Shown: piece by piece, positions 1 to 64,000 of the stretch | Numbering within the stretch: the stretch's first letter is position 1 | How the letters are laid out: every line of letters starts with the position of its first letter | Origin: Astropecten irregularis | Taxonomy: Eukaryota; Echinodermata; Asteroidea; Paxillosida; Astropectinidae | Assembly (NCBI GenBank): GCA_963971285.1 | Contig: OZ020247.1 | Span: forward strand, 13,660,614 to 13,724,613 | DNA length: 64,000 bases | Direction: 5' to 3' | Made by a program: the position numbers and the translations under genes | The notes under the pieces: generated by a model | What the model was told of the DNA's origin: nothing | What the model saw: only the letters and a program-made list of their open reading frames with translations | Databases searched by the model: none

Positions 1-2276
1 CAGCTACAGATAAACACCAAAGATCCAAAGTAACGTGTGCTGAAACCATCCGGGGCCTTCCATTGCACAGTTGACAAAGAGCAGTTTCACTTCACACCAA
101 TGACGTAAAACACCAAGGAAAGAAAGACCAGCCCTGGGTCTAAACGGTGCTTAGGTTTCTCCTAGTCCATTTCACAGGAAAAACTTGACATTGCTAAGAC
201 TTCCACTGTCTACTCTCGCTAAGGATAAGGAATTCTGGCCAGAAGCAGGGATTGATTTCTGCCTAGATATTCCGATTAAGAAACCGAGACTGGAGTTTGG
301 AGATGAACGAAACCACTGCTAGAAGCTTCTTATTCAACATACACGTAAGCATCTTCAGTTTCAGTTTCCGTTTCACGCAGTTTTCTGGCAATGTTTAGAG
401 GGGGAAAATCTGCAAAATGGATCACCGGTTGAATTTGGAGGCAAAGTCCTTGGAGGCAACAGGCAAATGATTCCTGCCTCCTTAGTGGGTTGATTTGCTT
501 TCCTGAGGCTCAATCAGATTTTTAAAAGTCATCAACTGATCATGCCATTGACTAGTAGAACCAGGGCTGGAAATAAGGTTTGGTGAGGGCAAGGCCAATT
601 TTCCATTGCGAGGCGAGCACATCCATTGGAAAATCATGATGTCTATGGAAATATTTGAAGGGGACACCAAGGCCGAGAACCAGGGCAACGAAGGCAATGG
701 CCTCTGTGGCCTCTGTTTATTTCCAGGCTTGTAGAATGTCTTCATTCTGTAGTCTGTCGAGCACCTGCTTTTTGAATTCAAAACAATTAAAATATCCACC
801 CTTTTTTCATCTGAAAATAAAACATGACAAATAAACCACAGACTTTGGACATTGCAATTTAAAAAAAAAAAATATAGAAGAAAATTATACCAGTAATGAA
901 AGTTCAAAACGGCCCAGCATTACTTTCATTACGATGTTGTTGTCACAACACTGTTTTAAAAATAAAAAACCTGTCATTGTGTTTTATCCACAACTTTTGA
1001 CTATAATTTTTCCCGTGCGAAATGAACCCATCTTGTTATATGTTACTTAAGTTCCTGGAACAAAAAAACAACCACCCAGCAACAGTGAGTATATTCTTAA
1101 AAAGAAAAAAGGGGGGGAAAGCTTACATTTCAACCCATCAAAAAAAAGATAACAAAATTTTTCTTTTACAAGAAAAAACCTTTTATCTGAGCACACCATT
1201 AAATTATTCTGATATTTCCTTACTAACACATTCTCTAGTACCTGTATCCTTTTTACACCAAGATGAAATATTTATATTAAAACACGGAAAAACAATTGTA
1301 AGCAAATCCTGAAAAAACCCACACAACTGTTTGCTTACAGTACATGGCGACAAGTTACACAAGGCTATTATCTAACATATTGCAGTACTCAAAAAGCTCA
1401 TTATGCAATTTCATTAACATGGATGTAAAACTTTTCATGGAAAGACATTACCTATTTGAATACTCTATAATACATAATAATTTCAAGTGCATTAACTGCC
1501 CCCAAAACGCAAAAAAAACCCCACACATACACATAAGAAAAGCCCTTAAAAAACACCATAACGATTTACCCTTTAGGCAGTACAAACGTATGAAATGGAG
1601 TTATATACAGATTTTTTGGTTACCAACTACTTTTAAATGTACAATTTCTAAGCAAAACATATTGACACAGTAATGTCAACCCTTGAAGGCTATAATAAGA
1701 AAACAACATATTGCAGTTTATCATCTGTAAAGAGAGTTGGTAAAATTGTATCAGTTGAACACAACACAGAAAAATGTACACTGATGCCATAATACTTCTT
1801 TTGCCTTGAGCAGGCCAATATGGAAAGTTTCATGCACATAGTAGATGATCAAAGTGTACCCATGCATTAACCAATCCAATTGAACCTGTTTCCTTGTAGA
1901 GGCCATACCGTAAATCTCAACAATGGTAAAAATGTACATTCGTTCTTAAGATTTGTTGCCAATAGCACCATTTTTTTAAAGGAATAAACAGACATAAGAT
2001 GAGGCACATAATTTATATAGAACGCTAAACCACCCATTGTACAATATTCCTTGCATTGTTCATGCCAACCCTCAAATACCTGCAGGACCTAATTAACTAA
2101 TAAACCCTATTCCACTCACTGATTTTAGAGTTCTTATTCACTTACCATTCTGAAGGTGTCAACAACAAAAAATGACCCGCTAAAAAGGCTACTGTTCTTT
2201 AATAACCAAGAAACAACCATCTGGATTTACCAGAGTGTGATAGACATAGGATAGAGGATGAAAATGAAATTTGTTT
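1..2276. other. Downstream flank of the FET gene: intron 7 or alternative 3' UTR, AT-rich
   Basis: No exon for an RRM or RanBP2-type zinc finger could be found here on either strand. On the minus strand this stretch follows the donor of exon 7 of the FET gene. If that donor is not used, the frame stops at once (TAC GGG TAA), so the stretch could also serve as a 3' UTR. A possible 34-nt cassette exon sits at 2146-2179 (acceptor TTTTTAG, donor AATG|GTAAGT) and keeps the frame open, but its residues match nothing I know in FET proteins. The open frame at 482-907 on the minus strand has no recognisable domain. Confidence 0.5.
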
Positions 2277-2282
2277 CCTTAC

Positions 2283-2415
2283 CCGTATCCGCTGCTGCTG
2301 CTACCACCACTACCGCCAGTGCTTCCACCACTACTGCCACCGCCGCGGCTTCCGCGATACCCGCCTCCCGTATCTCCACCATAACTACCACTGGTAGCAC
2401 TGGGAGGTGGACCTC
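2283..2415 (-). CDS. FET gene exon 7 (Gly/Ser-rich, first RGG)
   Basis: Acceptor TCAACAG, donor GG|GTAAGG. The exon enters in phase 1 and leaves in phase 2. It encodes GPPPSATSGSYGGDTGGGYR followed by GSRGGG and Ser/Gly runs ending SGYG. Reading through the donor gives GGG TAA, so retention of the following intron would end the protein immediately. Confidence 0.75.
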
Positions 2416-5400
2416 CTGTTGAAACAACAAGAAATCATTACATAAGTCGCCCACCAATGTGAGGCTGTACAGTACCTTCTAGATATGGGACTTCCTTGGT
2501 GAAGTTAAAGGGCATGTACAACATTGGTAACGAACCAAAACAGAAATGTTCACCGATTTACATATAACTTTCAGCAAATGGTGATGGTAGAAACGTAATT
2601 GTTGAAATATTTCCGCCCGAAATGGTGTATTTATCCAGAACGAGTAAAACCAAACACCAAAAACTGGTTTGACCTTGGCAAAATAAAAAAATCCTTTTTT
2701 ATGTTTTATAAGAAAAATCAAGTCAAGTTTTCACAGGACTATTTTTTGGGGGACTTGGGATATCCAATTAAGCTCAAATTTTCACAGGCTTATTATTTCA
2801 TGTACATGCTGGATAAGTCAAAGTGTGAATGCTGCTCTGTCACCTTAACCAACGTTATACACGGCCTTCAACTCTCTCATTCTCAGTAAGAGACACTAAC
2901 TGTGAGAAAGCCGATTTCACAAAACTCTTCTTATTTTAGGATGATTTCACCCTTCTTAAGACGCAGCTTAGCGTTTGGTGAAATCGGCAATCTTCACAGG
3001 AGAAATTTAGACATATGCAACTTCCTGGACAACCTCTAAACCAAATGGTATTTTATATTACTGTGTGCTCCATCAAAGCCTCTAGGTAGAGATGAAGAAT
3101 GAATGTTGATAATGTGTGCAAAGCAGTTGCTAAATTACAAAACATCCAATCAAATTCAAACCTCATTATGACTTTAATATTTTACCATCACCATGCAAAT
3201 TTAGAATGTTGCCACATCTTACTAGTACATGTATTAGAATGTTTAGGACATGCACCCAGACTCTTACCCTGTGATCCTCCATATCCACCCGATGATCCAC
3301 CAGACTGCTGGCCGTATCCGCCACCTACATCAGAGGGGAAAAAAGGTATAAACAATGAAGTACCATATCTTCAAATAGCCTGTTCTTAGATTTAATGGAT
3401 GGTAAATGAGTTCTCAGCAGCCTTATAAATGAAATCAACACTGACGTTATTAAGTCTCAGCACAAATCCTGCACGGAAATATAAGAGCACTTTGTAGAAT
3501 TTAAATGTGCAAAGAGGGATGAAATTGGTGTCAATATCGGAAGCCCACACAGAGAAAACATTTATTTCAAAACAGAAATGAATGTCAAGAGCTCACAGCT
3601 ATATTGTTCATAATCTTTGGCTGAAAATTCTGCCTCCCCAAAAAAACTGTACAGTAAAAACTCCAATCCAACCACAAACAGGGTCAGAAATCCCTCAATA
3701 TCAACAAGGAGACCATACATACAATCTGTATTTAACTCTGTTTCTTACTTGGCTTAGGAGGTTCCGGAGCGCCGTACGAGCCCTGGCTTGCCTGGTGCCC
3801 ATACCCACTGCTCTGTGACTGGGGAGCAGGCTGCTGGTAAGACTGACTGGATCCGCCGGAGCTGCCAGAGTAGGAGGACCCGGTGCTGGGCTGGCTGTAA
3901 CTCTGAGGGGTGGACTGGGAACTGTAACCACCTTGGGAGGCAGTCTGACTGTAGCCGGTCGATGGGGCCGTGCTGCCGGCTGTGCTCTGGCTTGCGTAGC
4001 TTGTCTGACCCGCTACAAGATAGAAGACATACAAAAGATGCGTAAGAAATTATGCACATTTATTCATTTGGCAACACTCGTTTAGCATCTGGCCAAGTCG
4101 ACATCAACGAACACGCCACCACTTCATGAGCACATCACTGCAATGCACAACAACTGCCAATCATACAAAGGTGAGGGTGAAGTTTAGGCCACCGAAGCAG
4201 TTACTAATGGCTAAGCGTCCTCTGTGCAATGTTGCATCGTCATTTCCGTTTTTACCCCATATTTTACCTCAAGAATCAAAGCCCTGCCCTCTTTTCACAG
4301 ATTTAACCTTGCTGTGTTTCACTTTGAACCATCAAGCAGAGAGCTACTGATACATAAATAAATCTTACCCGACTGGCTGCTATAGCTCTGTTGGGCCGGT
4401 TGTCCGTACGTAGAGACAGGGGTACTGTAGGATCCTACACTCTGTTGGTAGCCACCAGATGCCGCCGCGGGTGCAGCTGCAGGCTGAGCATAGCTGGCTT
4501 GCTGCGACTGCTGGCTGTAGTCATAGCTGCCGGTGGCTGGCTGGGTACCATAAGCTGTCTGGGCCTGAACAGAGAAAAAACGTCATGTCTTAAGTGGTAG
4601 CCAAGGTATCATCTTGCTTATTTCTTACAAGTTTAGATGTCTATTAATTCATTGCTGAATAAATGGCAAATAACTAAATAAGCTTGTTCGATATCCAGTT
4701 TTGGGCATATCGAAATATCGTGAAGAAAATATCGCGATATTCGATATTATCGTGGTGACGTCATCGTTTTCTTTTCTTAACTTTTTTCATTATGTAAGCA
4801 TGCACGGCGACCGATCGAAACGAGATCTCTGAAAAAATATCCTTCCAAAGTACCGTAAAATACATTTTCCTGACCAACTAAATCTTACTTGAATTTCGGC
4901 CGATTATTTTGTCCATTTGGCCAAGTAGAAACACACTTTTACGAACTTCATCTGAAAATATATCGTGCAAAAACCTTCCAAAAGCGACGACCACTTTGAA
5001 GAAGACGTAAACAATCAGCGCGCTGTCTGGAAATTTCCATAACTAGTACCCAAGCCCAACGTAGTAGCCACGATAATTATCGTGCGCTTAGTGAATGTAT
5101 ATCAGATCTTACTCCATGTAGTCTGGAATTATTGCGCCCAAACCGTGAGTCCAATACGCTGCTAGCGTCAGTCATGTTGGCTGGAAGCGGCAAGCATACA
5201 TGGCACAATGCAATTGTGTGCAACGCGGCATGCACGTGCTCACAGCATAGTGAAGTCAGCACGGTCAGCGCACGTGTAGGCTTCAGTCATGGAGACCGGA
5301 AGTGCAGCGTACAGCTAGTACAGTAGCATACGCAGCGTCGTTCTGGACCGTTGATTACGTTGATTTAAGGAGAGCGATTTGCAGCTCACCTCATTTTTAT

Positions 5401-8400
5401 TAAAATGAAGGCCTGTGTGCTGCTGCTGCCCCTATCACAAAAAGCAAAGTGCCAAAACCCGGTGCCATGGAAGCTATTAAAAAAGCAAAAGCATCAAACA
5501 ACAAAACAAGAGACCATTCTTTAGGGTTTTTACCTGACCATAAGTTCCCTGTTGCGGCTGGCCATAGCTGGCTGATGACTGCTGGGCCGGTGGAGCTGCC
5601 CCTGCAGCCGGCTGCTGGTAGCCCTGACTGGTCCCATAGCTGTACCTAGGATTAAGTCAAATAGGATAAAAATCATCAACCAACAGATCACCTTATGACA
5701 TTATCATGTACCCAATCATGGAAAATGTGGCATCAAGAGTCAGTTAGCCTGTACACGGTAAATTGCAATGGAGATAGCTTGCTGGCCAAATTTTGACAAA
5801 ATGATGATTTGTGTTGGAATTGGGAGTATTCTATTCCAAGATAAACCCAAGATGCATCAGAGACCATCTGGGACAAACTAATGAAATCAATTGAAATGAC
5901 ATCACATCACATCAGGAACTGGGTGTTAAAGGGATGGTACAGAACTGTTTTTTGTGACCAAACCGTTGCTGACAGTGTAAGCACATTATGTAATCCATCA
6001 TATACCTTAATTAACTGACAAACCTGTTTGAGGTCAATCAGCCATTTGGGTCACGAGAAAATAGTGAAAACCCGTTTACACATTTCAACGAATGAATAAA
6101 ACGCTAGGAAGGGATTTATTCCAATCGGAAAATAGTAACATTTATTTCTCAACGAATATGGCATTTCAGACAAAAACATTTCATGGGATGTTTTCTCCTA
6201 TCATCACCATTATACTGTGTAAGTTTTATGTGAATCTGTGATCTTGAAGTATATTTAGTTTTACCAATTCTGTACCATCCCTTTAAAAACGAAGTTACGG
6301 CCCCCAAAATGTGGGAAGCCAACCAAACATGATTGATAATAGGCATAGAAAACACTTACCCCTGACCCTGCTGGGTCCCGTAGGCAGTATATTCTGCAAG
6401 TGAAAAAAAAGAAAACAGTTTCCAGGTTACTATGTCACTACATTCACAAATAAATCTGCTTATTTTTGAAACTATATCCATTTCTACAAAAGGCAGAATT
6501 GTGTTGTTCAGGGGTGTGAGAGCAAGTTTGAAAAAATAGCGGAAAAAATCGGAAATCCCGATCGCAATGACGTCATCATTTTCTTTTCTTAACTTTTTAA
6601 TTTTTTTTTGGGGGGGGGGGGGGGGGGTTGTAGCGTATAGCAGGAATTAGCGTATAGAGGAATTTTATCCGGATCGGTCCCCAGTACAAAAAAATAGGCC
6701 TACCGTAAAAATAATTTTCCTGATCAGGTAAATCTTACCTGAATTTCACTCATTTGTTTCGTCCGATTTGGCCAAGTATAAACTAATTTTTCACATACTA
6801 AATCCCCAAAATATCATGAAAAACCTTCCCCAAAAGCGACGATCACGTTCGAGAAACGTATCCATCGCTCACGCTGCACGCATGCTGCACACGACATCGC
6901 ACACACTGAACCAGTGTTGATCGCCATCTTGATTCTTGAAGATTCTATAACTGGTATCCGCGGGCAGCACGCGCACGTAACAGCCACAATTTTAGCTACT
7001 GTGGACCAGCAAAGTCAAGTCTCATTCACGTTCACGTGCAGCCAATCATAGCGCAGTGAGTGTCTGGTTGCCAGACGCTAGTTTAATGTGGCTAAACCAA
7101 AGCATTGCGCTTTCATTCATACAACGCTTCTGCTGATTGGACAATGTAAAAAAACATGTAGCGCCGACATAGCGTGTCGATTTTATGATTGGATAGTCGA
7201 TCTCAATTCGCTTTACAATAATGAACTGCATTTTACGATCGGGGCATGATTTTACACGTGCAACAACAGAACAGTACCGTAGTACCATGTGCATCCACTG
7301 CTGTGCGGCATTCAAGCCGTGTTTATGCACGTATTCTGCCCATAAAGTTTGTTTGACTGTCATGTCGGCAGGAAAAGAAATACAAAGAAAAAGTTGGCGC
7401 TGGCGCGGGGATGAAAAGCGGAAAATATAATACGGCACACTCATCAAAAAAGCGGAAAATAGAATGCGGCAAATTCATTAAAGAAGCGGAAAATATAATG
7501 CGGCAAATTCATCAAAAAAGCGGAAAACCGCTAAAACGCGGAGATCTCACACCCCTGGTTGTTTCATTTTTGAATCCCATAATAAATGAAGGTTTGAGCC
7601 AACAGGTGCTGGTAAGGAGGATACACAAACAGGGTCTGCAATAGCCGGTATCGCATCGCAATTTGCGACGCATTCGAGGCCGACTGCGATGCAATTTTTA
7701 AAGTGCGTTGCAAAACTGCTATACAAGATAATACAACATTTTGATCATGAAAAGTTGACACAAAGTGTACTTGCCACCAAACTTTGGTCCACTGTATTTC
7801 ACAAACTGTCGGACATGGTAAACATCCATAATTTTTAAGCTTAATTAATGAAAAAGAACGTCAATTTCTTTGACGTGTAAGCAGCACGCACGTGTACACG
7901 TACACCCCGAGTCGGTACCCAGACTGTGAAACACGCACAGGCACGCACACACCATTGATCACCAGCATGCATACCACGTGGCCGCATGGCCTGGCCCATG
8001 CAGCAGCAGCATTGCATCCAGAAAATTCCACGATGTGTATCCGCGCCGCACCATTCAAAGCATACGTTGTACACTAGTACACAGTCGCCAATTCGCAATC
8101 GGGCCGGAAGTGGAAGCCTACAAGTCGTACGTAAAACGTGTGTATTTGGTGCATGCAGTCAGGTCGCGCTCGGTACCGTGGTCCGTGGATTTCGGCCGGC
8201 TTCAATGCAGATTTTTCGGTAAGAAATGTGACATGTCACGCTGAGCAAGTTATGAACGATTCTGACTGAATATTCTGTAAGGTTGCCGGCACCAAATCAT
8301 CGCATATATTCCCAAACACGCACGTAGATCGAGACCAGAAACTGAATGTATACATTGGCGCAACGATCGTTGTAGCATGTTTTACACACTCCTACATCGC

Positions 8401-11015
8401 TATGCATCCATTGATCGTGCACATTATCAACACGTGTGTAATGCAGAGCTGTCATTCATTTTTATAAATCGGAGCTCGGGCAACCGCTAATTTTTTCAAA
8501 GCATTTTCTGGTTTTCAAAAGCTCCGAAAATGCACAGCACTATAGAATACAGTGCTTATAAACTCAGTGTACAGGTATAAAAACAAACAAAACAAATTCT
8601 TCACCGATGCAAATTTACTGAAATTTTCCTTCTTTTATACATGTTGGATTGTTGGCCTACATAACGTAACGTAACGTAATCATTTGAAATCGGTTAACTA
8701 TTATTTGTGAAGCAAAGCTGCAAATCAAAACTGCTATGCAAAATTTGCAAACTGCTATACAAAAATAAAATTGATTAGCACTTTTGCTACACAAAAAAAA
8801 AATCCTTAAGGCGTACCCTGTACACAAATGAATTTGCATAAATGAGGAATGCAAAGGCAGTGCACAACTGCAAAAATGCACAAATGCCTGCTCAATTCAA
8901 GATAAAAATGAATGAGATTATGACTAAAAGTAAGGCTGAGTCGGAACGGTCGGGATGCTGATTTCCGACCGATGCGATCGGATTCCGTATCTGATTTTTC
9001 GTTCCGGTGTTCCGATGAAACAATAAAACACATAAGAAATATTTTTTCTTAACTTTCTTCTTCAAATCTGAATAAAAATCACGTTTCTTTTATTCAATCT
9101 TACCAATCGTAAAGTTAAAGTTTCTGTAGCGAAAAACTAGCGATGTCAAAAGTCCTGTCGATCGGATCGTACGTGTAGGCCTACCACCACCGCATTTTAA
9201 TGCACCGCTGCCGACCCCGATCGTGGTCCACGGTCCGTCCGAGCACTACTTCACCGTGCATGCCACATACACACATCGTACGCACGTTGTGTACTGTACA
9301 CATGTTGATGTACATGATGTGTACATGTACGGAAAGCTTCCTGCCGACGCACGTGGTTGAGACTTTCGCTGCCCTGGTGCACTTTGTGCGGAGTACCAGT
9401 ATCATGCATGGGAAATTCAATGGCATGGCGTGCGAGATGATTGTTTACGTCTTTATGGAAGAAATACCCACAGTGCGACCGTTGATTTCGGAAGGATTTC
9501 ACGATGTTTCTACTCGGCCAATAGGACAAAAATGACTGATTGAAATTCATGTAAGATATAGCTGATCAGGAAAACGTGATTTTTGGTACTTGGGAATATT
9601 TTACAGGGATCTCGGAACTAAATTACAAGCATACATCGGTGTAACAACACTCAGTACCTTCAGCCGTGTTTTTGCACGTGTTCGATGTCGGGATTTTGTT
9701 TATGTTTTTCTTTATTTTTGGGGTCACCAAAGACGTATGTCATTATTCGTGAATTCATTTATCGGAACACCGGATCCCGACCGAAAAAACTTGGTCGGGT
9801 TCCGGAACAAAAATAAATCCGAGATGACTCAGCCTTAACTAAAAGTAATTTTCTAATCTTAGACTTAGTAAAGGTTGCATAGGCCTATGCCTAGTTGTAC
9901 AAAGTTTTGGCATTAATTAGTGTCTTTTACGCCACCCATATTATTTTCAGTAATAATTTTGGTAAGAAACTGTTTGTTTTTTCACTGAAATATTGCCGAA
10001 ATATGTTCATTTTAGGGTCTACAGGACCCATGAATAAATTTGCTTAAAAAAAAAGTAACAAATCTCTTTTTGGAACAGAAGCAGCTAAATAAATACTGAA
10101 AATATTATTGGTGGCGTAAAAGATACTAACCCCAGTATTTTTAATGGTAAAAACACATTCTCAGGCATGCAACTCAGACTTGACAAAAAATCGAGGTAAT
10201 TCCTATCTTTACAAGACTTTGTTGTCATGTTTGTGCAGTGTCTTTCTATTACAAATGCCATGAGTGTGAAGGGAACAAAGAGGAAATCAGCTGATCCAAG
10301 CCCAAGGACAAGGTCGGAAAAAAAGGTGCATGCCTGAATTCTAAATCTCTTAAACTATTAGGTCTACTGCTGGAATAACGTTAGTCACAAGTTTTTATTC
10401 TGATCTGTAATTTGCCTTTTTCCTTGGCTTTGTCTTTTCAATTTTTCAGTCATTCCACAGAATCAGATAGCCAGCATTCACTCGCTGCAGTACAGACTCG
10501 GACTGGGACAAACTAAACTGAAGCAAAGCCAAGGCAAGGAGGATATAAAAAAGGGGCCTCATAAAGGACAGACTTCACTTTCCAGTAAAGCCTTAAAAAC
10601 TGAATGAAACATAACATTCCTGGGAATGATTTAGTCTGACACAGTGACAGTAACACGCCACACCGCTCAAGTTGAACTTTAATTTTTAATTTAAGCATGC
10701 ACGCCGTGTTTGAGAGTTAGCTGGTCCCACTTACTGACGCGCCCATTCGTTTGTACAATATATAACTACGGAGTACCAGTCTACACGAGGGTCATGGAGC
10801 ACTTAGTAGTCAAAATTACAATGGCAATGCGAAGGTTATGCCCGACGCAAACCCTTCAAAAACAGACATTTCGTGCACTACTCAACAATATAATACTCGG
10901 TTCTAATCAGAAAGGGTTCCGAAATAACCCATAGGACAGCCAGGCCGGACAATAAGAGATATATTTCATTAAATCTGGTTTGTTTTTTATACTCACGAGA
11001 ATCAACGTTCGACAT
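2283..11015 (-). CDS. FET-family RNA-binding protein (FUS/EWSR1/TAF15-like), 5' seven exons, 3' part outside window
   Basis: Seven exons join in frame with GT-AG introns: 11015-10997, 6393-6360, 5645-5534, 4564-4369, 4012-3749, 3324-3268 and 2415-2283 (815 nt, about 271 residues). The product starts MSNVDSQYTAYGTQQGQGYS and is a low-complexity chain of Ser, Tyr, Gly and Gln with repeated SYG, GYG and SYSQ motifs, typical of the FET prion-like domain. From exon 6 it becomes Gly-rich (GGYGQQSGGSSGGYGG), and exon 7 contains GGGYRGSRGGG, the beginning of an RGG region. In known FET proteins this domain drives phase separation and transcriptional activation, and is followed by an RRM, a RanBP2 zinc finger and further RGG boxes acting in nuclear RNA processing; those parts are not in the window. 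The start ATG has no upstream in-frame alternative in the exon. Another SYGQ-rich nuclear protein is possible because no RRM is visible. Confidence 0.75.
2505..2872 (-). repeat. TTAA-flanked non-autonomous element, family E, in FET intron 6
   Basis: Begins TTAAAGGGCATGTACAACAT and ends near CGGCCTTCAA. In reverse orientation it matches the copies at 17196-17562 and 17967-18325, sharing words such as GACAGAGC, CATGTACATGAAA and AATAATAA.CCTGT. It lies between exons 7 and 6 of the FET gene and contains no coding potential. Confidence 0.6.
3268..3324 (-). CDS. FET gene exon 6 (57 nt, Gly-rich)
   Basis: Acceptor GATGTAG, donor AGG|GTAAGA, symmetrical phase 1. Encodes GGYGQQSGGSSGGYGGSQ after a split Ser codon. 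Being 57 nt and symmetrical it could be skipped without changing frame. Confidence 0.75.
3749..4012 (-). CDS. FET gene exon 5 (SYSQ-rich)
   Basis: Acceptor TCTTGTAG, donor CCAA|GTAAGA, symmetrical phase 1, 264 nt. Encodes GQTSYASQSTAGSTAPSTGY and continues through SYSQ, SYSGSSGG and SYQQPAPQSQ repeats to APEPPKPS. Its higher GC content stands out from the AT-rich introns on both sides. Confidence 0.85.
4369..4564 (-). CDS. FET gene exon 4 (SYGQ-rich)
   Basis: Acceptor CTGTTCAG, donor CGG|GTAAGA, phase 0 to phase 1, 196 nt. Encodes AQTAYGTQPATGSYDYSQQS and ends in QPAQQSYSSQS. The Tyr-centred YSQQ and YGQP motifs are those of FET prion-like domains. Confidence 0.85.
4681..5330. repeat. Diverged interspersed repeat in FET intron 3, related to the element at 6509-7557
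   Basis: Shares an ordered series of words with 6565-7000: GACGTCATC.TTTTCTTTTC, CCGTAAAAT, TTTTCCTGA, AAATCTTACTTGAATTTC, TTTGGCCAAGTA, AAAACCTTCC and AAAAGCGACGA. The ends are too decayed to give terminal repeats. The start carries ATATCG-rich sequence (GATATTATCGTGG) partly inverted at 5068 (CCACGATAATTATCG). Confidence 0.55.
5534..5645 (-). CDS. FET gene exon 3
   Basis: Acceptor AATCCTAG, donor GTCAG|GTAAAA, phase 2 to phase 0, 112 nt. Encodes YSYGTSQGYQQPAAGAAPPA and ends SASYGQPQQGTYGQ. It completes the Gly codon left open by exon 2. Confidence 0.8.
5926..6286. repeat. TTAA-flanked MITE, family B, copy 1
   Basis: Ends TTAAAGGGATGGTACAGAA and TTCTGTACCATCCCTTTAA are a 19-bp perfect inverted pair bounded by TTAA. 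The interior matches the copies at 16369-16744 and 37039-37347 (for example CATTATGTAATCCATCATAT and CAACGAATATGGCATTTCAG). TTAA ends suggest a piggyBac- or Kolobok-type mobiliser; this is inference. Confidence 0.8.
6360..6393 (-). CDS. FET gene exon 2 (34 nt)
   Basis: Acceptor TTCACTTGCAG after a polypyrimidine tract, donor GGG|GTAAGT. Phase 1 to phase 2. Encodes QYTAYGTQQGQG together with the flanking split codons. Too short to stand alone, but both splice sites are strong and the joined frame is FET-like. Confidence 0.7.
6509..7557. mobile_element. Non-autonomous DNA transposon, 13-bp TIR CAGGGGTGTGAGA
   Basis: CAGGGGTGTGAGA at 6509-6521 is perfectly inverted as TCTCACACCCCTG at 7545-7557. 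GTTGTT occurs immediately outside both ends (6503-6508 and 7558-7563) as a probable target duplication; the eighth base expected for hAT is not matched. Contains a poly-G run near 6610 and a 34-bp tandem repeat at its right end, and no transposase. It lies in the large intron 1 of the FET gene. Confidence 0.75.
7416..7530. repeat. 34-bp tandem repeat, about 3.5 units
   Basis: Units begin AGCGGAAAATATAATGCGGC and continue AAATTCATCAAAAA; starts near 7417, 7452, 7486 and 7520, the last truncated. The repeat forms the subterminal part of the transposon at 6509-7557. Confidence 0.75.
8931..9837. mobile_element. Intact hAT-like non-autonomous transposon with 8-bp target duplication
   Basis: TIR TAAGGCTGAGTC (8931-8942) is perfectly inverted as GACTCAGCCTTA (9826-9837), and both ends are flanked by ACTAAAAG (8923-8930 and 9838-9845). 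A second inner inverted pair, CCGGTGTTCCGAT (9004-9016) and ATCGGAACACCGG (9760-9772), lies just inside. Length 907 bp and no transposase-like frame. The eight-base duplication and short TIR are the hAT pattern. It lies in FET intron 1. Confidence 0.85.
10997..11015 (-). CDS. FET gene exon 1, start codon
   Basis: ATGTCGAACGTTGATTCTC followed by donor GTGAGT. Encodes MSNVDS plus one base of the next codon, which exon 2 completes as Gln. A very short first coding exon followed by a long intron is also the arrangement in vertebrate FET genes. Intron 1 is about 4.6 kb. Confidence 0.7.
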
Positions 11016-11200
11016 CTTCAACGGCGAAAATGCAGAGAATGAACACATAGACTGGTTCCGTATATTTGCTATGTGCTATACGTGCACGGACGGCTTGCTA
11101 GATGGTGTGAAGAGGCTGATATCAGACTTGAAAGCAATCTAGTGCGCAGGCGCGAGGCGGGTTTCCCTTCAAAGCTCTCAGGATCGGATCGGATTTGTTA
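11016..11200 (-). promoter_or_regulatory. FET 5' UTR and likely promoter, with an NRF-1-like site
   Basis: TGCGCAGGCGCG at 11143-11154 differs by one base from the NRF-1 consensus palindrome, about 130 bp upstream of the start codon in a locally GC-richer stretch. No TATA box is evident. Assignment as the promoter rests on position and this motif only. Confidence 0.35.
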
Positions 11201-11660
11201 AACCATTCACTTTGTTGTAGATAAAATGCATTTTCATCTGAAAAACCCGCCAATTAACTTCACAGTGATATAAAGCCCCAACATAAATTATGGTGACAGG
11301 AGTGAAGGAGTCTCTTGAGTTTTGCTAAGACAGCAAATCAAATTTTAGTTTGAATCTAATCTGTCACTGAATTCTGTCCTAAAGTTTGCTCATTTCCGGT
11401 TGCCAACCCACGTCCGTCATTTTTCAGAAAGCATATCCCTCCGCTTCCAATGCCAAATAGAGCCAACTTTAGAGGAAATATTTATCCGCCAAAGCTGACG
11501 CACGAAATCCCAAGTAATCACACACCATGACGTAAATTGTATGACCCCAGAAACTATAATTCCGGTCTCCACAGATAATTTAGAATAAAATCATGATAAA
11601 AGCAGACCTATGTCGGCGCATGAATTTTGGCACCACAAGTTATCACTTCTCATCAATTTA

Positions 11661-11899
11661 AGGGCATTTTACGAACGAAGGCTCAGGCTCAGGCTCCTGA
11701 GCTCTGACATCCATATGCTGGAAATTTAGGTTGTGGTTTTTTACTGAAGCTGAAACTCTGTTTTCTTTTTCAAACCAGATAATTTTCATTCAGAACTGCA
11801 GCCAAAAGCCTCTATTTTTATACTAGAAGTTCAGAATGGATTCACAAAATGGAGCCGGAGCCTGAGACGGAGCCTGAGCCTCTGTTTCGTAAACGCCCC
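11661..11899. repeat. Foldback element with GGCTCAGGCTC arms
   Basis: The left end AGGGCATTTTACGAACGAAG with GGCTCAGGCTC is inverted at the right end as GAGCCTGAGCCTCTGTTTCG and TAAACGCCCC. Arms are about 40 bp and imperfect, and repeats of GGAGCCTGAG occur inside. Intergenic, between the FET gene and the secreted-protein gene. Confidence 0.6.
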
Positions 11900-12438
11900 G
11901 TTAGTCTTCAGGATATGGAAACAACTAAGCCACTCGGCCTCGGTATGATAGCAAACTGTTATGTATAGGCCCTATACTTGAGGCTGCATTTTAAAGCTCT
12001 GCTTGGTGAAACTTTTACCGAGTGTGAAAGGAAAACTGCTCAACTTAAAATGCATAGGCCTACGTACGAGTTCTGCAATCTTGCATCGGTAAAATCTGAT
12101 TTAGGTTTGCTCATGCATAGTCGAAACAAAGCACCATATGAAAAATGTTTGCTGATTCTAGAGGGCGCAACGACAACACAGATCCACAGTCCCTAAGGGT
12201 GCACCACACGAAATAAACTCCCATTGACCTTAGTGTAAAATCCCTCAACTTCACAGTTCAAAAAACCCCATCCAGAAGTTTCTCAGTTGTGGGTGCAATA
12301 GTGTAAATGATAGAGTGAACTCTCATCTACCCAATTCTTTTCAATTTTGGATGGGTAACAGATTTTGGATTTTTTGCTAATTGCCCCAAGAAAAAAACAC
12401 CCCCGAAATGTCCTTATTCCCGTAACCGACTTCTGTAG

Positions 12439-12520
12439 CCCCCCCCCCCCCCCCCCCCCCCCACCAAATTTTGTCTAGCCCATACCCCCCCTCCCCCCCC
12501 CCTCCCCCCCCAAAAAAAAA
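12439..12520. repeat. Poly-C tracts
   Basis: A run of 24 C at 12439-12462, followed by C-rich sequence with single T interruptions at 12485-12511 and then a run of A. Related C runs with GGGTC-type flanks occur at 14655, 27041 and 31323. The true length is uncertain because homopolymers are error-prone. Confidence 0.8.
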
Positions 12521-12750
12521 TGCAAGTGAAAAAAGAAAATTCTTGAAAATACTGGACTTTTTTCAGTTATTAAGCGCCAATTACATAAAAACGCGTTGTG
12601 TGGGCTATAATGTGCACGTTTTTCCACCCCTACTAAGACATAGCAGAAGCGAGTGTTAAAAGAACCCAAAATATTGGGTCTTCTAGCCCCCCCAAAAAAT
12701 AATGGCTCTTCTAGCCTCCAAAAAATGTTGGCTCTAGAACCGCGCCTGAT

Positions 12751-13094
12751 GTATCATACTTTGGTAAGAAACCAAAACAGAAATGTTCACAGATTTACGT
12801 ATTACTTACAGGGTACGAAGATGGTGCTGGTAGAAACATACCGTTAAAATTGTTCGCCTGAAATGTGTGTAATTTATCCAGAAATACGTAAAACTATATG
12901 ACCGAAAATCTTTTTGATCTTTTAAAAGAACAAAAAAGAGAAAACACTCAGAAATACTGTGCCTGTTTTTCACTGTTTTCTAAAACAGTGGGCATCTGAA
13001 ATGTTCACAGATGAAAGTTACTGTATCTGTCTTGATATTTTTGTCCATTAATCTGTATCCTTTGATAAAAACCAAAGTATGATATTACCTTTAA
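12751..13094. repeat. TTAA-type MITE, family A, copy 1 (left tip lost)
   Basis: Left end TATCATACTTTGGT, right end ACCAAAGTATGATATTACCT then TTTAA. The centre TTTTTGATCTTTTAAAAGA is half of the family palindrome; the other half is mutated in this copy. Its outer TTAAAGG on the left is missing. Confidence 0.75.
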
Positions 13095-13189
13095 AAAATA
13101 GCTGAGGGTGTGAACAAATTATGATAATGACGTCGGCGCATCAATAACTATTTTTTGTGCTTGCTCGCTTTAGTCATCATTTTCTGACA

Positions 13190-13430
13190 GGCTGAGGTGG
13201 TGTGATATACACTTGCAGCAGTTAGGCGATCTGCATCAGACGGCCGGGAGCTGACGCAGGAGCGAGGAACATCAGTGATCGCGGCGTTGTGGACAAATTT
13301 CACTGCATGAAATAATCAAACTAATTATTGGAGTCTTTATTCATATTCCTTTGCTGAGTGAGTCGTTTCCTTTGAGCAAAACAAGAAAAAGGAAAGGAAG
13401 ATATCGACAGTGTCGACTGCTAAGCCAACG
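13190..13430 (+). promoter_or_regulatory. Putative 5' UTR and promoter of the secreted EGF-domain gene
   Basis: A GC-richer stretch (for example GACGGCCGGGAGCTGACGCA) between two family A elements, ending at the proposed start ATG. The upstream ATG near 13307 is followed at once by TGA. No TATA box or clear initiator was seen; the boundary is a guess. Confidence 0.3.
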
Positions 13431-13494
13431 ATGTGCTGGATTGCCAAGATGCCACAGCCATTGGCTGCGTCGCCAATGGTGATTACCATTATTG
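13431..13494 (+). CDS. Secreted EGF gene exon 1 (start, first half of signal peptide)
   Basis: ATG at 13431 (context AACGATGT) opens MCWIAKMPQPLAASPMVITI and ends ATT G|GTAAGT in phase 1. Chosen because the donor is near consensus, the phase fits exon 2, and the join extends the hydrophobic core. An alternative first exon elsewhere in 11.2-15.4 kb cannot be excluded. Confidence 0.5.
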
Positions 13495-16400
13495 GTAAGT
13501 AATCCGGCGATCAATTTAGAGGAATCATCATACTTTGGTAGCATACCGAAACAGAAATCTTCATAGATTTACCTATAACTTACAGGGTATAAAGATGGTG
13601 ATGGTAGAAACACACCGTTAAAATGTTTCTGCCTGAAATTCTGTATTTAGCCAGAATAGAGTAAAACCAGTGACCAACATTATTTTTGATCTTTTAAAGA
13701 TCAAAAATAAAAGAGAAAAGTCAGACTTAATTAGAAATACTGTGGCCGTTTTTCACTGTTTTCTCAAAACTTGGGCACCGTACAAGACTGAAATTTTCAT
13801 AGATGATTGTTACTTTATCTTCCTTCATATTTTTGCTCATGAATCTGTATTTCTTTGACAAAAACCAAAGTATGATATTACCTTTAATCACAAACCTCCA
13901 GTTGGAAACAAATAATGAATTGCTCTCGATCAATATTCTTGTTTTGTATGCTAACTTGAGACAGCATTTTCAGTTGTTTTTAGTGTACCATCAAATTGCG
14001 GATAATTCATTAGTGTCTTGTCCATGCACCTGCATTTATAATGCCCGACACCGATCTCCACCTGTTGAACACAACAATTAGCGAGTTTGCTGTCAATTTC
14101 GAATTGAGCAATAGTTTACAATGCAATTTCTTATTTCACCTGGAACCAATGCGCAATGTGCATGGAAAATAATTACTCTGATTGACAATGGTAACGGCAA
14201 TTATATTGGTCTGCCCTTTTGGTTTGTTGGCTAAGTATAGTATTTTCTACTGTATATTAAAGGTAATGTCATACTATAGTTTTTGTAAAGAAATGCAGAT
14301 TCGTGGGAAAAATACCAAGAAAGATACAGTAAAATTCCCAGTCCCATTTGAGAAAACAATGAAAAACGCCCACAGAATTTCTTTTTCTTTTCACTGTTAT
14401 TTTTTTTTCTTTGAAAGATCAAAAATATTTTCGGTCGTTAATTGTACTAATTTCCCGATAAATACAGCATTTCCGGCGGAAAACTTGCATGTTTCTACCA
14501 GCACCGTATCTTTATACCTTGTAAGTTATAATAAGTAAATCTGTGAACATTTCCGTTCTGGTTGCCCACCAAAGTATGATACTATACCTTTAAAGGTATA
14601 ATACATGATTGGTAAAGGTAACAGAACAGCACTGACACTTTCATGCGTGTCGACCCCCCCCCCCCAATATTTGAGGTGGGGGGGGGGGGGTGGCGTGTAT
14701 TATCATCCCCCCCCCCCCCCCAATATTTCGGGGTTGAACATCATTCAAATTTATTGTATGGAAATATTACATGATCCTTGTTTATTGAGTCTTCGCAGTG
14801 AATTTGTACTGTTTAATTCTTCTGAATATCGTTTTTAAATGCTCTAAAATGTGACTTTTCGACTCTGTTTTTATTAAAAAGTCCCTGGTTTGGGAGGGGG
14901 GGTATCCCACCTCCCACAGCCTCCACGGACAAGGACAACAAATCACCAATCATCCCCCCAATCATGAAAAGAAATCGACACAAGTGGACACTTTGTCTGA
15001 TCCAACTTGTAGATGAAATAATAAACCTGTGAAAATTTGAGCTCCATGATCGGACAGCTGAGTCATGAGAAAATAGCGAAAACCCGACTCAATTTTTCTT
15101 ATAAAGCACGAAGAATGGTTTTGATCTTACCTCGATCAAAACTATTTTCGGTCTTTGTTTTATTTTCTGACAGCATTTCAAGTGAAAACATTATAACGGT
15201 ATGTTTCTACAAGCACTACATACCCTGAGTGAAAGGGAATAACTGAAACAACTCAAGTGAGGGTGTCCTTTTTGTTTGTTCTAGACACTAAATTTTGATT
15301 TCCTTCAAGATGAAAAACCCAGCATCTGATGAAGCAAGATTTCCCGTGACTGTTTTCACTGTTTACGAACTGTTGAGTCCATTTTCTGTCTCAAACTCAA
15401 TAATTTTTTTGGAGGCCTTGCAAATCCTGCACGCTGCCTTTAAATACTTCCATTTCTTTTATTCAAATAGTACTTATGATGTCTACTGACCACGTGGAGG
15501 GTGCGATGAAGTCATACTTTGGCCCACCACCTCCGCCTGATCCTGGTAACACTGACCCCTATTACTGGTTGAAACAAGCCATGGCAGAAATACGAAAACA
15601 AATTCCGGGAAAGAGCCAAGCACAAACACCACCAGCACCACCCGGTAAGTACATGATTTAAAGGTAGTATCATACATTGGTTTTTGTCAAAGAAATACAG
15701 ATTCATGGGCAAAAATATCACGGACGATACAGTAATAGTCATCTGTGAAAATTTCAGTCCCATACGATGCCCACCTTTTGACAAAACAGTGAAAAACGAT
15801 CACAGTATTTCTTAAGTCTTTTCTCTTTTATTTTTGATCTTTTAAAAGATCAAAAACATTTTCGGTCGTTGCTTTACTAATTTCTGGATAAATACACAAT
15901 TTCAGACGGAAACATTTTAACGGTATGTTTCTACCACCACCATCTTCATACCCTGCAAGTTATAGGTAAATCTGTGCACATTTCTGTTTTGGTGTCTTAC
16001 CAAAGTATGATACTACACCTTTAATCAAACTTGGACGATAACGATTATTATATCCCTGTAATCTTTGAGCCGTCTTCAATTCCATGCATGTGTATTATGA
16101 GATCAACCCAAATCGGTGGTCATTCAAGACCTATAGGGGAATGATCCTCTATCCGGATAGTACTTTCATGTAGGCCTATACATGTCAATGCGTATATAAA
16201 CGGTACACGGTTTTTATAACGAAAGAAAAATTCCACGAAAACAATCACGAGCAATCAGCCAATAATTGTGGCATTTGTCATTTCCAAAAAACGGAAACAA
16301 CGAAAGAAGCCAAAATTCAACCCATTTCGTATGCTTGTCGAATGAAGTTTTATCCCATAATTATTTTCTTAAATGGAGGGTACAGAATTGGTAAGACAAA

Positions 16401-19400
16401 ATACACTTCATGATCACAGAGTCACATAAAACTTACACAGTATAATGGTGATGATAGGAGAAAACATCCCATGAAATGTTTTTGTCTGAAATGCCATATT
16501 CGTTGAGAAATAAATGAAACCATTTTCCGATTGGAATAAATCGCTTCGAAGCGTTTTATTAATTCGTTGAAATGTGTACAGTTCTCTGTACACGGGTTTT
16601 CACTATTTTCTCGTGACCCAGATGGCTGATTGACCTCAAACTTCTACAGGTTTGTCAGTTAAGGTATACGATGGATTACATAATGTGCTTTCACTGTCAG
16701 CAACGGTTTTGTCGCAAAAAAACAGTTCTGTACCATCCCTTTAACTTTATTTCAGTAAAATTTTTATTCTGAAGTGCAGTTTGTAGTGAATCTCAAAACT
16801 GATTCCAATACCAACATTCTGTGCCTTTGACGTCACCAGTACAGAACTAAATGTAGAATAGGCTCGCAAAACAGTATACTGCGTGGCGTTCTGCATGTGA
16901 CTTAAAGGTAGTATCATACTTTGGTAAGACACCAAAACAGAAATGTTCCGCCTGAAATTGTGTATTTATCCAGAAATTAGTAAAATAACGACCAAAAATC
17001 TTTTTGATCTTTTAAAAGATCAAAAATAAAAGAGAAAAGACTAAAGAAATACTGTGGCCGTTTTTCACTGTATCCTCAAAAAGTGGGCACCGTATGGGAC
17101 TGAAATTTTCACAGATGACTGTTACTGTTTCTTCCTTGATATTTTTGCCCATGAATCTGTATTTCTTTGACAAAAACCAAAGTATGATATTACCTTTAAA
17201 GGTATAATACCTTGGTAAAGGTCACAGAGCTGCACTCGCACTTTGTCTGATCAAACATGTACATGAAACAATAAAACTGTACGAGTTCAATCGGACATTC
17301 GGAGTCATGAGAACATTAGTTGAAAAACAGACTCAGTTTTTATCATAAAACGTAAAGGTTTTGATCTTACCCTAAGATCAAAACTGTTTTCGGTCTTTGT
17401 TTTACTAATTTATGGATAAATACATGTACACCATTCCAGGTGAAATTGTTTTTTTAACGTTATGTTTCTACCAGCACCAGCTTCATACCCTGAAAGTCAT
17501 GCGCAAATATTTTAACATTTCTCTTAATTGGGTATGTTATCAATCCTGTACTGAACCTTTAATGATCAAAGATATAAAAATGGATATACATGTATATAAA
17601 TTGATATATATTCAATCTGACCTTTGTATGTTCAGTCATGCATTTTGACAAGCCATTAAGTACGACCTGCATCGCGTGTAGTATTCAATCAATAATTTAA
17701 GTCACCTTGGCGGTTGGTCAGTGCCAAATCTAGGTCAGTGTTTTTAGTTAAATATCACCTTTTATTCATCATTATCAATTCAGTGACCTAAAAATAAAAG
17801 AGAAAAGACTTAAGAAATACTGTGGCCGTTTTCACTGTTTTTCTCAAAAAGTGGGCACCGAATGGGACTGAAATTTAAGTCACAGTTGACTGTTACTGTA
17901 TCATCCTAAATATTTTTGCCCATGAATCTGTATTTCTTTGACAAAAACTAAAGTATGATATTACCTTTAAAGGTATAGGCCTAATACATTAATTGGTAAA
18001 GGTCACAGAGCTGCACTCACACTTTGTCTGATCAAACATGTACATGAAACAATAAACCTGTACGAGTTCAATCGGACATTCTGAGTCATGAGAACATTAG
18101 TTGAACAGACTCAGTTTTTATCATAAAACTTAAAGGTTTTGATCTTACCCTGAGATCAAAACTGTTTTCGGTCTTTGTTTTACTAATTTATGGATAAATA
18201 TAACATTCCAGGTGAAAATATTTTAACGTTATATTTCTACCAGATTCCAGCTTCATACCCTGAAAGTCATGCGCAAATCTGTTAACATTTCTCTTAATTG
18301 GGTATGTTACCAACTGTACCTTTAATGATCAAAGATATAAAAATGGATATATGTATATAAATTTATTGATATATTCATTCTGACCTCCGTATGTTCAGTC
18401 ATGCATTACGACAAGCCATTAAGTACGACCTGTATCGCGTGAAGCTTGTTACAATACAGGCTCTTTCATATATTCAATAATTTAAGTCATCTTGGCGGTT
18501 GGTCCATGCCAAATCTAGGTCAGTGCTTTTAGTTAAATATCACCTTTTATTCATCATTATCAATTCAGTGACCTAAAAATAAAAGAGAAAAGACTTAAGA
18601 AATACTGAGGCCGTTTTCACTGTTTTTTTCAAAAAGTGGGCACCGAATGGGACTGAAATTTAAATCACAGTTGACTGTTACTGTATCATCCTTTATATTT
18701 TTGCCCATGAATCTGTATTTTTTTTGACAAAAAATAAAGTATGATATTACCTTTAAAGCGTAAAAAAGTCCCCCTAAACCTTGTGATATTCACATACTTG
18801 AGATTCAACGACAATCATTTTGCACGGAATCTGTGATAAGCAGTGCACATCACAATATGGTTGCGACAGTAAAAAGTCAATTTCAAGCTTGGTTGGAAGA
18901 TGCTTGATGTTTATGGGAAAAAAATTGTTCACAGTGACATGAGAAACTTAGAGCAACCATGTCGAGCGTGTCACGCTTTTCGTAAACGTATAGGAGGGCT
19001 GTGTTGCCATAAATCTTTGGTAAGCTCGCGGATTATTTATAAATAAACACACTAATTAAATTAATGCAAACGAGCCAATTGAACCTTAATTTTTTTTTTC
19101 TAAATCAAGACTGAAAATCAACTACATTTAGGATTTTTGATTCAACGGGAATCGTCTGCGCTCATGCAGTATAACGGTAACCAAGCTCTGTGTTACATGT
19201 TGACTTTCTACAGCCTCATAAAGCTATACAGCGTGCATGACCCCCCAAAAAGCAATCCTTTGTCGGGAACCATTATTGTTCAAATTAAATTGTTTATCGC
19301 TTCAAAATTCAGTTATAACATTTTAATATCCAATCTTCTTTGAATTCAACACAGATGGCCCATGTATTCCCAATCCATGTCAGTACGGCGGTATCTGTCA

Positions 19401-22400
19401 TCCCGTGAATGGAACCAACTCAACCTACTCCTGTGATTGTATGACAGATTTCTCAGGAAAACATTGTGAAATATACGGTAATGTATTACTCAAATTCCTT
19501 TCCATTTTTTTTATTTATTTTTTTTATGAAAAATCGCCAATCACAAGGCCCAAAACAGGCCACTCGAGGTGATGGCTAAAACGAGGAGAAAAGGGAACAA
19601 AGAAGAAATCATGGGGTAGAAAGATAACTATTGATGTTGCACTTAAATTGAGACAAATTGTAAGTGGAAGGGAAGCAGGATGCAGGGAGTGAATTCCACA
19701 GCAAGGCGGTACGCGGGAAGAAACTGGATGAGTATCCCCGATAATTTGATAATGATCTTTTTTTTTTTCGTTCTTGATGTTGTCATCCGCGCGCAAAAAG
19801 TTTCAGTCACCACGAAAGAACTGACCGCGAACTGGAAACTCAACCAATAGACACGTTCTCACACACTAACAACCGCGACTATTTGGGTAGTGCTCCAAAT
19901 CGCGACCCAAATATAGTCGCGCTTTTTGTCGTGTCCACACAGGCAAAAAAACGCAACCTAAAAATCGCACCGGTACGATTTCTATCAAACAGCGCGTACG
20001 CAGTGCATCCTGTGCTAAACTCGCGGGCCCGCCTTGCATGATGGGATATAAAAAAAACGGTATTTTTTGGTGATCCAAATCGCCATAATTAATTTTAATA
20101 TAGCTCTATGGTCCCCACACAAATAAGCGCGACAAATAGTCGTGTGCGACAAATGGTGTGTGAGAACGTGCCTAATATTGAAGACGCTTGCAGGCCGTTT
20201 TTTAAATTAAAGGGTTCATGCAGTGCTTTTATAGTCAGGTTATTTTATTGCCTTCATACAGAGAATAAACTGACAGATAATGAATGGCAAGTCTTATTTT
20301 GGTTTCAAACCAGCATTTGGTTTTATTTTGAACGGCTTTGCAAAATGGGGGATTTTCATGAATACTCATGTAGGGAACCAACATTCAAAATATAATGAAA
20401 AAAACATAAACAAATGAAGATGCAAACATGACCCACAGAAATGGTTGGTCAAAAAAATTACACCACCAGTTGAGTGAAAGGAACATATTCAGCACAATAA
20501 AACCCATTGAGGGGGAAAGGTTTGTCAGAAAACCTATAAACCAACCCCAACTTTTTGTGCACAAAGCAATTGGATTACTGCTCTCAGTTACCCAGATGAC
20601 GTCACAGTTTTGCTCATGAATATGGAAATTCTAATAAGCATACAAACCAAAAAACCTGTTGTTAACCGTGAAACAGTGTGAGGAAGTGTAACAATTTCTT
20701 TTTGGCACATGTTCAAGCCATAATATTCCTATTGCATAGACCCTTTAACGCAACATTGCACTGTGAATGAAATAAAATCAATGGATCTGGACGTCGATGA
20801 AAGCATATATTGTTTTGGAGAAAGAAACTGCTTGGCGAAGGTCACAATAACTCATTGTCACGTACAAAAATGAAACAAAAATGGCGCTATGCCATACAAT
20901 GTCAAGTTTAGTTATCACGGTGTTCGCATGATCCCGCACGGGGGGGGGGGGGCATTTTCTTCAGTCTTGTTGACCTGTGAGTCCTATGAGCAGCAAGGTG
21001 GTGATTTTGTCATCCACCTTTTCATTTTGTTTTGGAACAACATTTTATTTTCCTGGGTCGAATTAAGCCCATTCAAATAATAAGCCACATATTATACAGT
21101 TTAGGAGTGCAGAGTACTTTTACTATAGAAGGGATGGACGAAAATTGTGATGTACAATAATTTGAAAAGTTCCTTTATTCCACAGGCCCATGTCACCCAA
21201 ACCCTTGCGATCTTGGAGCATCATGTCATCCCAAAAATGGAAGCGAGATATATTACTGCAAATATTACGGTAATGAACGATAATGCTTCTCCGCATTGAT
21301 GCGGGAAAGCCTTTTTTTTTGTTAAAGAGGATGTTCAACACTCAACAAACCTCACTTTATTTGTTAGAATTATAATCATTAAATTACTTGACATGAGATA
21401 ATTTATTTATCTCACAGTGAACACAGAAAGAGAGTCTTTTTGATGATTTTTCTCTCAACATGCAAGCTACCCAAAAATTGAGTGTTGAACATCCTCTTTA
21501 AGATTTGTTTGGCTTTTCAGCCTTAGTTGAATAGCGTTCGGCACTAATGACGTCACAACATGCATGCACATACCCCCACTCACCACACGTTTGCATGGCC
21601 ACGTTGCAATGTTTGTCTGAGGTTCGGTGCTATATTTTTAGCGCAAGTGCGCAGTGCTATTGAAAGGGGGGTGCATGAGCCATATCGAGGATAGCCTGTT
21701 TTCGGCACTACGCATACTCACGCAAAGGACAATGGGTAATTTTGTGGTAAATGTACACCAGTTAGCGCCAGCTTTAGCAACAATTCTACCCAGAATGCTT
21801 TGCATATACCTTGTTTGGGTATACGTTTTGGGACGCGCGATGTACAGTACAATGATGACGTTCGCATGTGTAGAATGGGCCGTGTGTATGAGAGATACAT
21901 GTGACGGTTGCTTACTGGATTACTCTATTGGTCACGAAAACAAAAAATAGAGCCATGACTGTCCAAATTCTTTGATGAAATTGGTATTTATCAAGAAAAA
22001 GTATACTATTTCATTTTGTTGAGCATTTCAAAATTACGTGACGCTTAAATACGGGATAAATAATTATACACAGGATCTTAAATTGAATAGCGATATCCAA
22101 TCTTCACCACAAACCGATTATGTTTCTCGTGAATCATTGCTCATTTTATTTTACGTATTTCTTTACTTGGAATGAACATCTCACAATTAAAAAATGAATT
22201 GCGTTGTTTTCATTCATCGCAGTGAAAGGAGTAATTCATGTTAGACAAAGGCAAAAACTGCCAATTCTTGAAATGCATGAGAATTATACATGGGCATATA
22301 TATATATATATAGGCTAGTGGACCTCATGCAATCAGTTTGAATCAATAAATGAATCAATTTGTGTTTGCCCTTTGACTGAATTGGTTGCCATGGTTTCTG

Positions 22401-25400
22401 TGTTTTTTCTGTTGTGGACAATATTGTCTGCCCATCTAGCCATGAGGTGAAAGTAAATGCTTTAATCGTAACTAGAGCATACGTGAACAGTATGGATTGC
22501 TAGTGACCTTACTCCATTGGTTGTCATCACTGTTCTATACAAACTGGATAGGTCGCGCTGCTCTGCAGGTAAAGCATCCGTGCAGCCATTTTGGGATATT
22601 CAATACATTGGCAGGCGCGGCAACCGTCGTTTACAGAGAATACACGGGTTTACACTTCGAAAAAAACGCATGCGTGATAGTGCCTCGTTTTGAAGTCGCG
22701 ATCAAAACCGCCGAAGTGTAAACCCGTGTATTGTCTTCGACAATGGACGGGTTTATACTTCGAAAAGTGCGCATGCGTGGAGGTGCCTCGTTTTGAAGTT
22801 GCGATCAAAATCTAAGATGGCCGCCATGGTGTAAACCCGTGTATTGTGCTGAATATCCTAACATGGCCGCTGGTGACTTCACGGCTCCCCGTCTAATCAC
22901 TGCACCCGCGACCTATCCAGTTTGTATAGATCAGTGGTTGTCATGGATGTTTGTTTTGTTTTCTCTTGCGGGAGAAACAAGTGAAAACAAGGAATCTAAA
23001 TTTTAAGATCAACCTAGCAATGAACACTGAAACTGTTTACAAGATGGACCAGCGGCTGGAAAAACTATGCCCCAAAGTCTATCTTTCAATCGAAGATCAG
23101 TCTGCAATAATTCATTTTGTACCGAACTTAGCAAACGATCGTGATTGAGATACTCGTCAACATATTTAAAAAAAAAATTGAACTCATGTTCGGAGTTGAG
23201 TGGTTCTAAAACGCACTTCGAATTTTCAAAATATGTTTTCCACATTATGGAACGGCCATCTTCCATTTTGGCCCTTTTCCCCATTTTTTTCCTTGGTTGT
23301 CAGTAATTCCTTTGTCTAGTACTAAAAACAACACATTGTTATCGATTTTACTAATTATGGTCCTATTTTCTGTTTTCCTTCTCTACTCATGCAGATTCAT
23401 GCCAATCAATCGTCAATGGTGGGACTTATGTTGGGTACGAGTACGGTAATTATTACATCAACCCGCCGTGTGAGCCATCTAAGGATAAAATTAGAACATG
23501 TACGTTGAACTCTCATTATTCATAATAAGCGCAGTTCGGAAAATATTAGTGCCACCCTCGGTCAAGGGTTAATCGGCATAAAATGATTTAACAGAATCCA
23601 GACCAGACAAGACCTAACCTGACTTGACTTGACCTGACCCGACATGACCTGACCTGACCTGACCATGCAGACCAGACCTGACCCGACCCGACCTGACGTG
23701 GCCTGACGTGACGTGACGTGACCTGACCTGACCCGATCCGACCCGACCCGACCTGACCTGACCTGACCTGACCTGACCTGACCATGCAGACCAGACCTGA
23801 CCCGACCTGACGTGGCCTGACGTGACGTGACGTGACCTGACCTGACCCGACTTGACCTGACCTGATCTGACCTGACCTGACCCGACCTGACCTGACCTGA
23901 CCATGCAGACCAGACCTGACCCGACCTGACGTGGCCTGACATGACATGACCTGAACTGACCCGACACGACCTGACCTGGCCATGCAGACCCGACTTGACC
24001 TGACCCGACCCGACCCGACCCGACCTGACCCGACCTGACCTGACCTGGGGCCAATTAGATGGAGCAGCTAAGCACAAAAAAATGCTTAGCATAAAAAATG
24101 TCCTGCCCAATAAAACAAACCACTATTAAAAAAATCCATTTTACATTTATGTTCAGAACAACAGCCAAAGAACAATTACAAGTGATACACAACACATTTT
24201 GGTTGTCAATCTTGTTTTTATAAACACAGAAATGTCATGGTTAGCAAATTTATGTACTAAGCAGAGCCGTGAAATTGGCCCCTGACCTGACCTGACCTGA
24301 CCTGACCTGACCAGACCAGACCAGACCTGACCATTGTCATACTGCTGCAGCTATATGACACATAATTACAATAAATTTTATTCTTGTTTTCATTCCGTTC
24401 AGATTGCTCGACCCCCGAAAACAGTGGCTGGAATAGGTAATTACATTTAATTTATTAAACAAATACGACACAGCCGACAACAAGTTGAATATTTTTCCAA
24501 GCATTCTTGTAATAATGATAAAAATCTAAGATTATATAGCGCTACTCGCAAGATGGATAACTGACCATAGGGCGCGTGGTAATTAGTATGGAGGTCGCCA
24601 TTCTCCATACAAATTAATAATTATACACGATCCGCCATGTAGCTGTGCAACTGGTGAGTAGTTTGTAGGCCTACACGAGACATATGGAGGCTGGACGCTC
24701 TATCAAAGAAAAGAGGAGTGTTAGGCAAAATTTTGGCCCGGATTCGATTGAAACCTATTGTTTATTGTAAATAGAAATATTTAACATTGATGAATATAAA
24801 AACGGCGATTTTTTGTGGTTTTCTGGACCTACTTTTGCAAGTACCGCACACATCGCTCATATCATACTATGGAAACTCTGTACGTGGAGCGCACGCCCTC
24901 ACACCAGAATGGCGCCCATGGCGAAGTTACGCGTTTCAGTGGAGAGTTCCCCATCTTGCGCCGCGTAGCGCTATATAATCTTTGATAAACATATTGTTAA
25001 TGTGATTTTTTTTTCGGGAAATACAAAATCGCCATTTCCCCAACTTGATCTTTATCTAAAATTACGATTCGTATATTATAACATTAACATGATTCTGTCT
25101 GGTTCACTATTCTGCCAATGCCTCTAAAAGTTGTTCATAATAAAGTCATATGAATCATATACCCACTGGCAAAGAAGCACCTGTCCAAGGTGTGGCACGT
25201 TTTCAAATTAAAAATACTTTCACAAGATGTTGAATGCGCCGGTACTGTTACATTAATAGTGGGCCTATAATGATTTGTTGCAAGACAAAATGAATTTAAA
25301 TTTTGAGTTTGTTCTGTGCTATTTCAGGATGTCCCGTATAGGGGACAACAATGATTGCTCCCCAAATTTCGATGCCAAGGTTGTTTGTCAAGAATCAAAT

Positions 25401-27297
25401 GTAACTGGGTTTTCAATAGCCAAGAACTACGGAAGACCAGATGGAGAATGGTATCTGCGTGATGTTCTGTGCAGCTCACTGAGTATACCAGACCCTGACT
25501 TCTTCAATGACATTATGACCTGCCAGCTGACAAGTAATCCGGCCAAAGTGTCACGAGGCAATGGAGGTATGTCGTGTCCCAATTTCTCCGGCTGCACATT
25601 TTAAGCAACGCGGCATATCAGTCAATCACATCTGTTTTAAGAACATTTCCGTACACAGGATGTTTATTGGTCAATTTAGCGCGTCCGTGCTGCAGCAGCT
25701 ATCTTAGTGCCTGTTTATTTATGACGAGTCCTGCTGATCCGGATCCCATTTTAGCGTACCCTGCCTAGAAGGTGGATCCCAAAATATCGGATCCTGTGCG
25801 TTAAACAAACAGGCCCTTTGTGATAGACGCGCTCGCCAAACGTTATGCCCCCTGATTGGCCAAAACTAAGAGTGGTCAGTCCCTGGTTGGTTCACATAAT
25901 TACTCAGGGAATCTGCAGGCATGTTCGCTGAAGGTCGCACCCAAGTAAATAGTTCCAAAATCCGTCCGCCGTGCTCATTAATAAAAGTTAAGCACTCAAT
26001 ATATTTAAATAAGAGAGTTCTGAGAGCTATAAAAATGAGGGATTGAAGAAATATGGCACTGGACCTCCTGCCTGGACTCTGGGCTTCCATTTGTGACCAT
26101 TTGTGATGCAATTGGGTGAGAAAGTGGGTCTATTTCAGCCGCTTTGCAGAGGGATGTTTTTTTGAAAATGGCTTCTTTGACTGGAGGGATGCATACCTTG
26201 TTTTAGGGATGGTCAGCTGAAAATGAGTAGGCCTATATCTCAAAAATTCAATGGTTAACTCACCATAAAATGAAAAGAAAATGAAAGGTGACATGTTCAT
26301 CATCATTGTTCTGTGCAACTTGAACAGCTGTGAGAGTTCTGTTTATTTTTAAATGATTTTTGAAGTATAAGGATTTATCACTGTTGTCTATGGGAGTTTA
26401 TTTACTTGGGTGCAACCTGTATATGGGTATTGCGTCTAAAAATGTCTTCCTGAAGAAAATGTACGGAGGTCTAGAGGTGCCGTCCGACAAGTTTGAGATC
26501 CTGAGATAAATTATCCCGGGATGACGACACGACGGACAACATGACGACATCCAGAGATAATTTATCACGGGATGACGATTTATCCTATAAGCTTATTGAT
26601 TATTACGAAAATTCCAAGCAAGTTGGCTTAAAGACATGAATATTATTACAATTTATTCCAATCGTGTTATCATTTATTCTTCAGGTGTGCTGGTAGAAGG
26701 CGTTTGCCCAATATATACTGACGACTGGGACGTCCCCCCTGAGACCTGCGGTGATTCGATGAATGTCAACATCAGCATATCAATCTACTCTGACATAGAA
26801 TTCGACTACGGTGTACATATCATGTCTTGCTACGATGCTAGCAGCGGTAACTGGATCAAACTCGGAGAATGGTAAGTATCCACATCATGCACACATTTTC
26901 TTTTCCTCAAAAGAATTGGAAACAAAATTGGTGAGCAAATTGGGTTTAGAGAACAGGCTTGTGCCACTTTCCCAATCCTATTTGTTCAAACTACTCTGGC
27001 ATGATGGGTGTCGATCCCGGGGGATGGGGATATATCCCCCCCCCCCCAATATTTGAGGTGGGGGTGGGATGGCGTGTTTTATCAATCCCTACAATATTTC
27101 GAGGTTGAATGTCATTCCAATTTACTGTATAGAAATATGACATGATCCGTGTGGTTTGGGCGAGACATTTTTGTGCTAAGCAAATTATTGTGTTCAACAG
27201 TTTTATGAAATTGGTCCCTGTTGTTTGTTTACTTTGTTTGTTTGTTTGTTTTCCTCGCTGTAGGACCGGATGGAGGCACGTATGGGTCAAGTTCTGA
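13431..27297 (+). CDS. Secreted EGF-domain, Cys-rich protein of unknown function (nine exons, about 347 aa)
   Basis: Exons 13431-13494, 15471-15644, 19355-19477, 21186-21269, 23395-23499, 24403-24436, 25328-25566, 26685-26871 and 27264-27297 join in one frame to a TGA. The first two exons together give a hydrophobic stretch MVITIIVLMM followed by STDHVEGA, a plausible signal peptide split by an intron, then a Pro-rich linker (PPPPPDPG, TPPAPP). One full EGF-like domain with six Cys follows, then a half EGF-like unit with four Cys and a Cys-rich C-terminal half I do not recognise. That half contains SGWNRMSRIGDNNDCSPN and DAKVVC, which recall the tail of SRCR domains (GW...NC....DAGVVC). N-glycosylation sequons (NGT, NST, NVT, NIS) agree with secretion. 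Most internal exons are symmetrical phase 1. Start exon and exon 5 are the least certain parts. An adhesion or immune role would be speculation. Confidence 0.6.
13526..13887. repeat. MITE family A, copy 2, 31 bp after the exon 1 donor
   Basis: Left end ATCATACTTTGGTA, right end ACCAAAGTATGATATTACCT then TTAA. Contains the near-palindromic centre TTTTTGATCTTTTAAAGATC. The left TTAAAGG tip is lost, so the element is recognised by homology to 15658-16024. Confidence 0.75.
14257..14593. repeat. MITE family A, copy 3
   Basis: TTAAAGGTAATGTCATACTA at the left and CAAAGTATGATACTATACCT then TTTAA at the right. The family centre is reduced to TTTCTTTGAAAGATCAAAAA. It abuts a family E copy that begins at the same TTAA. 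Confidence 0.7.
14590..15240. repeat. Family E element split by a later insertion
   Basis: The left part (14590-14641, TTAAAGGTATAATACATGAT) and right part (14987-15240, CACTTTGTCTGATCCAACTT onward) align with the uninterrupted copies at 17196 and 17967. The right tip is decayed after ATACCCTGAGT. Confidence 0.6.
14642..14986. mobile_element. Family F element inserted in family E, 8-bp target duplication
   Basis: GACACTTT occurs on both sides (14634-14641 and 14987-14994). The ends CATGCGTGTCGA and TCGACACAAGTG form an imperfect inverted pair. The interior has C and G runs around CAATATTTGAGGTGGGG and CAATATTTCGGGGTTGAACA, also seen at 26999-27150. The eight-base duplication suggests a hAT-type mobiliser; no protein is encoded. 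Confidence 0.65.
15471..15644 (+). CDS. Secreted EGF gene exon 2 (signal peptide end, Pro-rich linker)
   Basis: Acceptor TTATTCAAATAG, donor CCCG|GTAAGT, symmetrical phase 1, 58 codons. Encodes VLMMSTDHVEGAMKSYFGPP, then PPPDPGNTDPYYWLKQAMAE, a charged stretch, and TPPAPP. If the upstream exon is not used, translation could start at the ATG pair at 15476, but the signal peptide would then be lost. Confidence 0.6.
15658..16024. repeat. MITE family A, copy 4 (complete), 13 bp after the exon 2 donor
   Basis: Ends TTAAAGGTAGTATCATACAT and CCAAAGTATGATACTACACC then TTTAA, both with TTAA. The perfect 22-base palindrome TTTGATCTTTT/AAAAGATCAAA sits near the middle. 367 bp; the best reference copy in the window. 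Confidence 0.85.
16369..16744. repeat. MITE family B, copy 2
   Basis: Ends TTAAATGGAGGGTACAGAAT and CAGTTCTGTACCATCCCTTT then AA. Runs in reverse orientation relative to the copy at 5926-6286. Confidence 0.8.
16902..17199. repeat. MITE family A, copy 5, internally deleted
   Basis: Ends TTAAAGGTAGTATCATACTT and CCAAAGTATGATATTACCTT then TAA. About 70 bp between ACAGAAATGTTC and CGCCTGAAATT are missing compared with copy 4. Its right TTAA is shared with the family E copy that follows. Confidence 0.8.
17196..18752. repeat. Tandem duplication, two units of about 0.77-0.79 kb
   Basis: Unit 1 is 17196-17966 and unit 2 is 17967-18752. Each has a family E copy (17196-17562 and 17967-18325), then common unique sequence (for example AATGATCAAAGATATAAAAA and GGTCAGTG.TTTTAGTTAAAT), then the right half of a family A element ending in TTAA. 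Units differ by scattered substitutions and a 31-bp stretch near 18443-18475, so the duplication is not very recent. Confidence 0.8.
19355..19477 (+). CDS. Secreted EGF gene exon 3: EGF-like domain
   Basis: Acceptor TTCAACACAG, donor ATACG|GTAATG, symmetrical phase 1, 41 codons. The six Cys follow the EGF pattern: PCIPNPCQYGGIC, then YSCDCMTDFSGKHCE. The sequons NGT and NST lie in the loop between the third and fourth Cys. No calcium-binding signature is seen at the domain start. Confidence 0.88.
19500..19790. repeat. Probable decayed interspersed repeat
   Basis: A stretch with AATTCCACAGCAAGGCGGTA and GCGGGAAGAAACTGGATGAG, reminiscent of the 3' parts of metazoan retroelements, bounded by T-rich tracts. 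No reverse transcriptase or terminal repeat is visible, so this is a weak call. Confidence 0.3.
19850..20172. repeat. TA-flanked MITE, TIR GRCACGTTCTCACACAC
   Basis: GACACGTTCTCACACAC at 19850 is inverted as GTGTGTGAGAACGTGCC ending at 20172, with TA immediately outside both ends (19848-19849 and 20173-20174). The interior contains ATTTTAATATAGCTCTATG, a word also found in the palindrome at 27351. Lies in intron 3 of the secreted-protein gene. Confidence 0.75.
21186..21269 (+). CDS. Secreted EGF gene exon 4: half EGF-like unit
   Basis: Acceptor TTCCACAG, donor TTACG|GTAATG, symmetrical phase 1, 28 codons. Encodes GPCHPNPCDLGASCHPKNGS and EIYYCKYY. It resembles exon 3 up to the fourth Cys and then stops, lacking the CxCxxxF.G..C half. 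It looks like a duplicated EGF exon that lost its end, or one completed by the Cys at the start of exon 5. Confidence 0.6.
21322..21501. repeat. TTAA-flanked MITE, family C, 24-bp perfect TIR
   Basis: TTAAAGAGGATGTTCAACAC plus TCAA at 21322-21345 is perfectly inverted at 21478-21501. Only 180 bp long. Perfect arms suggest a young insertion. 52 bp after the exon 4 donor. Confidence 0.85.
22528..22936. mobile_element. hAT-like MITE with 8-bp target duplication GTTGTCAT
   Basis: TIR CACTGTTCTATACAAACTGG continues for about 30 bp and is inverted at 22907-22936; the inner 23 bp (22535-22557 and 22907-22929) are perfect. GTTGTCAT flanks both sides (22520-22527 and 22937-22944). The interior holds two diverged copies of a roughly 100-bp unit starting ACGGGTTTACACTTCG and ACGGGTTTATACTTCG, each ending GTAAACCCGTGTATT. 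Lies in intron 4. Confidence 0.88.
23395..23499 (+). CDS. Secreted EGF gene exon 5
   Basis: Acceptor CTCATGCAG, donor ACAT|GTACGT, symmetrical phase 1, 35 codons. Encodes DSCQSIVNGGTYVGYEYGNY, then YINPPCEPSKDKIRT. A second in-frame donor lies at 23445 (TACG|GTAATT), also phase 1 and resembling the donors of exons 3 and 4; using it removes 18 codons and one Cys. Which is used cannot be settled here. Confidence 0.5.
23590..24046. repeat. CTGAC pentamer array with higher-order structure
   Basis: Tandem CTGAC/CCGAC pentamers, with an ACCATGCAGACCAGACCTGA marker recurring at about 23661, 23781 and 23901 and a variant near 23979, giving a higher-order period of about 120 bp. The repetitive open frames across it are a by-product. 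Lies in intron 5 of the secreted-protein gene. Confidence 0.9.
24047..24282. repeat. MITE with GGGGCCAATT ends inserted in the pentamer array
   Basis: GGGGCCAATT at 24047-24056 is inverted as AATTGGCCCC at 24273-24282. Inner arms AGCTAAGCACAAAAAAATGC and TATGTACTAAGCAGAG are imperfectly inverted. CTGAC repeats continue on the far side (24283-24333), so the element interrupted a once continuous array. A fragment of the same family is at 27158-27221. Confidence 0.75.
24403..24436 (+). CDS. Secreted EGF gene exon 6 (34 nt)
   Basis: Acceptor CATTCCGTTCAG after a T-rich tract, donor ATAG|GTAATT; phase 1 to phase 2. Encodes YCSTPENSGWN with the split codons. Short, but it is required to bring exon 5 into the frame of exon 7. 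Confidence 0.5.
24528..24982. repeat. Foldback element with AAGATTATATAGCGCTAC ends
   Basis: AAGATTATATAGCGCTAC followed by CGCAAGATGG is inverted at the right as CCATCTTGCGCCGCGTAGCG then CTATATAATCTT. Arms are about 30 bp with a short gap. 455 bp, in intron 6; no target duplication could be fixed with confidence. Confidence 0.75.
25328..25566 (+). CDS. Secreted EGF gene exon 7 (Cys-rich)
   Basis: Acceptor GCTATTTCAG, donor GGAG|GTATGT, phase 2 to phase 1, 239 nt. Encodes MSRIGDNNDCSPNFDAKVVC, then sequence with NVT, GEWYLRDVLC and DIMTCQL. The first part resembles the last Cys pair of SRCR domains; the rest I do not recognise. This is the longest exon and has coding-like composition. Confidence 0.75.
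26685..26871 (+). CDS. Secreted EGF gene exon 8
   Basis: Acceptor TTTATTCTTCAG, donor AATG|GTAAGT, phase 1 to phase 2, 187 nt. Encodes VLVEGVCPIYTDDWDVPPET, then CGDSMNVNISISIYSD and YGVHIMSCYDASSGNWIKLG. Alternating polar and hydrophobic residues suggest a beta-rich fold. Three Cys and one NIS sequon. Confidence 0.75.
26999..27150. repeat. Fragment of family F element
   Basis: Contains GGTGTCGATCCCGGGG, a C run, CAATATTTGAGGTGGGGGTG, GGCGTGTTTTATCA and CAATATTTCGAGGTTGAATG in the same order as 14642-14800. The right half is missing. Confidence 0.7.
27264..27297 (+). CDS. Secreted EGF gene exon 9, stop codon
   Basis: Acceptor TTTCCTCGCTGTAG after a long T-rich tract. Encodes TGWRHVWVKF and stops at TGA (27295-27297). 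The Trp-rich end continues the style of exon 8. Skipping this splice would stop one codon after the exon 8 donor. Confidence 0.65.
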
Positions 27298-27350
27298 TAA
27301 CGTTCACACGTTGGAATGCATCACCACGACACAGATGGATACAGACCATT

Positions 27351-27378
27351 GAGCTATATTAAAATTTTAATATAGCTC
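27351..27378. repeat. Perfect 28-bp palindrome
   Basis: GAGCTATATTAAAA and its exact reverse complement with no spacer. It starts 54 bp after the stop codon of the secreted-protein gene, so it would be in the 3' UTR. Confidence 0.9.
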
Positions 27379-27396
27379 TATGATACAGACATGTAC

Positions 27397-27659
27397 ACCG
27401 ATCCGATGGTGGCCTAATGGAGGTAGGAAACAACCGCCATAACTGCAGTGTCCCCGCCCGTCCTTTTGTCCGGCAACAACAGAATGTACGTACGTCCGCC
27501 GCACTCTATATACTGCAGGGTCCGGTGTATGTCCCCTAATCATGGGATGTATACACCCTGTAATTATGGAGTGCGACGGAGCGTAAATACTTGTGTTGCC
27601 GGACAAAGGGCAGGCGGGGACACACCAGTAATGGCGGACAGTAGTGCTGTCGGATCGGT
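27397..27659. repeat. Long foldback, probably in the 3' UTR of the secreted-protein gene
   Basis: Outer ends ACCGATCCGA and TCGGATCGGT are perfect inverts. Inner arms GTGTCCCCGCCCGTCCTTTT (27448 on) and the complement of TTGCCGGACAAAGGGCAGGC (about 27595-27623) pair well. A third pair is near 27490/27570. The whole 263 bp can fold into one hairpin. Confidence 0.75.
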
Positions 27660-27785
27660 CTTTACAGACACAAAGATATGCTTCACTTTTTCAGTTTGTC
27701 AGCTAAATACTTTTCACACGTTCACGGAATTGTAGGCTATTTTTTCATCAAATATCACAGTAGTGCGATTTAGATAATACAGTAG

Positions 27786-27907
27786 TGCGCCTCCAAGAGT
27801 TTGCAACGCGTTGGCCAATCACAATGTACGGAATGGAACGACCCTTTCCAGGTGCGCATACCGTGCGTTGTGATTGGCCAACGCGTTATCAACTCTTGCA
27901 GGCGCAC
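27786..27907. repeat. Inverted repeat with 40-bp arms
   Basis: Left arm 27786-27825 begins GTGCGCCTCCAAGAGTTTGC; right arm 27868-27907 ends AACTCTTGCAGGCGCAC. About 35 of 40 positions pair, with a 42-bp loop. Probably a small foldback transposon; no target duplication was found. Confidence 0.75.
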
Positions 27908-27909
27908 TG

Positions 27910-30074
27910 GTGCGAATCGCCTGTATCGTTTGTGTTGAAATAGATATCGCACATCAAGGCAAAATCATCAACAGATTGTTTCATTATGAAACTGGCGACC
28001 GACATAACGTTTCGCTTACCAGCAAACTGATTCGATATCAGCATTTAATTTCAAAAACATGAAGACAACACATTTTATATTTAGAATCTAAAGAACTTCA
28101 GAATTTGAAATCTAAGTTCAATCCTGCAATCATCGCAAGTCACAAAACAAGAGAATAATGTTTATATTAGTGCAATGTAACTGCTTGTGATTGGTTGTTA
28201 GCTGTTTTTATTATTTTTATTAGTTTATATTATATTGTTAATGACTACGTTAGGGGGAAACGTTTTGCATTAAAAGTCGACGTTAGGGGGAAATCGGCTG
28301 TTAGGGGTAAATTTCCACTTCCCCCTAACGTTTCAATTACCTTTTAAAGAAACATTTTTATTGTCCGTTTTTTGATATAAGACGGAGAATGCTCCCATTA
28401 GGAAAATATATCAATTTCAAGTCGATCGGTTTGAAGGTTATTTAGAAATAGGTAAATAAAGTTTGTGCATGACCCTATGGAAATTTCCCCCTATCGTTGT
28501 TGTTAGAGTTATTATTATTATTATTTATTTATTATTATTTTTAATAATAGACCGGTTGTGCCACCAATGTTTACATACCATCATGTGACTGACAGTGGAT
28601 ATTTGTTCATCTCATTTGGCACAAAGTAGTGGTGGAAATATGCAAAGACGAATGTGATACAATGAATGTGACAAATAACAAAATAATCACTAGTCACGAT
28701 GTCGCGTAATATTTCATTGCTTTGACTTTTTACCGCACAGTTAGCTGTAAGCAATTAGCCAATTGGCTCATGATTCTGATTTTTGTTCATATCATTCTAA
28801 ATTAAAATATATGTTTACATTTATAACCAAATATAATGGAGTCACAAATAGAGCAATAAGTGTTTAGCCCCTCATTATCGGTATAAAAACTACGATTTCG
28901 AAATAATCAATCATTTTTATCAATGCAAAATGTCACTTGTACGAGCTTGGCAAATTTATTTTATGGAGAAACTTTCTTTAGTAAAGTAGCATGAAACATG
29001 GTATAATTCAATTGCAAGGAATGGGGCTCATAACGCTTTAGTACATAAAAGGACAAGTCAACTTCAATGGCATTACGTACGACATACAAAATGACTTTGC
29101 ATTGAAAAAAGTTAACACAAAACACTTACAACATATTTCATTAGCTGAAATCTATGTAGTTTATTCCACGAATCCAATTCAAATATAGCGTTCGCGCCTA
29201 TGCTTCATTTTTTTGTATATATACATTTGAATTACATTTTTTTCGAAGTATTTTGCACTTAATGTTTACTTGTGACAAATTTTAATCTAGATAGAAGATA
29301 ATGTAAGATAAAAGAATTATAATCATCACAATGAAATAACGGAATTGCAAATGAAATTAATTTCCCTTGTTGGCATTTTATTGGAATCTTCTTGAATCGT
29401 GACTTGCACTTTTAATTGATAATAATTAGGAAATCATTCCCAACACTCAATGAAGCAATATTAGACTTAGACTATACGCCGTGCTACTGCAGTGCCGAAC
29501 TTAAATCAATTATTGAGTGCAGCAATAGCACGGTAGTTGCGCTAAACGCTGAGCTTAATTGAAAGTGTCGCACCACTGCCGTTCCGAATACCGATAGCGC
29601 GGCAGACCCTGGCGAGCCAAAGAGCTTGCCGTGCCGAACTCAATTTGCCGAGCCAAATTTACACTAAACGCCGTGCTATTGCCGTGCCAAACGTGAAAAT
29701 GAAATAAACTGCAGACAAATAAATTTGTATAGCAGGCTGATATGGGCAAGATGTGTTGTATTTAAATGTAAATAAATCAATTTTAACATTTGTTTTCACT
29801 TCTTTTGTGATGTATAGTAATGTACGATATGTATCTTAATGTTATTTAAATTGCACATTAATCTTTGATAAATTTTAAACTTTATGTATATATTACAAAT
29901 ATTTTTCAAGTCACATTCTTTAATTGGGAATAAGATTCACGCTTTGTTGCATGGCATCTTGTCACAACGGGACGTTCCTTATAATAAATGTAAACCTTGC
30001 AAAGTCGATACCCTACAAACAATATGCATGGCAGCTTCAATACTCAAATGTTCCTATACCCTAACACACTTTTG
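27910..30074. other. Intergenic, AT-rich, no gene seen
   Basis: No open frame with plausible splice sites or domain. Holds ACGTTAGGGGGAAA repeats and their inverse at 28245-28335, and a degenerate GCCGTGCTATTGCCGTGCC repeat region at 29475-29690. An AATAAA at 28455 is the nearest clear polyadenylation signal downstream of the secreted-protein gene, which may be too far to be the real one. Confidence 0.5.
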
Positions 30075-30458
30075 TTAAAGGGATTGCATACGTTTGGTAA
30101 TTTGAGCCTACTGTTTGTTTCAAACCAATATAATTGTATATATATACCATAAAACTAACCTGTGAAAGTTTCAATTCAAAAGGTGGTAGCGTTTTTGAGA
30201 TTTTGGCGACAAACTAGAGCGGTTATTTCACGCCAGAGAACAGTTAGTCAATAGCTGAGAAGCGTTACGGCCATAACGCTTCTCAGATTCATAATTTTTG
30301 GAGATAAAAAGTGACATATTTTTCCATAGCCGCGGTACTTCGAATTGAACGTTTCTCAATATGCATTATACTATCCAAAGCAGCTGTACTTCTCACCAAG
30401 TAAGTTTTTATTGCCATAAATTTTCAGAGTCATTACCAAACGTATGCAATGCCTTTAA
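30075..30458. repeat. TTAA-flanked MITE, family D, 27-bp TIR
   Basis: TTAAAGGGATTGCATACGTT plus TGGTAAT at 30075-30101 is inverted at 30432-30458 with one mismatch. A central hairpin GAGAAGCGTTA/TAACGCTTCTC lies at 30258-30285. 384 bp, intergenic. Confidence 0.85.
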
Positions 30459-33413
30459 GTATTGTTGTACAGAAATTTATCATAATCTTGGAACACAATG
30501 GCAGACACAATGCAGGGGGGGGGGGGGGGGAGGCTGGGCTTGCATGACGAATTCACCACAACGCCAGTACATGGTAACGACTGTTATATCGAAATAGCTA
30601 ATTTATTGCTGCCATGTCAATCAGTATTATTGTTGGGCGAATTATTATGATGACCCAGGATGCATTGTATTATTATGAAAGTAGGATATTCATAACAATA
30701 CGAGGATAAATCAACACACTCATTATTGTAAGATTGTAATTAAATTCAAAATGATATGAAATTTCCTTCTTTTTTTTCCGACGTTTAATCAATAATGTGT
30801 TTGTAAAAACAGTGGAATGATAGCTTGATATATGTAGGTCCTATAAAGGAAACTATAAACCGAAACGATGAAGAATCCGTCGATGTTTGGCGACCAAATT
30901 ACCAAAATAAGAGCAAACGGAATTTGCCTGTTATTTCATTCTCGTACTGAATGATTTGTAATAATCTGGAACATGCCTACCACTGACTGATTGGAAGGCA
31001 AACCCTTAAAATCAAATAGACCATTATTTAGGTTTAGCAATGACAATTTCATCATGTTTAAAATTCCACGTTTTGTATAGAGTGCACTGTTGTTGTAATA
31101 AAAAAAACTGCACAAAACGCAATTCCGCATTGAAGGCAAAAGCTGTTCTTCTTTACTGTGTGCAAACCACGGAGTGGCGGAGCAAATCTCTTTCCATTAA
31201 TTGTAATCATGTTTTAATTTTAAACTGTCCCCTCCCTGTCACCTGGCCACCTATCAAGTGTAAGAGAACGCACAGTCGCTGAGATCATAACCCTACTGAA
31301 CCCCTACTAAAATCGTTAATAACCCCCCCCCCCCCAAAAAAAAAATAAAAAAAAATAATAATAATTGTTTGCCCTCCGCGGACACAAAATGCGATAAATT
31401 TTCCTTTGAGTCCGATGAAGTTTTCAAGTTTTGTAGAATAATAATAATAATAATATGAATATTTATAGTGCACCTTTTCAACACAAAAGTGATCAGAGAC
31501 GCCGTCACAAAAAAAACTAGTAAATCAATGAAAGTTAAACAATAAAAAGACAAAGAAACAAAAGAAGACAGTAATATAAAAAAAAAAAAAAAAGTTAGAA
31601 AGATAGGTCACCATGCCAGTGCCCAAAATCGCAGTATGGGGATACGTCTGTCCCGTCAACGGGTAACTAATTAATTAAATAATCATGTTGGTAACTAAAT
31701 AATCATGTTGCCTCACAGAAATATAAAGACATTCTTAATGTTTCAAGCCAGATTCTTTGCAGAAAGAATGATGGAGTTTTAATTCTCATATTCCAAACTA
31801 TAGATAAGTCAACCCTCATTTTTTTATACCTTTACGACAAAAACATTTTTCTGTAGGGAGTTTGTAGAATAGTTTTTTTCTACTCTTTGAACTCTTAATC
31901 ATACTTTGTCTAGGGAAAATTGCATGTGCTTACAAAAGTGCAAAACTAATGCTAAAATGGAAACTCGCCAGACTCAAAACTAGTTTCCGCGCCTGCGCAG
32001 TATGACAGCTGTGTCATGTTCTATTTCTAACCGTAGCCGATACCTGACCTAAGATTTTTAATAAGAGTCGTCAGGGAATCTCTGGGCAGGGAACCAGACT
32101 AGTTTACCATAATGTTATGTACAGTATTGAGTGGGTTATAGACAAAAATAACATCATGCTTACCCGGTTTATATATAGGACTTATTCACGGTGCATCTAT
32201 CCTGCATTCGAAGCGATGCAATCAAACCGAGGCTTGGATTCAAAAATATCAGCTGTAGAATTGGTGTTATCATTTCCAAAGGGAATACGAGGAAGGTGAC
32301 AAAATGGATACGCCATCTTGGAAGGTGTTCTATTTAAGGCAAACACATACACATGAGGGCGCTCTTCATTGTACATAAAAGCTGCAAAGGCATACGTACA
32401 TTACACTACACATGCAATGAAATCAAAGAAAGAAAAGAACAAAAGTTGAGTCTTTTTTCTGAAACTTTCCATAATCAAGCCCATGCGATTCCCGTTGGCA
32501 CTGAGTTGGAATTTCAAGGAACACAGAGAAAGCTGCAAACAGAGCGATCTACACTGCAGTATCACCCAACAGGTACTGAGAGGAAACTCATACACACACA
32601 TCATCTTATTCACCTCAAATCATGGTCATTATATCTTGACTGAGGATCTCTCAAGTCGATTAAATTACACCTAATTGTTTGTATGTTTACACTTTAAAAC
32701 AATAGGATAATATACAATGCGCACACACCTGACGTCTGATTAGACATAGTATAAAAAATAGTGTCCATATATAATACAGAAACTATTCAAATTGTACATT
32801 TTAGCACTGCATGCAATTTGAAAGATAAATGATGGGACTGAATTTTCCCCATTAAAAATATTTGCATACAAGTATATAGATTGAATAAATTTATATCAAT
32901 TGCATAGAAGTTGTGCATATCATTATAAAAATATAAATATTCTGTGTACAATTAATTTATTCAAGGCACGCGCCTCGTATATATAGTTCTTGTCATTATT
33001 TCAAGCTAAAGCTATACCATAAAACAACTATAGAGTGGCAGAGTCAAAGACATATTTCTCTGATTTGACGTTTGTGAAAATAATTATCGTTAAAAATCTG
33101 CATCTGAGCTCATTACATTGCCACAATTAGAAACATGATGTTAAAAAATATAAATATATACATATATTTTGTCTTTGAAATTATCACCTATATCCCAGTT
33201 AAGAACTCGTTGCAATGGATACTGAGGAAGCATCAAATCAATATTTGGATGATGTCATTTTGTTTCAAGACCGTTTTATTGTAAAATATGAAAACAAGGA
33301 GGACGTGAAGCCTTTTTAAAGTTGCATGTGACAATTTCTATTTTCAGTTTAAAACATGTAAATAAATGTGTTTCCATCCACAAAAAGCAATGGACCTGAA
33401 AAAAAAATCGTTC
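30459..33413. other. Intergenic, no gene seen
   Basis: AT-rich, with a G run at 30516, a C run at 31323 and ATA/ATT microsatellites near 31352 and 31438. CGCGCCTGCGCAGTATG at about 31987 is NRF-1-like but no gene start was found beside it. The open frames near 32117-32674 have no recognised domain and lack convincing splice context. Confidence 0.45.
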
Positions 33414-33781
33414 TTAAAGGTAGTATCATACTTTGGTTTTTATCAAAGAAAAAAAAGATTCGAGGGCAAAAATATCAAGGACGATACGATAAAAGTAATT
33501 TGTGAATATTTCAGTCCCACACGTTGCCCACTTTTGAAAAAAAAACAGCAAAAAATTGCCACAGTATTTTTTAAGTGTTTTCTCTTTTATTTTTGATCTT
33601 TTAAAAGATCAAAAAGATTTTCGGTCGTTGTTTGACTGATTTCTGGATAAATACACCATTTCAGGCGGAAAAAATTTAACTGCAGGTTTTTACCAGCACC
33701 ATCTTCATACTAGAAAGTTATACTTAAATCTGTGAAAATTTCTGTTTTGGTCTCTTACCAAAGTATGATACTACCTTTAAA
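33414..33781. repeat. MITE family A, copy 6, 7 bp after the kinase stop codon
   Basis: Ends TTAAAGGTAGTATCATACTT and CCAAAGTATGATACTACCTT then TAA. The perfect palindrome TTTTGATCTTTT/AAAAGATCAAAA is intact. It would lie in the 3' UTR of the minus-strand kinase gene. Confidence 0.85.
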
Positions 33782-33788
33782 AGGGATG

Positions 33789-35081
33789 TCAGACAGTCAG
33801 GTTGCTGATAAAGAAACGGAGCAATCCCAATGTTGGTCGGTCCAACGGGTTTCTCTTTCCACACCAGCCCCCAATCGGCATCAGTTCAGGCACACCTCCC
33901 TTCTGACCGATGAAAAAGATCACAATGCCTAACTGGAAGACATCTGAACACTCTGACTGTGGGGCTGCAATCTCGATCAGTTCAGGAGCAAGGTGTGACT
34001 GATACCTCCGACTCCAAGCCTTCTCCTGCTGGGTGAGATTGTGTACTTTGGGGTTAGACTGGGATGTACACAACCCCACATCGATGATATATGCACGCCA
34101 AGTACCTCCCACATAACGCATCAAGATGTTATCTAGTTTCAGATCATTATGTAGGAGGCCCTTGTCGTGCATATATCGAAGTCCGTCCATCAGACTGAGG
34201 GCGATCCTTACCCAGTTGATACTCGGCAGTGTCAGGTGACGAGGACCTGCCAGAGCATCCTCCAGAGTAAGGGATCGACCTGTGGCTGCATCTCCAATGA
34301 ATTCCATTACCAGGGCCCGTTCCTGCCCACTCAGGAGTATACCATGGAAGTCAGGGAATGACGGGTGGGCCGAAAGATTCGCCATAACCCTGGCTTCCAT
34401 GTCCACGGCGCCCTGGCTACCATTGAAGATGTACTTTACAGCCACAGGTCGATGATGCCCTCTCAAGGCTTGGAGTGTCACCACTCCAAAACAACCCTTC
34501 CCCAGGACAAAAGCGCCAGCTGAGGGGTGTTCCACCTCCCAAGGTGGAATAAGGGGAACGCCGGCCATCAGGTGTTGCTGTTGCTGAACGATGGAGCTCA
34601 GCAACAGTTGCATTTGCTGAGTGGCCGGCGGTGGTGGTGGAACATGCAGGGTTGCTTGGAGTGGTGATGGGGGCTGTGCAGGGGGTGAAGCTAGTGGTGG
34701 TGGTGGTGGTGGTGGTGGTGGTGGCGGCGGTGGTGGTGGGGGTGGTGGTGCTGCTGCTGCTGCTGCTGCTGGTGGTTGTGCTGCTGGTGGTGGTGGTGCT
34801 GGTGGTGCTGGTGTTGCTGGTGGTGCTGGTGGGGGCTGTGCAGGGGGTGAAGCAGGTGTTGGTGGTGGTGGTGGTGGTGGTGGTGGGGGCTGTGCGGGGG
34901 GTGAAGCAGCCGTTGATGGTGGTGGGGGCTGTGCAGGGGGTGAAGCTGGTGGTGGAGTGCCACTCACACTGGGTGAGAATGCTGAGGCTGCTTGGGGTGC
35001 TAGTGGGGGTGAGCCTCGGGTTGCTGTGCCACTTACTGGGGGTCCCAAAGGACAAGTCCTGCTCGTACATATCCCAGAGTG
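33789..35081 (-). CDS. Kinase gene exon 3: Pro-rich region and whole kinase domain, stop codon
   Basis: Acceptor CTTTAG at 35082-35087, stop TGA at 33791-33789. Begins HSGICTSRTCPLGPPVSGTA. There is no ATG in this frame near the exon start, so an upstream exon is needed. The Pro/Ala part overlaps a GGT microsatellite on the other strand. Confidence 0.85.
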   Translation of the reverse strand, partial: HSGICTSRTCPLGPPVSGTATRGSPPLAPQAASAFSPSVSGTPPPASPPAQPPPPSTAASPPAQPPPPPPPPPPTPASPPAQPPPAPPATPAPPAPPPPAAQPPAAAAAAAPPPPPPPPPPPPPPPPPPLASPPAQPPSPLQATLHVPPPPPATQQMQLLLSSIVQQQQHLMAGVPLIPPWEVEHPSAGAFVLGKGCFGVVTLQALRGHHRPVAVKYIFNGSQGAVDMEARVMANLSAHPSFPDFHGILLSGQERALVMEFIGDAATGRSLTLEDALAGPRHLTLPSINWVRIALSLMDGLRYMHDKGLLHNDLKLDNILMRYVGGTWRAYIIDVGLCTSQSNPKVHNLTQQEKAWSRRYQSHLAPELIEIAAPQSECSDVFQLGIVIFFIGQKGGVPELMPIGGWCGKRNPLDRPTLGLLRFFISNLTV

Positions 35082-35877
35082 CTAAAGAAAAACCAAAGAT
35101 GAAGAATAGTTGAAATGAGTCCGAAATTCAAGTATATTATAGTTTCCATAAATCTACACAGGAATGGTTTGACTGAGTTGTTTAAAGTGTAATATTGGGT
35201 GTATTCGTTTAGCTCCCACGGGTCGACACCAGTCAACCTCGTCCCCATTCTCTCGGTTGTTTTGTGCAGTATAGCACGACCATTCAGTAAGGGCTGACCC
35301 GTGTTAGCTAAACGAATGTACCCATAATAAGAACTAGTCCTGATAAAATGTTACTGCACTTACTGGACATTTTGTTGAGCGTAGTCCACAATCAACGCAC
35401 GTTTCTACGGGGGTGTTGGGTGGGTTAACTAGCAGTGTACCAACCTGAATGAAAATTAAGATTGATTTGTTTATTATACGAAAGGTGTACAGTCACAGTC
35501 ATCTGTGAAAATTTCAGTCCCATACGTTGCCCACTTTTTGAGAATATCGTGAAAAACGGCGACAGTATTTCTCAAGTCTTTTCTCTTTTATTTTTGATCT
35601 TTTAAAAGATCAAAAAGATTTTCGGTCGTTGTTTGACTAATTTCCGGAATACACCATTTCAGGGGGAAAATGTAACGGTTGGTTTCTACCACCACCATCT
35701 TCATACCCTGAAAGTTATACGTAAATCTGTGAACATTTCTGTTTTGGTCTCTTACCAAAGTATGAAACTACCTTTAAAAAGCGAGGGATTGATGGAACTT
35801 ACCGATAGCCCGGTGTCCACACAGCTCTCTGCTGGACAATGCTGTCCAAATAGCTTCTTGTAGATTGTTCCAATCAT
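33789..35877 (-). CDS. Protein kinase with Pro/Ala-rich N-terminus, variant HND and DVG motifs (455 aa)
   Basis: Two coding exons, 35877-35803 and 35081-33789, joined in phase 0 (acceptor TTTCTTTAG, donor ATCG|GTAAGT). Start MIGTIYKKLFGQHCPAESCV. Residues about 45-180 are Pro and Ala runs, followed by a Gln-rich stretch. The kinase domain runs from about 216 to the end. Visible are the Gly loop LGKGCFGVV (218-226), VAVK with the ATP-site Lys at 241, a Glu in DMEAR near 254, HNDLKLDN (336-343) in place of HRDLK..N, DVG (359-361) in place of DFG, APE (390-392), SDVFQLG and a late DRPT. All key catalytic residues are present, so activity is plausible; the HxDLKxxN form is Ser/Thr-type. The C-lobe after APE is short (about 65 residues). 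Subfamily not recognised. The single large catalytic exon suggests retroposed ancestry (inference). Confidence 0.75.
34630..34945 (+). repeat. GGT/GCT microsatellite coding for Pro and Ala runs on the minus strand
   Basis: Long GGT runs (about 34693-34740 and 34858-34885) and GCT runs (34749-34771), read on the minus strand as poly-Pro and poly-Ala. GTGCAGGGGGTGAAGC recurs four times at 34675-34945 as a larger repeat unit. Several other frames are open only because of this low complexity. Confidence 0.9.
35489..35777. repeat. MITE family A, copy 7 (left part lost), 20 bp after the kinase exon 2 donor
   Basis: Starts inside the family at CAGTCACAGTCATCTGTGAA and runs to CCAAAGTATGAAACTACCTT then TAA. 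The central palindrome is intact. Lies in the intron between the two coding exons of the kinase gene. Confidence 0.8.
35803..35877 (-). CDS. Kinase gene exon 2, start codon (25 codons)
   Basis: The exon extends to an acceptor at 35884 (GTTACAG|GATATC); ATG at 35877 has A at -3. Encodes MIGTIYKKLFGQHCPAESCV and DTGLS, ending on a complete codon at donor TCG|GTAAGT. Start choice is supported by the phase-0 join and a stop-containing upstream exon. Confidence 0.65.
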
Positions 35878-36138
35878 GATATCCTGTAACACAAAGATAG
35901 TGACTATTTGTATATTATCTTTTATGAATAGTAATCTAATATTATGTATGCCTGTGTAATTATAGAAAGAAATAGGCTACATTATATTCGAAATGTATGA
36001 GAATTAAACATTTTATCATTATCGAAGATCATGTTTTCAGACAAAAGAAATAGGATTTCATCATGTTGAAATCAAGAATAAAATTAAGAATAAGAATAAA
36101 TTTGGCATAAATTTGAGATTTCATAATTTTATACTCAC

Positions 36139-36374
36139 TTGATATAATCTCAAGAGTATCTCTTCGTTTTCGTTAGATTTGTCCTTGGCAAAATAACTTG
36201 GCCGAAACTTTGAATCTCACGTCGAATTTTTCGCAATGAAATAGCTCGAAAAGCAGAAAGCGCATCCGTTCTCACGTAAACCTGTGATGGGTCTGAGTTG
36301 TATGTTGTTGCAACGCAGTAAACGCAACGAGCTGAACGCGCGCACTCCTGGCAACAATTCAACAAACGCGCCAC
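36139..36374 (-). other. Probable 5' UTR exon of the kinase gene
   Basis: Donor TATCAA|GTGAGT at 36138. The stretch upstream has an open frame of 74 codons that ends in TGA just before the donor, so it cannot join the kinase frame and is better read as UTR. Its 5' limit is unknown. Confidence 0.35.
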
Positions 36375-36376
36375 TG

Positions 36377-36384
36377 TGACGTCA
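36377..36384. promoter_or_regulatory. CRE-like site TGACGTCA
   Basis: Perfect CRE palindrome in a GC-richer stretch (36300-36420) just upstream of the proposed 5' UTR exon of the kinase gene. Function is inferred from position and motif alone. Confidence 0.3.
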
Positions 36385-36399
36385 CATCACCTTTTGGAG

Positions 36400-37038
36400 C
36401 GCCCTCTGGGAACGCAATGAACATCGAGTTCAACGCCTTTCCATTCCCCTGCTGAAGAAGGTGCATCGCACCGAAAGCAATTGGGTGATCTACTAAATTG
36501 TGCACTGTTTTAACTTTATCTTCTTTGTTACCACCATAGATATCAGAAGAATAAAACACTAGATGGGAAACGCGTATCAATAGCGCATTCAGTGTGGGGG
36601 CCTTTGATATATAAAAGAAGCGATCCTCAAATCAACAAATTATACACATCTGGACAGTTTCCATGAATGAAATGATATTATTCATTAAAACTATTTGTGA
36701 CATAATTATTATTATAAAAATATAATTGGAATTTCTGCTTACTCAATTAGGAAACCCAGTGTTAATATTTTGAACTTTTCCTTTAGATCTCGATCGCTAA
36801 AAAAATTAGCAAACTTCTACAATTCATCCTTTTGCACTAAATGTATAATTGTAACTTCGTCAATAAATGCTTCACAATGCGTTTCTAATACTGTACCACA
36901 ATGTTGCACTGAAAAATAAGGAATAATATGCCAAGACACTCACCAAACACTGAATGCAATTAATTCACTTTCCTCGTTACCCATAGGCCTGCGTCATCTT
37001 TTCGCTTGTTTAAAATTAAATCGTGTGTGAAGATAAAT
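36400..37038. other. Intergenic, no gene seen
   Basis: AT-rich beyond 36600. No splice-supported frame, terminal repeat or RNA gene was recognised. Confidence 0.45.
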
Positions 37039-37347
37039 TTAAAGGGATGGTACAGAACTGGTTTTTGCGACAAAACCGTTGCTGACAGTGAAAGCACATT
37101 ATGTAATCCATCATATACCTTAACTGACAAACCTGTAGCGGTTTGAGATCAATCAGTCATCTGGGTCACGAGAAAATAGTGAAAATTCGTGTACAGAGAA
37201 CTGTAGGCCTACACATTTCAACGAATGAATAAAGCGCTTCGAAGCGATTATATTCCAATCGGAAAATAGTTTCATTTATTTCTCAACGAATATGGCATTT
37301 CAGACAAAAACATTTCATAGGATGTTTTCTCCTATCATCACCATTAT
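37039..37347. repeat. MITE family B, copy 3 (right end lost)
   Basis: Starts TTAAAGGGATGGTACAGAAC and follows copy 2 up to CTATCATCACCATTAT, after which the sequence changes. Missing the final part and right TIR. Confidence 0.75.
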
Positions 37348-37479
37348 CATCGCAGTCACGCAACCAGTCACTCTCCTGAGGACGAACACAGCACACTGTT
37401 CGGAACGTCGAGATAATACCAACGGTTCTTCTCAGAACCACACACTCTCACAGAAGAGATTACATGGTGTCACCGCGGG

Positions 37480-37592
37480 CACCGGACAAGTCGACCGCGG
37501 GACAACTCGACTCGAGACAACTCGACCGCAAAGACAACTCGACTCCGAGACAGCTCAACTCCAAAGACAACTCGATTCCGAGACAACTCGAC
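37480..37592. repeat. Degenerate tandem repeat GACAACTCGAC...
   Basis: Units of roughly 16-17 bp built on AGACAACTCGACTCCG, repeated about six times with variants (CGACCGCG, CAACTCCA). Next to a decayed stretch with no clear gene. Confidence 0.7.
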
Positions 37593-37684
37593 TTCATGTA
37601 TGCAATGCTCGGCTGGTGTGCGCGAAAATCAGTTCCAACGTTTTTTATTATATTAACGTGATTTCATCCCCAGGAGTATATTAA

Positions 37685-38360
37685 TTCTGCTAAAATAAAG
37701 TGTTTGTTTGGACTGGGTTTCTTAATTAATGTTTCCTTTATTTATTTATCTTTTAGGATAATTAAGTTTTGACAAGGTTTCTCAGGTATTATTTCATCCA
37801 TGTAGTATTTTTAGATAAATCTGTGGACATATTTTGGGAATTACTGGTGGTTAGAATGAAACTCTGAAAATTGAAATATATATCTTAATAAGGTAATAAT
37901 CCAGACGAAATAGCTTAATAAATATAATACATGTAAAATAAAATAATAAAATAATGTAATAAAATCATTAAGCAAAATAATTACCTTAAATAAATGATAT
38001 GAAATATAAAATGCTCAAGAGGGCCTATTATAATGATGTTGAAATAGGCCTACAGATTTTTCGAAATGATCTCGGAATTATATAAAAAAAAAATCATGCA
38101 CACTGGCGAAAATTATGTTGATAGAAAGCATATATAGGCGTAATCTAATATTTTTTGCATATACAACTGTATATTGATACTTATTTTACACATTGTGTAC
38201 ATATTTGAGAGTGTAATAGGCGTGGGTTTGGCCAGCAGCCCGCTTTCTGCAGGCCCAAACTGTTTGAGAGAAATAATCATTATTTTCACTGTCAAAAGGT
38301 AATCTTCTTATTTCATGTGTGACAGTGTTGTTTTTGTGTAATTTATTATTGAAACATTGA
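37685..38360. other. AT-rich flank left of the satellite array
   Basis: Mostly A/T with AATAAT-type simple sequence near 37910-37980. A GC-richer patch GGCCAGCAGCCCGCTTTCTG occurs at 38230. No gene recognised. Confidence 0.45.
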
Positions 38361-39660
38361 CTCCGGCCGGTGTACTTCAAACTAGCCAGCTGCAGCGTGC
38401 CCGCTAAGCTCATCTTGGCCGTCGGCCACGGCAAGCAGGTCGACTTCAGGTTCAAAAATTCAGATCTATGATCTACACTGAAAATAAAAAGACACGTGTA
38501 ATTTTGTTTTTCATGAGTTTGACCCAGAAATGAGCAGGCAGATTTCAAAGATCGTGTTCAAAATATAGGATTGGACAGCGCGTTTTCATATATAATGCAC
38601 ATACAGTGTAGCACGTCATAACGTGATTTGTAAAACATTGCAGATTTCGCTAAGCAGGGCGACTTCAGGTTCAAAAATTCAGATATATGATCTACACTGA
38701 AAATAAAAAGACACGTGTAATTTTGTTTTACCTGAATTTTCCCAAGAAATGAGCAGGCAGTTTTCAAAGATCGTGTTCAAAATATAGGATTAGACTGCGT
38801 GCTGCCATATATAATACACATACAGTGTAAACCGGTATTGCATGATTTGTAAAACATTGCAGATTTCGTTAAGCAGGGCGACTTCAGGTTCAAAAATTCA
38901 GATATATGATCTACACGGAAAATAAAAAGACACGTGTAATTTTGTTTTTCCCGAATTTGACCCAGAAATGAGCAGGCAGATTTCAAAGATGTTCAAAATA
39001 TAGGATTGGACAGCGCGCTGTCATATATAATACACATACAGTGTAGCACGTCATAACGTGATTTGTAAAACATTGCAGATTTCGCTAAGCAGGTCGACTT
39101 CAGGTTAAAAAACTCAGATATATGATCTACACTGAAAATAAAAAGACACGTGTAATTTTATTTTTCCTGAGTTTGACCCAGAAATGAGCAGGCAGATTTC
39201 AAAGATGTTCAAAATATAGGATTGGACAGCGCGCTGTCATATATAATACACATACAGTGTAGCACGTCATAACGTGATTTGTAAAACATTGCAGATTTCG
39301 CTAAGCAGGTCGACTTCAGGTTAAAAAACTCAGATATATGATCTACACTGAAAATAAAAAGACACGTGTAATTTTGTTTTTCCTAAATTTTCCAAAGAAA
39401 TGAGCAGGCAGTTTTCAAAGATCGTGTTCAAAATATAGGATTAGACTGCGTGCTGCCATATATAATACACATACAGTGTAAACCGGTATTGCATGTTTTG
39501 TAAAACATTGCAGATTTCGCTATACAGGGCGACTTCAGGGTCAAAAATTCAGATCTATGATCTAGACTGAAAATAAAAAGACACGTGTAATTTTGTTTTT
39601 CCTGAGTTTGCCCCAGAAATGAGCAGCCAGATGTCAAAGATCGTGTTCAAAATATAGGAT

Positions 39661-39945
39661 TTGAAAAATCGTCATGCGCTTTAACAATGGTCCCATGCAC
39701 AAACCTATGCACGAAGGTGTGAACTAGACCGAATCTTACTGACTATGACAAATATAATCCAGGACCATTTCATGTCACAACTCATTTTTGTCCACGCAGG
39801 CTCTACGGGCTTGCCTATAAGCGTGGCATGAGCCAGTCGTCTGGCATAGTCAGTGACATATGGTCAAGCTCCCCGCCTTCGTAATATAGTTTGTACATGG
39901 GCTCATTGCTAAAGCGCGTTAGGATTTTTTTTTAGGGGGAGGATT
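39661..39945. mobile_element. Foldback transposon embedded in a satellite monomer; 14 copies through the array
   Basis: The block replaces the middle of a monomer between TAGGATT and TTTCGCTACGCAGGGC. Copies start near 39663, 41844, 44037, 45344, 49070, 50820, 52782, 54089, 56048, 57789, 59097, 60622, 61926 and 62794. The ends AAAAATCCTCATGCGCTTTA and TAAAGCGCGTTAGGATTTTT are inverted with three mismatches in 20. Pairing continues inward through CAATGGTCCCATGCACAAAC against GTTTGTACATGGGCTCATTG, and CTTACTGACTATG against CATAGTCAGTGAC, giving arms of about 95 bp. The inner loop has its own stem, CCACGC/GCGTGG. No protein is encoded. The end sequence is best preserved in the copy at 41844. Confidence 0.8.
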
Positions 39946-42900
39946 TCGCTACGCAGGGCGACTTCAGTTTCAAAAATTCAGATCTATGATCTACACTGAA
40001 AATAAAAAGACAAGTGTAATTTTGTTTTTCCTGAGTTTGCCCCAGAAATGAGCAGGCAGATTCCAAAGATCGTGTTCAAAATATAGGATTAGACTGCGTG
40101 CTGCCATATATAATACACATACAGTGTAAACCGGTATTGCATGATTTGTAAAACATTGCAGATTTCGTTAAGCAGGGCGACTTCAGGTTCAAAAATTCAG
40201 ATATATGATCTACACGGAAAATAAAAAGACACGTGTAATTTTGTTTTTCCCGAGTTTGACCCAGAAATGAGCAGGCAGATTTCAAAGATCGTGTTCAAAA
40301 TATAGGATTGGACAGCGCGCTGTCATATATAATACACATACAGTGTAGCACGTCATAACGTGATTTGTAAAACATTGCAGATTTCGCTAAGCAGGGCGAC
40401 TTCAGGTTCAAAAATCCAGATCTATGATCTACACTGAAAATAAAAAGACAAGTTTAATTTTGTTTTTCCTGAGTTTGCCCCAGAAATGAGCAGGCAGATT
40501 CCAAAGATCGTGTTCAAAATATAGGATTTGACCGCGCGCTGCCATATATATATATAATACACATACAGTGTAGAACGTCATAACATGATATATACATCAT
40601 TACAGATTTCGCTAAGCAGGGCAACTTCAGGTTCAAAAATTCAGATCTATAATCTTGACTGAAAATAAAAAGACACGTGTAATTTTGTTTTTCCTGAGTT
40701 TGACCCAGAAATGAGCAGGCAGATTTCAAAGATCGTGTTCAAAATATAGGATTGGACAGCGCGTTGTCATATATAATACACATACAGTGTAGCACGTCAT
40801 AACGTGATTTGTAAAACATTGCAGATTTCGCTAAGCAGGGCGACATCAGGTTCAAAAATTCAGATGTATGATCTACACTGAAAATAAAAAGACACGTGTA
40901 ATTTTGTTTTACCTGAATTTTCCCAAGAAATGAGCAGGCAGTTTTCAAAGATCGTGTTCAAAATATAGGATTAGACTGCGTGCTGCCATATATAATACAC
41001 ATACAGTGTAAACCGGTATTGCATGATTTGTAAAACATTGCAGATTTCGTTAAGCAGGGCGACTTCAGGTTCAAAAATTCAGATATATGATCTTCACGGA
41101 AAATAAAAAGACACGTGTAATTTTGTTTTTCCCGAGTTTGACCCAGAAATGAGCAGGCAGATTTCAAAGATGTTCAAAATATAGGATTGGACAGCGCGCT
41201 GTCATATATAATACACATACAGTGTAGCACGTCATAACGTGATTTGTAAAACATTGCAGATTTCGCTAAGCAGGTCGACTTCAGGTTAAAAAACTCAAAT
41301 ATATGATCTACACTGAAAATAAAAAGACACCTGTAATTTTGTTTTTCCTGAGTTTGACCCAGAAATGAGCAGGCAGATTTCTTAGATCGTGTTCAAAATA
41401 TAGGATTGGACAGCGCGCTGTCATATATAATACACATACAGTGTAGCACGTCATAACGTGATTTGTAAAACATTGCATATTTCGCTAAGCAGGGTGACTT
41501 CAGGTTCAAAAATTCAGATGTATGATCTACACTGAAAATAAAAAGACACGTGTAATTTTGTTTTTCCTGAGTTTGACCCAGAAATGAGCAGGCAGATTTC
41601 AAAGATCGTGTTCAAAATATAGGATTAGACTGCGTGCTGCCATATATAATACACATACAGTGTAAACCGGTAATGCATGTTCTGTAAAACATTGCAGATT
41701 TCGCTATGCAGGGCGACTTCAGGGTCAAAAATTTAGATCTATGATCTAGACTGAAAATAAAAAGACACGTGTAATTTTGTTTTTCCTGAGTTTGCCCCAG
41801 AAATGAGGAGCCAGATGTCAAAGATCGTGTTCAAAATATAGGATTTGAAAAATCCTCATGCGCTTTAACAATGGTCCCATGCACAAACCTATGCACGAAG
41901 GTGTGAACTAGACCGAATCTTACTGACTATGACAAACATAATCCAGGACCATTTCATGTCACAACTCATTTTTGTCCACGCAGGCTCTACGGGCTTGGCT
42001 ATAAGCGTGGCATGAGCCAGTCGTCTGGCATAGTCAGTGACATATGGTCAAGCTCCCCGCCTTCGTAATATGGTTTGTACATGGGCTCATTGCTAAAGCG
42101 CGTTAGGATTTTTGTTTTAGGGGGAGGATTTCGCTACGCAGGGCGACTTCAGATTCAAAAATTCAGATCTATGATCTACACTGAAAATAAAAAGACAAGT
42201 GTAATTTTGTTTTTACTGAGTTTGCCCCAGAAATGAGCAGGCAGATTCCAAAAATCGTGTTCAAAATATAGGATTTGACCGCGCGCTGCCATATAAATAT
42301 ATAATACACATACAGTGTAGAACGTCATAACGTGATATATACATCATTACAGATTTCGCTAAGCAGGGCAACATCAGGTTCAAAAATTCAGATCTATAAT
42401 CTTGTCTGAAAATAAAAAGACACGTGTAATTTTGTTTTTCCTGAGTTTGACCCAGAAATGAGCAGGCAGATTTCAAAGATCGTGTTCAAAATATAGGATT
42501 GGACAGCGCGTTGTCATATATAATACACATACAGTGTAGCACGTCATAACGTGATTTGTAAAACATTGCAGATTTCGCAAAGCAGGGCGACTTCAGTTTC
42601 AAAAATTCAGATGTATGATCTACACTGAAAATAAAAAGACACGTGTAATTTTGTTTTACCTGAATTTTCCCAAGAAATGAGCAGGCAGTTTTCAAAGATC
42701 GTGTTCAAAATATAGGATTAGACTGCGTGCTGCCATATATAATACACATACAGTGTAGCACGTCATAACGTGATTTATAAAACATTGCATATTTCGCTAA
42801 GCAGGGCGACTTCAGGTTCAAAAATTCAGATGTATGATCTACACTGAAAATAAAAAGACACGTGTAATTTTGTTTTACCTGAATTTTCCCCAGAAATGAG

Positions 42901-43365
42901 CAGGCAGTTTTCAAAGATCGTGTTCAAAATATAGGATTAGACTGCGTGCTGCCATATATAATACACATACAGTGTAAACCGATATTGCATGTTTTGTAAA
43001 ACATTGCTGATTTCGCTAAGCAGGGCGACTTCAGGTTCAAAAATTCAGATCTATGATCTACACTGAAAATAAAAAGACACGTGTAATTTTGTTTTTCCTG
43101 AGTTTGACCCAGAAAATGAGCAGGCAGATTTCAAAGATCGCGTTCAAAATATAGGATTCGACAGCGCGCTGTTATATTATGATACACATACAGTGTAGAA
43201 CGTCATAATATAATATATAAATCATTACAGATTTCGCTATGCAGGGTGACTTCAGGTTCAAAAATTCAGATATATGATCTACACTGAAAATAAAAAGACA
43301 CGTGTAATTTTGTTTTTCCTGAGTTTGACCCAGAAATGAGCAGGCAGATTTCCAAGATCGTGTTC

Positions 43366-45979
43366 AAAATATAGGATTGGACAGCGCGCTGTCATATATA
43401 ATACACGTACAGTGTAGCACGTCATAACGTGATTTGTAAAAAAATTGCATATTTCGCTAAGCAGGGCGACTTCAGGTTCAAAAATTCAGATGTATGATCT
43501 ACACTGAAAATAAAAAGACACGTGTAATTTTGTTTAACCTGAATTTTCCCCAGAAATGAGCAGGCAGTTTTCAAAGATCGTGTTCAAAATATAGGATTGG
43601 ACAGCGCGCTGTCATATATAATACACATACAGTGTAGCACGTCATAACGTGATATGTAAAACATTACAGATTTCGCTATGCAGGGCGACTTCAGGGTCAA
43701 AAATTCAGATATATGATCTACACTGAAAATAAAAAGACACGTGTAATTTTGTTTTTCCTGAGTTTGACCCAGAAATGAGCAGGCAGATTTCAAAGATCGT
43801 GTTCAAAATATAGGATTGGACAGCGCGCTGTTATATTATGATACACATACAGTGTAGCACGTCATAACATGATATATAAATCATTACAGATTTCGCTATG
43901 CAGGGCGACTTCAGGGTCAAAAATTCAGATCTATGATCTACACTAAAAATAAAAATACACGTGTAATTTTGTTTTTCCTGAGTTTGACCCCGAAATGAGC
44001 AGCCAGATGTCAAAGATCGCGTTTAAAATATAGGATTTGAAAAATCCTCATGCGCTTTAACAATGGTCCCATGCACAAACCTATGCACGAAGGTGTGAAC
44101 TAGACCGAATCTTACTGACTATGAACAACATAATCCAGGACCATTTCATGTCACAACTCATTTTTGTCCACGCAGGCTCTACGGGCTTGCCTATAAGCGT
44201 GGCATGAGCCAGTCGTCTGGCATAGTCAGTGATTATGGTCAAGCTCCCCGCCTTCGTAATATGGTTTGTACATGGGCTCATTGCTAAAGCGCGTTAGGAT
44301 TGGTATTTTAGAGGAGGGTTTCGCTACGCAGGGCTGTTTCAGTTTAAAAAATTCAGATCTATGATCTACACTGAAAATAAAAAGACACGTGTAATTTTGT
44401 TTTACCTGAATTTTCCCCAGAAATGAGCAGGTAGTTTTCAAAGATCGTGTTCAAAATATAGGATTAGACTGCGTGCTGCCATATATAATACACATACAGT
44501 GTAAACCGGTATTGCATGTTTTGTTAAACATTGCAGATTTTGCTAAGCAGGGCGACTTCAGGTTCAAAAATTCAGATCTATGATCTACACTGAAAATAAA
44601 AAGACACGTGTAATTTTGTTTTTCCTGAGTTTGACCCAGAAAATGAGCAGGCAGATTTCAAAGATCGTGTTCAAAATATAGGATTGGACAGCGCGCTGTC
44701 ATATATAATACACGTACAGTGTAGCACGTCATAACGTGATTTGTAAAAAAATTGCATATTTCGCTAAGCAGGGCGACTTCAGGTTCAAAAATTCAGATGT
44801 ATGATCTACACTGAAAATAAAAAGACACGTGTAATTTTGTTTAACCTGAATTTTCCCCAGAAATGAGCAGGCAGTTTTCAAAGATCGTGTTCAAAATATA
44901 GGATTGGACAGCGCGCTGTCATATATAATACACATACAGTGTAGCACGTCATAACGTGATATGTAAAACATTACAGATTTCGCTATGCAGGGCGACTTCA
45001 GGGTCAAAAATTCAGATATATGATCTACACTGAAAATAAAAAGACACGTGTAATTTTGTTTTTCCTGAGTTTGACCCAGAAATGAGCAGGCAGATTTCAA
45101 AGATCGTGTTCAAAATATAGGATTGGACAGCGCGCTGTTATATTATGATACACATACAGTGTAGCACGTCATAACATGATATATAAATCATTACAGATTT
45201 CGCTATGCAGGGCGACTTCAGGGTCAAAAATTCAGATCTATGATCTACACTAAAAATAAAAATACACGTGTAATTTTGTTTTTCCTGAGTTTGACCCCGA
45301 AATGAGCAGCCAGATGTCAAAGATCGCGTTTAAAATATAGGATTTGAAAAATCCTCATGCGCTTTAACAATGGTCCCATGCACAAACCTATGCACGAAGG
45401 TGTGAACTAGACCGAATCTTACTGACTATGAACAACATAATCCAGGACCATTTCATGTCACAACTCATTTTTGTCCACGCAGGCTCTACGGGCTTGCCTA
45501 TAAGCGTGGCATGAGCCAGTCGTCTGGCATAGTCAGTGATTATGGTCAAGCTCCCCGCCTTCGTAATATGGTTTGTACATGGGCTCATTGCTAAAGCGCG
45601 TTAGGATTGGTATTTTAGAGGAGGGTTTCGCTACGCAGGGCTGTTTCAGTTTAAAAAATTCAGATCTATGATCTACACTGAAAATAAAAAGACACGTGTA
45701 ATTTTGTTTTACCTGAATTTTCCCCAGAAATGAGCAGGTAGTTTTCAAAGATCGTGTTCAAAATATAGGATTAGACTGCGTGCTGCCATATATAATACAC
45801 ATACAGTGTAAACCGGTATTGCATGTTTTGTTAAACATTGCAGATTTTGCTAAGCAGGGCGACTTCAGGTTCAAAAATTCAGATCTATGATCTACACTGA
45901 AAATAAAAAGACACGTGTAATTTTGTTTTTCCTGAGTTTGACCCAGAAAATGAGCAGGCAGATTTCAAAGATCGTGTTC
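43366..45979. repeat. 1307-bp higher-order unit, two nearly identical copies
   Basis: Copy 1 is about 43366-44672, copy 2 about 44673-45979. Shared private variants include ATACACGTACAGTG, TTTGTAAAAAAATTGC and GACTATGAACAACATAATCC. Each has one foldback block. The two run without visible difference until they diverge at GGATTGGAC versus GGATTCGAC. Confidence 0.9.
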
Positions 45980-48900
45980 AAAATATAGGATTCGACAGCG
46001 CGCTGTTATATTATGATACACATACAGTGTAGAACGTCATAACATGATATATAAATCATTACAGATTTCGCTCTGCAGGGCGACTTCAGGTTCAAAAATT
46101 CAGATATATGATCTACACTGAAAATAAAAAGACACGTGTAATTTTGTTTTTACTGAGTTTGACCCAGAAATGAGCAGGCAGATTTCAAAGATCGTGTTCA
46201 AAATATAGGATTGGACAGCGCGCTGTCATATATAATACACATACAGTGTAGCACGTCATAACGTGATTTGTAAAACATTGCATATTTCGCTAAGCAGGGC
46301 GACTTCAGGTTCAAAAATTCAGATGTATGATCTACACTGAAAATAAAAAGACACGTGTAATTTTGTTTTACCTGAATTTTCCCCAGAAATGAGCAGGCAG
46401 TTTTCAAAGATCGTGTTCAAAATATAGGATTAGACTGCGTGCTGCCATATATAATACACATACAGTGTAAACCTGCATTGCATGTTTTGTAAAACATTGC
46501 AGATTTCGCTAAGCAGGGCGACTTCAGGTTCAAAAATTCGGATCTATGATCTACACTGAAAATAAAAAGACACGTGTAATTTTGTTTTTCCTGAGTTTGA
46601 CCCAGAAAATGAGCAGGCAGATTGCAAAGATCGTGTTCAAAATATAGGATTGGACAGCGCGCTGTTATATTATGATACACATACATTGTAGCACGTCATA
46701 ACGTGATTTGTAAAACATTGCATATTTCGCTAAGCAGGGCGACTTCAGGTTCAAAAATTCAGATGTATGATCTACACTGAAAATAAAAAGACACGTGTAA
46801 TTTTGTTTTACCTGAATTTTCCAAAGAAATGAGCAGGCAGTTTTCAAAGATCGTGTTCAAAATATAGGATTAGACTGCGTGCTGCCATATATAATACACA
46901 TACAGTGTAAACCTGCATTGCATGTTTTGTAAAACATTGCAGATTTCGCTAAGCAGGGCGACTTCAGGTTCAAAAATTCGGATCTATGATCTACACTGAA
47001 AATAAAAAGACACGTGTAATTTTGTTTTTCCTGAGTTTGACCCAGAAAATGAGCAGGCAGATTTCAAAGATCGTGTTCAAAATATAGGATTGGACAGCGC
47101 GCTGTTATATTATGATACACATACAGTGTAGAACGTCATAACATGATATATAAATCATTACAGATTTCGCTATGCAGGGCGACTTCAGGGTCAAAAATTC
47201 AGATATATGATCTACACTGAAAATAAAAAGACACGTGTAATTTTGTTTTTCCTGAGTTTGACCCAGAAATGAGCAGGCAGATTTCAAAGATCGTGTTCAA
47301 AATATAGGATTGGACAGCGCGCTGTTATATTATGATACACATACAGTGTAGCACGTCATAACATGATATATAAATCATTACAGATTTCGCTATGCAGGGC
47401 GACTTCAGGGTCAAAAATTCAGATCTATGATCTACACTAAAAATAAAAATACACGTGTAATTTTGTTTTTCCTGAGTTTGACCCAGAAATGAGCAGCCAG
47501 ATGTCAAAGATCGTGTTCAAAATATAGGATTCGACAGCGCGCTGTTATATTATGATACACATACAGTGTAGAACGTCATAACATGATATATAAATCATTA
47601 CAGATTTCGCTCTGCAGGGCGACTTCAGGTTCAAAAATTCAGATATATGATCTACACTGAAAATAAAAAGACACGTGTAATTTTGTTTTTACTGAGTTTG
47701 ACCCAGAAATGAGCAGGCAGATTTCAAAGATCGTGTTCAAAATATAGGATTGGACAGCGCGCTGTCATATATAATACACATACAGTGTAGCACGTCATAA
47801 CGTGATTTGTAAAACATTGCATATTTCGCTAAGCAGGGCGACTTCAGGTTCAAAAATTCAGATGTATGATCTACACTGAAAATAAAAAGACACGTGTAAT
47901 TTTGTTTTACCTGAATTTTCCCCAGAAATGAGCAGGCAGTTTTCAAAGATCGTGTTCAAAATATAGGATTAGACTGCGTGCTGCCATATATAATACACAT
48001 ACAGTGTAAACCTGCATTGCATGTTTTGTAAAACATTGCAGATTTCGCTAAGCAGGGCGACTTCAGGTTCAAAAATTCGGATCTATGATCTACACTGAAA
48101 ATAAAAAGACACGTGTAATTTTGTTTTTCCTGAGTTTGACCCAGAAAATGAGCAGGCAGATTTCAAAGATCGTGTTCAAAATATAGGATTGGACAGCGCG
48201 CTGTTATATTATGATACACATACATTGTAGCACGTCATAACGTGATTTGTAAAACATTGCATATTTCGCTAAGCAGGGCGACTTCAGGTTCAAAAATTCA
48301 GATGTATGATCTACACTGAAAATAAAAAGACACGTGTAATTTTGTTTTACCTGAATTTTCCAAAGAAATGAGCAGGCAGTTTTCAAAGATCGTGTTCAAA
48401 ATATAGGATTAGACTGCGTGCTGCCATATATAATACACATACAGTGTAGAACGTCATAACATGATATATAAATCATTACAGATTTCGCTATGCAGGGCGA
48501 CTTCAGGGTCAAAAATTCAGATATATGATCTACACTGAAAATAAAAAGACACGTGTAATTTTGTTTTTCCTGAGTTTGACCCAGAAAATGAGCAGGCAGA
48601 TTTCAAAGATCGTGTTCAAAATATAGGATTGGACAGCGCGCTGTTATATTATGATACACATACAGTGTAGAACGTCATAACATGATATATAAATCATTAC
48701 AGATTTCGCTATGCAGGGCGACTTCAGGGTCAAAAATTCAGATATATGATCTACACTGAAAATAAAAAGACACGTGTAATTTTGTTTTTCCTGAGTTTGA
48801 CCCAGAAATGAGCAGGCAGATTTCAAAGATCGTGTTCAAAATATAGGATTGGACAGCGCGCTGTTATATTATGATACACATACAGTGTAGCACGTCATAA

Positions 48901-49057
48901 CATGATATATAAATCATTACAGATTTCGCTATGCAGGGCGACTTCAGGGTCAAAAATTCAGATCTATGATCTACACTAAAAATAAAAATACACGTGTAAT
49001 TTTGTTTTTCCTGAGTTTGACCCAGAAATGAGCAGCCAGATGTCAAAGATCGCGTTT
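45980..49057. repeat. 1539-bp higher-order unit, two copies, no foldback block in the first
   Basis: About 45980-47518 and 47519-49057. Shared private variants: TTCGCTCTGCAGGGC, AAACCTGCATTGCATG, AATTCGGATCTATG and ACATACATTGTAGCAC. Small differences near 46900 versus 48440, where the class of one monomer changes, point to exchange between copies. Confidence 0.8.
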
Positions 49058-49069
49058 AAAATATAGGAT

Positions 49070-52000
49070 TTGAAAAATCCTCATGCGCTTTAACAATGGT
49101 CCCATGCACAAACCTATGCACGAAGGTGTGAACTAGACAGAATCTTACTAACTATGACCAACATAATCCAGGACCATTTCATGTCACAACTCATTTTTGT
49201 CCACGCAGGCTCTACGGGCTTGCCTATAAGCGTGGCATGAGCCAGTCGTCTGGCATAGTCAGTGACATATGGTCAAGCTCCCCGCCTTCGTAATATGGTT
49301 TGTACATGGGCTCATTGCTAAAGCGCGTTAGGATTGGTATTTTAGAGGAGGGTTTCGCTACGCAGGGCTGTTTCAGTTTAAAAAATTCAGATCTATGATC
49401 TACACTGAAAATAAAAAGACACGTGTAATTTTGTTTTACCTGAATTTTCCCCAGAAATGAGCAGGCAGTTTTCAAAGATCGTGTTCAAAATATAGGATTA
49501 GACTGCGTGCTGCCATATATAATACACATACAGTGTAAACCGGTATTGCATGTTTTGTTAAACATTGCAGATTTTGCTAAGCAGGGCGACTTCAGGTTCA
49601 AAAATTCAGATCTATGATCTACACTGAAAATAAAAAGACACGTGTAATTTTGTTTTTCCTGAGTTTGACCCAGAAAATGAGCAGGCAGATTTCAAAGATC
49701 GTGTTCAAAATATAGGGATTGGACAGCGCGCTGTTATATTATGATACACATACAGTGTAGAACGTCATAACATGATATATAAATCATTACAGATTTCGCT
49801 ATGCAGGGCGACTTCAGGTTCAAAAATTCAGATCTATGATCTACACTGAAAATAAAAAGACACGTGTAATTTTGTTTTTCCTGAGTTTGACCCAGAAAAT
49901 GAGCAGGCAGATTTCAAAGATCGTGTTCAAAATATAGGATTGGACAGCGCGCTGTCATATATAATACACATACAGTGTAGCACGTCATAACGTGATTTGT
50001 AAAACATTGCATATTTCGCTAAGCAGGGCGACTTCAGGTTCAAAAATTCAGATGTATGATCTACACTGAAAATAAAAAGACACGTGTAATTTTGTTTTAC
50101 CTGAATTTTCCCCAGAAATGAGCAGGCAGTTTTCAAAGATCGTGTTCAAAATATAGGATTAGACTGCGTGCTGCCATATATAATACACATACAGTGTAAA
50201 CCTGCATTGCATGTTTTGTAAAACATTGCAGATTTCGCTAAGCAGGGCGACTTCAGGTTCAAAAATTCAGATCTATGATCTACACTGAAAATAAAAAGAC
50301 ACGTGTAATTTTGTTTTTCCTGAGTTTGACCCAGAAAATGAGCAGGCAGATTTCAAAGATCGTGTTCAAAATATAGGATTGGACAGCGCGCTGTTATATT
50401 ATGATACACATACAGTGTAGAACGTCATAACGTGATATATAAATCATTACAGATTTCGCTATGCAGGGCGACTTCAGGGTCAAAAATTCAGATATAAGAT
50501 CTACACTGAAAATAAAAAGACACGTGTAATTTTGTTTTTCCTGAGTTTGACCCAGAAATGAGCAGGCAGATTTCAAAGATCGTGTTCAAAATATAGGATT
50601 GGACAGCGCGCTGTTATATTATGATACACATACAGTGTAGCACGTCATAACATGATATATAAATCATTATAGATTTCGCTATGCAGGGCGTCTTCAGGGT
50701 CAAAAATTCAGATCTATGATCCACACTAAAAATAAAAATACACGTGTAATTTTGTTTTTCCTGAGTTTGACCCAGAAATGAGCAGCCAGATGTCAAAGAT
50801 CGCGTTTAAAATATAGGATTTGAAAAATCCTCATGCGCTTTAACAATGGTCCCATGCACAAACCTATGCACGAAGGTGTGAACTAGACAGAATCTTACTA
50901 ACTATGACCAACATAATCCAGGACCATTTCATGTCACAACTCATTTTTGTCCACGCAGGCTCTACGGGCTTGCCTATAAGCGTGGCATGAGCCAGTCGTC
51001 TGGCATAGTCAGTGACATATGGTCAAGCTCCCCACCTTCGTAATATGGTTTGTACATGGGCTCATTGCTAAAGCGCGTTAGGATTGGTATTTTAGAGGAG
51101 GGTTTCGCTACGCAGGGCTGTTTCAGTTTAAAAAATTCAGATCTATGATCTACACTGAAAATAAAAAGACACGTGTAATTTTGTTTTACCTGAATTTCCC
51201 CCAGAAATGAGCAGGCAGTTTTCAAAGATCGTGTTCAAAATATAGGATTAGACTGCGTGCTGCCATATATAATACACATACAGTGTAAACCGGTATTGCA
51301 TCTTTTGTTAAAAATTGCAGATTTTGCTAAGCAGGGCGATTTCAGGTTCAAAAATTCAGATCTATGATCTACACTGAAAATAAAAAGAGACGTGTAATTT
51401 TGTTTTTCCTGAGTTTGACCCAGAAAATGAGCAGGCAGATTTCAAAGATCGTGTTCAAAATATAGGATTCGACAGCGCGCTGTTATATTATGATACACAT
51501 ACAGTGTAGAACGTCATAACATGATATATAAATCATTACAGATTTCGCTATGCAGGGCGACTTCAGGTTCAAAAATTCAGATCTATGATCTACACTGAAA
51601 ATAAAAAGACACGTGTAATTTTGTTTTTCCTGAGTTTGACCCAGAAAATGAGCAGGCAGATTTCAAAGATCGTGTTCAAAATATAGGATTGGACAGCGCG
51701 CTGTCATATATAATACACATACAGTGTAGCACGTCATAACGTGATTTGTAAAACATTGCATATTTCGCTAAGCAGGGCGACTTCAGGTTCAAAAATTCAG
51801 ATGTATGATCTACACTGAAAATAAAAAGACACGTGTAATTTTGTTTTACCTGAATTTTCCCCAGAAATGAGCAGGCAGTTTTCAAAGATCGTGTTCAAAA
51901 TATAGGATTAGACTGCGTGCTGCCATATATAATACACATACAGTGTAAACCTGCATTGCATGTTTTGTAAAACATTGCAGATTTCGCTAAGCAGGGCGAC

Positions 52001-52569
52001 TTCAGGTTCAAAAATTCAGATCTATGATCTACACTGAAAATAAAAAGACAGGTGTAATTTTGTTTTTCCTGAGTTTGACCCAGAAATGAGCAGGCAGATT
52101 TCAAAGATCGTGTTCAAAATATAGGATTGGACCGCGCGCTGTCATATTTAATACACATACAGTGTAGCACGTCATAACGTGATTTGTAAAACATTGCATA
52201 TTTCGCTAAGCAGGGCGACTTCAGGTTCAAAAATTCAGATGTATGATCTACACTGAAAATAAAAAGACACATGTAATTTTGTTTTACCTGAATTTCCCCC
52301 AGAAATGAGCAGGCAGTTTTCAAAGATCGTGTTCAAAATATAGGATTAGACTTCGTGCTGCCATATATAATACACATACAGTGTAAACCGGTATTGAATG
52401 TTTTGTAAAACATTGCAGATTTTGCTAAGCAGGGCGACTTCAGGTTCAAAAATTCAGATCTATGATCTACACAATAAAAAGACACGTGTAATTTTGTTTT
52501 TCCTGAGTTTGACCCAGAAATGAGCAGGCAGATTTCAAAGATCGTGTTCAAAATATAGGATTGGACAGC
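49070..52569. repeat. 1750-bp higher-order unit, two copies
   Basis: About 49070-50819 and 50820-52569, each starting with a foldback block that carries the variant GACAGAATCTTACTAACTAT. Copy 2 differs by scattered substitutions (for example CCCCACCTTCG, GACGTGTAATTTTG preceded by AAAGA) and in its last monomers, which include a deletion giving ATCTACACAATAAAAAGAC. Confidence 0.75.
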
Positions 52570-55159
52570 GCGCTGTTATATTATGATACACATACAGTGT
52601 AGCACGTCATAACATTATATATAAATCATTACAGATTTCGCTATGCAGGGCGACTTCAGGGTCAAAAATTCAGATCTATGATCTACACTAAAAATAAAAA
52701 TACACGTGTAATTTTGTTTTTCCTGAGTTTGACCCAGAAATGAGCAGCCACATGTCAAAGATCGTGTTTAAAATATAGGATTTGAAAAATCCTCATGCGC
52801 TTTAACAATGGTCCCATGCACAAACCTATGCACGAAGGTGTGAACTAGACCGAATCTTACTGACTATGACCAACATAATCCAGGACCATTTCATGTCACA
52901 ACTCATTTTTGTCCACGCAGGCTCTACGGGCTTGCCTATAAGCGTGGCATGAGCCAGTCGTCTGGCATAGTCAGTGACATATGGTCAAGCTCCCCGCCTT
53001 CGTAATATGGTTTGTACATGGGCTCATTGCTAAAGCGCGTTAGGGTTGGTATTTTAGGGGAGGGTTTCGCTACGCAGGGCTGTTTCAGTTTTAAAAATTC
53101 AGATCTATGATCTACACTGAAAATAAAAATACATGTGTAATTTTGTTTTTCCTGAGTTTGACCCAGAAATGAGCAGGCAGATTTCAAAGATCGTGTTCAA
53201 AATATAGGATTGGACAGCGCGCTGTCATATATAATACACATACAGTGTAGCACGTCATAACGTGATTTGTAAAACATTGCATATTTCGCTAAGCAGGGCG
53301 ACTTCAGGTTCAAAAATTCAGATGTATGATCTACACTGAAAAAAAAAGACACGTGTAATTTTGTTTTACCTGAATTTTCCCCAGAAATGAGCAGGCAGTT
53401 TTCAAAGATCGTGTTCAAAATATAGGATTAGACTGCGTGCTGCCATATATAATACACATACAGTGTAAACCGGTATTGCATGTTTTGTAAAACATTGCAG
53501 ATTTTGCTAAGCAGGGCGACTTCAGGTTCAAAAATTCAGATCTATGATCTACACTGAAAATAAAAAGACACGTGTAATTTTGTTTTTCCTGAGTGTGACC
53601 CAGAAAATGAGCAGGCAGATTTCAAAGATCGTGTTCAAAATATAGGATTGGACAGCGCGCGGTTATATTATGATACACATACAGTGTAGCACGTCATAAC
53701 ATGATATATAAATCATTACAGATTTCGCTATGCAGGGCGACTTCAGGGTCAAAAATTCAGATATATGATCTACACTGAAAATAAAAAGACACGTGTAATT
53801 TTGTTTTTCCTGAGTTTGACCCAGAAATGAGCAGGCAGATTTCAAAGATCGTGTTCAAAATATAGGATTGGACAGCGCGCTGTTATATTATGATACACAT
53901 ACAGTGTAGCACGTCATAACATGATATATAAATCATTACAGATTTCGCTATGCAGGGCGACTTCAGGGTCAAAAATTCAGATCTATGATCTACACTAAAA
54001 ATAAAAATACACGTGTAATTTTGTTTTTCCTGAGTTTGACCCAGAAATGAGCAGCCAGATGTCAAAGATCGCGTTTAAAATATAGGATTTGAAAAATCCT
54101 CATGCGCTTTAACAATGGTCCCATGCACAAACCTATGCACGAAGGTGTGAACTAGACAGAATCTTACTAACTATGACCAACATAATCCAGGACCATTTCA
54201 TGTCACAACTCATTTTTGTCCACGCAGGCTCTACGGGCTTGCCTATAAGCGTGGCATGAGCCAGTCGTCTGGCATAGTCAGTGACATATGGTCAAGCTCC
54301 CCGCCTTCGTAATATGGTTTGTACATGGGCTCATTGCTAAAGCGCGTTAGGATTGGTATTTTAGAGGAGGGTTTCGCTACGCAGGGCTGTTTCAGTTTAA
54401 AAAATTCAGATCTATGATCTACACTGAAAATAAAAAGACACGTGTAATTTTGTTTTACCTGAATTTTCCCCAGAAATGAGCCGGCAGTTTTCAAAGATCG
54501 TGTTCAAAATATAGGATTGGACAGCGCGCTGTCATATATAATACACTTACAGTGTAGCACGTCATAACGTGATTTGTAAAACATTGCATATTTCGCTAAG
54601 CAGGGCGACTTCAGGTTCAAAAATTCAGATGTATGATCTACACTGAAAATAAAAAGACACGTGTAATTTTGTTTTACCTGAATTTTCCCCAGAAATGAGC
54701 AGGCAGATTTCAAAGATCGTGTTCAAAATATAGGATTGGACAGCGCGCTGTCATATATAATACACATACAGTGTAGCACGTCATAACGTGATTTGTAAAA
54801 CATTGCATATTTCGCTAAGCAGGGCGACTTCAGGTTCAAAAATTCAGATGTATGATCTACACTGAAAATAAAAGACACGTGTAATTTTGTTTTACCTGAA
54901 TTTTCCCCAGAAATGAGCAGGCAGTTTTCAAAGATCGTGTTCAAAATATAGGATTAGACTGCGTGCTGCCATATATAATACACATACAGTGTAAACCTGC
55001 ATTGCATGTTTTGTAAAACATTGCAGATTTCGCTAAGCAGGGCGACTTCAGGTTCAAAAATTCAGATCTATGATCTACACTGAAAATAAAAAGACAGGTG
55101 TAATTTTGTTTTTCCTGAGTTTGACCCAGAAATGAGCAGGCAGATTTCAAAGATCGTGT

Positions 55160-58100
55160 TCAAAATATAGGATTGGACCGCGCGCTGTCATATTTAATAC
55201 ACATACAGTGTAGCACGTCATAACGTGATTTGTAAAACATTGCATATTTCGCTAAGCAGGGCGACTTCAGGTTCAAAAATTCAGATGTATGATCTACACT
55301 GAAAATAAAAAGACACATGTAATTTTGTTTTACCTGAATTTCCCCCAGAAATGAGCAGGCAGTTTTCAAAGATCGTGTTCAAAATATAGGATTAGACTGC
55401 GTGCTGCCATATATAATACACATACAGTGTAAACCGGTATTGAATGTTTTGTAAAACATTGCAGATTTTGCTAAGCAGGGCGACTTCAGGTTCAAAAATT
55501 CAGATCTATGATCTACACAATAAAAAGGCACGTGTTATTTTGTTTTTCCTGAGTTTGACCCAGAAATGAGCAGGCAGATTTCAAAGATCGTGTTCAAAAT
55601 ATAGGATTGGACAGCGCGCTGTTATATTATGATACACATACAGTGTAGCACGTCATAACATGATATATAAATCATTACAGATTTCGCTATGCAGGGCGAC
55701 TTCAGGGTCAAAAATTCAGATATATGATCTACACTGAAAATAAAAAGACACGTGTAATTTTGTTTTTCCTGAGTTTGACCCAGAAATGAGCAGGCAGATT
55801 TCAAAGATCGTGTTCAAAATATAGGATTGGACAGCGCGCTGTTATATTATGATACACATACAGTGTAGCACGTCATAACATTATATATAAATCATTACAG
55901 ATTTCGCTATGCAGGGCGACTTCAGGGTCAAAAATTCAGATCTATGATCTACACTAAAAATAAAAATACACGTGTAATTTTGTTTTTCCTGAGATTGACC
56001 CAGAAATGAGCAGCCAGATGTCAAAGATCGTGTTTAAAATATAGGATTTGAAAAATCCTCATGCGCTTTAACAATGGTCCCATGCACAAACCTATGCACG
56101 AAGGTGTGAACTAGACTGAATCTTACTGACTATGACCAACATAATCCAGGACCATTTCATGTCACAACTCATTTTTGTCCACGCAGGCTCTACGGGCTTG
56201 CCTATAAGCGTGGCATGAGCCAGTCGTCTGGCATAGTCAGTGACATATGGTCAAGCTCCCCGCCTTCGTAATATGGTTTGTACATGGGCTCATTGCTAAA
56301 GCGCGTTAGGATTGGTATTTTAGGGGAGGGTTTCGCTACGCAGGGCTGTTTCAGTTTAAAAAATTCAGATCTATGATCTACACTGAAAATAAAAATACAC
56401 GTGTAATTTTGTTTTTCCTGAGTTTGACCCAGAAATGAGCAGGCAGATTTCAAAGATCGTGTTCAAAATATAGGATTGGACAGCGCGCTGTCATATATAA
56501 TACACATACAGTGTAGCACGTCATAACGTGATTTGTAAAACATTGCATATTTCGCTAAGCAGGGCGACTTCAGGTTCAAAAATTCAGATGTATGATCTAC
56601 ACTGAAAATAAAAAGACACGTGTAATTTTGTTTTACCTGAATTTTCCCCAGAAATGAGCAGGCAGTTTTCAAAGATCGTGTTCAAAATATAGGATTAGAC
56701 TGCGTGCTGCCATATATAATACACATACAGTGTAAACCTGCATTGCATGTTTTGTAAAACATTGCAGATTTCGCTAAGCAGGGCGACTTCAGGTTCAAAA
56801 ATTCAGATCTATGATCTACACTGAAAATAAAAAGACAGGTGTAATTTTGTTTTTCCTGAGTTTGACCCAGAAATGAGCAGGCAGATTTCAAAGATCGTGT
56901 TCAAAATATAGGATTGGACCGCGCGCTGTCATATTTAATACACATACAGTGTAGCACGTCATAACGTGATTTGTAAAACATTGCATATTTCGCTAAGCAG
57001 GGCGACTTCAGGTTCAAAAATTCAGATGTATGATCTACACTGAAAATAAAAAGACACATGTAATTTTGTTTTACCTGAATTTCCCCCAGAAATGAGCAGG
57101 CAGTTTTCAAAGATCGTGTTCAAAATATAGGATTAGACTGCGTGCTGCCATATATAATACACATACAGTGTAAACCGGTATTGAATGTTTTGTAAAACAT
57201 TGCAGATTTTGCTAAGCAGGGCGACTTCAGGTTCAAAAATTCAGATCTATGATCTACACAATAAAAAGACACGTGTAATTTTGTTTTTCCTGAGTTTGAC
57301 CCAGAAATGAGCAGGCAGATTTCAAAGATCGTGTTCAAAATATAGGATTGGACAGCGCGCTGTTATATTATGATACACATACAGTGTAGCACGTCATAAC
57401 ATGATATATAAATCATTACAGATTTCGCTATGCAGGGCGACTTCAGGGTCAAAAATTCAGATATATGATCTACACTGAAAATAAAAAGACACGTGTAATT
57501 TTGTTTTTCCTGAGTTTGACCCAGAAATGAGCAGGCAGATTTCAAAGATCGTGTTCAAAATATAGGATTGGACAGCGCGCTGTTATATTATGATACACAT
57601 ACAGTGTAGCACGTCATAACATTATATATAAATCATTACAGATTTCGCTATGCAGGGCGACTTCAGGGTCAAAAATTCAGATCTATGATCTACACTAAAA
57701 ATAAAAATACACGTGTAATTTTGTTTTTCCTGAGTTTGACCCAGAAATGAGCAGCCAGATGTCAAAGATCGTGTTTAAAATATAGGATTTGAAAAATCCT
57801 CATGCGCTTTAACAATGGTCCCATGCACAAACCTATGCACGAAGGTGTGAACTAGACCGAATCTTACTGACTATGACCAACATAATCCAGGACCATTTCA
57901 TGTCACAACTCATTTTTGTCCACGCAGGCTCTACGGGCTTGCCTATAAGCGTGGCATGAGCCAGTCGTCTGGCATAGTCAGTGACATATGGTCAAGCTCC
58001 CCGCCTTCGTAATATGGTTTGTACATGGGCTCATTGCTAAAGCGCGTTAGGATTGGTATTTTAGGGGAGGGTTTCGCTACGCAGGGCTGTTTCAGTTTAA

Positions 58101-58480
58101 AAAATTCAGATCTATGATCTACACTGAAAATAAAAATACACGTGTAATTTTGTTTTTCCTGAGTTTGACCCAGAAATGAGCAGGCAGATTTCAAAGATCG
58201 TGTTCAAAATATAGGATTGGACAGCGCGCTGTCATATATAATACACATACAGTGTAGCACGTCATAACGTGATTTGTAAAACATTGCATATTTCGCTAAG
58301 CAGGGCGACTTCAGGTTCAAAAATTCAGATGTATGATCTACACTGAAAATAAAAAGACACGTGTAATTTTGTTTTACCTGAATTTTCCCCAGAAATGAGC
58401 AGGCAGTTTTCAAAGATCGTGTTCAAAATATAGGATTAGACTGCGTGCTGCCATATATAATACACATACAGTGTAAACCG
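55160..58480. repeat. 1741-bp higher-order unit, two copies
   Basis: The pattern starting near 55160 recurs 1741 bp later from 56901, sharing CATATTTAATACACATACAG, AAGACACATGTAATTTTG, ATTGAATGTTTTGTAAAAC and ATCTACACAATAAAAAG. One foldback block per unit (56048 and 57789). Confidence 0.8.
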
Positions 58481-61400
58481 GTATTGCATGTTTTGTAAAA
58501 CATTGCAGATTTTGCTAAGCAGGGCGACCTTCAGGTTCAAAAATTCAGATCTATGATCTACACTGAAAATAAAAAGACACGTGTAATTTTGTTTTTCCTG
58601 AGTTTGACCCAGAAATGAGCAGGCAGATTTCAAAGATCGTGTTCAAAATATAGGATTGGACAGCGCGCTGTTATATTATGATACACATACAGTGTAGCAC
58701 GTCATAACATGATATATAAATCATTACAGATTTCGCTATGCAGGGCGACTTCAGGGTCAAAAATTCAGATATATGATCTACACTGAAAATAAAAAGACAC
58801 GTGTAATTTTGTTTTTCCTGAGTTTGACCCAGAAATGAGCAGGCAGATTTCAAAGATCGTGTTCAAAATATAGGATTGGACAGCGCGCTGTTATATTATG
58901 ATACACATACAGTGTAGCACGTCATAACATGATATATAAATCATTACAGATTTCGCTATGCAGGGCGACTTCAGGGTCAAAAATTCAGATCTATGATCTA
59001 CACTAAAAATAAAAATACACGTGTAATTTTGTTTTTCCTGAGTTTGACCCAGAAATGAGCAGCCAGATGTCAAAGATCGCGTTTAAAATATAGGATTTGA
59101 AAAATCCTCATGCGCTTTAACAATGGTCCCATGCACAAACCTATGCACGAAGGTGTGAACTAGACCGAATCTTACTGACTATGACCAACATAATCCAGGA
59201 CCATTTCATGTCACAACTCATTTTTGTCCACGCAGGCTCTACGGGCTTGCCTTTAAGCGTGGCATGAGCCAGTCGTCTGGCATAGTCAGTGACATATGGT
59301 CAAGCTCCCCGCCTTCGTAATATGGTTTGTACATGGGCTCATTGCTAAAGCGCGTTAGGATTGGTATTTTAGAGGAGGGTTTCGCTACGCAGGGCTGTTT
59401 CAGTTTAAAAAATTCAGATCTATGATCTACACTGAAAATAAAAAGACACGTGTAATTTTGTTTTTCCTGAGTTTGACCCAGAAAATGAGCAGGCAGATTT
59501 CAAAGATCGTGTTCAAAATATAGGATTGGACAGCGCGCTGTCATATATAATACACATACAGTGTAGCACGTCATAACGTGATTTGTAAAACATTGCATAT
59601 TTCGCTAAGAAGGGCGACTTCAGGTTCAAAAATTCAGATGTATGATCTACACTGAAAATAAAAAGACACGTGTAATTTTGTTTTACCTGAATTTTCCCCA
59701 GAAATGAGCAGGCAGTTTTCAAAGATCGTGTTCAAAATATAGGATTAGACTGCGTGCTGCCATATATAATACACATACAGTGTAAACCGGTATTGAATGT
59801 TTTGTTAAACATTGCAGATTTTGCTAAGCAGGGCGACTTCAGGTTCAAAAATTCAGATCTGTGATCTACACTGAAAATAAAAAGACACGTGTAATTTTGT
59901 TTTTCCTGAGTTTGACCCAGAAATGAGCAGGCAGATTTCAAAGATCGTGTTCAAAATATAGGATTGGACAGCGCGCTGTTATATTATGATACACATACAG
60001 TGTAGCACGTCATAACATGATATATAAATCATTACAGATTTCGCTAAGCAGGGCGACTTCAGGGTCAAAAATTCAGATCTATGATCTACACTAAAAATAA
60101 AAATACACGTGTAATTTTGTTTTTCCTAAGTTTGACCCAGAAATGAGCAGGCATATTTCAAAGATCATGTTCAAAATATAGCATTGGACAGCGCGCTGTC
60201 ATATATAATACACAAACAGTGTAGCACGTCATAACGTGATTTGTAAAACATTGCAGATTTCGCTAAGCAGGGCGACTTCAGGTTCAAAATTTAGATGTAT
60301 GATCTGCACTGAAAATAAAAAGACACGTGTAATTTTGTTTTACCTGAATTTTCCCAAGAAATGAGCAGGCAGTTTTCAAAGATCGTGTTCAAAATATAGG
60401 ATTAGACTGCGTGCTGCCATATATAATACACATACAGTGTAAACCGGTATTGCATGTTTTGTAAAACATTGCATATTTCGCTATGCAGGGCGACTTCAGG
60501 GTCAAAAATTCCGATCTATGATCTAGACTGAAAATAAAAAGACACGTGTAATTTTGTTTTTCCTGAATTTGCCCCAGAAATGAGCAGCCAGATGTCAAAG
60601 ATCGTGTTCAAAATATAGGATTTGAAAAATCCTCATGCGCTTTAACAATGGTCCCATGCACAAACCTATGCACGAAGGTGTGAACTAGACCGAATGTTAC
60701 TGACTATGACAAACATAATCCAGGACCATTTCATGTCACAACTCATTTTTGTCCACGCAGGCTCTACGGGCTTGCCTATAAGCGTGGCATGAGCCAGTCG
60801 TCTGGCATAGTCAGTGACATATGGTCAAGCTCCCCGCCTTCGTAATATGGTTTGTACATGGGCTCATTGCTAAAGCGCGTTAGGATTGGTATTTTAGAGG
60901 AGGGTTTCGCTACGCAGGGCTGTTTCAGTTTAAAAAATTCAGATCTATGATCTACACTGAAAATAAAAAGACACGTGTAATTTTGTTTTTCCTGAGTTTG
61001 ACCCAGAAAATGAGCAGGCAGATTTCAAAGATCGTGTTCAAAATATAGGATTGGACAGCGCGCTGTCATATATAATACACATACAGTGTAGCACGTCATA
61101 ACGTGATTTGTAAAACATTGCATATTTCGCTAAGCAGGGCGACTTCAGGTTCAAAAATTCAGATGTATGATCTACACTGAAAATAAAAAGACACGTGTAA
61201 TTTTGTTTTACCTGAATTTTCGCCAGAAATGAGCAGGCAGTTTTCAAAGATCGTGTTCAAAATATAGGATTAGACTGCGTGCTGCCATATATAATACACA
61301 TACAGTGTAAACCGGTATTGCATGTTTTGTTAAACATTGCAGATTTTGCTAAGCAAGGCGACTTCAGGTTCAAAAATTCAGATCTATGATCTACACTGAA

Positions 61401-61692
61401 AATAAAAAGACACGTGTAATTTTGTTTTTCCTGAGTTTGACCCAGAAATGAGCAGGCAGATTTCAAAGATCGTGTTCAAAATATAGGATTGGACAGCGCG
61501 CTGTATCATAATACACATACAGTGTAGCACGTCATAACGTGATTTGTAAAACATTGCATATTTCGCTAAGCAGGGCGACTTCAGGTTCAAAAATTCAGAT
61601 GTATGATCTACACTGAAAATAAAAAGACACGTGTAATTTTGTTTTACCTGAATTTTCCCCAGAAATGAGCAGGCAGTTTTCAAAGATCGTGT

Positions 61693-63428
61693 TCAAAATA
61701 TAGGATTAGACTGCGTGCTGCCATATATAATACACATACAGTGTAAACCGGTATTGCATGTTTTGTAAAACATTGCAGATTTCGCTATGCAGGGCGACTT
61801 CAGGGTCAAAAATTCAGATCTATGATCTAGACTGAAAATAAAAAGACACGTGTAATTTTGTTTTTCCTGAATTTGCCCCAGAAATGAGCAGCCAGATGTC
61901 AAAGATCGTGTTCAAAATATAGGATTTGAAAAATCCTCATGCGCTTTAACAATGGTCCCATGCACAAACCTATGCACGAAGGTGTGAACTAGACCGAATC
62001 TTACTGACTATGACAAACATAATCCAGGACCATTTCATGTCACAACTCATTTTTGTCCACGCAGGCTCTACGGGCTTGCCTATAAGCGTGGCATGAGCCA
62101 GTCGTCTGGCATAGTCAGTGACATATGGTCAAGCTCCCCGCCTTCGTAATATGGTTTGTACATGGGCTCATTGCTAAAGCGCGTTAGGATTGGTATTTTA
62201 GAGGAGGGTTTCGCTACGCAGGGCTGTTTCAGTTTAAAAAATTTAGATCTATGATCTACACTGAAAATAAAAAGACACGTGTAATTTTGTTTTACCTGAA
62301 TTTTCCCCAGAAATGAGCAGGCAGTTTTCAAAGATCGTGTTCAAAATATAGGATTGGACAGCGCGCTGTTATATTATGATACACATACAGTGTAGCACGT
62401 CATAACGTGATTTGTAAAACATTGCATATTTCGCTAAGCAGGGCGACTTCAGGTTCAAAAATTCAGATGTATGATCTACACTGAAAATAAAAAGACACGT
62501 GTAATTTTGTTTTACCTGAATTTTCCCCAGAAATGAGCAGGCAGTTTTCAAAGATCGTGTTCAAAATATAGGATTAGACTGCGTGCTGCCATATATAATA
62601 CACATACAGTGTAAACCAGTATTGCATGTTTTGTAAAACATTGCAGATTTCGCTATGCAGGGCGACTTCAGGGTCAAAAATTCAGATCTATGATCTAGAC
62701 TGAAAATAAAAAGACACGTGTAATTTTGTTTTTCCTGAATTTGCCCCAGAAATGAGCAGCCAGATGTCAAAGATCGTGTTCAAAATATAGGATTTGAAAA
62801 ATCCTCATGCGCTTTAACAATGGTCCCATGCACAAACCTATGCACGAAGGTGTGAACTAGACCGAATCTTACTGACTATGACAAACATAATCCAGGACCA
62901 TTTCATGTCACAACTCATTTTTGTCCACGCAGGCTCTACGGGCTTGCCTATAAGCGTGGCATGAGCCAGTCGTCTGGCATAGTCAGTGACATATGGTCAA
63001 GCTCCCCGCCTTCGTAATATGGTTTGTACATGGGCTCATTGCTAAAGCGCGTTAGGATTGGTATTTTAGAGGAGGGTTTCGCTACGCAGGGCTGTTTCAG
63101 TTTAAAAAATTCAGATCTATGATCTACACTGAAAATAAAAAGACACGTGTAATTTTGTTTTACCTGAATTTTCCCCAGAAATGAGCAGGCAGTTTTCAAA
63201 GATCGTGTTCAAAATATAGGATTGGACAGCGCGCTGTTATATTATGATACACATACAGTGTAGCACGTCATAACATGATATATATATCATTACAGATTTC
63301 GCTAAGCAAGGCGACTTCAGGTTCAAAAATTCAGATGTATGATCTACACTGAAAATAAAAAGACACGTGTAATTTTGTTTTACCTGAATTTTCCCCAGAA
63401 ATGAGCAGGCAGTTTTCAAAGATCGTGT
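61693..63428. repeat. 868-bp higher-order unit, two copies
   Basis: Shortest unit: foldback blocks at 61926 and 62794 are 868 bp apart and neighbouring monomers match one to one (ATCTATGATCTAGACTG, TCCTGAATTTGCCCCAG in both). It corresponds to four monomers including one enlarged by the foldback. Confidence 0.85.
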
Positions 63429-64000
63429 TCAAAATATAGGATTAGACTGCGTGCTGCCATATATAATACACATACAGTGTAAACCGGTATTGCATGTTTT
63501 GTAAAACATTGCAGATTTTGCTAAGCAGGGCGACTTCAGGTTCAAAAATTCAGATCTATGATCTACACTGAAAATAAAAAGACACGTGTAATTTTGTTTT
63601 TCCTGAGTGTGACCAAGAAAATGAGCAGGCAGATTTCAAAGATCGTGTTCAAAATATAGGATTGGACAGCGCGCTGTTATATTATGATACACATACAGTG
63701 TAGCACGTCATAACATGATATATAAATCATTACAGATTTCGCTAAGCAGGGCGACTTCAGGGTCAAAAATTCAGATATATGATCTACACTGAAAATAAAA
63801 AGACACGTGTAATTTTGTTTTTCCTGAGTTTGACCCAGAAATGAGCAGGCAGATTTCAAAGATCGTTTTCAAAATATAGGATTGGACAGCGCGCTGTCAT
63901 ATATAATACACATACAGTGTAGCACGTCATAACGTGATTTGTAAAACATTGCATATTTCGCTAAGCGGGGCGACTTCAGGTTCAAAAATTCAGATGTATG

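What the first reader, a model, noticed from the sequence alone, without database searches (positions are those of the whole stretch)
38433..64000. A transposon-seeded higher-order satellite: one foldback element copied 14 times by array expansion
All 14 foldback blocks sit at the same point of the monomer, between the same flanking words, and share private variants with their neighbouring monomers. This means one insertion followed by amplification, not 14 insertions. Block spacing (868, 1304-1308, 1525, 1741, 1750, 1959, 1962, 2181, 2193, 3525-class and 3726 bp) is close to multiples of 219 bp. The element thus marks the higher-order register and adds a strong hairpin at regular intervals to a satellite of centromeric-type monomer length.
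Basis: partly seen in the sequence, partly recalled or inferred. Interest (0 to 1): 0.75.

Follow-up and report, generated by a model that had tools for sequence, protein, structure and literature searches.

The report
Hairpin insert hitchhiking in satellite arrays
A 279-base hairpin-forming piece of DNA landed once in a 219-base tandem repeat of what looks like an echinoderm genome and was then copied passively with the repeat to several chromosomes; it is a good natural marker of how satellite DNA spreads, but nothing shows that it organises the array or does anything.

Summary
From 38433 the window is a ~219-bp satellite with 14 copies of a 278-280 bp hairpin block, all at one point of the monomer. 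The block takes the place of the monomer's ~72-bp tail. The array runs on to ~C10:13.827 Mb (128 kb, 70 blocks in 517 units). One origin is well supported: block-bearing cores share private variants across arrays and chromosomes (99 of 100 vs 23 of 679 at one site), and 113 of 114 scorable blocks keep the same 5' junction (C9, C10, C15; the exception, on C12, lost its left end). Genome-wide there are 1,621 block centres and 40,242 monomer cores, so most units carry no block. 'Transposon-seeded' and 'marks the higher-order register at regular intervals' are not supported: spacing is 2-16 units, linkage falls to near background within about one to two monomers, C9 and C12 have blocks of other lengths, and pairing shows no sign of selection. 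Inverted arms and a 7-bp direct repeat fit a transposon insertion, but no solo copy was found. A centromeric role is untested. New: arrays on five contigs share one right flank. The host is probably an echinoderm.

The parts
38433..64000 (+). part of a 128-kb satellite array; ~219-bp unit made of a ~147-bp core and a ~72-bp tail of three related types; continues beyond the window
37470..38432 (+). broken copy of a dispersed TIR element ('TE-L') that abuts the array; cut at CCACGGC and joined to a core start
39662..39940 (+). hairpin block 1 (keeps AGGATTT at both ends)
41846..42125 (+). hairpin block 2 (keeps AGGATTT at both ends; folded, and used as query)
44038..44315 (+). hairpin block 3
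45345..45622 (+). hairpin block 4
49071..49349 (+). hairpin block 5
50821..51099 (+). hairpin block 6
52783..53061 (+). hairpin block 7
54090..54368 (+). hairpin block 8
56049..56327 (+). hairpin block 9
57790..58068 (+). hairpin block 10
59098..59376 (+). hairpin block 11
60623..60901 (+). hairpin block 12
61927..62205 (+). hairpin block 13
62795..63073 (+). hairpin block 14

Best explanation
A pre-existing ~219-bp satellite received one short foldback element, probably a non-autonomous DNA transposon, at the AGGATT(T) site that closes the monomer core. The 72-bp tail was lost at that time or soon after, probably by recombination between the GATT words on both sides of the tail. The block then spread passively: unequal exchange copied it along the array, and movement of array segments between chromosomes carried it to C9, C10, C12 and C15. 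Gene conversion and exchange have pared linkage down to about one to two monomers around the block, and deletions at short matches have trimmed one end of the element in some lineages. Shown: single junction, private variants, irregular spacing, decay of linkage, shortened forms. Inferred: that the element was a transposon, how the tail was lost, which form came first, and how segments moved between chromosomes. The hairpin is read as a passenger.
For: Same 5' junction in 113 of 114 scorable blocks (110 by a fuzzy rule; 3 more, printed, show the same junction with two changed bases or a 4-bp insertion inside the arm; 1 is the C12 copy that lost its left end; one further block was cut by the end of a fetched stretch). 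Private sites in block-bearing cores: C 99 of 100 vs 23 of 679, G 97 of 100 vs 7 of 679; in the next core C 89 of 100 vs 0 of 579. By mean distance, 99% of block-bearing cores are closer to block-bearing cores of other arrays than to plain cores of their own array. Frequency difference from other cores: 0.093 in the last quarter of the block-bearing core, 0.152 in the first quarter of the next core, 0.025 at the far end of that core; random sets average 0.013-0.019. Blocks differ by 0.008-0.031 within and among C10 arrays, 0.000-0.052 within and among C9 arrays, and up to 0.063 between contigs. AGGATTT at both ends in 15 of 113. Shortened forms on C9 and C12. Pairing not conserved: 17 of 81 substitution types at paired sites keep the pair vs 15.7 expected, 0.40 vs 0.42 types per paired and unpaired site, no two-sided change.
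Against: No solo copy was found, so transposition is unproven; the search ranked array copies first (40 of 2,304 candidates scored). The planned genome-wide count of the 5' junction did not complete. Left-end matches (728 at up to 3 mismatches) are fewer than centre matches (1,621 at up to 2), so many blocks elsewhere have other left ends, of which I have read one (C12). The downstream cores as a group are more diverse than random sets (0.083 vs 0.072; between arrays 0.118), because some of their private variants occur in only about 62-64 of 100. Cores two to three units away still differ slightly more than random in the first quarter (0.036-0.047 vs a random maximum of 0.026). The 5' end lacks the CCCCCTA run that the 3' end would predict, so the termini are imperfect.
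Confidence: 0.78

Rival explanations
1. The block marks and maintains a higher-order repeat: its unit is about two monomers long, so phase is kept, and the hairpin helps to organise the array.
For: Full block units are 428-434 bp against 2 x 219 = 438. A local run of 8-unit repeats carries one block each.
Against: Spacing is 2-16 units. C9 forms at 14.4-14.8 Mb keep the tail and give units of about 450 bp, and the C12 copy is shortened. No selection on pairing was seen. A length within 10 bp of a multiple of 219 has about a 9% chance by luck (own arithmetic).
Confidence: 0.07
2. The block is not a transposon but a captured foldback fragment, filled in when a break at the palindromic tail was repaired; the tail edges are fragile.
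For: By my reading, six of nine joins to foreign or non-homologous sequence lie at a tail edge: block 5' and 3', the C9 block truncation, the satellite left ends on C12:9.87 and C10:19.9 (5' edge), and the C10a left end a few bases past the 3' edge. One main tail type begins with a 14-bp perfect palindrome, GACAGCGCGCTGTC (22 exact copies in the window array).
Against: The idea was formed after seeing the joins. Three of nine lie inside the core: the common right end, the C12 block deletion and the left end of the C9 array at 14.56 Mb. Inverted arms plus a 7-bp direct repeat are explained more simply by transposition.
Confidence: 0.15
3. Several independent insertions of the same element at a preferred target in the monomer.
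For: Transposons with a target preference could hit the same word in many monomers (general knowledge).
Against: Private variants outside the target, up to one core away, are shared among arrays and contigs. The right end without a tail recurs on C10, C12 and C15, and by length also in C9 arrays 17.8 and 18.2.
Confidence: 0.03

Closest known systems
Tetris foldback element and TIR-220 satellite of Drosophila virilis (PMC4079207; abstract and outline seen)
   Same: A foldback element and a ~220-bp tandem repeat are physically linked.
   Different: There the satellite monomer comes from the element's own inverted repeats. Here block and monomer show no similarity beyond short chance-level matches, and the block is read as a late addition.
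Oyster Cg_HINE Helentrons with satellite-like central repeats (PMC7492417; abstract and outline seen)
   Same: Tandem repeats at many places share a common flanking sequence, as the arrays here share a right flank.
   Different: Arrays here reach at least 128 kb, left ends differ, and no Helentron ends were shown.
Inserted sequences in bovine 1.711/1.709 satellites (recalled; the listing held no paper on it)
   Same: A foreign segment inserted in a satellite unit and amplified with it.
   Different: From memory only; insert type and spacing differ.
Composite satellites that include transposon remnants (PMC12628747; passages seen)
   Same: A satellite unit made of repeat plus transposon-like piece.
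   Different: Here the composite unit is a minority variant inside a plain satellite.

Membership tests
Foldback / MITE-like DNA transposon | long inverted terminal arms | tested here: met
   271-nt hairpin, z -10.9; 101 pairs in the fold of the consensus
Foldback / MITE-like DNA transposon | target-site duplication | tested here: inconclusive
   AGGATTT at both ends in 15 of 113 blocks scored; the site is not an ordinary full monomer because the tail is missing
Foldback / MITE-like DNA transposon | dispersed copies at unrelated sites | tested here: inconclusive
   of the 40 scored hits, 35 lie in array stretches that I fetched and 5 (C10:16.306-16.316 Mb) were not read; the one centre hit on C9 that looked isolated lies in an array; diverged solo copies could not be ranked
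Higher-order repeat satellite | regular multimeric unit repeated over the array | tested here: not met
   8-unit run only locally; elsewhere the best lag varies between 5 and 25 units
Centromeric satellite | present on all chromosomes | tested here: inconclusive
   the 100 exact places listed in each are all on C9; if places are listed in contig order, C1-C8 hold no exact match, but the order is my assumption and later places were not listed
Centromeric satellite | CENP-A occupancy | not testable with these tools
   needs ChIP or CUT&RUN
Centromeric satellite | CENP-B-box-like motif (not universal; motif recalled) | tested here: not met
   0 matches on either strand in 38433-64000
Tetris-type satellite | monomer derived from the element's arm | tested here: not met
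   no block-core or block-tail similarity beyond short matches with E-values of 1 or more
Helentron/HINE-carried array | defined element termini on both sides of the array | tested here: inconclusive
   satellite to the left of the common right flank in 9 of 9 copies examined, left ends differ; outer terminus not reached

The most novel reading that the evidence does not exclude
The satellite is the inner part of a large dispersing unit with a fixed right end and ragged left ends: arrays on at least five contigs end in degenerate monomers and the same unique sequence. The hairpin block is a molecular tracer that records which arrays descend from which, and the tail edges are the break points used when arrays are trimmed or joined to new DNA.
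Probability: 0.15. Interest if true: 0.6.

Novelty: new member of a known kind. Interest (0 to 1): 0.36.

Why it matters
A single insertion that now occurs about 1,600 times inside a satellite of some 40,000 monomers is a natural tracer. It lets one measure, within one genome, how fast unequal exchange and gene conversion break linkage in a satellite and how arrays move between chromosomes. The common right flank makes a unit-dispersal model directly testable. I saw no paper on echinoderm satellite DNA: one search found one paper (on fish), and none of the 15 papers listed of 1,134 held the words 'satellite DNA'; the library holds open-licence papers only.

Tried and rejected
Amphioxus as host: guessed from genome size, dropped when the mitochondrial COX1 proved to read best under the echinoderm/flatworm code. 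It is open under tables 5, 9, 13 and 14; table 9 gives the residues I expect, and 'echinoderm' also rests on recalled gene order and genome size. Selection on the hairpin: no sign. The sharp end of the shared right flank at CTAG, at first taken for an element terminus: it is the end of a MITE, and the flank goes on in C10:17.8, C10:20.0 and C12. Isolated block at C9:14,556,673 as a solo copy: it lies in an array. Rfam at gathering thresholds: only a histone 3' stem-loop outside the array. The 3' label is unreliable: its fuzzy word also matches the next core, so 7 C9 copies that searches show to be shortened were counted as full; the figure of 113 'full' blocks includes them. One search failed for a bad anchor and was redone; the first unit search merged units and was redone. 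Literature: 10 of 10 searches used (listings seen); four papers opened (abstract and outline; 115: passages; 116: term search without hits).

Full report
Where it is. The window is C10:13,660,614-13,724,613 of a 475.7-Mb genome in 168 contigs; C10 is 28.06 Mb long.

What the sequence shows. From 38433 to the end of the window lies a tandem repeat of ~219 bp. The 104 core starts found show units made of a well-kept core of ~147 bp and a tail of ~72 bp in three related types. In 14 units the tail is absent and a block of 278-280 bp stands in its place. The block folds into one long hairpin. The next 130 kb, fetched, show that the array ends at about C10:13.827 Mb: 128 kb, 517 units, 70 with a block.

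One origin. In the stretches read of six further arrays on C9 and C10 the block begins at the same place, giving 100 blocks in 779 units with the window's array. With more loci on C9, C10, C12 and C15, 113 of 114 scorable blocks share the 5' junction; the exception, on C12, has lost its left end but keeps the 3' junction. Copies at C9:14.4-14.8 Mb lack the two bases TG at that junction. Cores that carry a block share two near-private variants (99 of 100 vs 23 of 679; 97 of 100 vs 7 of 679), and the next core downstream carries others (89 of 100 vs 0 of 579 for the best). These variants link arrays on different contigs. The frequency difference from other cores is highest next to the block and falls to 0.025 by the far end of the downstream core (random average 0.013); cores two or three units away stay slightly above random in places. 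As a group the downstream cores are more diverse than random sets (0.083 vs 0.072), because part of their variants is array-specific. The junction is therefore read as an old, single haplotype that exchange has pared down to about one to two monomers.

Kind of insert. Fifteen of 113 blocks, among them the first two of the window, keep AGGATTT at both ends. The arms are inverted but imperfect, while copies differ by only ~3%, so the arms were probably already diverged when the block was amplified. This fits a decayed foldback or MITE-like transposon. The missing tail lies between two GATT words, so loss by recombination between them is likely. No solo copy was found, but array copies fill the ranking (40 of 2,304 candidates scored, 35 of these in arrays that I fetched, 5 not read), so the test is weak.

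Not a register. Blocks are 2 to 16 units apart in the C10 array; only one stretch has a clean 8-unit repeat. At C9:14.4-14.8 Mb, 7 of 7 block copies whose flanks I printed keep a full tail after a shortened block, so units there are about 450 bp; an eighth (L022) also matches only to block position 239. In the C12 copy a deletion took the left end of the block and part of the core. Substitution types neither avoid paired sites nor keep pairs more than expected. So neither spacing nor structure looks maintained.

Scale. The block centre has 1,621 matches in the genome (up to 2 mismatches, control 0) and the core 40,242 (up to 3 mismatches, control 0). At 219 bp each this is close to 9 Mb. The ratio is about 4%, against 14 blocks for 104 core starts in the window, so most units carry no block, block density elsewhere is lower on average, and the block did not seed the satellite. 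The 100 exact places listed in each are all on C9; if lists run in contig order, C1-C8 have no exact match, which would speak against a role at every centromere, but the order is an assumption. The arrays that I read lie at about 43-72% of the length of their contigs (C9, C10, C12, C15, C19), so a pericentromeric place is possible.

Shared flanks. The sequence right of the window's array recurs on C9, C10, C12, C15, C19 and C22. In 9 of 9 copies examined (C10 four times, C12 twice, C9, C15, C19) the satellite lies to its left, its last cores less well matched than the rest; further copies on C12, C15 and C22 were not read. Its last ~470 bp in this locus is a dispersed MITE with ~55-bp inverted ends. 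Left ends differ: the window's array abuts a broken copy of a dispersed TIR element (37470-38432); on C12:9.87 Mb satellite sequence (only ~245 bp read) abuts a second copy of the same element at a different point; the array at C10:19.9 abuts other sequence; and the C9 array at 14.56 Mb starts with degenerate monomers. Arrays thus have one common right end and several left ends. A dispersing unit or old duplications of array plus flank would both explain this.

Verdict. The finding is real and its core claim, one insertion and many copies, holds well beyond the window. Its claims of seeding, of register and of regular spacing do not. It is a composite satellite variant of a known kind, useful as a tracer.

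Noticed in passing
L011:2700-4397 and copies on C9, C10, C12, C15, C19, C22: Arrays on several contigs share one right flank; its last ~470 bp here is a dispersed MITE with ~55-bp inverted ends.
   Followed up: partly
window 37470-38432; L029-L035: Dispersed element with inverted ends made of GGAGTCGAGTTGTC-like repeats; two copies (C10, C12) abut satellite sequence at different break points.
   Followed up: partly
window 37419-37463: Histone 3' UTR stem-loop above Rfam's gathering score, directly before the TIR element; no histone gene was looked for.
   Followed up: no
window 33789-35048 (-): 419-codon frame with a proline-rich start and a kinase-like end; five proteins (source ENA, unnamed) match at 54-57% identity and carry kinase Pfam domains.
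   Followed up: partly
   Followed up: no
window 23611-24047: GACCT pentamer array with a 119-bp superstructure.
   Followed up: no
G000:C131:32162-33484 and C25:9951047-9952018: COX1 with an open 552-aa frame under the standard code on C131 (possible bacterial contaminant or symbiont), and a COX1 fragment with 7 TGA on C25, perhaps a nuclear mitochondrial copy.
   Followed up: no
L018, L058, L059, L060 (C9:14.4-14.8 Mb) and L023 (C12): Shortened blocks joined to monomer sequence at short matches; the C9 form is followed by a normal tail.
   Followed up: partly
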